A stretch of DNA of 64,000 nt from Eublepharis macularius (lineage: Eukaryota > Chordata > Lepidosauria > Squamata > Eublepharidae). Positions 1-64,000 of this stretch are shown piece after piece. How positions within the stretch are numbered: position 1 is the stretch's first letter; each line of letters opens with the position of its first letter. Location of the stretch: the NCBI RefSeq assembly GCF_028583425.1, contig NC_072794.1:26471232-26535231 (forward strand). The letters are read 5' to 3'. The notes below the pieces were generated by a model. That model saw only the letters and a list, made by a program, of their open reading frames with translations. It was not told the origin of the DNA and ran no database searches. The translations under genes and the position numbers were made by a program.

Positions 1-697
1 GGCTGTGATAACCAGGGGCGTGTTTCACTTGGGCAGGAAAGAACTTGCCACTGTGTAACATCTAGATTAGATTACTGCAATGCACTGTAGGTGGAGCTGC
101 CCTTGAAGACTGTCCAGAAGATGCAACTGGTACAGAATGCTGCACCCATAGTGTTGACTGAGTGGGCTACAAGGACGGTATCATTCCAGTCTTGTTCCAT
201 CTATATTGCCTCCCAATTTGCTTCTGGGCCCATGTATTGCGGGTGCGGGTATTGACATTTAAAGTCCTATATGGCTTGTGACCAGCATATTTTAAGGACT
301 GCCTTCTCACATATAAACCTACGTGGCCACCCTAATCATCTTTTGGAGGCCTTGCTTCAGGTGCCCCCATCATTTGAGGCTAAACAGGTGACAATCTGAA
401 AATGGGTCTTCTCAGTCATGGCACCAAGGCTTAGGGACTCCTTACCCAAGAAGATTCACCTGTCTCCCTCTATCATTGTCTTCCACCAGTATGTGAAGAC
501 TTTATTTCATTTGGTGTTCTCCCAGTGAACTCTTATCGGCCCTCCCTCATTGTGTATAGGTCTATATTTTACAATATTTATATATACATTTCAAATATTA
601 ATGTTTAAAATATCTGAATATTGGTTCACTCCCTTGGGGACCCTATCTAGGTGGAAGGGTAGCATATAAACATTTTACAAAAATAAAATAAATATTT
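1..697 (+). mobile_element. CR1-type LINE, 3' end of reverse-transcriptase ORF and tail
   Basis: Plus-strand translation gives decayed LDYCNALY, LPLKTVQKMQLVQNAA and, near 415-525, MAPRLRDSLPKKIHLS and VKTLFHLVF, the usual C-terminal end of CR1 ORF2. A short 3' UTR ending in AATAAATATTT-like sequence follows. In-frame stops show it is dead. It lies in a TOR1AIP1 intron in antisense orientation, and its 5' part is beyond the window edge. Confidence 0.8.
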
Positions 698-751
698 CCA
701 TATGCAACTGGTACTATACAATGAAAAAACCACAAATAGGTCAATTATTAC

Positions 752-853
752 CTTTTATTAACTGGTGTCTCTGAGTTGTTTGATAATTATTAGTAGTATT
801 TTTAACGTCTGATTTGCTCTCATTCTCATCTTCCTCTTTAGCTGGTGCTCCTT
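752..853 (-). CDS. TOR1AIP1: TOR1AIP1 small exon (102 nt)
   Basis: The acceptor is ATCTTTTCAG and the donor is GTAATA. It is phase 1 on both sides and reads GAPAKEEDENESKSDVKN, followed by a Gln/Thr-rich tail. The acidic run resembles the Glu/Asp-rich segment of human LAP1 (GETEEDDQDSS). It is the last TOR1AIP1 exon inside the window. Confidence 0.6.
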
Positions 854-3800
854 CTGAAAAGATAAAGGTTTAAAAACATAATTCTAGTGCAGTAAGCAAT
901 GTATTTTAGTTAGTCTCAGCTTTAGCTTTCAGCTTCAGTCAGTCATATTATGGTATCTAATAGTAAATTTGGTGGCTTGTGCCAATCTTGTAAGGAGCCA
1001 AGACCTGACCCTTGATAGGCATAGTATAGTTTTCCCGCATACTAGTAGGATACTAGTATGGAGTTGGAATGGAGTTTCGGAACCTCTTGAAAATGGTCAC
1101 ATGGCTGGTGGCTTTGCCCCCTGATCTCCAGACAGAGGGGTCGAGCGGCGCAGACGGCAATCTAAACTCCCCTCTGTCTGGAGATAAGGGGCGGGGCCAC
1201 CAGCCATGTGACCATTTTCTCCGAGGGCAACCCACTGAGTTCCACCACCTCTTTTCCCAGAAAAAAAGCCCTGGCTTAGATTATCATGGAGACTGAGATT
1301 TTAAGAAAGTGGAGTGGCATTTCCAAATGTTCCACTGTAAGTCCAGCTAATTTTCAATGCCTATACATTGAAGTCAATTAGAACTCGATGTAACTAAGAA
1401 AAATAGTTACAATAAACTGTTTTGTACTTCAAGGAACTTTCTAAAAATTGCAATAAAAATACATATGAAGGCAATTAAACTAAGCTATGACTTGTTCCTG
1501 TTTCTAATGGTACCTCTCCATCACCACCGCATGTTGTTTTGCGGCCACTGGAACAATGCAGGATTTAATTATTAATGTTCACAGGAAACTATACTCAATG
1601 AAAGTCATAAATGCCCTCTGAACTACAGTGGATAATATCCAAAAGGAAAGTGATCCAACCTGATTTGTTCAGTGTAGAGTCCTTGCCTTGATCATAATAA
1701 TATCCTATGAGGACAGGAAATATTGCTGAAGTTATTAAGCCAATACAGGAAATCAAAAAGCAAAAGGCAGACTGTTCTCTATGGGGCAGCTCTAGCTTCT
1801 ATCTTCAAATAAACTTTAATCCCACTCCACAACCCTTTGGAAGTTTAAGTACAAGCCTCTTATAACTATAAATAAAAGTAAAAAATAATAGCTGGGGAGC
1901 AGGGCATTCCTTGAGCTGGAACGCCCCGGAATGGTGTTCTGGCACCTCTTTAAAATACCCCGTGACTGGTGTCATGTGGGTATTTTTAAAATGGCTTACT
2001 TTGGGCCCAGATTGGGCTGCTGCTGGGTGGGGGAGGGTTTCCCCGCCCAGCAGCGGCTTGTTCCAGGTTGACTCGGGCCCAATCTGGGCTGTTACTGGCC
2101 CATTTGGGGCCGATTTAAGGGCTCGAAATGGCCCATATCAGGCCGACTTGGGCTCGATCCAGGCCATTTCTGGCCCATTTGGGCCCATCTAGGGCCTGAA
2201 ATGGCCTGGATCGGGGCCGAAGCGGGTTCTCCCACCTGGCAGTGGCCCATTTCAGGCCGGCTCCAGCCCAATTCATCCCAGATAAGGTTAAATTCGGCCC
2301 TGATCGGGACTGAAATGTCCAGGATTGGGCCTCTTCCTGGCAAGGGAACACTCCCTTGCCTGGCAGCAGCCCAATCCATTTCAGGCCTGTTCTGGTCCAA
2401 TTTGGGCCCAAAACGGCCCGGATTTGGCTGCTGCTGGGCAGGGGAGTGTGCCCCTGTGGCGCAGAGTCCCGTTCTAGGCCAATTCAGGCCCAAATTTAAC
2501 CTTGTCCAGGCTGAATTGGGCCTCCCCATGGAGCACGGGAGTGCTCCCGGGGTAGCCATGGCCTGCATGATGACGTCACTTCCTGGAAGTGACATCATCA
2601 CGCAGACCCAGGATCGCGAGCATGCTGCATGTGCACACATGAAGTGAGAGACGCACCACCTTCTCCTGGGAGTTGCCCCGGGTGAGAGTTCCTCCACCTC
2701 TTTCCCCAGAAAAAAGCCTTGCTGGGGAGCAATTATAGTTGCACCAAGAGACTAAATTCATCTTTCTCAATGCTCAAATCCATATTAAGTAGTGTACACA
2801 TTCAAGCCTTGTGCTAGAACACTAGCCATCCCTGAGAGATTTGATCTGCTGTGGACATTTATATTTACCTATTCTTCCACTTCTTCTAATAGATGGTCGA
2901 GTAAGTTCAGAGTCATCTGCAATTCCTAAAATGCTTGTGTGACCTAACAAAGAAAACAAAGCAGAAATCCAAGGCGTTCAGTCATGAAGTACATCCACTA
3001 GTACTGCCCACATTCCTCCATAACAGAAAGAAAAATGGATCTAACATAACCAGAAGACTTGAACAGACTATGTAACACTCATAGTGCAGACAGGATAGAT
3101 CATTTACCCATCCACTGAAGTATTAAAGACCCACTGGCACACACGCCACACTGTGTAGATAGCACGATTGCCTATCCCTCATCATATCATACATAGTGAC
3201 AAGCCAAAACTTTCATATTTGGTCAGTTATTTTATTCCATAGAGCTGTAACTTTTGCTAACCAGAAGCAATTTCTTCCTATCAGCCTGGGTACATGGCAA
3301 CAATCAAAAACCAAATAGTACAAACCAAAAGCATTCATTATCTATGGACTTCTAAAGTTTTTTTCTCACTTCCTCCTCATGCTGCAGGTCACTGAACCCC
3401 TTGAAGTTCTGTTCCTAGGTTACATGGACCCTCAGAAACAGTGGGAGTATGAGAGGGGGAAGCAGCAGAAATCCCCACCCCCTCTTTCACAAATGGAAAT
3501 GCCTTTTCATCCAAGGACTGCATGGCTGAATACAGGCCATTCATACCAAGGCAATACCATTCCGCCAAGCACAACTATTATTGTGAATAGCTGTACCGAG
3601 ATCTGGTACAGTATACGTTATACACAATGATATAAAGCCTTTTCGATAATGTATTTCATTTAATACATCTACAGTTACCTGCTTGTAAATGTGTTCGGCC
3701 ATTTGAGCTTTTACTAGTTCTTTGGTGTCTGGTTGGGGAAGAGTCATCTGCAAGATATGTGGGGGAAATTCTTTAGACACATTAAGCATACAACTCTACA

Positions 3801-6800
3801 GCTTAAAACAATGATTCCAGAACCATAAACCAAGTAAAAATAGTGATTAAATTCCTCTAAGTTCCATGAACAGAACCTAGTCTCTGTCCCATAATTTACC
3901 TCTCCTTAACAACAATACTTTAAAACCTTTTTGAAGTACAAGCATTTTCCTTCCCTTCTTCCATTGCCACCAGACAATTAGCTGTATATGTGGTTTTTAA
4001 TTCTGCGTTCAGAAAAGTCATATGACAATGGGGAAGAGGAACTGAAATGAAACTTAGTTAGTTGCCAGTTGCATTATATTAACAGTATGTTAGATCCTAA
4101 AGACTGTTAAAGCTTCAGTCCTACACACTTAGCTTGAAGCTAACCCCAGTGAACACTGCAGGATTATTTCTGACTAACCTGAGTTGCATGGTTTAGAACA
4201 CAGTGACAAAATGGGACATGTTAGGGGTCTTTTTGCAAAGAATTCTAATAATAAGCCAAAACTTTTTGGTTTAAAAGGCCCCATCTCTTTATTGCTGAAA
4301 GTTCTACAAAGAATATCATTTTGGAGCTCAAGGGAATCCCTAGCTTGAGGAAGTCACCTAACACCGAAATCTTTCTTAGTAAACACCTACTAAACATTTC
4401 TTTGAAGTTTCTGATAAAGTATGACAAGTACAATTAATTTTTCCAAGGTAAATCAGACATAACCTGTGTGCCAGCTTGTTCTTCTCTGTAACCCTTGCTT
4501 GTGGCTTAGACTAGAATAACTCTGTTTAGGACTGCACTGTAAGATCTGTTAGGACATTAAGACCTGTAGCAGCCCAAACACAGTTTTTTTCAGTGATAGG
4601 AGATCTTGCTTACTTGACTTCAGATTATTTTAAGTTGTGTTATTTAGGAGACTGGTTTTGGGTTTTGTTTTGCTTTTAACAGACAGCTGGGGCTGACGAT
4701 GGGAGATGGAATTTTTCTGTTGGTATTTGCATTTTGTTGGTAATATTTTGTTCTTTGATTTATTCTGTTGGTATGAAATTATGGGTAAATAAATACATAT
4801 TAATATATTTTGTTGTTAATCAACATAACTCCATTTTGCAGAGAAGAAGAGTTATTTTATAATGTTCAGATATGCTGTATGAATAACTAAAGAGATGAAA
4901 CAGCACTGAAGACTGTCTTCAGAACAGCTAGACATTTCAAAGCCGGAGGAAAGGGCTCCAGTCCTCAGGACAGTACAGTACCCACGTGAAAGTAACTGCC
5001 TGAAGGACTCATGCCTATTGTTTTAACTTTTAGTTCTATGGCTTTCTATGATGTAAACAACACAGTATTTACCCAAAATGAAGGCTAGGTTCTTATCCAG
5101 GCCAGTCATCAAGAAAGAGATGGTCACCTTACATTTCCATTCCAGTTACAATAATAAAAAATGCATACAAATTTGAGGGGGGGGGGAGGGAGAGTCAATC
5201 TTACATTCAGGATTTTCTTCCTTTTGGGTACCAGTATTATTGACAAGTAAAAGAGTGTCATATGCTTATACTCTTCTATGCATTCTACCTCACATTGCTT
5301 TTATCCACAATGCAAATGCTTTAGCCTGGTTGCTTAAAACATCTGGATTCAATTTCTCTGAACCTCACAATGGCTGTGGCACATTAGTGAGGAATTGTGT
5401 GAGGGAGGAGAGCAAAGAACTGCATCCAGTTGGTAAGTGGAATAGATGCCTTTTGTTCTTTTCTATAATCATAAATCTAATGAAGGTGCCAGGCTCAATG
5501 TAGTCCTCTGAGACATACTTTCCCTTCCATCACTGAGAGACGGAAGTGGTATCAGTCTGTAGATATTAGAAAAACCTAGAAAACAGCACCATCATTTTTC
5601 AGAAATAAAGTACTTTTCATTCATAGGGTCACCCATAGGTCGGAGACGACTGGTCAGCACATAACACAAAGTACTTTTTAAATAACTTAGAAAAATTTTA
5701 AGGAGAACATGAATCATAATATTTAATAAAACTTCTGTCAGTAGGAACATGGGATACGAAAACTAATAAAATAGATAGTTTTGATGATCTCTGGAACCTT
5801 TAAGCAAGGGTTTTTATTTATAAATTGCCAAACGGCCACTCCAAAAACAAATCTGTTTTTGAAGCTTAGTTGTTTTGCTTACCTAGTGGGCTCCTTTCTC
5901 CATTTCACAGATATTCCTGTTTTACTGGAATTCTGACTAGAGGACTCAAATTTACATCAGAGACATCAAGTCAAAGGTTGCAGAGCTGGGCAATACCTTT
6001 GAGCTTTTGCAGAAAGAACTCAGCCAGTAATGTATTATTTTTTATGCAGTGCAGCCAATGTACATAGAGTACCAAAAAGAGACCCCTTGCCCCAATACAG
6101 GACACAAAATTTCCACAAGACAGAGAAAGAAAGACAAGGATAAAAAGGGGGAGAATGCACATTTGTTCTAGTCACATGCGTCCATGCTCAGTTTCAGCAG
6201 GATGCAGAATACACAGAGCCACTCCATGTCTTTTTTTTTTTTAATTTTTTAATTGATGCATCACTTATTACATTTCAATACAGTCATAGTTCTCCTATGA
6301 TACATCTTTCACTCCATGTCCAGCTAAACTACTGGTCCACCCAGCCCAGGATTGCCTACTCAGACTAGCAGTGGTTCTCCAGCAGAGATCTTGCACATCA
6401 CCGGCTACCTGACCCTCTCAAGCCTAACCTACTTCAGAGGGATGTTGTGAAGATGAGCACCTTGTGGATAAAAAGTCCTAGAAAACATGAAGTGTGTTTG
6501 TGCTGAATATATTCTTATGCTCACATACATATCATGTAAGCATCACAGTACTATAAAATCATATGCCTATCCTATAAGGTATATAGCAAATAATGTTGGG
6601 TCGGCATATAGTAGCTGAATCCTACGGATAATTTCTCAGTTCAAGCCCACTGAATTGAACAGGCTTAGACTATCATAACTCCGTCTGACTGTACAAGACC
6701 ACTGTACAAGACTCCACCCCGGGCCAGCCATTCCCCCTCCGCCCAGCCTACCTCACAAGGCTGTTGTGAGAATAAGGGCGTGGAGAACTCTTTACCTTCC

Positions 6801-7267
6801 GAAGAACTGGCCGAGTCCAGCCGTCGACGCCGCACCTCATCCCCCTCCGCCGCCGGCTCCTCCATCCTGAACGGCGTCGGGGGATACCGCCGGGTAGAGC
6901 GCAGGCTGTACGGCGCCACCCGCGGCGCTTCCTCGCTCGGCTCCGCTTCTCCTTCTTCCGCTTCTGCCCTCATCCCGTCCCTCCTCTGCCTCCTCCTCAC
7001 CGGCCTGCCGCTCCCCTCGGCCGAGAGCTCCAACACTTCCTCGCTGAACCTCACTTCCCGACGCGGCGGGCGGGGGCGGCTTCCTCCTCCATCGTAATAC
7101 GGGGTCGAAGGGCGCTGCCGGACGCTGCTGCGGAGGCCGCTGCCGCCATTTTGGGAGGCGGTTTTCCTCAGCGGCGCCCTCGGCGTCACGTGAGCGAAGA
7201 GCCCGCTCTCCCCCCTCCCTTCGCCTTCCTCTCCCCCCTGCCGCTGGGCCTCTGAGGCGGCCGCCAG
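752..7267 (-). CDS. TOR1AIP1: Torsin-1A-interacting protein 1 (LAP1), 5' part of gene
   Basis: LAP1 is an inner nuclear membrane protein whose nuclear N-terminal region binds lamins and whose lumenal domain activates torsin ATPases. Four minus-strand exons are supported: 7267-6796, 3747-3679, 2943-2869 and 853-752. Exon 1 carries VTPRAPLRK, QNGGSG, RREVRFSEE and YSLRSTRR, matching the human LAP1 N-terminus (VTPRAPIRE, QNGGSS, RREVRFSDE, YYLRSRQRR). The three small exons have pyrimidine-rich acceptors and good donors. All introns are phase 1, so the frame joins without a stop and gives a Ser/Arg/acidic nucleoplasmic region. The transmembrane segment and lumenal domain would be beyond the left edge. 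The frame has no ATG (see findings). Identity is firm from exon 1; the small exons rest on splice sites, phase and composition. Confidence 0.85.
1050..1273. mobile_element. Short hAT-like element, 'CAGGGCTTTTTTTC' family
   Basis: It carries a self-complementary core around TGGTCACATGGCTGGTGGC and its reverse (1094-1112 and 1197-1215). Its 3' end ACCACCTCTTTTCCCAG plus an A-run and GCCCTGG matches the element at 45989-46201. The 5' terminus is diverged, so the start is approximate. Confidence 0.6.
1900..2721. mobile_element. Non-autonomous hAT element, 822 bp, with GGCCCATTT-rich core
   Basis: It is flanked by an exact 8-bp target-site duplication, CTGGGGAG (1892-1899 and 2722-2729). It begins CAGGGCATTCC and ends CCCCAGAAAAAAGCCTTG, matching the ends of the shorter relatives at 1.1 and 46.0 kb. 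The inside (about 2000-2530) is a dense field of short degenerate palindromes built from GGCC, GGGCCCAA and CATTT(C/G). Long frames on both strands here are by-products of that composition, and no transposase is present. Confidence 0.8.
2869..2943 (-). CDS. TOR1AIP1: TOR1AIP1 small exon (75 nt)
   Basis: The acceptor TTTTCTTTGTTAG is strong and the donor is GTAAAT. It is phase 1 on both sides and encodes a peptide containing ILGIADDSELTRPSIRRSGR. The basic/serine composition suits LAP1, and it joins its neighbours in frame. Confidence 0.65.
3679..3747 (-). CDS. TOR1AIP1: TOR1AIP1 small exon (69 nt)
   Basis: The acceptor is a pyrimidine stretch ending in TTGCAG and the donor is GTAACT. Phase 1 on both sides gives DSSPTRHQRTSKSSNGRTHL, a Ser/Arg-rich stretch like the LAP1 nucleoplasmic region. 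It follows exon 1 in frame. Confidence 0.65.
5625..5672 (+). repeat. SINE fragment
   Basis: The sequence TAGGGTCACCCATAGGTCGGAGACGACT resembles the 3' tail common to 5S/tRNA-derived squamate SINEs. It is only a short remnant. Confidence 0.4.
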
Positions 7268-7330
7268 CCTCTCGCCTCGGGCTCAGCCCCACTGAGGGAC
7301 CGGGGGGGGTGGGGAGCAGTGCCTTCTCTG
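6690..7330 (-). promoter_or_regulatory. TOR1AIP1: CpG-island promoter of TOR1AIP1
   Basis: This GC- and CpG-rich block covers exon 1 and the presumed start of TOR1AIP1. It contains a CACGTG E-box (7187-7192) and, on the minus strand, AAAATGGCGGC near 7145-7155, which fits the YY1 consensus often found just downstream of transcription starts. No TATA box was seen. The start site is not defined. Confidence 0.6.
6796..7267 (-). CDS. TOR1AIP1: TOR1AIP1 exon 1 (coding part)
   Basis: The donor is GTAAAG just below 6796, after a codon split in phase 1. The LAP1 frame runs upstream past the GTG at 7189-7187 to an in-frame TGA, without any ATG. The only plausible initiator seen is CTG at 7267-7265, with A at -3 and G at +4, which would give an Ala/Glu/Gly-rich leader of 26 residues before VTPRAP. 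Human LAP1 has 18 residues there. The 5' end of this exon is therefore uncertain, while the stretch 6796-7189 is secure. Confidence 0.8.
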
Positions 7331-7612
7331 CGGGGTGAGGGAGCTTCTCCTCACTAGCACAAAGCAGCGCTTTGAACAAGTTCTGTCTCTAAGCTTGACT
7401 CCTTTGGGGCATACTCAACCACACACCCTTTTGTATCTCTGCTCTAGCTCAACCCCACTGAGCAAGTCTGGGGGTGGAGGGGAGCAATACCTTGTCTGTG
7501 AGGTGAGGAAGCTTCGCCACCCTTTGCCTGGCAAGCACAAAGCAGCTCTTTAGAACAAGTTCCGTCTCTAAGGGTATCTTATACAATCATACACTCTTTT
7601 ATATCCTTCGAG
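7281..7612. repeat. Tandem duplication, 166-bp period, beside TOR1AIP1 promoter
   Basis: Two diverged direct copies abut: 7281-7446 and 7447-7612. Both begin GCTCARCCCCACTGAG and share GGTGAGGRAGCTTC, AGCACAAAGCAGC and GAACAAGTTCYGTCTCTAAG. The copy nearer the gene is more GC-rich. No open frame continues through either copy. Confidence 0.75.
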
Positions 7613-9170
7613 AAACAAGCCAACAACAACGCGCATGCAAATAAATACCTCTCTCGCTCTTGCCAATGACCTTCTTTTCTTCCCTTGCTCTTTCTCTTAC
7701 TTTCTCTCCTCCTGCTCCCCTTCCAGCGCAGAAACACCCCCCACCCCCAACACACACCAAATTTCCCCCTCTTGGTAAAAAGCTTAATCTGACCCTCTGC
7801 TAGAGGTTAACTTTTGACAGGCAGCTGCTCCCCCCTGGGGCTGTAGCCCTTGCCAGCCCTGCCTCCTACCATCCATCTACTGTAGCTGAGAGAAACGCAA
7901 ACAAACGAGAAGGAGGGCTGGGTGGAAAAGAAAAAGCATCACACCAGCTGAAAGGGGCCGGTCTCCTCCTAAACCCTGTTTTTAATCCTGGAATAATCAG
8001 CGAATGGGAGAGGCCCGGCCCAGCAGCTCTTTATAGGTCACCAGTAGGGGAGAAATATTTAAAGCGCTCTTCAGTGACTGCCACAAGCCCTAGGAATATC
8101 CCAAGCCAAAAGTAAACGCCTTAAAATCCCTATGTTCTGGATTAGTAGCTCTGTGAATTGCAAATGTGCTGGGGCTGTAGCAAAATAAAACAAAAATCTA
8201 GTGGCATCTTAACCAATTAACATTTATTCCAGCATGGGTTTTTGTGAGTCAGATGCATTGAAGTGTACAAAACTTCTTAGCAAATGCCACTGGGGTGAAC
8301 GTGGAGACCCCCCACCTGTAGGGTGGCCAACTCTAGCTTGGGCATTTTCTGAAGATTTGGGGGTGGCACCTGAGGCTATTTTTTCCAGGAGAACTAGTTT
8401 AGTTTAGAGACCAGTTGTAATTGCAGGACTCCTTGCTCCATTATCTGCCCACCACCCCCATTAATCTGTTACAAACTAAGGTTGGTTTCTGTAGACTATG
8501 CAGTGAAATAGTAGGCATGTTTACTCAGAACAGACGCCGGTTCCACTGGGTTCAATGGAACATACTCTTAAGTAAGTGCATGTAACTGAATAGTTGCACA
8601 GTACACAAAAACCCTGCAAGGCTTTCTGTGTTCAGTTTTAAATATTTTCACTTTGTTTCTTGTTTCCAACTTCTTTGTTTCCTCAGCTACATTTTCCAGC
8701 CAAGGTTAGTAAATTTACTGAAAGCTGAAATTCAAACCCAAATTCCGGCAAACTAAGCTACAAAGATGAAAGCGTTGCCAATTTTGATTTTCCACTGTTG
8801 GCTTTAAATTCTAGATTTGTTACAAAAATTATTAGTGTAGAGTAATTATATTGAAAGTGAATGACAATTATCAGAAAAATGTTTTGTTAGCTGTCTTGGG
8901 ACCTTGAAAGACAGGCTTGGAATAAATATTTTAATGTAAATAAATGTATATAAGATGTCATAAACTGCTCAGACTGAAACAATCACTGATTATACAAACC
9001 ACCTTTAGTCTCAGCAAGAAAGGTGGACTATAAATAGTGTAAAATAAAAATAAAATAATTATATTTCTTTATAATGCCTGTTTTCTTTCTCACATATGGA
9101 TTTCAGCCCAAAGTCTTAGTTTGAACTGTAGATGGCCTTCTCTCTACTTCCTCATTTCCACTTGCAAGCT

Positions 9171-9630
9171 GAGAGCCAGTTTGGTGTAGTGGTTAAGAGT
9201 GTGGAACTCTAATCTGGAAAACCACCTCTGATTTCCCACTCCTCTGCTTATAGCTAGCTGGGTGACCTTGGGTCAGTCACAGATAGGGTTGCCAGCTCCA
9301 AGTTGGGAAATTCCTGGAGATTTGGGGGGGGGGGGTGAAACCTGGAGAAAGTGGGGTTTGGGGACGGAAAGGACCTTGGCATGGCATAATTCCATACAGC
9401 CCAACCCCAAAAGTAGCCATTTTCTCCAGGTGAATTGATCTCTGTGGCCTAGAGACCAGTTGTAATTCCATGAGATCTCCAGCCATTACCTGAAGGCTGG
9501 CAACCCTAGTCACAGCTTCTAGGAGCTCTCTCAGCCCCACCCACCTCACAGGGTGTTTTGTTGTGGGGATAATAATAAAATACTTTGTTAACCGCTGAGT
9601 GGGCATTGTCTTGAAGGGCGGTCTATAAAT

Positions 9631-9665
<35 letters not shown>
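9171..9665 (+). mobile_element. tRNA-derived SINE split by a hAT element, AAT-repeat tail
   Basis: It starts GAGAGCCAGTTTGGTGTAGTGGTTAAGAG and continues with GGTGACCTTGGGTCAGTCACAG. It is interrupted at 9283-9507, resumes with CTCTCTCAGCCCCACCCACCTCAC, and ends in an (AAT)n microsatellite. Sister copies lie at 34308-34568 and 56888-57150. Confidence 0.8.
9283..9507. mobile_element. hAT-like MITE (AGGGTTGCCA termini) inside a SINE
   Basis: The ends AGGGTTGCCAGC and GGCTGGCAACCCT are inverted repeats. The flanking 8-bp duplication AGTCACAG (9275-9282 and 9508-9515) restores the SINE when removed. It contains the recurring GAAATTCCTGGAGATTTGGGG and GACCAGTTGTAATTCC blocks. Relatives lie near 8.3, 14.3, 38.3, 55.2 and 55.9 kb. 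Confidence 0.8.
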
Positions 9666-9666
<1 letters not shown>

Positions 9667-10579
9667 TTTTATATTTGTGCATGAAAAGGAGCAATAGGAA
9701 ACTGTATTAATGTTAAAAACAAATTTTAATTAGCAAAGCAAATCACGTGTTTGAAAATTCATGGGAAAAGTTGTTTGTTTTAATATTTTAAATACCACAG
9801 TACAAATTAGACTTTAATATGTATGGTTAAGGGCTTAGGAAGACCCAAGAGAATTTTCTTTGCAACTCTTCATGATATGTGAGTATGAATGCATTAAGTA
9901 AGCTTGGAACTTCTGTTCTCCAGGGTTCCTAATGATCCTTTCCAAAATGCTGATATTTCCATTGCAAGTAACTTTGAACATCTAATCTACTTTTATCTGT
10001 TTGGAATGCCCCTTTTGCCTTATGAATAAGTTATTGTATTGAATTTCCCGTTCATGTTTCCTAACACAGTTCTTGTCTGATTTATTGGACTGTCTGGAAA
10101 ACACTTGCCCCTGTTGCATCAAGTTATAATTTAGGAGTCAAGTATCTCATTCTGGATATACAAAAAAGAAAAGAAAAAAGGATACTGTAGGCAGGCCTGT
10201 AGCTACAGGGTTCTCCAGATTCCCCGGCACTCCTTTCGCCACTCCAATAAATGTTGCACTACTGCCAGCAAGCTTAAACTGTGCTTGGAAATGATGGCAT
10301 CATTGCCATGTGGGTTGGGCTGTGATTGTGGGAGGAGGTGCACTAGACATTGCTGTCCCCCTCCACACCATACCCAGTTGGCATTGACCTTGCATCTGGG
10401 ACTTTGCCCTATGTGGTGGAAGGAATGGAACATGATGTTGTGTATGCTGTTTTCAGAGCAGGCACTTTAATCAAGTTAGTGACTAGTCTTAGCCTTGTAT
10501 AACCAACTCAGCTCAGGCTCCCTCTTCATGCATCTGATGAAGTGGGTTCTGGCCCAGAATACAGATCAATCTGTGAGTA

Positions 10580-10790
10580 TAGAGAGCCGATGTGGTTAGT
10601 GTCAGCTAGTTTAGGAGGACCAGGGAGACCTGAATTTAAATGCTCACTCTGCCATGAAGCTCAGTGTGTGACCTTAAGCACTGAGAGAGCGACCAGCTTA
10701 AGGTCACCCTGTGTTCTCCTTCTGTGTGGTACAATGGAGAAAAGGAGAACCTTTTTCAGAGAAAGAGTGGGATAAAAATGTGATAGATAT
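10580..10790 (+). mobile_element. Sauria-type SINE, diverged
   Basis: Diverged copy: AGCCGATGTGGTTAGTG, GGGAGACCTGAATTTAAAT (box-B-like area), then GGAGAACC and GGGATAAAAATG at the tail. Several short duplications are present. Confidence 0.5.
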
Positions 10791-11159
10791 GTAGGCAGGC
10801 AGGTGGGGAGAAGTTCCCTTCTCTGTGTTTGTGTAAGGCAGGGAGATTATAGGGTGAAAGGATCCTATGTGTGTTTTCATGAGGGTTGTCTTTGTGAGAG
10901 GCTGCGTATGTATCAATGTGGGAGCAGCGGGTAGAGTGGGCACAAATGGTGCATGTTGAGAATTCTTTTGTTTAAAACAAATAATTTCTGGCAACAGCTC
11001 TGAATTTAGGTCCTTTTATTTATTTTTGGCCAATGAAATCTGGAATGCAGAAGTAATGGGACGTGCTGGGGGCCAACATCGGTTTTTTCGTGACATTCCG
11101 GATGACAGTAAGCGGTGTGGAAATGTCCCTACTTCATTTGCCCCCTCCTAGTCTTCAGC

Positions 11160-11372
11160 TTTATTATTTACTAACTTCATTTTTATCCCACCTTCTTCCC
11201 CATAATTCTCCTCCCTTCCACTTTATCTTCACCATAACCTTGTGAGGTAGATAAGAATGTGAGAGTGACTGGCCAAAGGTCACCTAGCAAGTTTCCATAA
11301 CAGAGTGGGGACTTGAAACTGGGTCTTCCAGACTGTAGTCTACTACTGTAACCACTATACCGCATTGGCTAG
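11160..11372 (-). mobile_element. Sauria-type SINE
   Basis: The reverse complement reads GCCAATGCGGTATAGTGGTTACAG, then GGAAGACCCAGTTTCAAGTCC and CTTGCTAGGTGACC, then a tail with GGGATAAAAATG. It is a tRNA-derived SINE, not a tRNA gene. Confidence 0.65.
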
Positions 11373-11489
11373 CAGTTTTCCCTCCATCCCACCCCCTAAC
11401 AATTTCTCTCTGGGAAAGGAGTGATCAAGTTGCAAATGTCATGTGGTAGTAAGTCATTCAAGTCAGTTCTGTTGTGGCCACTTCTAAAG

Positions 11490-12826
11490 TATTTTTATAT
11501 ATGAATTTATAGTATGAGCTGAATGTGCTAGAATAATAAATACGATAAACAGAATAATAAATACAATGATAAATTCTTCTAGGTAAAGACTCTTCTTGAA
11601 ATTCTCAATCCTTGAAGGAATACACAGTGGGTGAGAGGATCAAAGGGTTATAGTGATGCTGGAATGAGCCTAATGGGCCTTGCCAGCTTGGAGTATCTCA
11701 TTTCGTATTCTGCTTCCTCAAAGGCTCATAATATCCACTGTAATTAATTATAAATAAACACCTCTAATATACATTGTCACCAGATGTCTGATAAATCCAA
11801 TTAAACATAAAAATATATACTTACAAATCCAACAAGTACAGTTCACACATCGCCCAGTTGGGGTGCCTTGAGGAGATGTACTTGGAAACCTCTAATTATA
11901 ATGCAACACTAATTATTCCTACAGATAGTACTTAAAGGAACAGGAACCTATATTTATAGGAAACAAGAATATTCTATTTCATTATTTTAACCATTTGGAA
12001 ATACAGTATTGAGTCTGAAGATCCATGCTGATTCTGTTTGCGATAATTTTCTGCGGATGTCAATACTACATGATGACTTAATAACACTTAAAACAGAAAA
12101 TTTAAAATCCCTGCAGCCAGAGTGAAATTGTGTGAAATGAGAAACTAAAGGTGCATCAATAGTCTTATTTTTAATCCTAGAGACATGTTCCTGAATTCTT
12201 ACTTTCAAGGGTCTAGACGGGTCTTACTTTCAAGGGTCTACATATCATTTAGGGCACCCACGCTGAATAACATATACCACATTGGAGGTTATGCAAGTGG
12301 AAAAATCAGAATCACATAAAGGCTTGTTAGTTTTGGGGTTAATGATGGATGATGCTCTCACAGATAAGTTACAAACACTGCAATAGCCACATGGGAAGTG
12401 CCCGCTGGGATGTTTTGATGTGTATCACCTGGCAAGCTGGCAAAGCCCATTAAGCTCATTCCAGCATCACTATAATGCTTTGATCCTCTCACCCATTGTG
12501 TAGTCCTTCCAGGATTGAGAATTTCAAGAAGAGTCTTTACCTAGAAGAAACAAATATATACGGTTCATGATTATTATCATTGAAAGATGGTTGAACTTAC
12601 ATGGTATTTACCTACTGGATTTATCTTCACCGATTGGACTGTGCAATATTGGATTCAAATCATTCATCTCATTGTTCATTGTAATAGGAAGGATTTTGGA
12701 TGCAGTCCAGATTAACATTGTAGTTATTGTATTTATCATTGTATTTATTATTCCATTTATTGTGTTTATTATTGTTCTAGCACATTCAGCACATTGCACT
12801 TTCTAAATACTACAAATTGATATATA
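11490..12826 (-). mobile_element. Penelope-like retroelement fossil with inverted terminal repeats
   Basis: A minus-strand stretch at about 12208-11987 encodes KVRIQEHVSRIKNK, APLVSHF and ESAWIFRLNTVFPNG. Upstream in the same region lies CTSNVVYVIQ. These are typical of the C-terminal GIY-YIG endonuclease of Penelope-like elements. The two ends are inverted copies of each other (11490-11690 against 12430-12826), including AAATACAATGATAAAT and a block that matches GGTAAAGACTCTTCTTGAAATTCTCAATC. Inverted terminal copies are known for this family. No reverse-transcriptase domain remains and the copy is old and broken. Confidence 0.65.
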
Positions 12827-14322
12827 AAAATTATTCAGCATTGTTTATTCTTATGATACTTCAGGAAGTATCTTTGTACATCTTGGTCCCAGAGGTCGCC
12901 CCTTTCTTTTTCTGTGGCCACTGCTAAGCCTGGCCAAGTTGTGCAAAAGCAAATCATGTGGAAGCTGCTGCTGGACACAGGCAAATTGTTTGGCATCAAG
13001 TTGTAACAACTGGATGAATTATGCAACTTGCACGGTAGTGAACTACCCGGGCCTAGCCCCAAAGAGTCTTTTCTCTGAGACTGGAGGCAAGTGAGAAGGG
13101 AGGCCACAACTGCCCTGGAAAAGGCTCTGCCCCTCCATGAGTGAAACCAAAGTTTGAAGGCTGGCAATATTGTTGTGGCTGCTCTTGCAAACTATTTCCC
13201 CCAGGCCATTGAGATCTCAGAGGGCATTCATTTCTTAAAGGTATAGGCACTGCTTCTATTATTTGAGGGGTGGAGATTAAACACCTCTCCATTTAAAAAA
13301 ATTATTTCAGAATTTTCTACAAAGCTGTGGCCTTTCTCAGATTTGTAGAAAAAGCTGTCTTGTATATTCATTGCTCCAGTCTTAAATATCCACAGAAAAG
13401 CCTTCAATGAGAATTAGATATATTGATGTTGACAGGATATTTATGTTCCAAATAAGATGAGGCTGTTGAAAAACCACAGAGATTGCTAAATAGCTCTCAG
13501 AAATGGTTTTCTTAATATTAAAATTATTCAACAAGCAGCCACAAACTCCATCATTGGTTTATTCAGTTACATTAATGTAATTAATGTAATATAATTAATT
13601 AATTATGGTACAATCCAACCCAATATGAAGTATTTTCCCCATATATTTCAGTGGGAGTAGTAAGATGCTCGATTCCTTCCTGTTGAAATCAGTGAGTAGA
13701 GAGTGGCTTAACTGTGACTGGATCGTGTGCAGTTATTATTATTTTTAATTAAATAATTTTTTGCATCCTCAAAGCAGCAAACAAAATAACAACAAAAATG
13801 GAAGTGAGGGATGATTGTGGGGCGGAAATGCTTCCTGGATGTTGCTGGCCTCCATTCCATGAATCTCTGTTCCTCTCATGGCAAAACAACAAAACTCTGG
13901 CGTATTTCTTCAAACGTTTCTCTCTCTCTCCCTTTCGTAGCTTCTGTGAGTTGCTAGAATGGCTGCACACATGTCATAGGAGCTTTCTTCAAAAAAGGCA
14001 TAAATACTTTGACCCTGCAACCAAAGCAGACTGTATATAGCTGATCTTTGCACTAGAGATACCATGTTGTTAAAAATTCCAAAAGGGTAGATCTCACTTT
14101 GTACGTTTCATGTCCCTTTGACCCAGCTGTTCACATTATTTTCATAACTTCATATAAATCTAACGAAGACCTGCTTCCATGCATGTGATGAAGACGACTC
14201 CAGGCTGCAAAAATTTATGCTGGAATAAAATCTTGTTAGTCTACCACAAGATTCCTATTTATCTGTGTGAAGCGACAGAAAACATGGCCAAAAGTTCCAA
14301 GTTGAAGAGAACATCGCTCAAC

Positions 14323-14555
14323 TCTAGGATTGCCAACTTCCAGGTAGTGGCTGGAGATCTCCTGGAATTACAACTGATCTCCAGGCCAGAGATCAGTTCC
14401 CCTGGAGAAAATGGATGATGCTTTGGAGGGTGGACTCTATGGCATTATGCCCCCATTTTAAATGGGCCATTTAGCTCCCTCCCCTCTCTATGCTCGACCC
14501 TCAAAATCTCCAGGAATTTCTCAGCCTCAAGCTATCTCCGACTAGGTATTGCCTC
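14323..14555. mobile_element. hAT-like MITE, AGGGTTGCCA family, diverged
   Basis: It begins TAGGATTGCCAACTTCC and carries GGAGATCTCCTGGAATTACAACTGATCTCC, TGGACTCTATGGCATTATGC and AAAATCTCCAGGAATTTC, the family blocks in reverse order relative to 9283-9507. The far end is eroded. Confidence 0.6.
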
Positions 14556-14599
14556 CTGGTTTCGTACTAAAAACTGATGCCCCTTTTACTCATAAACGG

Positions 14600-14720
14600 G
14601 CATTGTAGGGGGAACTACACATCCCAGCATTCCATTGAGAAGCCTTCTACTTCGGGATCAAAGATCATTTTGACGTCGCAAGGAACTGAGGGCACGGGTG
14701 GGTGGTTGTGCCTGCGAGTT
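14600..14720 (+). promoter_or_regulatory. TOR1AIP2: Probable TOR1AIP2 promoter
   Basis: AACTACACATCCCAGCATTCC (14613-14633) fits the ZNF143/SBF motif ACTACAnnTCCCAGCAtgC found at many vertebrate housekeeping promoters. A CRE-like TGACGTCG follows at 14671-14678. A strong donor 260 bases on closes the first exon. No TATA box was seen, and the start site was not determined. Confidence 0.55.
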
Positions 14721-14934
14721 TTGCTTCTAGTGGAGAAACTGGAGGGATACTCTGGGAGGACTGGAAAACTGTGGATCGAATTAGGATGTTGAAATCTCTA
14801 TGCAAAAAAGCAACGAAGAGGAACGGGAACATGAGAAAGGTCTGCCTGAACTAACTTTCTGCGAAGGGGAAAAAAAGGGATTTTTCTTTCACTTTTATTT
14901 CCTGATCAAACAGAGGACAATCGGTCGGGAGGAG
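14700..14934 (+). other. TOR1AIP2: TOR1AIP2 non-coding exon 1 (5' UTR)
   Basis: The exon is inferred from the promoter motifs upstream and the strong donor GGAG|GTAAGAG at 14935. The open frame from ATG 14800 does not connect in frame to the TOR1AIP2 coding exons: when spliced to exon 2 or 3 it soon stops. It would act as an upstream ORF at most. The 5' end is approximate. Confidence 0.5.
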
Positions 14935-15214
14935 GTAAGAGAGAGAGATTTGGCTTGTCCTGACACTGGTGTTCATATTAAGGAATTAGAGTCCAAATTT
15001 AGCACTGTGTTCCCGGAGAAGGAATTGAGTTACAGCATATAAAATGATCCTTTCACTTTTCCTTATGCATAAGATGTTTTTTCTGTGTTTAATAGAAATC
15101 TTCCTCTGTAGACTTACGTTAAGTTTATCCGAATGTAAATATGCTTAAAAGAAAAAAAAGCTTAAGGATTGATACAGGGAAAAGGCCACTGTAACTGTTC
15201 TCACAAGTCCACTA

Positions 15215-15308
15215 ACAGTGCAATCCTATGGTGAGTTACTCCAGTTTAAGCACATTGGAGTCAATGGACTTAGAACTGAATAATGCACCATAGGGTTGCA
15301 CTGTAAGT
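15215..15308. repeat. Short palindromic MITE (CAGTGCAATCCTA termini)
   Basis: The ends CAGTGCAATCCTATGG and CCATAGGGTTGCACTG are inverted repeats about 90 bases apart. It is in TOR1AIP2 intron 1. Diverged relatives appear near 6610-6680, 8505-8600, 13600-13735, 20170-20540 and 49230-49300. Confidence 0.6.
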
Positions 15309-15783
15309 GATATTTTTTTTGTAAGGAATTGCAATTGTAGGGTGTGTTTGTAAGCGAGAGAGAACCCAGGAATTAGCATCAAGGAAACCATATTAAGATA
15401 TACCTGCTACTTGTAACTGACAAATCTAGGCCACTGCCTGCTTCTTTCCTGAGAATTTTGTTGAAAATAATCCTTTGTTTCCCTCCTCCTAACAATATTT
15501 CCTTATACTCAGAGGGAAATTTCTTTCAGTCTGCAAACACTGAGCAACTTACTTTTGCAGTATTTTAAAGTTCAACATTTTTCATATAGATCCATACCTA
15601 ATTCATTTATTTAGCATGTCACATATGGGTTCCTAAAGCTCTTGTTGAGATATACAACTGTGAATGGGAGCAAAAACTGGTATTAAAAATTTGGGAAGAA
15701 AAATCATGACTGTTTATTTAGAAAGAACTCTTGTCTTATTTAAAGAGCCATTTCGGACATTGACTGTAGTTTGTTTCTTTTAG

Positions 15784-15956
15784 TTGGATCTGTATGTATA
15801 AATATTCCAAGACCAAAGGGGGATGCTATGTGCAAACCTTCTGCAACCTGCCCAGCCTTTCAGAATTTATGTAATTCCCAAACTGAAACCAAATAAACTA
15901 GGAAATCGAAACTCAGGAGAAGATGTCAGAAGAGCTTACACTCACTGCTCAAGGAG
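15784..15956 (+). CDS. TOR1AIP2: TOR1AIP2 exon 2 with start codon
   Basis: The acceptor TTTGTTTCTTTTAG is excellent and the donor is GGAG|GTATGT. The ATG at 15923-15925 reads [11 protein letters not shown] and joins exon 3 in frame as [14 protein letters not shown], so it is preferred over the internal ATG at 18078. Upstream ATGs in this exon open only short frames. Bases 15784-15922 are 5' UTR. Confidence 0.75.
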
Positions 15957-18900
15957 GTATGTTTGGATAACACACATGTTGCAAACTGACTTGTGCAAAA
16001 GGGGTGGGGGGAATCTCTATCCAAAAAAAACCCCCTAACAAATGTGTAGAAGGAAAGAAGATTTTAGTTCAGCAGAATCAAATCTTACCTTTGTATTTAA
16101 TGAGCATCAGATGGTAGATATTTATGAAGTCCTAGACAGCAAAACAGTCTTCCTCTGCTGAACATCTCACTATTCTATTAAAGATGTAGGGTCATTTTTC
16201 CAGTTTGGAATAACAATATCCATGAGCTCAAGTAGGAATATAAGGAATGAGCATGTTCTTAGTTTACTTTAGCCCCGGGATCGGCATAACTGGTTAAAGC
16301 CATACATTTATTTATTTTATAACCTTCCTTTCTCCCTAATGAGGATCCAATCTCTCTTCCCTTTTATCCTTACAACAGCCCTTTGAGGAAGGTTAGGCTA
16401 GAGAGTGTGGCTGGCTCACAGTCCCCCAGTAAGCTTCCATGGCAAAGTAGGGATTTGAAACTGGGTCTCCCAGAACCTAGTCTGACACTTTAACCACTAC
16501 GCCACTCAGTATTGGGGGGGGGAGGGGTTGCCTCTCTGAATCCTCAGGACCTTGGTCTTCACTACCTTCAAGCTAATTTTTGTGAAGGTGGAGACTAGTA
16601 GAAATTTCTGATAGGAAGAAAGTAGAGTGGGAAGAGTTGGAGAGAGAACGCCAGTCAGCTGCAAAATTCACGTTGTCACCGACCCCCATTCATTCTCAGT
16701 ACAATCCTATACAGAGGACTGCACTGTAAGTCTCATGGCATGAAATGGGATAAAACCACCAGGAGCTCATTGGATTAATGTGATGGGTGCTGAGCTGACT
16801 AATGGCAAAACCCAATGGGGACAGACTGTGCTCTGTGGTAGAGCTTTGCATGCAGAAGGTCCCAAGTTCAGTTCCTAGCACCTCCAGTTAAAAGGATCAG
16901 GTAGCAGATGATGTGAAAGGCCTCTGGGTGGCTTCTGCCAGCCGAAGCAGAAACTCTACTGATTTTGATAGACCAATGGCCTGACTCAGGATAAGACAGC
17001 TTAAATAAGGGCCATGGTTCAAGCATCTGCCTTGCATGCGGAAGATCCCAGGTTCAATCCCCAGCTACTCCAGTTCAAAGGATGAAGTGATAGGCTACAT
17101 GAAGATCTTTTACCTGAGACTCTAGAGCAGCGATGGCAAACCTATGGCACGCGTGCCGCAGCTGGCATGCAGAGCCCTCTCTGTCGGCACACGAGCCAAG
17201 TCCCTGATTGCTAGGTCCAGGGCTCATTTGGAGGGGGAATGCCTGCAACGGCGTTCCAGTAGCTCTGAGCAGAGATCACATGGGTTTTGGCCCTGCCCTC
17301 ATGATTCCTTTTCCTCAAGGCTGCCTCCCTGCTGCCCGTCTCTTTAGCAGCAGGAAGTGGAGGCAGCAGCGAGGCTGCTGGGGCTGGCTTTCTAAAGAAG
17401 AGTAAGCTGCTTTGATTTAACTTGCTTTACTTTCAGTCATGGCTCTTGAGTGAGTGAGAGAGTGCTTGCAAGCAGGGCTGCTGGTCTAAAGAAGGGCAAA
17501 CTGCTTTGATTTAACTTGTTTTACTTTCAGTTGTGGCTCTTGAGAGAGGGAGAGGGGGAGAGAGAGAGTGCTTGCAAGCAGGGTTGCTGGTCTAAAGAAG
17601 GGCAAACTGCTTTGATTTAACTTGCTTTACTTTCAGTCGTGGCTCCTGAGTGAGTGAGTGAGAGAGAGAGAGAAGTTAATTAGTTAGGACAACAGTATGA
17701 GTTGTTTTTTCTTAACTAAAACCTCAGTATTCAGGTTTAATTGCAGTGCTGGCGCTTTGAAATAAATAAGTTGGTTCTGTGTTGCAGTTTGGGCACTCGG
17801 GCTCAAAAAGGTTCGCCATCACTGCTGCCAATCAAAGTAGAAGATACTGATCTTGATAGACGAATGTTTTGAGAAGTTTTATGCAGGTTTATCCACAGGG
17901 CCCGTTTGAAACAGCAACTTGTAAGCATTTACTCTCTGCATTACTGGACCTCCTCAACACGTGACTATAATTCAATTCTTAAGCACATAATTCTTTTGAA
18001 GCTTATTTAAAATGATTTTGAAGCCAACCATTTGACATGTTGGTCCTTTTTCAGGTTATCCTGAAGACCAGGAGCTGATGTCACAGAAGAGGATGACTTT
18101 CCCACCCCCAGATAGTGACATAAATAATGCCCCCCCAAATGAAACTCAGGAAACCAGCCCGGTGGACTCAGCTAAAGATACAGACACATTGAGTCTTCTC
18201 TACCATGAATCAAATAGTTTGACTGAGAATTCCTGTAGGGCAGATGAAGAAGATTCTGTAAAGGAAACACCCGTGGATTCTGATGGAATTTTGGTGACCA
18301 GAGAGACCAGTGACCACCCAGAATGCAACACAGAGCTTCTGCCTTATCCAGAAGACTTACCTGATAATTCTGTAGAGAAAGATACAGTAGATTCTTTAGA
18401 TGAAAGAACTGGACATTCCCAGGATTCTCCCATGGAAGAGACAAACAGCTTATCCCAAACCACCCCTGAAGAACAAGTGAGCCCCGTGAGTCAGCCCAGC
18501 CAGAATGCCTCTGAGCATCCTGAAGAATCAAAAGAGGATATGCTGGAAGAGGAAACGGAGAAATTAATTCAAATCCTTGAAGGCACAGAGAAAAAGAGAT
18601 CCTTGATGGAAGGTGAGGCGATACTTTTCCTTGATAAGGAAGCTCAATAAACTATTCAGCCTTTTTAAAAGAAGTATTGTACTCATCTTATATAGCTGCT
18701 AACACACAAGGAGTACGTCGATCTTAAATTTGGCAACAAAGAGCCCAAGTCAGGTCTAGTGAATTTTAATTATGCGCTTGGAATTAGGTATGCAAATTAG
18801 AGTTGTTGTGTAAAATGGAGTCCAACTATGGGATTTGTAAAAGATGGTGTTGTATTGAATGTTTGATCCTTGGGTCTTTATTATGAAGTAAAGGAGGAGA

Positions 18901-21900
18901 TAAGGGTCCATAAATTTAAACTGGAAATAAATGTTTCAAACTGGAAGCTAAGGGGATAGGAGTGGAAGGAAAGACATGACTGTCAGTGACCGCTGGGTGC
19001 GCCATCAGTTTCTGTGCATACATTTTTTTTCTCCTCAGGTTTTTGTCCGCTACCATAAGAACCAAAACAAAATGGATTAAAGCTTTCCTTTTCCACCCTT
19101 AACAGGAAATTGAATGTTCTCTGTTTTAATTGGTGCTCTGCCATACGATGTGTAGTCCTACAGATTTCTAGAACTTTACATGAAGGGCTAAATTACACTG
19201 GATAATGGCAAGCTCCTTCCAAGGTGATTTCTCAGAATTGATCCATATGGAATGACTGAGACCCGGTCTGCACATGCGGCAGGATGAGGTGGTAGGATAA
19301 ACTGTTCCACTTTAGGCTGCAGGTGGGGAACAGTCCCATTTTGAACATTCCCCACATGAAAAATTACTGAGAGTATAAATTATTGGTGAGACAGGTTTTT
19401 GCTGGGCTTTTCTCGTGCTGTGCTCGTCTTTCACTCACAGCAACTTCTTAAGGGGGTGGGATGTGTTTCTTTGAGAAATTGTATTATTCCATGCAGTGTT
19501 AAGTGGTACAGCCCATTATAACATCTCAAAACTCTGCTGCTGAATTGCCACCTCATTCTGGTGCACGTCCAGACCAGGCATGGGTGTGTCCTTTGTTTGT
19601 CAGGCCACTTATCTGGCCTCATAGCTACAGAAGAGAAACACAGATGAGGCCTGGGCGGTTGGGGCTGTTGATTACCTTGCTGCTTAGCCATTTATCTCCT
19701 GCCAAGTCCCGGTTGCAATGCTTGAATAGATTTTGCTTAGCTATTTGGATCTTGCAGGACTCCGTTTTTACAAATAAGACGTCCCTCCGTTGTCTGCTTC
19801 TTCCTCCCAGAATGCAAGTGCTGGAATATCATCCCTACAGCAATCGAACTATTAGCATCTAACACCAAAGCCTGGCAAGGCAAGATCTTAAGATCTTGAC
19901 CTGTCAAATCTGCTTTATTTCCTCCTTCATTTTGACATTTTGTAATATTTACAGCAAAATTGGCCTGATGTTATCCTGATGAAAAGTTCTGAAGCTTGCA
20001 TGCCATGCTGGTTAGCCATAATAAAAGGTATGCATTCAAAATTTTGTAAGCACAGTATAGGTCTACTCTTGCTCCAACCTCTATCAACGAATACTTTTTA
20101 GCTACAGAGGCCATCTTCAGGCCTAATCCTCGAAGCCTGTGCATTTAGCAAGAGAAGATGACGGACTATGCAATCCTAAAAACAGTTTCCTGTGAGTAAG
20201 CCGCACTGAATAGACCCGAGTAAAATTGTACACCTTATTGAATTCAATGGGACTTCTTCCTAGGTATATGAGTGTAAGGAAGCTGGATCCTAAACATGTT
20301 TACTGTGAAGTAAGACCTCCTGCGTTCAGCACTGTTGCTCCAAGCTAATCATGTCTAAGATAGTAGCCTTCAGACCAATTCTAAGCAGGTTTGTTCAGAG
20401 GAGAATCTCACTGAATTCAGTAGGGCTTATTTCCAAGTCATCAAGCTCACCTTGCAGTCCGAGTGTCACTGACCAGGAAATTAGTCCGTTGAACTCAGCG
20501 GGACTAAATTCTGAGTAAACTTGCTTAGAATCTGGCTTTAGGTTGGGATTGTTTGAGGAAATTTCTTCAGAATGAAAATGTATCCTCTGCAGTAGAGGTG
20601 AAGCAGTTCAGATACAGAGGGCAAAGTATGTGTTTGCATCACTTGTTATAATAATCGCTCTGTGGGAAGGCTTCACCTGACAGAAATCTTTGTTCCACCC
20701 AGTCATTAAAGTTACAGGAATTCTATCTTCTCTTGTGGCTGGCCACCCTAATTTACACCAGATGATCACACTGCTTGACTCACTCTTGCTTGCTACTAGT
20801 CCACAAACGTTTTCAGTAGCTCACTTGCCTGCATATATCTAAGAGTCTCTCTACACAAAACATCTTACATGAGTAGGATCAAGTGAAAGATCTTATATTT
20901 GTTCTCCCATTGTGGATACACATGCACCGCTAAGGAGGCAGAGAACAGTGGAATTTAAGACCACACAGAAAGTAAGTCACTTGAGCGTCCCTGTCTAAGA
21001 TGTCTTGTACAGAGAGACTCTTTGTTAGTCTTTTCTCGTCTAAAAGAGAACCAGTTTATGAAAACTTTTTTGCCAGGTCACCTGGAACTGATTCTTTCTT
21101 ACCTCAGGATATTTACCAGCCTAGTTTGACACACTCAGTTTGTCATTTACTGTATCCCCAAATTAGTTATCTTTATTCGCATTATTTCTCACTCAGACTC
21201 AAGGTGGGTTACACAGTGTGAGCCAATATGATCAATGGCTGGGATATCCAATAAAGGGTTTGGACAGCAGAAATTTGAAAGTAAGCAGAAATACCTTCCT
21301 TCTACATGCCATCTGTATGTTGATGAAGCCTGATCACTACCCTCCTTAATTTCAGTAACTAGATGAGTTATTTCCAGGAATGCTGATGTGCTTTTTCTCA
21401 AATGCAGGGCAGACTGTAAGCGGATCACAGACTGAACCCTCTCCAGAAGATACCGGCCAGTGTCTTTCACAAGAAGGATGGAAGCAGAGCAGAGTGCAAG
21501 AATGGCTGCAGAGTCATTGCCGACCTTTTCAAAGCAGTGGTGAGAACAACCTTGGTCTCTGCAGAACTGATCAAAATAAGCAAAGGACTGGCAAAAAGAA
21601 AAAAAGATAAACAATTACATGATTTGCCTGGAAACTGCTAGTTCAAGTCCTTGCACTATTTGAAATGTCGTTCTGATTGTGAGCGTCCAAAGCTTAGTAT
21701 CCACCATTAGTTATTCAAATTTATTATGGTCAGTTGACCTGCAATGACAATAAAAGGAAAGGATCACAAATACAAACCACAATTCCTATCTACACAAGAG
21801 ATCTAGTTAAAACTATATTCATACTCTGCAGATAATATATCCTAAAAAATAGAGCTATCTTCAGTCTCTCCTTTTGTTAAAAACTTCCGCTTGTTTATAG

Positions 21901-24465
21901 TCAAAAAGCAGTATTTTGCTACTGCCGAGGTTACAGTCTTCTTAGTGTCTTCCAGCAAATATTTCAGCAGCACAATAACTGCTTAGTTAGAAGTTACTAC
22001 TTCAGCAAACAACTGCCGTAATTAGATCAGGAACATAAAAGAAGCAGAGTAACAAAAATAAGCCACCTCTTGGCTGCTGGAGAAAATAATATAGGCACCC
22101 TGTACGTTTTGTTCAGAAAGTGTAAAAGGAGTTTGTTTTTTTAATAATTTTTTTTATTTTTAATTTCTAACATAGAAAACTACAAAAAACTACAAAAATA
22201 TAAAGGAAAAAAGGGGACTGGGGAAAAGGAAAGAGCAACATATAAACAGAAAACACACACTACATCTACATGTCTTGTATTCCCTTCATACTGCAATTTT
22301 TCTTTAAAGTTAACTTTCTAATATGCTATCAGATTGGTAGATCTTATAAAATACAGACTACATTCAGGATCAGGTCTTCTCCCCTGCCCCCCCGCGTCTC
22401 GGTCTCAGTTCTCTCTGCGCAGCTACAATAGCTGCGCTCGCTCCCTCCTCCCCCCCACTCTCCCCTTCAGACTTTGGACTTTCTTCTTGCTGAAACTCCT
22501 GATGGTTAAACAAAAAGTCCCTCAGCTGTACTTCCGATGTTATCTTGTAGGTTTGATCCTTGTATCTGAACCAGATGCCTTCCGGAAACAACCGGAAGTT
22601 TATGAGTGGCTATTTCCCGTGAGAAAATGGCAATGGAGGAAGTAGCTAAAGTTTCACATTTTCCTCCCTCCATTTTTCTCCTTTATAAAGTAATTATATT
22701 TGCACCCTCCCTTTTTAAATAAACACAGAAGAAATCATAGTTGAACCCTAGGAAATGGTCCAATAAAAGATAGCCATTTTGTGTTTTTTAAAAAAATATT
22801 CAAAGATACAAAAATACAAAAGAAAATTTGCCAGTGTGTGGTAGAAAGTGCTGTCAAGTTGTAGCTGACTTATGGCAACCCCATAGCGTTTTCAAGGCAA
22901 GAGATGAACAGAGCTGGCCTGCCTCCATGTAGCAACCCTGGACTTTCTTGGTGGTCTCCTATCCAAGTACTTACGAGCGCCAGCCCAGCTTAGCTTCCAA
23001 GATCTGATGAGATCAGGCTAGCCATTAGATTGAATATATTATCTCAGTCCATTCACATAATTATGCATATAATAGATTATCTGTTTCCATCCAGCAAACT
23101 CTGCAAACTTTTTGAATGCATAAAAGAGGAGATAAATTCAATCATACAAAACAGAGTTTGGCATTTTCCATTTGAATATGGCCATTCAGTTTGTATTCAG
23201 AGGGCACTGGAAGAAAAAGCTCAGCTCCAGTTTACTGAGCTGTATAACTTTTCATTTTACATCCACTACCTTGAGAAATCAGTTGTAAGGAGTTTAAATG
23301 GGCTCAATTTGGAAAGGGAGCAAGAGGGAGATGTTACAGATAAGGAGGGAGCCTTTTGGCACACACAACAACCTTTGTGCTGTCACAAAGTATGTTTATG
23401 AGTGTTTATTCCTGCCCCTTTGCACTGATGCTTTGCAAATGGTCCTGAAGAAACAGGAATGTAAAGGAATGAGCTCAGTTCATCCTATGAGGCCTCCTTC
23501 ACATTTTGAAGATCATGAGACATTTCTTAAACCATTATGGTATGAGGTATTTTCAGTACAAGATTAAACATGCATGTGTCGTGACCCCCATTGCTATGCT
23601 TGTGTTTCAGTTTCCAGGTTGGGACAATAAACTGAATCGTGTTTTTTTGTCTCCACTCCATTCCCCTCCTTCCCACTTAGGCCTTGTCTACTTACTGGCA
23701 GTTGGTGTGGCTTTGGTTGCCATTTTCATAAGCTGCAGCGGCTACTACACTTCTCGCCCGCAAAACGTGCCAAAAAACCCAGCTGTGGAGGCCTTCTTGA
23801 AAAGGTTTGATCCCCTAAAGAACAGCTTCCCAGGTCAAAGGCCTTACCTGTGGGGGCGGGTACAGAAAGTCCTTCAGAAGCACCTCAATACGTCCCACCA
23901 CACCGAACCAGCCATCTTAATCTTCACCGCTGCCCAGGAAGGCAAATCAACCTTGAAGTGCCTCAGCATCCAGATTGCCAGTGCTTATTCCTCATCTCTC
24001 CAGGGCAGCACAATCCAGGTAGATGGAGCTTCTAAATCCACTCTGAGCAGTGACATTGCTAAATTGGAAGTCGATGAGGAGCTGAGCAGTGGTTTCCATG
24101 GAGATGGGAAGACAGCAGTGGTACATCAGTTTGAATCCCTGCCCGCTGGTTCCACCTTGATTTTTTACAAGTACTGTGACCACGAGAGTGCAGCTTTCAA
24201 AGATGTGGCACTGATTTTAACTGTTCTTCTGGAGGATGACAAATTGGAAGCTAATGTTGGCATGCAGAGTGTGGAAGAGAAAGTACGAGACTTCCTCTGG
24301 GCCAAGTTTACCAACACAGACACTCCCAGCTCCTACAATAGCATGGACACAGATAAGCTGAGTGGGCTGTGGAGCCGCATATCCCACCTTGTCCTGCCAG
24401 TTCTTCCAGTACAAGCTATAGAGGATGCTGGCTGCCCTTTGCAAACGAGACTACAAGGTGAATAA
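15923..24465 (+). CDS. TOR1AIP2: Torsin-1A-interacting protein 2 (LULL1), complete coding region
   Basis: LULL1 is a type II ER membrane protein whose lumenal domain supplies an arginine finger to torsin AAA+ ATPases. Coding segments are 15923-15956, 18055-18612, 21408-21539 and 23681-24465: 1509 nt, 502 residues (human about 470), with all introns in phase 1. Residues 1-241 are an acidic, Ser/Thr-rich cytosolic part. Residues about 243-261 ([15 protein letters not shown]) form the transmembrane helix. The rest is the LAP1/LULL1 lumenal fold, with [43 protein letters not shown] and [16 protein letters not shown]. The Arg of WSRISH, the torsin-activating finger, is conserved. The C-terminus is slightly longer than human. 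LULL1 is favoured over LAP1 because LAP1 lies divergently next door and because of [13 protein letters not shown] (human LULL1 QQVPKNPALEAFL). Confidence 0.93.
16300..16512 (-). mobile_element. Sauria-type SINE
   Basis: The reverse complement reads GAGTGGCGTAGTGGTTAAAG, then TCTGGGAGACCCAGTTTCAAATCC, GGATAAAAGGGAAG and an AAATAAATAAATG tail. It lies in TOR1AIP2 intron 2. Confidence 0.7.
16826..17000 (+). mobile_element. tRNA-derived SINE (second type)
   Basis: It has GCTCTGTGGTAGAGC (box A), AAGTTCAGTTCCTAG (box B area), then AGGATCAGGTAGCAGATGATG and a GATAAGACAGCTT tail. A second copy follows directly at 17003, and another lies at 41335-41522. Confidence 0.65.
17003..17880 (+). mobile_element. 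Second tRNA-derived SINE, split by a hAT element
   Basis: The 5' half (CATGGTTCAAGCATCTGCC, GGTTCAATCCCC, to about 17127) and the 3' half (CTGCCAATCAAAGTAG, GATAGACGAATG, from 17825) flank the insertion at 17128-17824. Confidence 0.6.
17128..17824. mobile_element. hAT-like element with three internal tandem repeats
   Basis: It begins CAGCGATGGCAAACCTATGG and ends AAAGGTTCGCCATCACTG, giving 15-bp imperfect inverted ends. This resembles the Charlie-type hAT families whose copies start CAGTGATGGCGAACCTATG. Three units of about 100 bp (17393-17680) share AAACTGCTTTGATTTAACTTG, TTTACTTTCAGT and GTGCTTGCAAGCAGGG. No transposase frame and no clear target-site duplication were seen. Confidence 0.6.
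18055..18612 (+). CDS. TOR1AIP2: TOR1AIP2 exon 3 (acidic cytosolic region)
   Basis: The acceptor is CCTTTTTCAG and the donor GAAG|GTGAGG, with phase 1 at both ends. It encodes about 186 residues rich in Glu, Asp, Ser and Thr, including repeated (S/T)P sites and a final [13 protein letters not shown] helix-like segment. Such low-complexity acidic cytosolic regions are normal for LULL1 and poorly conserved. Confidence 0.85.
21408..21539 (+). CDS. TOR1AIP2: TOR1AIP2 exon 4
   Basis: The acceptor is CTCAAATGCAG and the donor AGTG|GTGAGA, phase 1 at both ends. It encodes [15 protein letters not shown] and [16 protein letters not shown], just before the transmembrane exon. Confidence 0.8.
22140..22830 (-). 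mobile_element. L1-like LINE fragment (ORF1 C-terminal region)
   Basis: On the minus strand, 22591-22370 reads [19 protein letters not shown] and [12 protein letters not shown], resembling the C-terminal domain of L1-type ORF1 proteins. AT-rich sequence lies on both sides. It is in TOR1AIP2 intron 4. The family call is tentative. Confidence 0.4.
22838..23015 (-). mobile_element. 5S-rRNA-derived SINE
   Basis: The reverse complement contains TCTTGGAAGCTAAGCTGGGC and AAGTACTTGGATAGGAGACC, the internal promoter region of 5S rRNA. It is joined to the usual tail with GTTGCTACATGGAGG and GGGGTTGCCATAAGTC. It is a retroposed SINE, not a 5S gene. Confidence 0.75.
23681..24465 (+). CDS. TOR1AIP2: TOR1AIP2 terminal exon (transmembrane and lumenal domain)
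   Basis: The acceptor is TCCTTCCCACTTAG. The exon opens with [18 protein letters not shown] and ends [10 protein letters not shown]-stop. The open frame extending upstream to 23506 is intron sequence and should not be used as the start. Confidence 0.95.
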
Positions 24466-24870
24466 GGTGGACTTCAAGGGGAAGCTAGGAAAATCTGAGG
24501 GGTTTGCACCAACCAGGAAGCCTTTTTAAAGAGGCTATAAGCCACACAGCAGCATTAAAGTTGTGAGCTTATATTAGACCAGTTATGCATTTGGGGTGTC
24601 TGTTTTGATCTTTCTGAACATTAGAGAAGAAATAAGCAGGACCTTCCATGGCTTACTTTTATGACTGTTTTGCTATTTATGTCGCAATCAAAGAGTATTT
24701 TTAAAAAATTATGTAGAGGAAAGCAGGTGATACTTTGCACATTGTATATCCAGAAAGTCTTTGCTGCTGAAGGAAAATGGAGAGAGTACTAAAACACGCT
24801 ATTTTATATTCATTCCAGCCTTGCAGATGCCTTGTCAATCTAAAAGTAATAAATCACGCATCTGTGGCAA
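24466..24870 (+). terminator. TOR1AIP2: TOR1AIP2 3' UTR and polyadenylation signal
   Basis: AATAAA at 24848-24853 is the first canonical polyadenylation signal after the stop codon. An alternative site further on cannot be excluded. Confidence 0.6.
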
Positions 24871-25931
24871 GCCATGACAATTCAAAGGCTGTCTGCACTG
24901 CGGAGTTGAGCACATCATAGGGTGTTTAAAGTGGAAATTAAGTTTAATGTAGCACAGGAGAAACCTTAACAGCTCTGACTATTGATTCCAGCTGCTATGT
25001 TGACAACCAAGGGAGCAGGATAGGCTAAGCATAAGGCATGCGTGGCTTGTGGGAATAGGAAGCACCAAGTTAGCACAAAGGTACGTTCTCCTAAGTCTCA
25101 TGCAGATGGACTCTTGGCACACTGCAAAACTCTGGCTTTCTTAACTTCGACGTAGGAAATGGATCTACCGTGTGCTTGCTGAGTGAGCTAGGCTTTTGCT
25201 TGCTTTGGCAGCACGTGTACTAAAATTGAAGTGAGCCAGGTTGAAGAGCAGGTTAACCCTGTATGTGCTAGAACACATTTGTTAATGAATGATAGTGAGG
25301 GAGATGATTTCACCAGAAACAGATAGGGGTGTGATAACCCAGTGATGACGCTGGCACGTAATTGAAGTACAGATGGGAGCATCACATCAGGGAGGTCACA
25401 TAACATCAATATATGCCAGTGACCCACATGTTCAGGCAGATCTTGAGCATGTGAAGCTGGGTAGAATCTTAATGGAAGAATGCATTGTTAAATGAGAGGC
25501 AAAGCCAATCTGGGATGTGGCAGGCAAACCCAGGAAGCAGGAAAGGGGAGATGATAATGAGTGTGGGGATGTGGAATGGAGAGAGATGATAGAAAAGGAC
25601 TGTGAATATAGCTGGAGTGTGTCATTGTCTAAAGGGAATCTCTCAGGACAAATCCTCTCCAAAGTAGGCAGTGACAAATTGTCTGTGAACAGAGATGTTA
25701 TTTTTTTGTTGTTAGGACTTTTGTGTCAGAATCTGATCCCTCTGTCTACATGCAGTGTGCTGGTGGGTTACTGTAGTTTGGACTTAACAGCCACAGCCAC
25801 TACTCAGCATGACAATAATTCCCGTGCATTTTCCATGGAACCCCTGCACATTGCTGTCAGTTCATGTGTGGCCTGGTTAGGCCTCTCAGCCCTTGCTCTT
25901 ATGCCACACAGACTGAGAGTACAACTTACTC

Positions 25932-26398
25932 CAGCCAGTGTGGTAGAGCAGTTAGAATGTCAGACTTGGATCTGAGAGTCTTAGGTCTGAATTGTCACTC
26001 TGCTGTGGACGCTTGCTGGGTGATCTTGAGCCAGTTGTACACTCAGCTTAACCTACCTCACAGGATTGTTGTGAGGATAAAATAGAAGAGGGGAGAACAA
26101 TGGCCATTTCCACACATCCTTAAAGGGATGGCCCACTCCCCGAACACTGGCATCTTTTCCCCTTGACTCCCTTTTCTCCAGACCCTGGGAAAGTCCCAGA
26201 AAAGGTGCCGAAAAAGCGGAAGCCATACAGTCTGCAACTGTTTTGAAAATGGAGATGTCTGGAGTCAAGGGGAAAAAGCTGCCAGCATTCGGTGAGTGGG
26301 CTATCCCTTTCAGGACGTGTGGAAACGGCCAATGTAAGCTGATTTGTGTCCTCATTGGGGGGGAGGCGAGGTATAAATGAAGTAAATAAATAATAAAA
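25932..26398 (+). mobile_element. Sauria-type SINE split by a Harbinger-like MITE
   Basis: It starts CCAGTGTGGTAGAGCAGTTAG, then TAACCTACCTCACAGGATTG and TGTGAGGATAAAATAG, with a GGTATAAATGAAGTAAATAAAT tail. It is interrupted at 26102-26330. Confidence 0.75.
26102..26330. mobile_element. Harbinger-like MITE, GGCCNTTTCCACAC termini
   Basis: It begins GGCCATTTCCACACATCC and ends GGACGTGTGGAAACGGCC, with inverted arms of roughly 75 bp or more. It is flanked by the 3-bp duplication AAT (26099-26101 and 26331-26333), and removing it restores the host SINE. A 3-bp duplication fits the PIF/Harbinger superfamily. Same-family relatives are at 40016-40207 and 61071-61257. Confidence 0.75.
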
Positions 26399-27149
26399 CA
26401 TACTCAATACTCAAAACAAATAATAAAACATACTCAATCCTCCCCTGAGTTTCTTTCAGGGAAGGCTGATCCCCGTTACTAATCTGTCATAGAGGCCTAG
26501 CTGAAAAAATTCTAAGGAATCCATAGTTTGAAAGCCACTACTTCAAAGGAAGCAAAGAAGTAAAGAAAGATTACAGCTGTTTTCACACAGGGAAACCCTC
26601 ACAGTAAACAGAAGCATTCAGAAACCTTCATGCCCAATTAAGTCACAATTCTACTAGCTCTAATCCCACCCCCACCCCCATTGAGACCTAATTTTCTTCC
26701 ACTCAGAGGGGAAACCACTCAGAGGTGGCTATGGTGGAGTGGCCTCTGGATGCTCCGTTCTATCCTCTGCCATAGTATGGACAGAGGCAGAGATCAGCTC
26801 TGCTTTAAAATGTCACAGGGAAGCTCACTGCCACACACCATTTTCATCACTTCTGAGCTTTCGTAAAGGTTATCATAGAGAAAAGAGGGAAGAGTGGGAG
26901 GTGGGGTCAGCGGCGGCAGATAGTAAAACGAGGAGGCATATGGGCACTGTTTCCGCCTCCTCCTGCCCCATTTGCAGCTGCTGCCATGGGGGGGTGAGTG
27001 TTTTTGCACCCCTGTCAAGATGCAGGCAGGGTAAAATCAAGAGAATGGAGGGCCTGTATTTAAAACAAATGAGGGCAAGTAAAATGATATATAAAAATAC
27101 AGGATTTGAGAGGCAATACATTTAAAGTAAGGTTATGATGGTGAAAGAT

Positions 27150-29090
27150 TTTAAAAGATATTTAAAACAGAAAAAATAACAAAAGATAATTATTCAGACT
27201 GTTTATTAGGATGCCTGTTAAAAATGAAATAGAAAAAGCAGGAAAAGAAATAGAAAAAGAGAAATAGGAAAAAATCCTATTAAGAAAAATGAATTACACA
27301 GTATCTCAGAAAGAAATAACAGGAGGATTCATACAGTACTACAAGAAACTGAATTATCAAGTCAAACTATTAAAGATATTTTAGGAGCAGGCTCTCCCAG
27401 TAATATACAGGACTATTGGAGGTCCAATAACAGGGGAAGTATGGCTGGCATTAGTAATTTATTCTGTTACAAATAATTCTTCTGACTTTACCATTAATGA
27501 ATGTACGTAGAATTAACTGTATACTGCTAAAAAGTTGGGCCGAGATTAAGCTAAATATAGTAACGAAATCAGGTAAAGGCCATTTCTGAATAGATTCTTG
27601 CCATCCCGTTTCACTGTTCTCCCAGGGAATTTTTTTCTGTTCAAGGTTGAAATCAATTACGTACCCTAGTCATGGACTCAGAAAAAGGACATTTGTTGCT
27701 TTGAGATGATAACTGGTTACCCCGGATTGATTTTGTGGAGTTTACTAATTAACCCCAATGAAATTTATTTGAATTTGACAACAAGAATATGAATGTTTAA
27801 CAATACACACTGTATACCACATCTGCTGCAAACACACACATAAATTATTATGACTCACGGTGTATGTTTGTACCCATAAGCGTGTCTGGTAACCAATGAC
27901 AACTGTATTTTGTTTATAAAATGAAAAAGTGACAGTTCTGTTAAAAACAGAACAAATAATTTTAGCTTAGTCACTAGTGAAACTTAGCTGGTGTAGTTTG
28001 TACCCCAATAGTTAACTTTGTACCCCAATAGTTAACATGAGCTGTGTTACAAAGTTACCTCAGTGTGAAAATTCAGGTTTTTCTGTGATAAAGGAAGAAA
28101 TAAACAATAATTAATTTTTCTTTGGGATGGCCATTAATTTTTAAATTTTTGTAAGGAAAGTGCTCCTGAAGAATGTAATCCAAGACAAGGATTATCAGTA
28201 CATAACTGATGGGTAAAATAGATCATTATCCTGTAACACGGGGAGGCTGGTTAATATTATACACACATATATACTGTCAATCCTTGAGTGATCTTTGCTA
28301 TTTATAGATGAAGAGATTTGATCAGATGGACTGGCTTTATCACAATTTTTAGATGCATTTTACACAGGGTATGGTTTCAGAACCCTACTGCAAAAATTAT
28401 TACAGATTTTAACTTACATGAAAATGTTTGTCTTTTTTGAGGCATAAAACAGGGCTGCCCGAGTGATACAATTTTATTCTGTGGTCTTTGAATCACTGGC
28501 CATAATCATGTGCGAGGCAGTAGTGACATTTCTGGAATTGCAGATACACTAAAAATCCTTTTAATCAGATGATATAGATTTAATTAACAGTCTAAAGCAT
28601 CGGGGTTACAGGCAGTTATATGTATTACAAATACTTGACTCTATCAGGTAAATTTGGGGAAAAAAGCACACCATGAATGACTGCAAAAAAGAATGAAAAC
28701 CACTTCTTCCAAATTCTTTAATGCACCGAAGGGAGTTTATGTCCGGATTGCAGATTCCTTTAATGAGATTTTAAATATTAATTTGAGGCAATCGTAGAAA
28801 AATGCTAAATACAGGATAGGTTGAGATTGAAGGTATAATTGGTTGGACATTTTGTCATCTATTTCCCAGGTATACAAATGTGGCTCATACAGGAATAATC
28901 TGACTTTGAGAAATGAGTAGCCAAAACAAATACAGCTAAGGCAACAGCCTAAGCAATGACAACTCTTTCCTTGGTTGGAGCACAGGGTGAGGATGAAAAA
29001 TAGCGAGGGAGTGCTTAGAAGGGCTATCCGAGTATCTCTGGCCTTGGTTATGGGCAGAATAAGGACTGAGTCCATAGCCCGATGCACACA
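27150..29090 (+). mobile_element. Decayed L1-like LINE
   Basis: Plus-strand translations give QKEITGGFIQYYKKLNY near 27310 and GIKQGCP near 28440 (the reverse-transcriptase RQGCPLSP motif), followed by FYSVVFESLA. Many stops and indels. The family assignment is by motif only and the ends are approximate. Confidence 0.45.
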
Positions 29091-29455
29091 ATACTGTGAA
29101 AACGTACATTCTGCATAAATTCGTAGATCTGTCTGTAATAGTAGGTCTTTTCAGGAGCTACATGCACATATATCAGGAGCCCACCACCATAATATAACCC
29201 TACTCAATATGCATAGTCACCACATTACGTAAAGAGGGGCAATGCACATCTGACCACAGGATTGATCATGTATCATGTACCAAAAGTGTATTCATATGCA
29301 AAATATGGGTGTTGCTCTCTTCACACAAAAGAGTAACTGTGTGTATAAGGACAGGAGCATCATTGGTAGCATGTGCTCCTGACATGTACCCTTACAGGCC
29401 ACCCAGTATGCATGGATGTAACATCAGAAAAGGCCTAAACAGTTAATGTAAATTC

Positions 29456-29888
29456 AATGGTTGTTGTGGGTTTTCCGGGCTGTATTGCCGTGGTCTTGGC
29501 ATTGTAGTTCCTGACGTTTCGCCAGCAGCTGTGGCTGGCATCTTCAGAGGTGTAGCACCAAAAGACAGTGATCTCTCAGTGTCACAGTCGAACACCTCTA
29601 CGGGGAGGAAACATTCCAACAGACCCGGAGATTGGAAACACTTCGGAACAAGAAAGCACATCTACTCTGTTCTTTAACCTTTCTCCTATGCTGCAGGGAC
29701 ACAAGAACCATTCCATCTTTTCTCACTGTGACACTGAGAGATCTCTGTCTTTTGGTGCTACACCTCTGAAGATGCCAGCCACAGCTGCTGGCGAAACGTC
29801 AGGAACTACAATGCCAAGACCACAGCAATACAGCCCGGAAAACCCACAACAACCATCGTTCTTCGGCCGTGAAAGCCTTCGACAATAC
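29456..29888. mobile_element. Foldback Penelope-type retroelement remnant with hammerhead-like motifs
   Basis: Two nearly identical arms in opposite orientation (29458-29600 minus, 29725-29858 plus) surround a spacer of about 125 bp. Each ends AGCCCGGAAAACCCACAACAA. Each contains CTGAAGA, a stem-forming TGCCAGC...GCTGGCG, then GAAACGTC, the layout of a hammerhead ribozyme core. The exact 11-bp flanking duplication AATGTAAATTC (29445-29455 and 29889-29899) marks a retroposition event. Terminal repeats with hammerhead motifs are known from Penelope-like elements; the family call here is by analogy. It is a short fossil without an ORF. Confidence 0.6.
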
Positions 29889-30256
29889 AATGTAAATTCG
29901 CTTTAAAAATAAGACAGAAAATGGTACCTAGATAAATATGGGGTTTTAAATTGCATCTTCTGCTGTGCTCATGTTGAATGAGATGTAAGAAACACTCAAC
30001 ACATATACAGAGAAAAATCATGTGTACTCTGAACATGTATTGTACACGTATTCACTGTAACGGGTGTACAGGGCTTATGTCATCACAAAGGAAAGATATG
30101 ATCCAGCTTTCTGTTTTCTTCCAGCAATTTTGAAGAATGTGCCTTTCTCATCAGCCGCTGTTGATTATTTTAAGGGGGGAAACATCTCCGGTGGTTATGA
30201 GATTAGATTACATGTTGTGCCATTAATACCCCTACCACTCTGAAGCTGGAACAAAG

Positions 30257-30505
30257 TGTTACGGAGTTCGTGTGGTTGCTGCTGCAAGTAGCAGCTTTGA
30301 GTCTCCTCTCAATGTCGTCTTCTACAAAACACGTGCCATGACATTTTATGAGATTTTCTCATCCACACAAACATCTACTGATGAAGTTGGATGAATCCTG
30401 TTGATGTCACACGTTTTGTAGTAAGAGGCATTATCTGGGGAGCGTAGAGGGCGTATTGCTGCTGTTTGCAGTGGCAGCCACACTTCCTCCACAATGCCTA
30501 CTTTC
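30257..30505. mobile_element. MITE with long inverted arms
   Basis: The arms GTGTGGTTGCTGCTGCAAG and its near reverse CTGTTTGCAGTGGCAGCCACAC enclose inner arms CTACAAAACACGTG and CACACGTTTTGTAG. The superfamily is not recognised. Confidence 0.5.
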
Positions 30506-31703
30506 CTGCCGAAGTTTAGTGATGAATGCAGGTTAATGTTTTGTACCTGCCTACTTTAGCCACTGGCATCAGGTTTCTTCCCATGTCATTTTAAAAACTA
30601 ACATTTCAAACATATTTTGAAAACCCAAAGAGGCCACTTTGCTTAGCAGAAACATATACCTACATTATTCCTGATCTTGCCACTGCTGGCCTCTTGTGCC
30701 TTGATTTCTGTGGCTCTGTTCCCCCATCTGTGAAATGGGTCTGGAACTATTAAGCTACAACTCAACAGTTCTCCACCAGCAACTTCAGAAAACATATTTC
30801 TCCCACTTGTTTCTGTAACATCTTTAAATTGCAAATATTAAGGGTTTTTCTTTACTTGTTTCATAATTTCAAAATAAAATCTGTTGTCCCTGGTTTTTTG
30901 TTTGTTTGTGTGTTTTGGGTTTTTGTTGTTGTTGCTGTTTTATCATGCTGTATTCTGGAAGGGTACCAGAACCTGACTTTTGATTTCCTCTCTTGTGAAA
31001 GCCTTCTTACTAACCTTGAAGCTGATAGAATTATATTTTTTCTTTCATGTTAATAAATATGGATAGGTTTACTGTTACCAATTTCACAGATATATTTCAC
31101 TTGCTCAAAGCTTGAGTCACACTACACCATACTTTTTTAAACAAGTTAGATCCGAATTGTAGTTTATCGAGAAGTTTGGCCCTCTGAAGGTGCTAATTCA
31201 ACAGACAACTCGAAGAGTGTGTTCTATTTCCCTGGAAGTGCCAAGCCTTTTCTGGGGAATGTGATAAAACCAGCTGTTTCCTCTAAATACTTGAAATGGA
31301 TTTTCACAAGCTTACCCCAGTAATTTGTATACTACTTTTGAACATTTTATTTATTTTGTTTATTTAAAATTTGTATTCTACCCTCCCCGTGAGCGGGCTC
31401 AGGGCGGATAACAATGGAGGTTCCGTTTAGTCATCACAGCTAGTAAGTCATAAATGGATCTGTCCTCTATGGATTAATATAAATAATCCCTTTTAAAACT
31501 ATGTACCCCAGATGCCATTATCACATTCTGTGGTAATAAATTCTGTATCCATAAATATGCCAATAACTAATTTGAGTCTTCCTTTCTGTCCTGAATATAC
31601 TGCACGTCTATTTTAGTGGGCACTCATGAGATCTAATATTTTGGAAGAGGCAGAAAGAATTATGGTGGTGTTTTTTTTAAAAAAGTGCCTATATATAAAG
31701 GAT

Positions 31704-31828
31704 CCAGAGGAGTTAGCCATGTTAGTCTGTAGTTGCAAAATAGTAAAGAGTCCAGTAGCACCTTTAAGACTAACCAACTTTATTGTAGCATAAGCTTTCG
31801 AGAACCACAGCTCTCTTCATCAGATGCA
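31704..31828 (-). mobile_element. Short retroelement tail with hammerhead-like core
   Basis: The reverse complement reads CTGATGAAGAGAGCTG, then TTCTCGAAAGCTTATGC, then AATAAAGTTGGTTAGTCTTAAAGGTGCTACTGGACTC. It is flanked by an imperfect 12-bp duplication, TATMTAAAGGAT (31692-31703 and 31829-31840). CTGATGA, a short stem, then GAAA is the hammerhead core order. Confidence 0.55.
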
Positions 31829-31889
31829 TATCTAAAGGATGCACCGATTTTCACCAATTCCTCCTCAGGACTTGGAAAAGCACCCCTCC

Positions 31890-32640
31890 AAAGATGCTAA
31901 TACTCAGTAGTAGCAAGTACCATCACAAAAAAATCCCTTAAAAGTTCTATCTATTTTCTCCACATCACAAACAATAAAACTCTTGTGTGTATCCCCCTTC
32001 TCTTTTTTCCTGAACTGAAAAGCCTCAAATATTTTAGCATTTCCTTGTGGGGAAGATACTACCACACCCTGATCATTTTGGTTTCTCTCTCCTGCATTTT
32101 CCCCCAATGTTACAATATTCTTTTTGAGATATAGTGCCCAGAACTGTACACAGTATTCCAAGCATGGCAGCACTGTAGATTTCTCTAAAGATTCTACAAT
32201 ACTGGATGTTTCATTTTCATTCCTGTCTTAGTAACCCTCCTACCCTGGAACTTTCCTTTATCATTGCTACTGCTGCCTACTAGATTGATGTTTTCATTGG
32301 GGTCTCTTTCATGACCCCAAGATCTCTGTTTTACCACAGTGTGCATCCCTTTACCCTTACATTTTTATGCTTATTTACACTGAACCTTGTTTGTTACTCT
32401 GTTACCCGCTCATCCAGCTCAGAGAGATCCGTTTTGCATTCTGCTTAAGTGTTCACCATTCTGAAGACTGGGTGTAGCTGTCCCCTTATCCTAAGATTGC
32501 TAAATTTACTCTGAGCCTTTGGTGAGGGACTTTATCAAAGGCTTTTGGGGGAAGTTCAGGTACTTAATATCTGCCAGATCAATTCTACTCATACGTTTGC
32601 TGACGCTCTCAAAGAACTCTCCAAAGCAGGACTTTGAATT
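31890..32640 (-). repeat. Ancient amniote interspersed repeat (LINE-like)
   Basis: Blocks such as AGTGCCCAGAACTGTACACAGTATTCCAAG, CCCCAAGATCTCTGTTTTACC, CATCCAGCTCAGAGAGATCC and GAGCCTTTGGTGAGGGACTTTATCAAAGGC recur across reptile genomes, probably from an old CR1/L3-type LINE. Orientation and family are uncertain. Confidence 0.4.
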
Positions 32641-33972
32641 CTACCTTTAGAAGCTGCATAAAAGGGGAAAGAGAGCCTTGCGTGTGCAGTTTCAAAGACA
32701 CCTATTGTCCATACTAAGGATTTTGGCATCATTAAGAATTACAGTTTCTGTGTTCCAGGATACCCAGAGCACAAAATCTAGTCTCTTTCCTCACTGTCTG
32801 AGATCTCCTTGCTTGCATTAACAGTTCACACATGAGAACAGAGACTGACAAAGTCAGATATAACTGGCCAGGCAAGGAAGCAATCTAATGCCAAACAGAC
32901 TTTGCATGCGCTCTCTATGACCTCTGCTGTTGCTCTAAAGTCCATTTCCATATTTCCCAGGCAACTGAAATCTACAATGTGCATGTATGCACTAAGCATT
33001 TTCCAGTTTTTTAACATACGGCACACCAAAGAGGCAGAGAAGTTGCCAACCATACAGTTCACCAGGAGCTGCGAATACTTAAGACGGGGGCCACAATCTG
33101 CTCATGTGCTGTGCAGGTCTCAAAAAACAGGCTGAGAATTAGGTATAAATTTTAAAAAATAAGTTGTTGCACATGTACATGCATACCACCAGAGGGCATT
33201 CCATGCCTCCCCTTAAAAATGCCTCTCTCTAAACGAATGAAGAGGGACAACCTGCAAATTGTGTGCGTAGGTCACATTACTGTGCCACATCGGCACACAC
33301 ACACTGTGTTTCAAACATCCTGAAAAGCTAAGATGTTTAACTGAGAAAATGTTTTATTTCTATCAAAACATGTTTTTTGCACTATATAATCTTTACCCTA
33401 AGAGTATTCACAGCACTTTAAAACAAGAAGACAGAGGGGCAGATTCAGTTACTAGGTTGCAGGGGAGACCGTAAAATCTGAGGGTGATTCCTTATGGGCG
33501 GTTCCCAGGTTTTTTTGGGGGGGGGGCCTTGGGCAGAGAGTGCTCAACCCCCTTTCCGTGCCCACTACTAGTCCTCCCATCCGCATGCCCCCACATGCCT
33601 GTGCATCCTTCCTTTGCCCACTCACAAGCTCTCCCACCACCAGCTGCCCACGCTGCCTGCTTGCCCTTTCTCTGATGGTGCTGGGTGCATCTAGGAGTGC
33701 CGCTGCCATGGCCACCAGGAACATAGATGTTTTGTGCACCACCCACATGCCCTTCTCCAGCAGCACTAGGCAGCATATGCAGCTGGAAGTCAAGGTGACA
33801 AAACACACACAAGCAAGCAGTGGAAGGGTGTGAGTGCCAGCATGAGAATCTTCAAAGCAACTTTCTTTTTATATACACCTGCTCCCCCTTACACGCACAT
33901 GAATCAAATGTATGTTTTGAACCAATCTTAGGAACCAGCATACATTTGCGCATTTTTTTTTATATGTCCACA

Positions 33973-34190
33973 GGAGCCAGTGAGGTGTACTTGTTAAGAG
34001 TGCCAAACTAGGATCTGGGAACCCAGTTTCGAATCACCACTCTGCCATGGAAGTTCACTCAGTAACCTTGGCCCTGTTAATCCTTCTCAGCTTAATCTAC
34101 TTCATGAGGTTGTTGTGTGAGGATAAAATGGAGAAAGATGATGTTGTAAGCCATTTTTTAGAAAAAAAGTGGAATATAAATATGTATCTT
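33973..34190 (+). mobile_element. Sauria-type SINE
   Basis: GAGCCAGTGAGGTGTACTTG, CCCAGTTTCGAATCACCACTCTGCC, TGTGTGAGGATAAAATGG and a GGAATATAAATAT tail give the full-length order of parts. Confidence 0.7.
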
Positions 34191-34307
34191 TTAAAAGGGG
34201 GGCAGAAAAATGCAAGGAATGAGGGGCTGGACAACTTCCTTTTCCCTCCCTCATACTATCTTTCTTCTTGACCTGCTGCCACATTTGCTTCCCAATCCAA
34301 ATGTCTG

Positions 34308-34568
34308 ATGTAGTGGTTAACAATTTGGTGTAGAATGATTGGCCTCTAATCTGAAGAACTGGGTTTGATTCCCCACTCCTTCACTTGAAGCCAGCTGGGT
34401 AACCCTGGGTCAGTCACAGCTCTCTGTGCTTTCTCATCCCCACTCACCTCACAGGGTGATTGGGGTGAGGTTAATAATAATACACTGTGTAAATTGCTCT
34501 GAGTGGGCGTTAAGTTGTCGTGAAGGGTGGTATATAAATCGCATGTTGTTGTTATTATTATTATAATA
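34308..34568 (+). mobile_element. tRNA-derived SINE with CCACCTCACAGGG body
   Basis: GATGTAGTGGTTAACAATTTGG, TGGGTTTGATTCCCCACTCC, AGCCAGCTGGGTAACCCTGGG, then GGTATATAAATCG and a (TTA)n-like tail. Same family as 9171-9665. Confidence 0.7.
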
Positions 34569-34834
34569 CGTAAGCTGCTTTCATGTATGTATCACATGCT
34601 GGACCTGGAAGCCTAGATCACATGTGTACCTCAGTGCTCTTTTTTTTAATAGACAACTGTTAAGGGATTTTTAAAGGACCTCTCACCTAACACCCTGTGC
34701 GTGAGCGCAACTGAAGCTGAACACGCACACAAAAGGCAAATTTCACTTGGTGGCAGATTCTTTCTCCCTGGCTTCTGGAATTAAAACTACAGGTTCCCTC
34801 AGTCTTGCAGTGAGGAGAGAAAGTTCCTTTTAAC

Positions 34835-35314
34835 TAGGGGTGTGAATGGGGGAAAAATTTGGTTTTCCTGCTTTGGAAATGGTTGGTAATACCCTGAAAG
34901 CTGAAGCAGCAAGCTGCCCACATGTAGTCTTCCCGTCATTTCCACTGCCTGTGCCACCTCCTCTGCCACCACAGTGGCCAGCTGGGTGGTGAGGAAGGCC
35001 GGAGCAGGTACTTCTGCCACCCGCACCACCTCCTCTGCTGCCACAGCAGTCAGCTGGGTGGTGGGGAAGGCCAGAGCCGCCGCTGTTGCCGCTGGGAAGG
35101 CACAGGTAAGTAGGATGGTGGGAGGGAGCCCTTTCAACTGGCCTGTGGGGGAGGCATTCCTCTGTGGGCCAGTTGAAGCCCAGGAAAAGCCCGAAGCTTC
35201 CCGAAGCGAACCAAATCACTTCAAGAACCTTTGATTCAGAGTTTCCAAATCTTTACGGATCAGGTCTGATTTGAGCATTTTCCCCAAACTGGATACCTGA
35301 AGCGCACATCTCTA
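34835..35314. mobile_element. Non-autonomous hAT element, 480 bp
   Basis: The ends TAGGGGTGTG and CACATCTCTA are inverted repeats with two mismatches. The exact 8-bp duplication CTTTTAAC (34827-34834 and 35315-35322) flanks it. The inside repeats CACCTCCTCTGCYRCCACAG and CAGCTGGGTGGTG twice. Frames on both strands are repeat-derived. Confidence 0.75.
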
Positions 35315-35619
35315 CTTTTAACTATAAACATTTTCTTTTGTTTTCACTTTCTAACTAAAATATTAACCTTGACAGTGTTATTTCCCAGAAGAATTTCGAA
35401 CCCATGACAAAATTATGACTCCAGCATTGAAATGTTTATATTACAGTAAGATCTGATTGTCCCGTCGATCAGAACTGTTGGGTGCCATGTATCCTGGGGA
35501 ATGTATTATTTGTTCTAACCTTTGATCTTTTTTTTCTGTAAACAATCAGAGCTGAATGGTATATAAGGCCCTCCAATGCTACTGGTTTTTACACATCTCC
35601 TCCTAACGGAGAATGTGTC

Positions 35620-35825
35620 TGGGGTTATTCCATGTAAGAAATAACCCCTCCTTTTTTTCTAAACTGAAAAGCCCCATATCCTGTTGTTTGATCCCATCTA
35701 CCTATATTCAGATATACTGCCTCTGAATATGAAGGTTCTACCCAGCTACAATGGCTAATAACCATTGATGACTCATCCTCCATGACTTTGTATAATCCTT
35801 TTTTTAAAGCCATTGACCATCACCC
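35620..35825. repeat. Ancient interspersed repeat fragment
   Basis: GATATACTGCCTCTGAATATGAAGGTTC, ACAATGGCTAATAACCATTGATGACTCATCCTCCATGA and AATCCTTTTTTTAAAGCCATTG match a common reptile repeat. A related fragment lies at 57315-57670. Confidence 0.4.
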
Positions 35826-37275
35826 AATGTGTAGAACAATGTGAAAACTTGCACAAGACACTTCAAAGTCACCAATAGATCATAACCGCCTCACCTTTTC
35901 AGAATACCAGGGGGAAGCAAAGCTGGCAAGCCATTTTTCACCCTGCTGCCCTGGCTTATTCAGCAATAATGCTCCCGAGCAGCTGCCTGTTCTAAGCCGC
36001 AGAACAAAGGAACGTATGGAAGGCACACAGGGAAGTGCCATTAATCAACCTGACACAGATGCCTTTTAAAGTGCACGACGTGTCGTGTCGCCATCTGAGT
36101 TGCGCTTTGTATTCTGGACCGTTTCCTAAGACCACACATGCCGAACCCATCAACCTTTGCAGGTCAGCCGTCTAATCCAATAATGATTTTCCCATCTGCT
36201 GTTTGGGGCTGTGGGTGACTGGTCTAAATTTCCTACAAAATGCACAGAACAGAAAGAAAGAAACTAAGAAAGAAAGAACTCCGTCCCGCTCTGCAGCATG
36301 CCTGCTGCATGCAGTTTCCACAGGCTCCTGAAATGGGAGAAACAGACGTTCGTACGATTATGGTAAAAAGTTTATCATGACCAGCTACCTTAAACCTTGT
36401 GGGCATGTTCCTCCCCAAGTGTCTGCTCTTAGCACTATCTTTAGACCTGGAAATAATGTCTATGCAAAGGATTTGCACTTGTTCAGTTCTCAGTGGGTAC
36501 TAATAGAATCTGGTCCGAAGGCAAGCAGCACAGAGTAGGTCTTCAAAAAGTCAAAGTAAAGCCAATCTCTCCACTGGGACCAGGCCCATCAGAGAGCCAT
36601 ACAGTGGAATCAGAGAAGTGTTTTTGGAGTGGGAAAATTGGGGTTTTGGACTGTTATTTCTCAACGTATCCAACCTGACAGGGTTTTTGGGAGGGTAAAA
36701 TGGGAATAAACCTCTGTACGCTGCTGGCCCTGAGGTCCTTGGAGGAAGGGAGGATACAAATGGAGCTGCTGTCAAGAAGGATAAAAATGGAGAAATGGAA
36801 GCAGGTGTGGTATCAGAAGTATCAGGAATTAATTTACGCTTTAATGTTGAGGGTTTTTTCAGTTCACAAGGTAGGGATATTGACTGATAGCAGAAGGCCT
36901 CTCAATGGTTGAGCCCTCCCTCCTGCCCTTGCACCTTGGAGCAATATAAAAGAATAAAACTATTTTTCCCCACAGCACCATTGTTGTTTGTTTGTTAGCT
37001 GTTTCCTTGTGGCATCCTTCTTGTCCTGTATACAGCTTTGCAACCTTGTGCCTATCAGTACTTCCTTTGGTGCCTGCCGAAGTTTTTAGAAAGTGGGTGG
37101 GGTTATTGTAAGGCAGGGCTTTTTAATGGCTGTTCTCATTCAAATGAAAGATGTTTCCACAGCGGCATAGTGAGGAGGGAGGTACTGCATTTGGCTCCAC
37201 CTCCTACAGCAGCCATTTTGGTATGTGACTCTGCAACCTCTGGTAGCCATTTTTGGGTGGTACTTACCACTCCCT

Positions 37276-37436
37276 AGGGTTGCCAGGTCCACCCAGGGTG
37301 CAGAGGGGTGTAGCAGGCTTTTAATGTGTGTTGTTTTTAATCTACATGAATTTTTTAAATTGTATTTTTAATATGTTGTTATCCGCCCTGAGCCCGCTTG
37401 CGGGGAGGACGGAATACAAATCTGAAACAAACAAAC
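37276..37436. repeat. hAT-like end plus CR1 3' tail
   Basis: TAGGGTTGCCAGGTCCACCC resembles the AGGGTTGCCA family end. It is followed by CGCCCTGAGCCCGCTTGCGGGGAGG and GGAATACAAAT, the 3' tail of squamate CR1. An opposite-orientation CR1 tail scrap is at 31370-31430. Confidence 0.5.
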
Positions 37437-40015
37437 AAATAAAATGCTGAAAGAACGGGTAATGCCGGGGTCCGATGCTCTAAAAACTAGCCCCAAACAG
37501 TGGGGCGTCAGTCACAACCTATTGTATCCGCTTCACACTGGAAATGATGTCATTTTCCAACACTGTACACGGGCACATTTGCTTTTTGAGAACCTGTCTC
37601 AGACACGGCTCTGCCATTTCCAGGTGCCTTTTCCCCCTGCCATCCAGGTGAATGATAGTGGGGACACAAGCTTGCTGAGGATGGGGGATCCTGCCACCCC
37701 CTCCAAAGATGCCCACAGGCTCAAAATGGTTGGAACCCCCTGGCCTAATCCTAATCATTCATGGGGTACTGAATGACTCCGAGGGAGAGAAATGATTCAG
37801 ACCCTCCTGCTTCTGTCTCTTTCCCCTCTGCCAGCCAGCAAAAGATGTTTTTGACCAATTCTGGTGTGCAACTTATTTCACCACAGAGGGCTCGCGTTTA
37901 TTCTCGTGCATTTCAAGCACTCAAATTCGTTCACATACTTTAGCTCAGTACAACAAACTCTGTCAGTGCTATGAGCTCTCCACTGGTTTCTAAGCTGAGG
38001 CACATTGCGGCTTGCCTATGGCTACTTAACAAAGATTAGACAAGGAATTTTCCAGTTCTCTCATCCGATGTATGCTTACATAGAAGCAAGTCTTGACTGT
38101 AATCAGTGAGACTTATTCCAAATTAAGTGTGCACAGATTTTAATCTCAAAAGCAAACTATCCGTTACATAGTAGATCTGTGATCAGGTCTCTTTTATTTT
38201 TTAATGCTTCTAATCAGCCATCAGGAGGGAAAATTGAATCAAACCCACGGTGCTGTGGGAGGGAGTTTGACCCTCCCTCCCCAGTTTGGTTTTCCGTATC
38301 AAAATGCCCCTTCCAAAGCTACCCTTAGCCATGGCGGGGAACATTTGGTTGCCTGGAGTTCTCCCGTAATTACAACTGATCTCCAGACCTCCCTTCCCCT
38401 TCTACCCCCAAATCTCCAGGAATTTCCTATCCCTGAGTTGGCAACACTGGGGGGGAAGGAAAGCTAGACAGCAGCTATGTGATTTCAATGAAGGAAACCA
38501 CATGGGATAAAAGAGTTAATCCCCCCCCCCCGCTTCTCCAGTCAGCAATATGCCTCTGGTCCAATTATCCCAACCCAGCTGCTTTGAAGCCTTGGAAACA
38601 AATGAGGATATCTGATCGCTCACATAATATATATAGTATATCATTCTGTGATAAAATGTCAAAATTCTATGTTCAGGACATGTTTTGCATGAACCTGCTC
38701 AATGAGTCTACTGCACTAGGACTATCTTAAGAAGGCAAATAAGATGACTTTGCATATATAAAAATGACTGAAACCCCTCAAGGAGCTTCGAAAGGTTCTG
38801 TTCCTGCTTCCCTCGGAGCAAAATTTGTATTGCCTACATGCACATTTTTCCTTTTTTCCATGAAATACACCCAGCCATGGCTCTACTGGTCACTTCCTTT
38901 TCTTCCTTTCGGTACTGGAGAAATTGTTCTATGCTTGCTATATAAGATCTGGAAACTGCATCTCCTGAAGGATGCAAAGAACAGAAAGGCAAAGTGGGTG
39001 CAAGGAAAGGGAGAATGGAAAGTTAAAATCGCTACAAAAGGAAGACATTCTCCCAAGCCGTATATTAAAATGAGAGACCTTGTGCTTTGAATGCCAAGAA
39101 TGATGGACCCGAAGAATTTTAAAGCTCCCTTTTAAATTCCCCAATGTTGCTTACCAGATCCCAATGTTTATGGTCCTGGGGCATTGCTTTTTGAAGACTT
39201 TTTACATCTGTGAATATGCGGATAGGAAAGGAAATCCCATCAGGCATAGAGAAAAAAGTTCCCTTCCAGGCCTTTCAGGGCTGCAGTTAGCAGATATAAA
39301 TGTGCCCCCCACCCCCAGCTACAACAATGCACCTTTGCAACTTTTCCAGCAAAGTTCAGGTGGTAGAGTTGGCTTCTCAGCTTTGATTTTTTAAATTTTT
39401 AAAAAACATTTATTAAAATTGTCTTTAACTTCTTATAAACAATGATAACATTAAAGATAAATGACATTAAAGATAACAATAAAGCCAGCTGCTGCAAGTT
39501 ACAATATTAACATTCCTGTGTTATATCTCTGTTGAGTCAATAACTCAGTTCGATTATCTGCATGGATTCTTTCGATGTTACATGAGATTGAAAGCTTTAT
39601 TTTGTTGTCGATTGTTCAGGGAGATAAGATGTATCATGATGAACCAAACAACTGAATAAGTTGTTTGCGCATGTCATTGGTTGTTGTGTAAGGCCTAAGG
39701 ATGTATAATCATGAGTGTTCATAGATTTGAAATTTTCATAACATCATGGTTTAGTACACTGGATTTTTTGGTTGTTCTGTATGTCATTCTTGGCTATATG
39801 TTCAATGAAGGGGAGCCTTTTTTCTGTAAAATCCATTGTTCTGGGGTATATTTCAGCTTGAAGGAGGCCATCAGTGATTTTCTCTGTAATGCAGTAGTCC
39901 CATTTTGGGTACCAATTTGCTAGTGTAGGAGGTTTCTATGATTTCCATTTTAAAGCTATTGCAGTTTTCGCTGCCACCAAGAGCTCAGCTTTGATAAGCA
40001 AGCTAATTAAACTTT

Positions 40016-40207
40016 GGCCGTTTCCACACTACTCACCTTCAATTGGAACGCCGTGGAACGTTGTGAAAAAAACGCGGAAGATAGCATTTTCTCGTGAGAG
40101 TTTTGTGCGACATCGTGCAAAAGTCGCGCGAGAAAATGCTATCTTCCAGGTTTTGTTCACAACGTTCTGCGGCGTTCTGATTGAAGGTGAGTAGTGTGGA
40201 AACGGCC
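40016..40207. mobile_element. Harbinger-like MITE, 192 bp, near-perfect palindrome
   Basis: It begins GGCCGTTTCCACACTACTC and ends GAGTAGTGTGGAAACGGCC. The arms extend through GGAACGCC, AACGTTGTGAA and GAAGATAGCATTTTCTCG. The target duplication is not clear here. Confidence 0.75.
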
Positions 40208-40743
40208 CATCTATTTTATAAGTTGTTGGGTTTGGGAGATTTCTGAGCTAGGGGTGTATTGGAGTTTCCTTACAGGAAGCTTCCCTAGTTTTTTGCCTGT
40301 CTGTTAAAAATCCCCCTTGGCCTGTCCCAAGTAAAACAAAACAAACAAAATCTGAAATGCTGGTTGATCTCAGGATAAAAATGGCAAGGACATTTTTTCT
40401 GGGATGCACCTAAAATAAACATGTCTATCAGATCTATATTCTCCCAAAGAACTCTGTGTAGCATACATCGGGATTTCCCCCATTCTACCTTCAAAACAAC
40501 ACTGCCCATTTGCTTTGCCTGAGAGAGAACCGATACTAGCAAGTCATGGTTCATTGGAGGCTTGAGCCCAACTCTCCCTGCTCCAAAACAAACAACAGTC
40601 AATCCACTACACCCAGCAGCTATGTATTTTGGCCAGCCAGACTCCTTATATCCTCCTGTCTCAGACTTGCACAAAAAATGGACTCAGGCAGTTTATCAGT
40701 CTCAGGAGAGGCCTTGGTGTGTTACAAACTATATAGGCTTGCT

Positions 40744-41129
40744 GGCTTTTTTGACCACAAAGTTCAGTATTTGCAGCATTCAATTTTATTGGTAAAGGCA
40801 ATGGTAGTCCCCTGTGCAAGCACTGAGTCATTACTGACCCATGGGGGGACGTCGCATCACGGCAATTTCTTGGCAGACTTTTGTTACGGGATGGTTTGCC
40901 TTCCCCAGTCATCTACACTTTACCCCCAGGAAACTGGGTACTCATTTTTCCGACCTCGGAAGCATGGAAGGCTGAGTCAACCTTGCGCTGGCTACCTGCA
41001 CCCGACTTCTGCCAAGACTGAGCTCAGGTCGTGAGCAGAGCTTGGGCTGCAGTACTGCGGCTAACCACTCTGCGCCATGGGGCTTTTTTGACCACAAAGT
41101 TTGGTATTTGCAGCATTCAATTTTATTGG
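40744..41129 (-). mobile_element. tRNA-derived SINE with 49-bp flanking direct repeats
   Basis: The inserted block 40793-41080 reads, in reverse, CCCCATGGCGCAGAGTGGTTAG, then GAGCTCAGTCTTGGCAGAAG. It is flanked by 40744-40792 and 41081-41129, which match at 47 of 49 positions (GGCTTTTTTGACCACAAAG onward). It is a retroposed SINE in antisense orientation. Confidence 0.75.
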
Positions 41130-41334
41130 AAAGAACATAAAATAATCAGTGGTTGTGGGCAAGTGTGGACAGTTGCCTTCTCCAGATAGGGAAAGAGATC
41201 CATTCCACTATTCATAGATTTAAAGTCTTATAGCTGAGACTCTAAAAAGCTACCATTGGGTTCATCAATGGAGAAAAGACTGGAAAAGGCCCTACATTAA
41301 TACATTCATAAATATTGTTATGTGTGCAAAGCAA

Positions 41335-41522
41335 GGGTCACAGCTCAGTGGAAGACCATCTGCTTGGTATGCCGAAGGTCCCAGGTTCGGTCTGGCATCT
41401 CCGTATGAAAGGATCAGGTAGTAGATGATGAGAACTCTGTTTGAGATCCTGGAGAACTGCTGGTGGTCCACAGGGCTGACCTTGATGGACCGACAGTGAT
41501 TCAGTATAGGGTAGGTTCATGT
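41335..41522 (+). mobile_element. tRNA-derived SINE (second type)
   Basis: CACAGCTCAGTGGAAGACC, AGGTCCCAGGTTCGGTCTGG, GATCAGGTAGTAGATGATG and a GTATAGGGTAGGTTCATG tail, as at 16826. Confidence 0.65.
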
Positions 41523-41549
41523 TAAGGTTCCCTCACAACACTGGCATGG

Positions 41550-42900
41550 GTAGGTTCAGAAGAACATCTGTGTGCCCTCTACTCCTAACCAAGCATCTTC
41601 CTGCCCCATGAACCCACAGGCTCCAGAAAACATTCCACGACTGCATCCTGTGGAAACAGTAACAGGAAAGAGAAATTAGCAAAAGTCTTAGAGGATAGCC
41701 AAGCCAGGTAAGGTGGGAGGAGAATGTTCTGCTCCCTAGGTGGGAGACAAGTGCCTGCTATTTGCAGGGTCTCCAACAGCTGTGGTTCTCAAGTCACAGT
41801 CCAAAGTCACAATCCAGAGTCAGATAACATAATCCAAAGGCAGTCCAAAGATCAGGCAACAAGGCCCCAAGAATCCACCAGCAAGCTGGTCAGACAATTG
41901 GTAGGCTAAGCAACAAAGCTACAGACAAGTTGACTCCACCCTGGCTCCAGCCTCACTGTAGCCTTATAGAGAGATTCCCCTACAGATGAAGCTGGATTCC
42001 TCACTAAGTTCCTTTCTACAAGCTGAGTCATCTCCCAGCTAAGTCATCTCCTCTTCTCCTAAGGGTTATAGGGCCCAGACCCTGCAGTGATTTAGTAGTC
42101 TCTCCTGATACTTCCTTAGCAGGGGGAAGGCTTCGGGCTGCCAAGCGCACACTCCTGCACCTAGTCCAGGCCTCTCCCCTAGTCCTTCACCTTCTCTGCT
42201 CCTGGGATCCTTTGGGAGACTGTGGCTGGTCTGGCAGTGGGAACGCCCATGCTGGGTCTCCAAGCTTGAGGAACCTGCTGACTTAGGAGCTGGTGCTGGC
42301 TCAGGGTCCCTTTGGGGGACCCCTGAGGGTCCCACTTGGCAGGAGGGGTCTGCCAGGGTGGAGCTTGGGGGCACCTTGTCTTCCTCTTCATCTTCCCATG
42401 TAGGTAGGTCCATGACAGAGAACCAAGAATACCATCAGTGAAGTATAGTAGCTACAGTGATGGACTAGGATCTGGTCAACACTGACATTTAAGGAGCCTG
42501 GTTGTTTGGGACCCAAGTCCAGCAGAGAGACGGTGGTACAGAACCTATTATGAGGTATAGCTCAAGGAGCTAAAAATGCTGAAGTCTTTCGGGTCTCAAC
42601 CAATGGCTCTGAAACCTTCCTTCAGCACACTTTTGCCCTCCTTGAGACTTCTATGCTCACTTGATGCCCTAAGAGTGCATTCATGCAATGCAGAGCTCTT
42701 CAGTTTCCATTGAAAACAAATCCATCTTCCTTCTCTTTGGAGAAATGCACCTTCAAACATGCATTTCAACTAAGGCATACACATTCCTGCTTTTAAAAGG
42801 AATAGACAGATACATGGAGAAGAGGTCTATCAATGGCTCCTTATATAGAGGCAGGAAATCTCTGAAGACCAGTGCTAGGTGGCAACATCAGAGGAAAGCC
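41550..42900. other. Unassigned block, possibly repeat-derived
   Basis: It contains GC-rich frames on the minus strand (42413-42066, Pro/Ser/Glu-rich, no known domain) and CAGTCCAAAG-type repeated phrases near 41800. A reptile dispersed element is likely but no terminal repeats or coding domain could be confirmed, so I leave it unnamed. Confidence 0.3.
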
Positions 42901-44127
42901 TTAGCCTCTGTGCTCTGTTGGCCCTTCAGGGCAACTGGTGTTAAACAGGATGTTGGACTAGATGGATCACGGCCCTGATCCAGCAGGGCTTTTTGTATGT
43001 TCTTATGTCCTATAAGACAGTACTTCTCAACCTTTCGTATCTTGCATCCCACCAATCACTCTATCAAATAACCCAGGACCCACCATGATAGAAACAAAAA
43101 GCCTACTTTCTCCCAAGAAGTATATTTATAGACTTACAGGCATTCTATTATGACTGCTAGCATGTCAAAATATCATGAATGGATAAAACGAGGCAGGTTG
43201 GGTCAGCAGAAGTGGGCATGTCTCCCTTGCAAGTGCCCATCAGGTTGAGGGGGAGAGAGTTCTTAGTAATTTTTATGAACTCACCTAGACTACTTCTGCA
43301 TCCTGCTGGTTAAGAACTACCGACATAAGTAATGTTAGCCATATTCCGAAATGCTTGCAAGAAGAAAATCATTATCTCCTATCCGACTATTGAGCCATTA
43401 GAATGGAACCGTCTTCCTTTCCCGGTTTCTGGCTTTGCATAATTGATATAAACTTTACTTTTCAGTCTGGCACTGGTTTAACCTGCGGCTGTTTGCCAGT
43501 GAGACTTTTGACCTACACCAGGAGGGATAACGTTGTAGTTATTTTTCATTGTTGCTTTATTGATTTTTTAATTCAGTGTTTTATGGATTTTGTTTACTTT
43601 GCTGTAGCTTCTATTCCAGTAAGTTTAATGAGATGCAAGATCTAATCCCAGATCTCCAATGTCTTGTTTAGCTTGGCTCTTCGTAGCAAAAAACCCCCAA
43701 CAACCCAGTACAGGTGCCAGTGGTGTACCCCACACTCACCTTTTATAATTTTTTTCTTTCTTTCTGCTGTGTATATATTCTGGTGACCAAGGTTTCACTT
43801 CATGCATATGACAAAGTTGGCCCCAGCCCACAACAGCTTATGCCTCTACAAATCTGTTAGTGTTAAATGTGCCGCAAGACTTTTTGTTAGTGCTTCTGAA
43901 ATCCAGGACTATAAATTCACTGTGAACTGCTGTTTAGAGTTCCCTAGTGGTCTATCAGTAAATGAGAGGTACTGAAAACTGCAACACAGTAGAAAGACAA
44001 ACATGTAAAATTTCATGTGACACAATCTTTTTTTTTTAAACTCCTGGCAGGTTTTCTGCACATTCAACTGACCCAAATATGGAACGTATAGTCCTGATCT
44101 CTGCCCTTCACTTACACCCCTCTTAAT

Positions 44128-44275
44128 CAGGATTTGAGTCCAGTGGCATGTTAGAGACACACAAGATTTTTAGGATGTAAGCTTTTGAGAGTCAAAGTAT
44201 ATCTGAAGAAGGGAGCTCTGACTCTCAAAAGTTTATACCCCAAAAAACTTGTAGGTTGCCACTGGACTGAAATCC
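44128..44275. mobile_element. Foldback retroelement tail pair with hammerhead-like core
   Basis: Two arms of the TTGTAGGTTGCCACTGGACT family face away from a shared centre. The plus arm from 44200 starts CTGAAGAAGGGAGCTCTGACTCTC, and the minus arm mirrors it (GTCCAGTGGCATGTTAG, TAAGCTTTTGAGAGTC). A broken fossil copy without an ORF. Confidence 0.5.
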
Positions 44276-44479
44276 TACCCCTTTTCATCAGTATTCTACC
44301 ACTTCATCTTGATCACAGCTGTGCCACACTATCCCCTCTCCATGCCCCTTCACTACCTGTATAATGTGCATTTACGCTCAGGTCCACGTGTAACCCCGTG
44401 TTAGGACAGGTAAGCCCTTAGAATTAAGCCTGCCAGGAGGAAGACCCCCGCTGAAGAAAAGCTGCGTCCACCTCGGAGA

Positions 44480-45300
44480 GTTAGCCCGCTTTGACCCCCT
44501 AAGCAGTCCGCCCGCCCTTTCAGTCTGTTTTTGGAAAGCCTCCCTCACCCTCAGGGCCAGGTTCCCGCTCTCTCCCCTTTCCTGCCTCAGGAGGGGCAGG
44601 CGGCCTGTGCTGTGGGAAGGGTCCCGCTCAGGCCGGCTGCTTTTGTCTCCTTTGATGAGGGAGGCCGGCGGCACCTCGCTCCGGGCAGACGCGGCCGCCC
44701 CCCTCCGCCCGCGCCCCCGGCCGCGTGTTTGGGTGGCTCAGGTCGCCTTGTCAATCACAGCCCGCCCGGGAGCCGCAGGGTTGCGCCGCGCTCCCGCCGC
44801 CACCCAACAGGTTGGAAAGTCATTAATTACTTACTCGGCCATGCAGGTTTGCGCTCAGGCGGCTGCTTTTGCTGCCGCCGCCGGGGCTTCAGTGCTCTCG
44901 CTGCCGCCTTCTCGCGCCTGTCCATGGAGCATTAGAGCGCACCATGGCCGCGCCTCCCGCCTTCTCCGGCCGCCGGCCCCTTGCCCCGCCGGCGCTGCTC
45001 CTGCTGCTGGCTTGTGCCCTGCGCGCTAAGGTAAGGAAGCAGGCGGTGGCGGGTGGGAAAGAAAGCGCGGGCCTTTGGCGGCTTCCGAGCGCCCGGTTGT
45101 GCTCCCGAGAGCGTCCCGTAAAGGCGCCTTTACACGCCTGGCTTTGCGGGGATCAACGCATCCGGAGGTGGCCACTTACGCCTTTGCCTTGGGGGACCGA
45201 ATGCTAGGCAGGCGCTTTGGTGCTTCGTTCCCCCCGACGTCCGCTGAAAAGGCTGGCGCGTATCGAAGCCAGACGTGCGCTGGAAGATCCGTGTCTAGAG
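44480..45300 (+). promoter_or_regulatory. CpG-island promoter of the ADAMTSL2-like gene
   Basis: This strongly GC- and CpG-rich block surrounds the first coding exon. It holds TGTCAATCA (44749-44757, a PBX/MEIS-type site in reverse) and TCATTAATTAC (homeodomain-like) 120-200 bases before the ATG. No TATA box was seen. Long open frames on the plus strand here reflect GC content. Confidence 0.55.
44944..45030 (+). CDS. ADAMTSL2-like exon 1 (signal peptide)
   Basis: ATG at 44944 in the context CACCATGG. It encodes 29 residues with two Arg followed by [14 protein letters not shown], a typical signal peptide. The donor is AAG|GTAAGG, phase 0. Confidence 0.8.
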
Positions 45301-48300
45301 CTCCCATCGATAAAAAATAAATTAATTAAAAGATCGCAGGGAGTTCGACACGGATCTCTCAGAGCACGTTTGTTTATCGCCCTCCCCCCTCCCCGCCTGG
45401 TATCCAGAACTAAGCAGGAAGAATAGAATGGATGAAGTTTTGAAGATCGCCACTATTTAGTTTCCCCAAAGGAGATCAGAAAAGGAAACTGCTTTTAAGT
45501 CTCCTTCTTAAATAATTTTCCTCTTCTCTCCCTTCTTGATGATAACCCAACCCAATGTTCCTTTACTTTAAGGCGTTCTCACACAATGTGCATTAAAACA
45601 CTTTGGAGCTTCTAGGGCTAGTGGGGGCATATCTGTCAATGCTGTTAATACCCGATAGAAAAAAGAAAAGCAAACATGCAGGGTAAGGAATTGCATTTGA
45701 ATTTTCAGCTTAGGAAATGCAATATCCAGTTTGTCTGAAAACTATCCATTAAAACTTGTGGTGAGACTTTGGAAAGATATTGTCTGGAAGGTCTAATGTC
45801 CTGATCCTAAATATAAGTAAGGTCAACATGAATAATTAGGTGGCCCAGGACACTTTAGCCACTGTGGTGTACTGGAGTCAGAACTCTGGAGCAGGATTTG
45901 GGAGACCCAGGTTCAAATCCCCTCTCTGCTATAGAAGCTTCTTGGATGACTATGGACCAATTACACTCAGCCTAACCTACTTCATAGTCAGGGCTTTTTT
46001 TCAGCTGCAATGCGCGGAAAGGAGTTCCAGAATCTCTTGAAAATGGTCACATGGCTGGTGGCCCTGCCCCCTGATCTCCAGACAGAGGGGAGTTTAGATT
46101 GCCCTCTGTGCCAGGGGGTGGGGCCACCAGCCATGTGACCATTTTCTCCTAGGGCAACCCACTGAGTTCCACCACCTCTTTTCCCAGAAAAAAAAGCCCT
46201 ACTCATAGTGTTATTGTGAGAACACTGTAAACTAGTTTAGGATGCATTGGGGGGGGGGGGAAGGTGGGACAAATAAATGAAGTAAATAAATAGAATGATT
46301 GGACTGTTCACATCACCTGCATGGCTCTATTAGGACATTATGTGGACATTGCAGCCATTATTCACCTGTGGAATTGCCATTGCAGCCTAAGAGGATCTTA
46401 TACAATGTTGCCAAAGATGTCGGGCCGCTGGATTGTGCACACAGATGTTACTAGTTATTCTCCATCATCCTCTGTGTCCTTGGCAAAGGATCCTGTCTTG
46501 GATGGAGTGGTACAAGAACATTATATGGCGGGTAAGGATAATTCACATACTGGATCATTCATGTGAATTTTCCTCACTGCCCCATGATATTTAGACCACT
46601 AGAACAAGAGTAGGCAGCCCCCAACAACGGCACACTCAACCATTTTCCTTGGCACCACACATCGCCAGCCCAAGTCAACAAGGCCAGGTCCTGGGACACT
46701 GGCAGCAACGTGGAGGCCAACTATGTGGGATAAGATGAGGCCTGCTAGGGCGTTCCAGACCTATGCAGCTTCTTCTGGGGGCAAAGCAGGCCCCTGTTTC
46801 CCCTCTCCTTTGTTGATGGCACACCAGCATCTTCACATGGTCTGTGTTTTTGGAGCACTCAGGCCGAAATGGTTGCCTACCCCGCCCCCAACCTCTCCAA
46901 ATGTAAGCCATCATAGTTCATAAGAGTCGGCCATGTTGGGCTGGGATGAATCAAATGTCAGATATTTTCCTCTTGCTGTACATATTAAACTCAATTATAA
47001 ATATCTTATCCGGGAAAAAGATTTTTTAAAAAAACAATGCCTCAGTTTCCATTTGTAAACAGAACTGCTAGCCTAGCTCTCCCCCATCCTTCCTGTTCCC
47101 ATTTTAACATAGGTGGGCAAGTGCGGGCCATTCATTTGGTGAGGGAAGCCGAGAGATACCTTCTGACCTGAGAGAGAAGCTCTAATTAGAGCTGTGTGCT
47201 CTTTAATAACACTTCTCTCCCTGCAGCTGTAACTCGCCCCTGCTCAAACCCTTCTCTTTATTACAGAACACCCATTCAGAGGCAGGCACCACCTCTGTCA
47301 TTATAAATAGAGGAGGGGAAAAAAAGTTAACTTCAATCGTCTCCCCCCCCCCTACAAGCCTCCCAGATTTTATGGGTCACCAATCCCATTGTGTTCCTGA
47401 TTCTCAGAAGCTTATGAAGCAACTCTTTGCCATTTCCTCAATGAAAATCACCCAGGGGACACATTCCCCCTTCTAATAGATGACTGTGCCTTCCCAAACA
47501 AGACCAGGCCAGACCTCTCTTTTCTGTTTCCCCAAACCTGAGATTTTTTCCCCCTGAAAATTGAGAAGGCGCACTTCACTCCTGTGTCCCAAAAAGGATG
47601 TGCCGTGTTCAGATCTTGCCATCCTACGCACATTCCATGAGGATGCAGCACAACTATTTGTCTTCAGTATAATTTCAGGTGGGTAGCTGTGTAGGTCTGT
47701 GGTAGAAAGAGCATGATTCAGCTCTGGTAGCATCTTAAAGACCAGCTAGATTTCCAGGGTGTGTTCTTTTGAGAGTCAAAGCTCCCTTTGTCCGACTTCA
47801 CTCTTGAGAGCTCATACGCTGGAAATCTAGCTGGTCTTTAAGATGCGACCAGAGCCAAATTTTGCTCCTGTCCTCAGGATAAGTTAATCCACTCTATTTC
47901 TCCTTTCCTGCATTTTATCCTAACAACTACCCAGCAAGGAAGGCGGGGTTGAGAGAGAGAGAGAGAGAGAGAGAGGCCCAAGTCATCCAGTGAACTTCAT
48001 GGCAGACTCTAGATTTGAATGTGATTCTCCTCGCTCCCGGTCCAACACTCTAACCCCATCACTACACTAGCACTTTCATGCAGATTCTTGCATTCTACAG
48101 TATTTAGCTAAAGCAGCTTCACTTGAGTAGGCATGTTCAAGTTGTGCATTTCAGCCTGAACCAGATAACAATTGGGTTTTTCCCTGCAGAATTTAGTGTG
48201 TGTGTGTGTGGGGTGGGGGGTGGGGTTGGTACAGCTATAAGGGTGGCATGGTAAAGAGAAAGCAAGTTAACAGGAGTGGGCCTGGGGTTCTTAAGCTAAC

Positions 48301-51300
48301 CATTCCCTGTTTCTGTCAGGACAGTAGTGAGGCAGTGGATGGAGGTGGGACCTGGAACGAAGAGGTGACTAAGTGGTGGGGGGAATGGAGCTCTTGGTCC
48401 ACTTGCTCCCGTACCTGCGGAGGGGGTGTGATGTCCCGCGAGAGGCACTGTTTGCAGCAGCGGTAAGTAACTGAGCCGAACCCATTGACATTTTTCTATA
48501 GCTAACCCATAGAAGCTTAGCTGGCGGAGTGTCTGTGTTCTACCATCGGTTGGGTGCTGAGTGACCTTGCGCCAGTCACACACACTCAGCCTAACCTACC
48601 TCACAGGGTTGTTGTGAGGATAAAATAGAGGCGAGAATGACGCAAGCCACTTTGGGTCCCTATGGAGGAGAAAGGCAGGGTATACATGAAGTAAATAAAT
48701 AAATAAAATCATCTCTGTAAAGAAACAAGCAATTTGTACCTCCTCCGTTTTATTAAAGAGCAAAAGTCAGAATGACACAGAGGAGTAGCCATGGGGTTGG
48801 GCTAGCTCTCTTGGCTCCACCTCTGAATTTTCAGGGGGGATTTTCCCCACAAAACAAAAACAGTAACTGGCATCCTAAGCGGACTTAAACCCACATCTAA
48901 GTCGTCAAAGTTGTTGGCACCATTTGTCTCTAAGAATTCTAACCTTTTTGACTTAATGCAGAGAGGAACAAAGATTCAGTCAGTATTTTACTCAGTTGCT
49001 TGTTAAAAAGCAAATCTTCTTTATCCCACTGTTCTATCCATGATTCAAAGGCGCTGGAAATATTGAGAAACGCATAATTGTTGAGCAATTTTAAGAGAGT
49101 ATCTAAAATAATGTGCATGGAATATATGGCATTGTTACCTTTTAAGATGTATTATGATCATACTTTTACTCTGCTGTTTCTCCCTTTGCCCTCCCCCCCT
49201 ATGTTCAGGAGAAAGGTGGGCTCAAATTTAATAACTTGCAGTGAAATCCTAAGAAGAGAGAGAAATCCTAAGAAGAGAGAACTTTGCTTAGGATTTCACT
49301 GTAAATGTGGTGTTTATACATGCAAGTCACTTTGCAGGAATCTCTTATTGATTTTATGGATAAAGTATATGAATCACCTTTTCACCTAAAAGGCACCCGA
49401 AGGAACGTACAGTTTCTCAGTCATCAAGGTATGAACACACTTATATGAGTCCACCACTAACCTAATCCTTTGAGAGAAAGTTTGAACTTCAGAATGACAC
49501 TACTGTCATATATCTACTGCATCCTTGCGAACAGGTCCACGAGAAATTACTAAAGCCACAAACATTTTCACTTGATTTATTTATGGATTAGAAGAAAACT
49601 GGCTTATTGTCCAGCTTCCTTGCCTTGGGGATATTCTTACTCGCTAAACAACCAAATCAATAACTATTAAGCCTGCCCTACTATCAGGGTGGTTCATTTT
49701 TATTCCACCATTCCTCCAACGTGCTCAAGGGATAGCATACACGGCTCTCCTTTCAACATTTTATATTCACAACAATCTTGTCAAGTAGATTGACTGGTCC
49801 AAGGTTACCTAATACATTTTATTACAGTATAGGGATTTGAACCAGGGCCGATTCCAGACGGCCAGAAATAGCGTTTTGCCCGCGCTATTAATCGCTTACC
49901 GGCCATGCGGGTATTTTCGCCTCCATCCGACTTGTCCCGTCGGAGCACTATACTCCGAGCCAGCCTCTTGGGGTTAACGCTTGCATCCCCCCTCAAAATG
50001 CTGTCCAGCTCTCTGAAGTACGGACAGGTTGTTGGCGCGTTCCCTGAACGGCCGTTGTGGGCCATAACCTTTTTGTACTCCAGCCGCATGGTTTTGGTCT
50101 TGGTGCGGCACTCTGTAGCCGACCGCTTGTGGCCCCGCTCAGCCATCTGCATCGAGATTTTTTGGAAGTAGTCCATGTTCCTGTGGGTGCTTCGGAGAGC
50201 TTCCTGTATCTTTTCTTCCCCCCAGAAGTGTAGCAGATCCACAATCTCTCTATGCCGCCAGGACACCCCCCGCTTCCCAGCCACATCCCCTCCACCGGCC
50301 ATACTGCCCCCGACAAGGCGATATTGCTCTAGCACAAGCGTGTGTGACTGTGCTCGAGTGCTGTGGTTTCTCAGCCACCGAGATTCCCCCCACCCGCCCG
50401 ATCACCCGTCCAATCGGCACGCAAGTCTGCGGGGCAAAGGTCAGCGACACTTCCCAGGGTTAGATTCTCTGGCAGACAAAATGCCGGCCGGTAATGAACG
50501 CTCAGTTCGCATTTCATGAGGGATGCAGTAATGCAATTGCACGTATGCGCAAAATGATTCGAAAAACCACGCACCATGATCATGATTATACTTTTGCGCA
50601 TTGGTGTAAATTCATGCCCGCAGACGCGCGATTGCGCAAATCGCTCCTGCATTTTAAAAAAAAAAATGGCGATATTGTGGCCGGCTGGCCGGCCGGCCGG
50701 AAAAAGGGGAGTTCCTCTTCCCCCATGATGGATCGCCATGCTGCGGCAAAACCCGCCATGGCGTGTTCCCACTGTCCGCTTATATAGCGCAACGGAGTGC
50801 CATGAACCGCAGGTAAGCAGGGACGGCAACTTGCGGGTTTTAACGGGTCTTCCCGCTTCAAAAGCGAAATCACTCGCTTTAATTTTGCCTATCTGGAATC
50901 GGCCTAGGTCTCTCATATCCTAGTCTGACATGCTAACTATCTACCGCATTACAATGACCAAAACAGCACCAAAACAACACCATACTTCTCCTGCTTCGAA
51001 CTTGTCAAAAAAGGAGGAAAATTAGGCACTTGAATTCTAAACATTTAGGCAAAGCTGCTATTACCATTTCAGGAAAATCAAGGGGGGAAAGTTAAAATCC
51101 AAGTAGCAGAAATTCTTTCTTCTCTCCACTGTTTCCAGTTTAATTGCCTCTTCATTTCTTGGTCTGCGTCCCTACTGTTTTTTTGACATCATTGTATTGC
51201 CTGGTCCCCGCTGACTTCAATGTTCACCCCCCTCTGAGAGGTACAACAACTAACATCCTGAGTTGCTTCCTTGACTGAACGATGACAACAGGGGCTTTGG

Positions 51301-54300
51301 ATTTTGTTCTCATGAATTCTCTCATCCTCAGCCCACCCACCCCAATTCCCCTCTGCTTGGTCCACAAGGGTGATTCGGAAGCCCCTACCCTCCGCTCCAA
51401 AGAGCTGAATGTGACTCCTGGAGAGGCACCTCTTAACCTGCTACTCCAGATCCTGCCCAGCTAATGAGAGCTGGCATCCAAGCACTCCCCATGCTTCTCC
51501 TCCCTTCACAACCCCCCCCCCAACTCCTTTCTATTCTGCATGAATGCACTTCTGAGCAGAGGAAGCTGAAACAAGCCCCCCCTCCTTTCCTCTTCCGTCA
51601 AAAGGAAAGGGGGGAGGTAAATCCCCTTCGCCTTTTATGTGGGCTGGCTGGCTGCATAATTAAGGTCCGGATATGCTGAGGTGCCTTCCGTCTGGAGATG
51701 GCAGTGATTCTCAAACACCCTTGGAAATAAACTGCACCATTCACAAAGCACACATGCGACTGTCTCTTTTTAAAAAGCAAAAATAGTTCTGGTACCCCGT
51801 CTTAAAAGACAAATTTTACATATGCATAAAGTATGCAAAGCGTTGTAACAGGAGGAGTTAAAGTTTTGACCATCAAAACCCCAACAAGCCTATGCCAGCC
51901 CACCTTCACACACACACACACCCATATAAATTTAGGTCTGGAAAGTGCAGCTTATAAATCTTCTAAATAAATACATATCACCCTGTCTTTCAACACAGAG
52001 GAAATGGCTTTCTCACTTCAGATCCATTTAATATGTATATTAAGAGGGAGTCTTCTCACACCAAATCAGATCAGAGAGCTAGGCCCACTTGTTTGTTGGG
52101 ATGGAAAGCTGAGCTCTTCTGGACTCTAGCTTGTGCCATATGTCTTAAAGGAAAGCTGACAGGCAGTATTTCCTTTCTAAAACGAGTGAACTTCTGTTCA
52201 CATCTGTCTAGATAACACACTCTTTTTGCTTTGGAAGCCTCAAGTTTCTTTTGATCCGAAAAGCATGAGGAAATGCTGAGGAAAAGACAACTGCTGAGGA
52301 AAAGACACATTGCACATGTTCAGAGGAACCCTTGTTTACCAGAATTATTCAAAGACTGAGCTCTGAAGGCAGAATTCAGGGCTTAGGCTTTGCACATTCT
52401 GACAGATGAAGTCCTGAGATAAAAGAAACTCTTGACATCTAACTCAGTGTTGGAAAGGAATGCTTTTATGTATGGTATTGCTGGAAAGCTCACAGAGAAA
52501 GACAACTAGTTATACAGGATGTGGTGACAGGGTTTCATGCTGTCTGTAGAGAGGGAGCTCGTGGGCCTCTGGAGCAGAACTTCTTGGAAGACATTCCATC
52601 CATAAACATATTCTTCTTTACATTGTAGGCTACAAGTATCTCAGGGGACCAATAGTACCATGTGTCTGGGCCAGTCCAAGCACTACCAGTTGTGCCAACA
52701 GCAGGTAAGATTTGTTCTCAGAGACTGAATGTGAAGAATTATCTGCTCTCTCTGGATTGCTTCAAGAAAGAAGTAAAATAGAGTTCAGCTAGTGGTTAGT
52801 TATTATCTGAAAGAGAGGGATATGCAATACTACCACCACCCCATCCAACTTCTACCCTTCCCCCTCACCAGCTACCACTTCTCTCAGCTTCTGGCTCCAC
52901 ATTCTGGTGCTGCTTCAAATTACTGCTTGTTTCGTTACACTGCTTTATTTCCCCAGAAGCCATTTTGGGTTGCTATGGCAACCCAAAGTGCCTCCTGAAC
53001 TCTGTTTTTTTTAATCCCCATTGATTGTACACAAACATCATTGTTTTGTGATGTTTTAATTCCCAAATTATTGTTTTGTTTTAAATTATATTTAAAATGT
53101 ACACAAACATCATTGTTTTGTGATGTTTTAATTCCCAAATCATTGTTTTGTTTTAAATTATATTTTTCTGGCTTCCCTCTGTTTGTAGAATCTATATTTT
53201 AGCAATGGCAGGCCTCAGTGCGCAGGCTTTTTAATCTACCTGGGGACCAGCCCCTGCCTGCCGTATATAAGGGTAAAGCAGAATTTGCATATTTGGGTTT
53301 TGATAATACAAAGTAGGAGCTGCCAAGAAGCAACCCAGAGGTGCTGCTTGCCCCTATACACCTTTACACCAGTGTAACAGGAAGGCAAACCAAAAACGGG
53401 AGCAGAGTCCTTTGGACAGAAATAAATGTCCATAGAACATCTTTTTCAGGAGGCAACATTCTCCGTATTTCTCTTATTCAATGCAAGGGAATACGGGCCA
53501 GTCCATTATTTCTCAAAACTTTTAAAGCTCATTTCAATCATGCACTACCCACAAAGATCATTGGCTCTGAGGTGGAAAAGTATTAATTATTTTTAGCAGG
53601 AGTACTTATGCCCACTTTGCCCCTCCCATCACTCCAACTCTTGTCCAGCAACATTCAGTTTCTGGGTCCACCTGAGGCCCTGTTGTACCGAACCTGCTGT
53701 GGGAGCTCTGTACTGAAACTTAATTTTGAGACATTTCAGATCCCAGTTTATATGGGGACCATATTGGGGCACCGTCCACAGTGTTTTCCCCTTCCTGAAA
53801 CAGCCCCTTGAGCCATTACTTGCCTTGTCAGTAGAACTTTACTTCTAGAGCATCAGAAGATGTGCGTTTCCCCAACAGGACAAATAGCAGCTCCCATTGG
53901 AGGAATGTCTAAGCTCTCTCTTCCCCTGTGCCACAGTCCTGAATTGGGTGCCCACGTATCTCAAGTGTGCCTACTTCCCTTCCAGAGGGACTCTCCCCAC
54001 ATTTTTTGATTGCATTTTAAGTTTCTACCCCATTTTCCAACCTACGGCTTCACTTCTCAGAATGGGGATTCATCAAAGAGAAGCAGCAGCAATTTAACCC
54101 ACATTACAGAAAAGAAATATTTTAATGTATTTCCTTTTTTAATCCTCCAAGGCATTACATGTGTTCTCCACCCATCTTAGTCTTCACAATGGCCTTGTAG
54201 TGTAGGTTGGGCTGAGAGAGAGAAGAACCCAGGAGAAGAAAGAGATTCAGATGATAAGCTTAGCTTTCTTTTCTTTCCAGCTTTGCCCTGCCAACGCAGC

Positions 54301-57300
54301 CAGTTTCAAACAGCATCAGTGTGCCAGTTTCAACGCCAAGGCCTTTGGGAAGCACTATTATCACTGGATGCCACTTTATCCAGGTTTGTCTTTGCTAAAT
54401 TGCTCTGCAGAAGCTGTTGCTCAAGGGACAAGGCCAGGACAGCTCCTGCGAAACCTTGTGGAGATTAATGTCACGAGGGTAGCCAAGCCACTCTGTCGCA
54501 GCAGAGCCTTAACAAGTGTTCTGGTACTTCAAACAGGTTCACTGCGGCTTATACTCCAGTCCATTTCACCAGATAGGACTAGGAGTGACCCAGGATCTTG
54601 GGTGGGGAGGAATCTGTGCTTTCCTTGTGCTGCCCCAAGTACTCATTTTTTGGCTTGGCCAGAGAACCAGCCGTGCTTCCCCTCCACCTCACCAGAATGC
54701 AATTGAATTCCTAGTTTCAGATGTCTTAAGACAAATTCCACATTGTTACGAGTTCCTGGACAAATTGGAATATTTTTTTTCTTCCTGCAAACCAGGAAGT
54801 TTTCAATTGCACTGTCAAACCCCCCAGGGCCAGTGTCTGCTTCTCCACCGCAGTATTCAGTTTCCCTCCAACCTCACCCCTGACAGTCACACACTAATGA
54901 GGTAGCTACAATACCATTTAAGTTGCATAACTTCCAGCAGCCAAATCCTGGGTTTAAACAGCCTCATTATGGCCAGAAGATCCACTTGCCAATCATCATC
55001 CACCTGGATTCTGTCAGGCCTCCATGCTATCTCCTAGGCATGGATCTCCTGTCCTGGGCCCCCAACCTTCTCGTCGTCTTGCTTTCATCTTTTATCTACT
55101 TCCTTTCTGCCACACCCATTTCCTGGCTGTCTTGGCCTGTGCTTGAGTAGAACTTTACTCTTGAAGAGATGGGGGGGGACCAAGACATAGTAAAATGGTA
55201 TCTTGCTGCATAATTAGAAGTGACATCACTGTAGGGTTGCTGTTCCCCCAGTGCGGGTGGAGGTCCCTTGCTTCCAGACTCTTCCTCCACCATGATTCAT
55301 CTGGCTGGCGGGGGAAAAGGCATGGGAATGGGCACAGTGCAACAACATCACTTCCCAGAGTGAAGTCATCATGCTGCACTGGGAGCACATGAGTGCTTTG
55401 CATGTGCGAAGATACCACCTCTGTCATTATAAATAGGGTAAGGGGACCCAGGGTAAGGGGACCTGGAAACCCTACATTACTGTATCATGAGATGTGCTAG
55501 AATTTTCCTGAATCTCTGTGGTAAAAACCATAGAGTTTTAGGGGGATCTTAGAGGGTCCTATGTGCACTGACATCACTTCCAGTCATGCAGCTGACAATG
55601 GCATCATGGGATACCGTTTCTGCCCCCCCTTCTCCTTTCCACACTGCTCTGATGAGGGGTGGCAGGGGACCAACGCAGAGGCTGGGAGGTTGCCCACCCT
55701 ATGTGGAGGCCTTTACTCCCAAGGAGGCTAATTCTGGCAGTTATCCACCGTTCCAGCCCCTTGGTCTCTCTTGGGGCACATTTAGTATATCATATTTATG
55801 GTTTTCTATAAGCAACACTGATAATATACCTAGTACTTGAAAGAGAGTTGCCAACTATGCTACCTTAGTTAATCTTAATTTTAATTAAGTTAATCTTAAT
55901 TTTTTTGCTAACCTCCAAGGTAGGACTTGGAGTTATTCCAGAATTATAACTGATCTCCAGAAATGGTGGCTTCAGAGAGCAAACTCAATGGTATTACATC
56001 CTCTTTGAGCTCCCTCCCCAAGTACCACCCACAGGTCTCCAGGAATTTCCTAAACAAGACTTGGTAACTCTGTCTGAGAAGTGGGAGGGGGAGTTTAAAT
56101 TAGAAAACAACTTTCATAGGAATGACATTATTTGGACAGAAAGTCTCATACAGTCACAAGAGGATTACCGGTATATTTGGATACTGAGTTCGTAACACAG
56201 AAAACTCTGAACTCTTTAATATTTTACTGTCAATAAGCACATTATATCCTCTTAGTTGTTGCCAAAATTATTCACATTTAAAAAATAAACATGTCCTTGA
56301 AAATAGAGTGTATATTTGTCTTTAGTACACACCTGTAGTATGTGCATTCCCTTCCCTCTTCTTGAGTCAACAAGATCTGTTAAGTGGAATTGTTCTTGGT
56401 TGAATGGCAAGATGTTTCTGTTTTATACCTTTTAGCAACAGCATCTGCTTTATGCCCTTTATCATCAGCTTGCAGGTAACTCCAGTAGAATCCACTGATT
56501 CTGTAGAGGAGGGGAGCTTTGGTCTCACATCCTTCTTCCCCTAAACTGCCTCACATCTTTCCCCGTCTCAGTTTCTCCTGTATTCTGCTGTAGATGATTA
56601 CACCAGCATCTCCAACAAGCCATGTGACCTCCAGTGCACCACGAGGGGTGGAGAGAGACAGCTGATGGCACGAGCCCAGGATGGCACTTCATGCAAAGAC
56701 AGAACCCACCAAGGGGTCTGCATCTCTGGGAAGTGTGAGGTAACATGAAGGAACCAACAACTGATTCCATGGCCCACGTATGACCTGTAGTGGGTTTGCC
56801 TTTGATGTCCATCAATGCTAGGTTGCTGTTAATGCTGGGAAACTCCTCTCGCCCCCCCATTTCTCTCCAGTGGGGACTGAAAGTGGTGAGAGCCAATTTG
56901 GTGTAGTGGTTAAGAGCGTGGGACTCTAATCTGGCGAACCGGGTTTGATTCCCCACTCCTGCACTTGAAGCCAGCTGGGTGACCGTGGGTTAGTCATAGC
57001 TCTCTCAGAGCTCTCTCAGCCCCACCCACCTCACAGGGTGTTTTGTTGTGGGGATAATAACAACATACTTTGTAAACCGCTCTGAGTGAGTGTTAAGTCA
57101 TCCTGAAAAGTGGTATATAAATCGAATGTTATTATTATAATATTATTATTTTCCTCCATTTTATCCTCACAACAACCCTGTGAGGTAGGTTAGGCTGAGA
57201 GTGTATGGCTGGCTGAAGGTCACCTAACAAGCTCCCATGGCAGAGTGGGGATTCGAACCTGGTCTCCCAGATTCTAGTCCTGCGCTTTAAGCACTATACC

Positions 57301-60300
57301 ACACTAGCTGTCTAAAATCCCTGGCCAGGGCTGCAGCATGGTAAGAGAATCAGGTGAGACATGCTGGCTTAGATCGAAAGGTCTATCATGTCCATCTTAT
57401 GTCTATCATGTCCGTCTTATTTCCATCACTGGCCAGCTAGAGGCTTCCAGGAAGCCCACAGATGGACACCACCCCTCTCTTGCTGTTTGATATTTCTCAA
57501 GTAACTGGTGTTTAGAGGTATACACCCTCTATACGTGGAAGTTCCATTTTGCAATCATGGCTCCTATCCACTGATGGACATAGTCTCCTTGGTGAATTTA
57601 TCCAACCCTTTTTAAAAACCTTCTCAACCCAAAGCCATAAGCAAATTTCTCAAATGAATTAGTAGGTCATGCTTTTCTACCACCCCGCAGTGTCACCGAG
57701 TGCCCCTGAGTTTGAGCAGGCTTTGTTGATGCAGTTCATAGGGAAACTCTGAGCTTCAGACTTTAAGCTTGCATCCTTGCCTCCTCCTCTGTCCAGCCAA
57801 TAGGATGTGACGGCAGCCTCTATTCTTCTCAGACGATGGATCGGTGCCGGGTGTGTGGAGGAGATGGAAGCACTTGCTACCGAGTCTCGGGCAGTTTCCG
57901 AAAGGGGATCTCACAGTTAGGTACATTCTATTAACAACGTTGAGTTATTTCTGCATCTGTGTCTTGGTATGACCAGTGACACTCAAAACAGGGCTACAAG
58001 AAGGACTCTCTCCAAAACCGCCTTTCTTACTTCCTAACCTGATTTGAAGTGAAAGCCAAAACTGAACTTGCAGCATGGCATGAAATGTTAAGGATGAAGA
58101 AGATCTGAGCTCTGCCGACCTCCCCAAGCGGTCTGAAGCCAGAACCTACTTCAGAATGTATGCAATAAAGCCCCAACAGTCATTTCTTGTAAGGGAAGTG
58201 TACACTACAGAAAAGGGGCAGGCAAGGAATGGATTAAGCGTGTGCGTAAGATCCACATTACAGGGAAATGTGTGTGTGCATGTACATGTGCTTGTGCACT
58301 TAATCCTTTCCTTTTCTGTCAGTTTTCTGTAATGTATGGATGTGCTTAAACTCTTGCAACATCCTCTGGTTTGCCTCTCCTTTATATTTGCAAACACACC
58401 TATCTAGAACGAAAGAAACTGAAACCAGGAAACTGCTTTGCAAAGGTATGTCCCCATCTTATTTGGGTTTTCTGATTTTTGTTTGTTTGATTCCCCTTTC
58501 TCAGGATATGTATTTATCACTAACATCCCGGCTGGTGCTACAGACATTCTTATTATCGAGCGAAGGAAAACGGAAAACATCCTGGGTAAGCAGTGGAAAA
58601 GAAATTAGGGCAAATTTGTCCCTAAAGTGGAAAGGAGAGAGCTTTGCCTAGTTAACAATCGGGTAGGAGCATTCACAATACTACACTGTTATCTCTGGAC
58701 CAGTCCACTCTGAGAAAGCATTGTCCTTCTGAGTCTGGCTACTGGGATAGCAAAGAAGCTCGAGGTATTTATTTATTACTTATTTATGTCCTTTATAGTC
58801 CACCTTTCTCACTGAGACTCAAGGCGGATTACATAGTATTGCAGTTACGGAGTTTTAAAAATCAAGAGCTTTTAAGCACCATGGATTAATTGCTTTTGAA
58901 GGTGCTCTGTTTTATGGAACATTTCTACTCTTATCAGTTTCCCAGTTCAAACATATTTCTAGCAAAAAAATGGCAGGAGAGGAAAGAGTTACAGTTTCTT
59001 CAGCAATAAGTAATGTGTCTCCAGTGGGACAAACAGCAGTTCCTGGGGCTTTATTATGTCAGGAAAATGGTGCAGGGAGTCAGGCTTAAGCCTCCTTTCC
59101 CCGCACAGCGTGATCCCAACTCTAATCAAGCCTACACATGCCTGGGAAACACAGAAATCCCAAAGCACACTGGATCAAAAGTCCTCATTGCTGCCATGAG
59201 AACTTTGTCGTTGGTAAATCAGCCCCCTACAGTGTGTGCAGCTTCCCACAGCTCTTTGCATGGCAGGGAAGGAAGAAAAGGGGCTCAAAGGATCCTTTAC
59301 CAGAATCTTAACTCACCTGGGAGAAACAACCAATAGGCCTAGTAAGGAGATGCTGGGAGCTGGGTGGTGGCAAGCTTCTCATGCTCAATTGATTCCTTGT
59401 GCCCCTAGTTGGCCATCCCTTGATAAACATCATTGAAGATGCTTCTTTGAGTCTCATTTTCCTTCTCACTAGCACTAGCTGATGAATCCGGGCACTTCTT
59501 CATCAATGGGAACTCTGCCATCGACAACCCACAGAACTTCAGAGTGGCAGGAACTGTGTTCAAGTACCGTCGGCCTCCCAACCTCCACTCTGACGGCCTG
59601 GAGTATATTATTGCCCAGGGGCCCACCAATCAGTCTCTGAATGCCATGGTAGGTAAGAGAATCTGTAAGATCTGATCATTTCATTTCTTGCCCTCTTTGG
59701 CGAGCCCCAAAACTGCAGACAGAAAGTCAAGGGTAACCAAATACCTGACCCGTAACCTGGGTAGCAGTAAAGAGTTCAGGTTGCACTGGCCTCCAGTGAA
59801 TCGAAGACGATTAAATCCCTGGTTCGGTTGGTTTGCTTGATCAGTTTGTGCATTTCCACGCCAGGCTGCTAAGGCAGGCTGAGCAGGACAGTAAATCTAA
59901 CAAGAGCCTGAGCAGTCCAGAAGGTCAATATTTCCTGACTCCAAAGTCAGTCTTGGATTGAACCATCTATACTGGGAACTTTTAGGAGAGCAGACAGCTT
60001 TGGATGGGGACGAAGTGGCATCTTCAGAAAAGTCTTAGTGGGAGAATCTTAATCTGGTAGGGGTTAAGCTAGATCCTAACACTGCGGCATCTCATGCAGA
60101 AACATTAGTTCCAGCAGATTAAAGATGTGTTGTTTTCTCTTTCCTTGTTGAATGCAGTACTATAACTTTAATGGGAAAATGCCCCACATAACATATGACT
60201 ACACTGTGCCAAGGACACTCTCGCCAACTCTTCAGACTATCCCTCCAGCCATCAAGAGGCCTCTTTACCTTCATCTATCGGAGTCTGGCCACAACCACCA

Positions 60301-63300
60301 AGAAGCAATCCCATCCATTTCCCAAGATTTCAATGCCACTTGGATCTCTCTTGCATCAGATGACCTCGGGGAACGTTTCCCACAAGGGGAAGAGCATGGC
60401 GGCATGGCCTTCAGTAGGCAGAACTTCTTTCCCAGTAACTCCACGACGCCAGGCAGTGACTGGGGCTGGAAACATGGGGAAGAGGGGGAAAGTTTTAACT
60501 TCCAGGTTGAACGACTCTATCACACTAATGGAGCTGATGAAGCTGAAGAAGTGGTAGGAGGCAGAGAAACAGATTTAGGTGAGTGTATTTTTTGCTGATT
60601 AATTTTCTTAAGCATGGGCAACATTGAGCACCTTCCAGTTGCACATTAAGCCACATTTGCTACACTCTACATCTAGACAATTCAGTACCTTCACTCAAAT
60701 TATGCATATAGTTTTAGCTGGGTAGCCATGTTAGTCTTCAGTAGAAAGGCAGGATTTGAATCCAGTGGCACCTTAGAGAGCAACAAGCAGCCATCCTGAT
60801 TTATGCCATGCTTTATTCCTAGGCTCGCAGGCAAGCTTTGTTTTTGTGTGGGGTGGTGGTCATTGGGAAATTGGAATTTTCTTTGTCAAGGAGTAGGGAA
60901 TTAACAAGGGGCCTGGTGTGGATAAATGAAGAGCAATACAAGTCTTATGGACAAATGGGGGACATGAAGGAAGCAAGTAGCATTTATGGCTGAAATATTA
61001 TTGTATGCATTTGAATGTAAAAATTCAAAAGTTGTGATTTGGTTCCAAAATCCAATTAATAGGAATCCTTGGCCATTTTCACACATCTTACTGGCTACAC
61101 AAAATCGTGCAAAACTCCTGGAACGACGGCATCTTCCTGCCGCAATTTCCCATCATGACTCCACATCATGCGCTACAAACCGGAGTCATGACAGGAAATT
61201 GCGCCAAGAAGACACTGTTGTTCCAGGAGAGTTGAGTTTTCTCATTCCGTATGGGCGTTAACTATCTTAGTGAAACTTGGAACTTTCCAGTCTCTCTTAC
61301 TAAAACCTGAGAATAAATTTTTGTTAGTCTTTAAAGTGTCACGTGACTCCCGTTTATTTTTGTACGCACACCTGTTCACTAAAATTGGACATTAAGCCTA
61401 AACTGTCAACATTTACTCCATAATGCTGAAAAGTTAATTGAAATACAGATATTACAAATCATGCATGCTCACCTTACCAATCTGAGAAACTGAGTTTGCA
61501 TTTTGCATTCTTAATGGACTATTTTGTGAATTCTGATGTGTTTTTCCTGGACTTCAGTTGCTCCTTTTCAAACCTTTCTCCTCAACAATTTTTTAAAACA
61601 ACATTCTTATTTAGCCGCTTTCTGATATTAGATTACATGGAAGCAGTGGACCTGCGAAGCCTGGGGGGCGGGGGGGGGGGGAATCTCATTTCCCTTTTAT
61701 CTCTCTACCTACACTACTTTCTCTTTCCTTCTCCCTTGTAGCCCCCATAGTCTTCCCTCACACCCATCCAGCAAATTCCCTTTATCTGTTCCCCTAGTCT
61801 TCTGTTTTCATTCTTTCTTCCCTCCTTCTCTGGCAGCATCTCACTGTTTTAGTCTTTCCTGCTCACCAAACTACATCTTGCTGTTCTCCTCCTCTTCAAC
61901 TTCTCCTTCTGTCCCTGTTTCCTTCTCTTCCTACCATCTTTTCCCTTTTTTGATCTCTCCCTGACCTTGACTGACAAAAATCAAAGCTTGGAAGGCTTGG
62001 CAATATTATTGCAATTGAACAGCAACTCCCCAAACAACCACCAACATCTCAGAACATAGACTGATTCCGCACACGTTGGATAATGCACTTTCAATGCACT
62101 CTATCAATCGTTTGAGGTGGATTTTTTGTTCCGCATACGAAAAAAACCATTCCAAATGATCTACAAAGAGGATTGGAAGTACATTATCCAATGTGTGCGG
62201 AATCAGCCATAGTCTTGTGAGATCTCAGTAGCTATCCACCTGATAAAGCTACAGATACTGCTTCTATTGTTTTGTTTTTTTCAAAACTCCCCAATATATT
62301 TTTTATTCAAGATTTCAGGTTGTTCTGCAAAGCTGAAGCGTCCTTTCCCTACTTCTCCCTGGCCCTTTTGTGTAGATTTTTTTGATCGGCACTTGGGGGG
62401 GGGGGTCTGGTTCAGAATTAGATGATGGAATTGCCAATATATTGAAAAGAGCAAGAGTTCAGTAGCACTTACAAGACTAACAACATTTGTGGTAGGGTAT
62501 GAGCTTTCATGAGTCACACTCACTTCTTCAGATACCCTAAGCTGTGACTCACGAAAGCTTATACCCTGCCACAAATTTTGTTAGTCTTATAGGTGCTACT
62601 GGACTCTTGCTATTTTCTGCTGCTACAGACAGACTAACATGGCTACCCATCTTGATCCATATTGACTCACACACGAAGAGCTGCTGCACCATAGTGGTTA
62701 AGAGGCTGGACTGTGAATCAGCACTCTGCTAGTTCGACTCCCGCTGCTGTGCTGACAAAAGTTCAGCAGGTGGCCTTGGGTAAGCCACTCCTCTCAGCCC
62801 AGCTCCCCAGCTGTACTATAGGGAAAATAATAACACTGACTTTGTTCACCACTCTGCATGTGCCACTAACAGTGGCACACTGTTGTTGTTATTAAGAATG
62901 ACCACGGAAATATATGTTGTCAAATTAGTATTAGTTCCACTTCTTCTTTTAGGTAAAAATACTTTTAGGTGGAAAGGTGATCAGTTGAGATTGTTTAGTG
63001 ATGGGAACACCTCTGGCTCACAGCCATCTGTTTTCTTTTAGCCCTCAGACTCAACCAGATCACAATCAGCACAGCTGTGCCTCATGGGGCAGCCAGGCCC
63101 GATCTCCTAGAAACTGGCAGGATTGGGCCATCCAGGCTGCGTCTCTTCAAGAAACTGTGCCTTCAGGACCCACAAAATGCTGCTTTTTGCAGGGAATTGC
63201 ACTACCTAGTGGTACGGCTGGGACGGAAGAACTCAACAGCGGGGTTTTGGAATGACCCCTTGGTAGAATGGCCGGAAGGACTGCGCAAACAACCAGCAAA

Positions 63301-63465
63301 CAAGAACTTTCTAGAGAGCACGGATGCCGCGGCATACGCGGTAGATGAGGCAACCAATGACACTGTGATGGTGACATCTTCCAAACCGAGTTCCAAGTCC
63401 AGCCTTGAGAGGGGCTTTGCGAATAAACCCCTGTCAGAACTTCTGCAGTCTCCTGATACCGAAAG
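44944..63465 (+). CDS. ADAMTS-like protein closest to ADAMTSL2 (N-terminal 593 residues; gene continues off the right edge)
   Basis: This is a secreted, protease-free ADAMTS relative of the extracellular matrix. Ten exons join without a stop. Order: signal peptide (1-29), TSP1 repeat (about 46-102; [18 protein letters not shown] with the CSRTCG O-fucose consensus and WxxW mannosylation motifs), cysteine-rich module (103-226; [27 protein letters not shown]), spacer (227-330; [35 protein letters not shown]) and a poorly conserved linker (331-593) with NxS/T sites. The best family match from memory is ADAMTSL2 (human [17 protein letters not shown]-like [36 protein letters not shown]), clearly better than ADAMTSL4, ADAMTSL5 or THSD4. 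Divergence and location suggest a paralog, so I give no symbol. C-terminal TSP1 repeats and PLAC domain, if present, lie outside. Confidence 0.85.
45850..46292 (+). mobile_element. Sauria-type SINE split by a hAT element (ADAMTSL intron 1)
   Basis: GCCACTGTGGTGTACTGGAG, GGGAGACCCAGGTTCAAATCC and CTCAGCCTAACCTACTTCA, then the insertion, then TGTGAGAACACTG and a poly-G and AAATAAATGAAGTAAATAAAT tail. Confidence 0.75.
45989..46201. mobile_element. hAT MITE, 213 bp, inside the SINE
   Basis: It begins CAGGGCTTTTTTTCAG and ends AGAAAAAAAAGCCCTA. The flanking 8-bp duplication YTCATAGT (45981-45988 and 46202-46209) has one mismatch. The inner palindrome TGGTCACATGGCTGGTGGC is shared with 1050-1273. 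Confidence 0.8.
47677..47872. mobile_element. Foldback retroelement tail pair
   Basis: The arms CTTAAAGACCAGCTAGATTTCCAG (47732-47757) and its reverse CTGGAAATCTAGCTGGTCTTTAAG (47820-47843) face each other around GAGAGTCAAAGCTC...ACTCTTGAGAGCTC. Same layout as 44128-44275. Broken, no ORF. Confidence 0.5.
47885..48072 (-). mobile_element. Sauria-type SINE with (GA)n expansion
   Basis: The reverse complement reads GCTAGTGTAGTGATGGGGTTAG, GAATCACATTCAAATCTAG and AGGATAAAATGCAGG. The (GA)n run at 47950-47974 lies inside it. Confidence 0.6.
48320..48462 (+). CDS. ADAMTSL2-like exon 2 (TSP1 start)
   Basis: The acceptor is CCTGTTTCTGTCAG and the donor CG|GTAAGT, phase 2. It encodes a short acidic leader, then [18 protein letters not shown] and [11 protein letters not shown]. 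Confidence 0.95.
48512..48708 (+). mobile_element. Sauria-type SINE (ADAMTSL intron 2)
   Basis: The body has CAGTCACACACACTCAGCCTAACC and GGGTTGTTGTGAGGATAAAATAG, and the tail GGGTATACATGAAGTAAATAAATAAAT. The 5' box region is eroded. Confidence 0.7.
49805..50302 (-). CDS. Myb/SANT-like DNA-binding protein of a Harbinger-like element
   Basis: An open 165-codon frame starts at ATG 50302 (A at -3, G at +4); an in-frame GTG lies 11 codons upstream. Residues about 10-95 form a trihelix/Myb-SANT domain of the MSANTD/ZSCAN29 type: [54 protein letters not shown] and [12 protein letters not shown] basic tail follows. The frame reads out through the terminal inverted repeat and stops only in flanking SINE sequence, so the last 13 or so residues are not native. 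In Harbinger transposons this protein binds the ends and helps the transposase enter the nucleus. Confidence 0.7.
   Translation of the reverse strand: MAGGGDVAGKRGVSWRHREIVDLLHFWGEEKIQEALRSTHRNMDYFQKISMQMAERGHKRSATECRTKTKTMRLEYKKVMAHNGRSGNAPTTCPYFRELDSILRGDASVNPKRLARSIVLRRDKSDGGENTRMAGKRLIARAKRYFWPSGIGPGSNPYTVIKCIR
49846..50904. mobile_element. Harbinger-like element, 1059 bp, carrying only a Myb/SANT-like gene
   Basis: The ends GGCCGATTCCAGA and TCTGGAATCGGCC are perfect 13-bp inverted repeats. The flanking 3 bp, CAG (49843-49845) and TAG (50905-50907), fit a 3-bp duplication with one change. PIF/Harbinger elements normally encode a transposase and a Myb/SANT-like protein; only the latter is here, so it depends on a transposase elsewhere. 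The TIR resembles those of the small MITEs at 26.1, 40.0, 61.1 and 62.1 kb. Confidence 0.7.
50655..50705. repeat. GGCC-rich palindromic run inside the Harbinger-like element
   Basis: An A-run is followed by repeated GGCCGGCTGGCCGGCCGGCC, self-complementary over about 20 bases. Confidence 0.6.
52629..52704 (+). CDS. ADAMTSL2-like exon 3 (TSP1 end)
   Basis: The acceptor is TTTACATTGTAG and the donor CAG|GTAAGA. It encodes [20 protein letters not shown] and LCQQQ, with one N-glycosylation sequon. Confidence 0.92.
53027..53170. repeat. Two-copy tandem repeat, 72-bp period
   Basis: Both units carry GTACACAAACATCATTG, TGTGATGTTTTAATTCCCAAA and TTGTTTTGTTTTAAATTATATTT, nearly identical, so the duplication is recent. 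It is in ADAMTSL intron 3. Confidence 0.8.
54125..54235 (-). mobile_element. Sauria-type SINE fragment
   Basis: Remnant with TAGTCTTCACAATGGCCTTGTAGTGTAGGTTGGGCTGAGAG, the 3' half in reverse, just before exon 4. Confidence 0.5.
54281..54383 (+). CDS. ADAMTSL2-like exon 4
   Basis: The acceptor is TTTTCTTTCCAG and the donor CAG|GTTTGT. It encodes [18 protein letters not shown] and YYHWMPLYP, matching the CPPDGRSFREEQCVSFN / QWKPLYP stretch of human ADAMTSL2. Confidence 0.92.
55232..55474. mobile_element. hAT MITE, 243 bp (ADAMTSL intron 4)
   Basis: It begins TAGGGTTGCTGTTCCCCC and ends GGGGACCTGGAAACCCTA. The flanking 8-bp duplication CATYACTG (55224-55231 and 55475-55482) has one mismatch. 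Confidence 0.75.
55847..56070. mobile_element. hAT-like MITE, AGGGTTGCCA family, diverged
   Basis: AGAGTTGCCAACTATGC, TTATAACTGATCTCCAG and CAGGTCTCCAGGAATTTCC, ending near TTGGTAACTCT. It carries an internal TTAATCTTAATTTT duplication. Confidence 0.55.
56594..56739 (+). CDS. ADAMTSL2-like exon 5 (cysteine-rich module)
   Basis: The acceptor is TCTGCTGTAG and the donor GAG|GTAACA. It encodes [30 protein letters not shown] and GVCISGKCE. Confidence 0.93.
56888..57150 (+). mobile_element. tRNA-derived SINE with CCACCTCACAGGG body
   Basis: The best-preserved copy: GAGAGCCAATTTGGTGTAGTGG, GAACCGGGTTTGATTCCCCAC and GGGTGACCGTGGGTTAG, with a GGTATATAAATCG tail and ATT-rich end. Confidence 0.8.
57151..57311 (-). 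mobile_element. Sauria-type SINE
   Basis: The reverse complement reads GCTAGTGTGGTATAGTGC, GGGAGACCAGGTTCGAATCC and TTGTTGTGAGGATAAAATGG. It abuts the preceding SINE head to tail at the A/T tract. Confidence 0.75.
57315..57670 (+). repeat. Ancient interspersed repeat
   Basis: GACATGCTGGCTTAGATCGAAAGGTC, CACTGGCCAGCTAGAGGCTTCCAGGAAGCCCACAGATGG and AATTTATCCAACCCTTTTTAAAAACC match the reptile repeat seen also at 35620-35825 and in part at 42925-43005. Confidence 0.45.
57797..57920 (+). CDS. ADAMTSL2-like exon 6
   Basis: The acceptor is CTGTCCAG and the donor TTAG|GTACAT. It encodes [20 protein letters not shown] and [17 protein letters not shown]. Confidence 0.93.
58505..58585 (+). CDS. ADAMTSL2-like exon 7 (spacer)
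   Basis: The acceptor is CCCTTTCTCAG and the donor CTGG|GTAAGC. It encodes [20 protein letters not shown] and KTENIL, the start of the spacer domain. Confidence 0.92.
59473..59648 (+). CDS. ADAMTSL2-like exon 8 (spacer)
   Basis: The acceptor is CCTTCTCACTAG and the donor ATG|GTAGGT, chosen over the GTAAGA four bases on because only it keeps the next exon open and aligned. It encodes [30 protein letters not shown] and [12 protein letters not shown]. Confidence 0.92.
60158..60578 (+). CDS. ADAMTSL2-like exon 9 (spacer end and linker)
   Basis: The acceptor is TTGAATGCAG and the donor TTAG|GTGAGT. It begins [17 protein letters not shown] (human WNQNGKSPSITFEYTL), then a low-conservation Ser/Gly/acidic linker with NATW and NSTT sequons. 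Confidence 0.88.
60718..60800 (-). repeat. Retroelement tail fragment (GCTACTGGACTC family)
   Basis: GGGTAGCCATGTTAGTCTTCAG and AATCCAGTGGCACCTTAGAG match the outer half of the 31.7 and 62.5 kb elements. A plus-strand scrap lies at 61310-61360. Confidence 0.5.
61071..61257. mobile_element. Harbinger-like MITE, imperfect palindrome
   Basis: It begins GGCCATTTTCACACATCTTAC. The inner arms CTCCTGGAACGACGGCATCTTC and GCAATTTCCCATCATGACTCC recur inverted (GGAGTCATGACAGGAAATTGC). The right end is diverged. Confidence 0.6.
62059..62208. mobile_element. MITE, 150 bp, GRCTGATTCCGCACAC termini
   Basis: It begins GACTGATTCCGCACACGTTGG and ends CCAATGTGTGCGGAATCAGCC. The flanking 3-bp duplication ATA lies at 62056-62058 and 62209-62211. 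The end sequence is close to those of the other Harbinger-like copies. Confidence 0.7.
62440..62650. mobile_element. Foldback retroelement tail pair with hammerhead-like core
   Basis: The minus arm (62528-62448) reads CTGAAGAAGTGAGTGTGACTCATGAAAGC, then a GTTAGTCTTGTAAGTGCTAC stretch. The plus arm (62538-62650) reads GTGACTCACGAAAGCTTATACC, TGTTAGTCTTATAGGTGCTAC and AGACTAACATGGCTACCC. CTGAAGA, stem GTGAGT/ACTCAT, GAAA follows the hammerhead order. A broken fossil, no ORF. Confidence 0.6.
62665..62900 (+). mobile_element. tRNA-derived SINE (third type)
   Basis: CCATAGTGGTTAAGAGGCTGG (box A region), CTAGTTCGACTCCCGC (box B region), GGCCTTGGGTAAGCCACTCC and a GTTGTTGTTATT tail. It ends 140 bases before exon 10. 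Confidence 0.6.
63042..63465 (+). CDS. ADAMTSL2-like exon 10 (linker)
   Basis: The acceptor is TGTTTTCTTTTAG and the donor AAAG|GTATGT, phase 2. It encodes 141 residues containing [18 protein letters not shown] and [13 protein letters not shown] with NSTA and NDTV sequons. I do not recognise this linker from human ADAMTSL2; its assignment rests on frame, splice sites and position. Confidence 0.75.
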
Positions 63466-64000
63466 GTATGTTGAAAAAAGATTCTGAAGTAGGTTCTTCA
63501 GTCACCGTGGAAGACCAGTTTCCCCTTAGTTTTTCATAGTTCAGATTAAATCCAGGCTTTCCCCTTCTTCGTGTTCCAGGCAGATAAGTACTGGACATGT
63601 ATTTATCCTTCTGAGTACATACCTTCTTCAGGGATTTATTTATTTGTAGCAGAAACTGTCTCAGCCCACTGAATAGGAATTAGTGGCCTAAAGCATCACT
63701 TCCTTAACTTCGTTGCCACGCTGCAGGCTGTTGAAGAATAACATCAGTGGACCTGTTACAGTAATACAGATTAGAGCGCATTATACTAAAGCGGTACACT
63801 TGTATTCCCGTGAACTTTCTGAACTCTGCATGAACTCTGTTGTGTGTTTTTTCTCACTTCAATCAGTCAATTTATTTTGATACTTGTTGTATAACTGACA
63901 CAGGGGAACAAACATTTTTGACAGCTAATTAAAAATAGTGGACAGTATCCAGATTAATGTCCTCCAATCACAAACCAGTGCTGATCTACAAACTTAACTC
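63466..64000 (+). other. ADAMTSL2-like intron 10, to window edge
   Basis: Intron sequence after the exon 10 donor. No further exon or recognisable repeat was seen before the window ends. Confidence 0.5.

Follow-up and report, generated by a model that had tools for sequence, protein, structure and literature searches.

ADAMTSL2 binds FBN1 and LTBP1 and is a disease gene for geleophysic dysplasia (PMC3708815); it is tied to fibrillin microfibrils and TGF-beta. A second report describes zebrafish ADAMTSL2a, ADAMTSL2b and ADAMTSL2c, assigns all three to human ADAMTSL2 and notes that chromosomal analysis must wait (PMC1867822). Our studies concern a 64,000-nucleotide stretch of the Eublepharis macularius genome (2.24 Gb, 72 contigs) that lies at C5:26471232-26535231 and is called the window below; coordinates without a contig name are window positions. 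We consider it highly probable that a gene in this window is an ADAMTSL2 paralogue located in a 1q25-type block, and that the true ADAMTSL2 of this genome is a second gene, on C14, located in a 9q34-type block. In human, the 1q25 block contains QSOX1, TOR1AIP1/2, FAM163A and ABL2, and the 9q34 block contains ABL1, ADAMTSL2, FAM163B and QSOX2.

The exon set at 44944-63465 on the forward strand is a real gene, confirmed at a level far beyond chance. Its ten exons were rebuilt from the window's open frames and, in agreement with the earlier note's claim of ten in-frame exons, all of them join in phase to encode 593 residues (1781 nt, which is 593 codons plus 2 nt). AG precedes exons 2-10, GT follows all ten, the phases are consistent and there is no stop codon. 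The exons are as follows.

Exon 1, 44944-45030, forward strand: start codon and hydrophobic leader beginning MAAPP; a signal-peptide exon placed by phase, GT donor and hydrophobicity only, without homology support
Exon 2, 48320-48462, forward strand: start of the first thrombospondin type 1 repeat (TSR), by Pfam; 143 nt, as in C14 exon 2
Exon 3, 52629-52704, forward strand: end of the first TSR; 76 nt, as in C14 exon 3
Exon 4, 54281-54383, forward strand: cysteine-rich module; 103 nt, as in its C14 counterpart
Exon 5, 56594-56739, forward strand: cysteine-rich module, by Pfam; 146 nt, as in its C14 counterpart
Exon 6, 57797-57920, forward strand: end of the cysteine-rich module, by Pfam; 124 nt, as in its C14 counterpart
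Exon 7, 58505-58585, forward strand: spacer, by Pfam; 81 nt, as in its C14 counterpart
Exon 8, 59473-59648, forward strand: spacer, by Pfam; 176 nt, as in its C14 counterpart
Exon 9, 60158-60578, forward strand: end of the spacer and beginning of the diverged, sequon-bearing linker
Exon 10, 63042-63465, forward strand: diverged linker; borders placed by phase and splice signals alone, without homology support

The gene runs on to the right through eight further exons (window offsets 64732-77232), which encode six TSRs and a PLAC module. The whole gene has 18 exons and 2952 coding nt for 984 residues, with AG/GT at the internal borders and no stop codon. The window holds the 5′ ten exons of this gene, which is apparently intact over its 18 exons and predicted to encode a secreted ADAMTS-like glycoprotein that lacks a protease domain. 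Pfam analysis of the 593 residues identified ADAMTS_spacer1 (6.3e-25), ADAMTS_CR_3 (2.4e-9) and TSP_1 (3.1e-7), and matched no protease family. For the 984 residues it returned seven TSP1_ADAMTS stretches, one spacer, one CR_3 and PLAC (1.9e-11); a metalloprotease domain, looked for by Pfam in the same protein, was not found. The domain order is thus TSR1 - Cys-rich - spacer - linker - six TSRs - PLAC, which agrees with the layout of ADAMTSL2, where the seven TSRs are likewise accompanied by PLAC at the C-terminus. The best PDB match of the window protein was ADAMTS13 (6qig), over residues 50-271 at 102.5 bits.

Several other features were seen in the window. Intron 2 of the gene carries, on the reverse strand at 50048-50401, an open reading frame that matches the Myb/SANT-like DNA-binding family PF13837 (2.3e-14); it may belong to a DNA transposon or represent a captured gene. 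The segments 29457-29588 and 29725-29856 are inverted repeat arms of 132 nt, 98% complementary and 136 nt apart, and this 29457-29856 repeat is a candidate young hairpin-like mobile element. At 40936-40957 on the reverse strand, the sequence differs at one position from a motif of the squamate Sauria SINE, a match for which 100 shuffles gave an expectation of 0. A 106-nt unit occurs in three nearly tandem copies at 17358-17663, two of them at 71% and 91% identity to the reference copy. No Rfam family and no tRNA was detected in the window.

A search of the same genome with the window core as query (121 matches; 136 of 154 candidates scored) found a second ADAMTSL2-type gene, with exons at C14:65017694-65025586 on the forward strand. 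The C14 exons were the best non-self matches (E 1.2e-18 and 2.7e-14, in pieces 41-69% identical), followed by other genes at 9.5e-12 and 1.4e-11 (39-40% identical). Short pieces of other genes reached 66% identity over 29 residues in this search, but with weak E-values. When the C14 core was used as query (42 matches; 144 of 145 candidates scored), the best non-self exon was in the window gene at 8.9e-19, and the next gene stood at 4.9e-10. The two genes are therefore reciprocal best non-self matches by E-value. Their cores are identical at 155 of 265 residues (58.5%), 16 of 16 core cysteine columns are common to both, and internal exon lengths are equal in all seven compared (143, 76, 103, 146, 124, 81 and 176 nt), the 143 nt of C14 exon 2 depending on the acceptor picked among several AGs. 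The earlier note had proposed that the modules match ADAMTSL2 better than other ADAMTSL members, and within this genome that preference was borne out by E-value (1.2e-18 for the C14 gene versus 9.5e-12 for the next). The separate ADAMTSL2 that it expected in the same genome was also found, as this reciprocal best match lying 5′ of the other FAM163 gene.

Four further TSR matches lie on the forward strand of C14, between the ADAMTSL2 core and FAM163, at 65054341-65054520, 65090640-65090780, 65091550-65091699 and 65093421-65093552. These are probably the C-terminal TSRs of the C14 ADAMTSL2. If they belong to it, the C14 gene spans at least 76 kb, compared with 32 kb for the window gene.

The human ADAMTSL2 and FAM163 sequences used here were provisional ones rather than database records, so the orthology labels are partly provisional as well. 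Against the provisional human ADAMTSL2, the C14 core is identical at 235 of 265 residues (88.7%) and the window core at 155 of 265 (58.5%). Family trees were built on 147-153 gappy columns; 17 other-gene loci were compared, ten of which gave eight rows. L001, L002, L003, L004, L006, L007 and L043 had too few columns in common with the rest to be included, and family genes outside the trees include those on C7, on C16 and at C5:11.5 Mb, C8:36.1 Mb and C18:13.4 Mb. With the long-branch row L046 kept, support for the fork joining the window and C14 genes was below 80; because of its branch length, L046 was omitted from the two later trees. In the nine-row family tree, the window and C14 genes paired with support of 95/91 and the seven other-gene rows fell outside. 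When the provisional human sequence was added, the C14 gene paired with human (93/91), the window gene stood just outside, and the three were held together at 94/94. Placement of the window gene in another ADAMTSL group was rejected on the reciprocal best matches and the tree.

It could be argued that no paralogue need be invoked and that the window holds this species' own ADAMTSL2, a direct orthologue of the mammalian gene that has moved or evolves fast. Its domain architecture is that of ADAMTSL2 and its core exon lengths equal those of the C14 copy; however, it is the C14 copy that is closer to the provisional human sequence over the 265 residues, lies 5′ of the other FAM163 and pairs with human in the tree, and we regard this alternative as most improbable. 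The grouping of the window protein as direct orthologue, which the earlier note had named as counting against its own proposal, was not found. The window gene is further from the provisional human sequence than the C14 gene is, and its adjoining FAM163 resembles the provisional FAM163A. On the sequence comparisons, it is the C14 gene, and not the window gene, that seems to be directly orthologous to ADAMTSL2.

The linker, at approximately residues 330-595, carries four of the six sequons of the 593-residue part. Comparison of the window linker (exons 9-10) with the provisional human ADAMTSL2 linker gave no clear similarity, whereas the C14 linker exons are 46-47% identical to the same human linker. 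Lack of likeness in this region, set beside its retention in the C14 gene, would be compatible with the window gene being a decaying pseudogene of the ohnologue. Nevertheless, its 18 exons with AG/GT internal borders contain no stop in 2952 coding nt, all 16 core cysteines are kept, and the similarity sits in the folded modules. Decay is rejected because the 18-exon frame is intact, and we give it very little credence.

The surroundings of the two genes were also compared. To the left of the window gene is the following neighbour.

TOR1AIP2 open frame, 23491-24462, forward strand: LAP1_C (PF05609, 2.7e-112); PDB score of 339.5 bits for TOR1AIP2 versus 276.6 bits for TOR1AIP1

These scores uphold the naming of TOR1AIP2 as the neighbour. 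On the reverse strand at 6668-7282, an open frame of 205 aa without a Pfam match contains a stretch rich in proline and arginine that appears to resemble TOR1AIP1. This frame would be head-to-head with TOR1AIP2, as TOR1AIP1 is in human. Beyond the end of the window gene, at a distance of about 11 kb, a FAM163 gene follows in convergent orientation (C5:26559664-26564029, reverse strand). The sole second FAM163 in the genome lies 3′ of the C14 ADAMTSL2 (C14:65114576-65119003, reverse strand); the genome search for FAM163 gave six matches, four of them over the cut-off, which represent a pair of genes with two exons apiece. The C5 FAM163 protein resembles the provisional FAM163A, the labels FAM163A and FAM163B being provisional too, and the prediction of FAM163A to the right of the window is in line with this. 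The ABL-specific F_actin_bind domain has exactly two matches in the genome, at C5:26.959 Mb and C14:60.435 Mb, and QSOX_Trx1 matches are located at C5:26.264-26.273 Mb (two exons) and C14:69.890 Mb (one). The order is QSOX - TOR1AIP2 - window gene - FAM163 - ABL on C5 and ABL - ADAMTSL2 - FAM163 - QSOX on C14, and these orders agree with those of human 1q25 and 9q34. FAM163, ABL and QSOX are each split between C5 and C14, and both ADAMTSL2-type copies are thus within blocks of paired genes.

Because there is a second copy on C14, this copy is closer to human, and FAM163 is split between the two, we view the window gene as an old, apparently intact ADAMTSL2 paralogue. Judged by the provisional human sequence (58.5% versus 88.7%), the divergence of the window and C14 genes appears older than the split from human. 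The reading of the window gene as a 1q25-side paralogue, put forward in the earlier note, gains support from the second copy, the tree and the FAM163/ABL/QSOX split, and the gene is best explained as the 1q25-side ohnologue of ADAMTSL2. In the simplest history, an ancestral ADAMTSL2-FAM163 pair would have been duplicated in the early vertebrate genome duplications; both ADAMTSL2 copies would have been retained in the lizard lineage and one presumably lost in the human line. To our knowledge, mammals have no 1q25-side ADAMTSL2 copy.

All of these comparisons were made within one genome plus the provisional human sequences. This leaves some room for a later local or dispersed ADAMTSL2 duplicate, for example a squamate- or sauropsid-specific one, that came by chance to lie next to FAM163A. 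Identity of 58.5% between the window and C14 genes, against 88.7% between C14 and the provisional human sequence, speaks against such an event, though fast evolution could mimic this difference. The matching slot in a block with paired FAM163, ABL and QSOX would be hard for a late duplicate to mimic, and we consider a late origin highly unlikely.

With the 1q25-side ohnologue as the preferred reading, we propose a function based on the family. The window protein would be exported and would act as a non-enzymatic secreted matrix glycoprotein. Its TSR/PLAC tail and Cys-rich/spacer head would attach to components of the matrix, fibrillin microfibrils and LTBP1 among them. Without being an enzyme, the protein would modulate how microfibrils assemble and how TGF-beta is released. 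By analogy with ADAMTSL2, we hold this matrix-binding/TGF-beta mechanism as a whole to be rather more probable than a different one. Conservation of the folded modules and PLAC suggests the same kind of binding, and the diverged linker, where four of the six sequons lie, points to somewhat altered partners or processing. A second proposal accepts the ohnologue history but supposes that the protein no longer serves microfibrils and TGF-beta and instead engages other partners via the new linker. A linker (approximately residues 330-595) for which the provisional human protein shows no recognisable counterpart, joined to modules that were kept, is consistent with such a change; retention of all folded modules and of PLAC argues against it. 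We think this departure from the role unlikely, although by no means negligibly so; it concerns function, and its likelihood overlaps with that of the best explanation.

In the literature on ADAMTSL2 and ADAMTSL paralogues, duplication, reptiles, synteny, function and this species, the window copy was not described among the matches listed. An automatic annotation of the gene in public databases is likely. A second, diverged copy separates the fixed parts of the protein (TSRs, Cys-rich module, spacer and PLAC) from the changeable linker. In addition, reptile or fish records named ADAMTSL2 may mix two different genes. If mammals truly have no window copy, their lineage would be a natural test of redundancy. 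More broadly, and only tentatively, we propose that two ADAMTSL2 genes were already present at the origin of the jawed vertebrates. The 1q25 copy would persist in squamates, and perhaps in other non-mammals, with a rebuilt linker, and would share or oppose the action of ADAMTSL2 in microfibril/TGF-beta control; mammals would be left with one gene, the failure of which results in geleophysic dysplasia.

Compared with known systems, the window gene is closest to ADAMTSL2 as represented by the C14 copy. The two have in common the TSR1 - Cys-rich - spacer core, seven equal exon lengths and a convergent downstream FAM163. In contrast, the window gene has a core of only 58.5% identity, a diverged linker and a place on another chromosome, in a 1q25-type block beside TOR1AIP2. 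Other ADAMTS-like and ADAMTS genes of the same genome (e.g., at C18:36.9 Mb and C1:252.9 Mb) also have Cys-rich/spacer exons, but with pieces mostly about 26-54% identical. ADAMTS13 shares TSR1-Cys-rich-spacer with the window protein; unlike the latter, it is a protease, as its PDB name indicates. Finally, zebrafish, with ADAMTSL2a, b and c, resembles this lizard genome in having more than one ADAMTSL2-type gene per vertebrate, and one of the zebrafish genes may correspond to the window gene.
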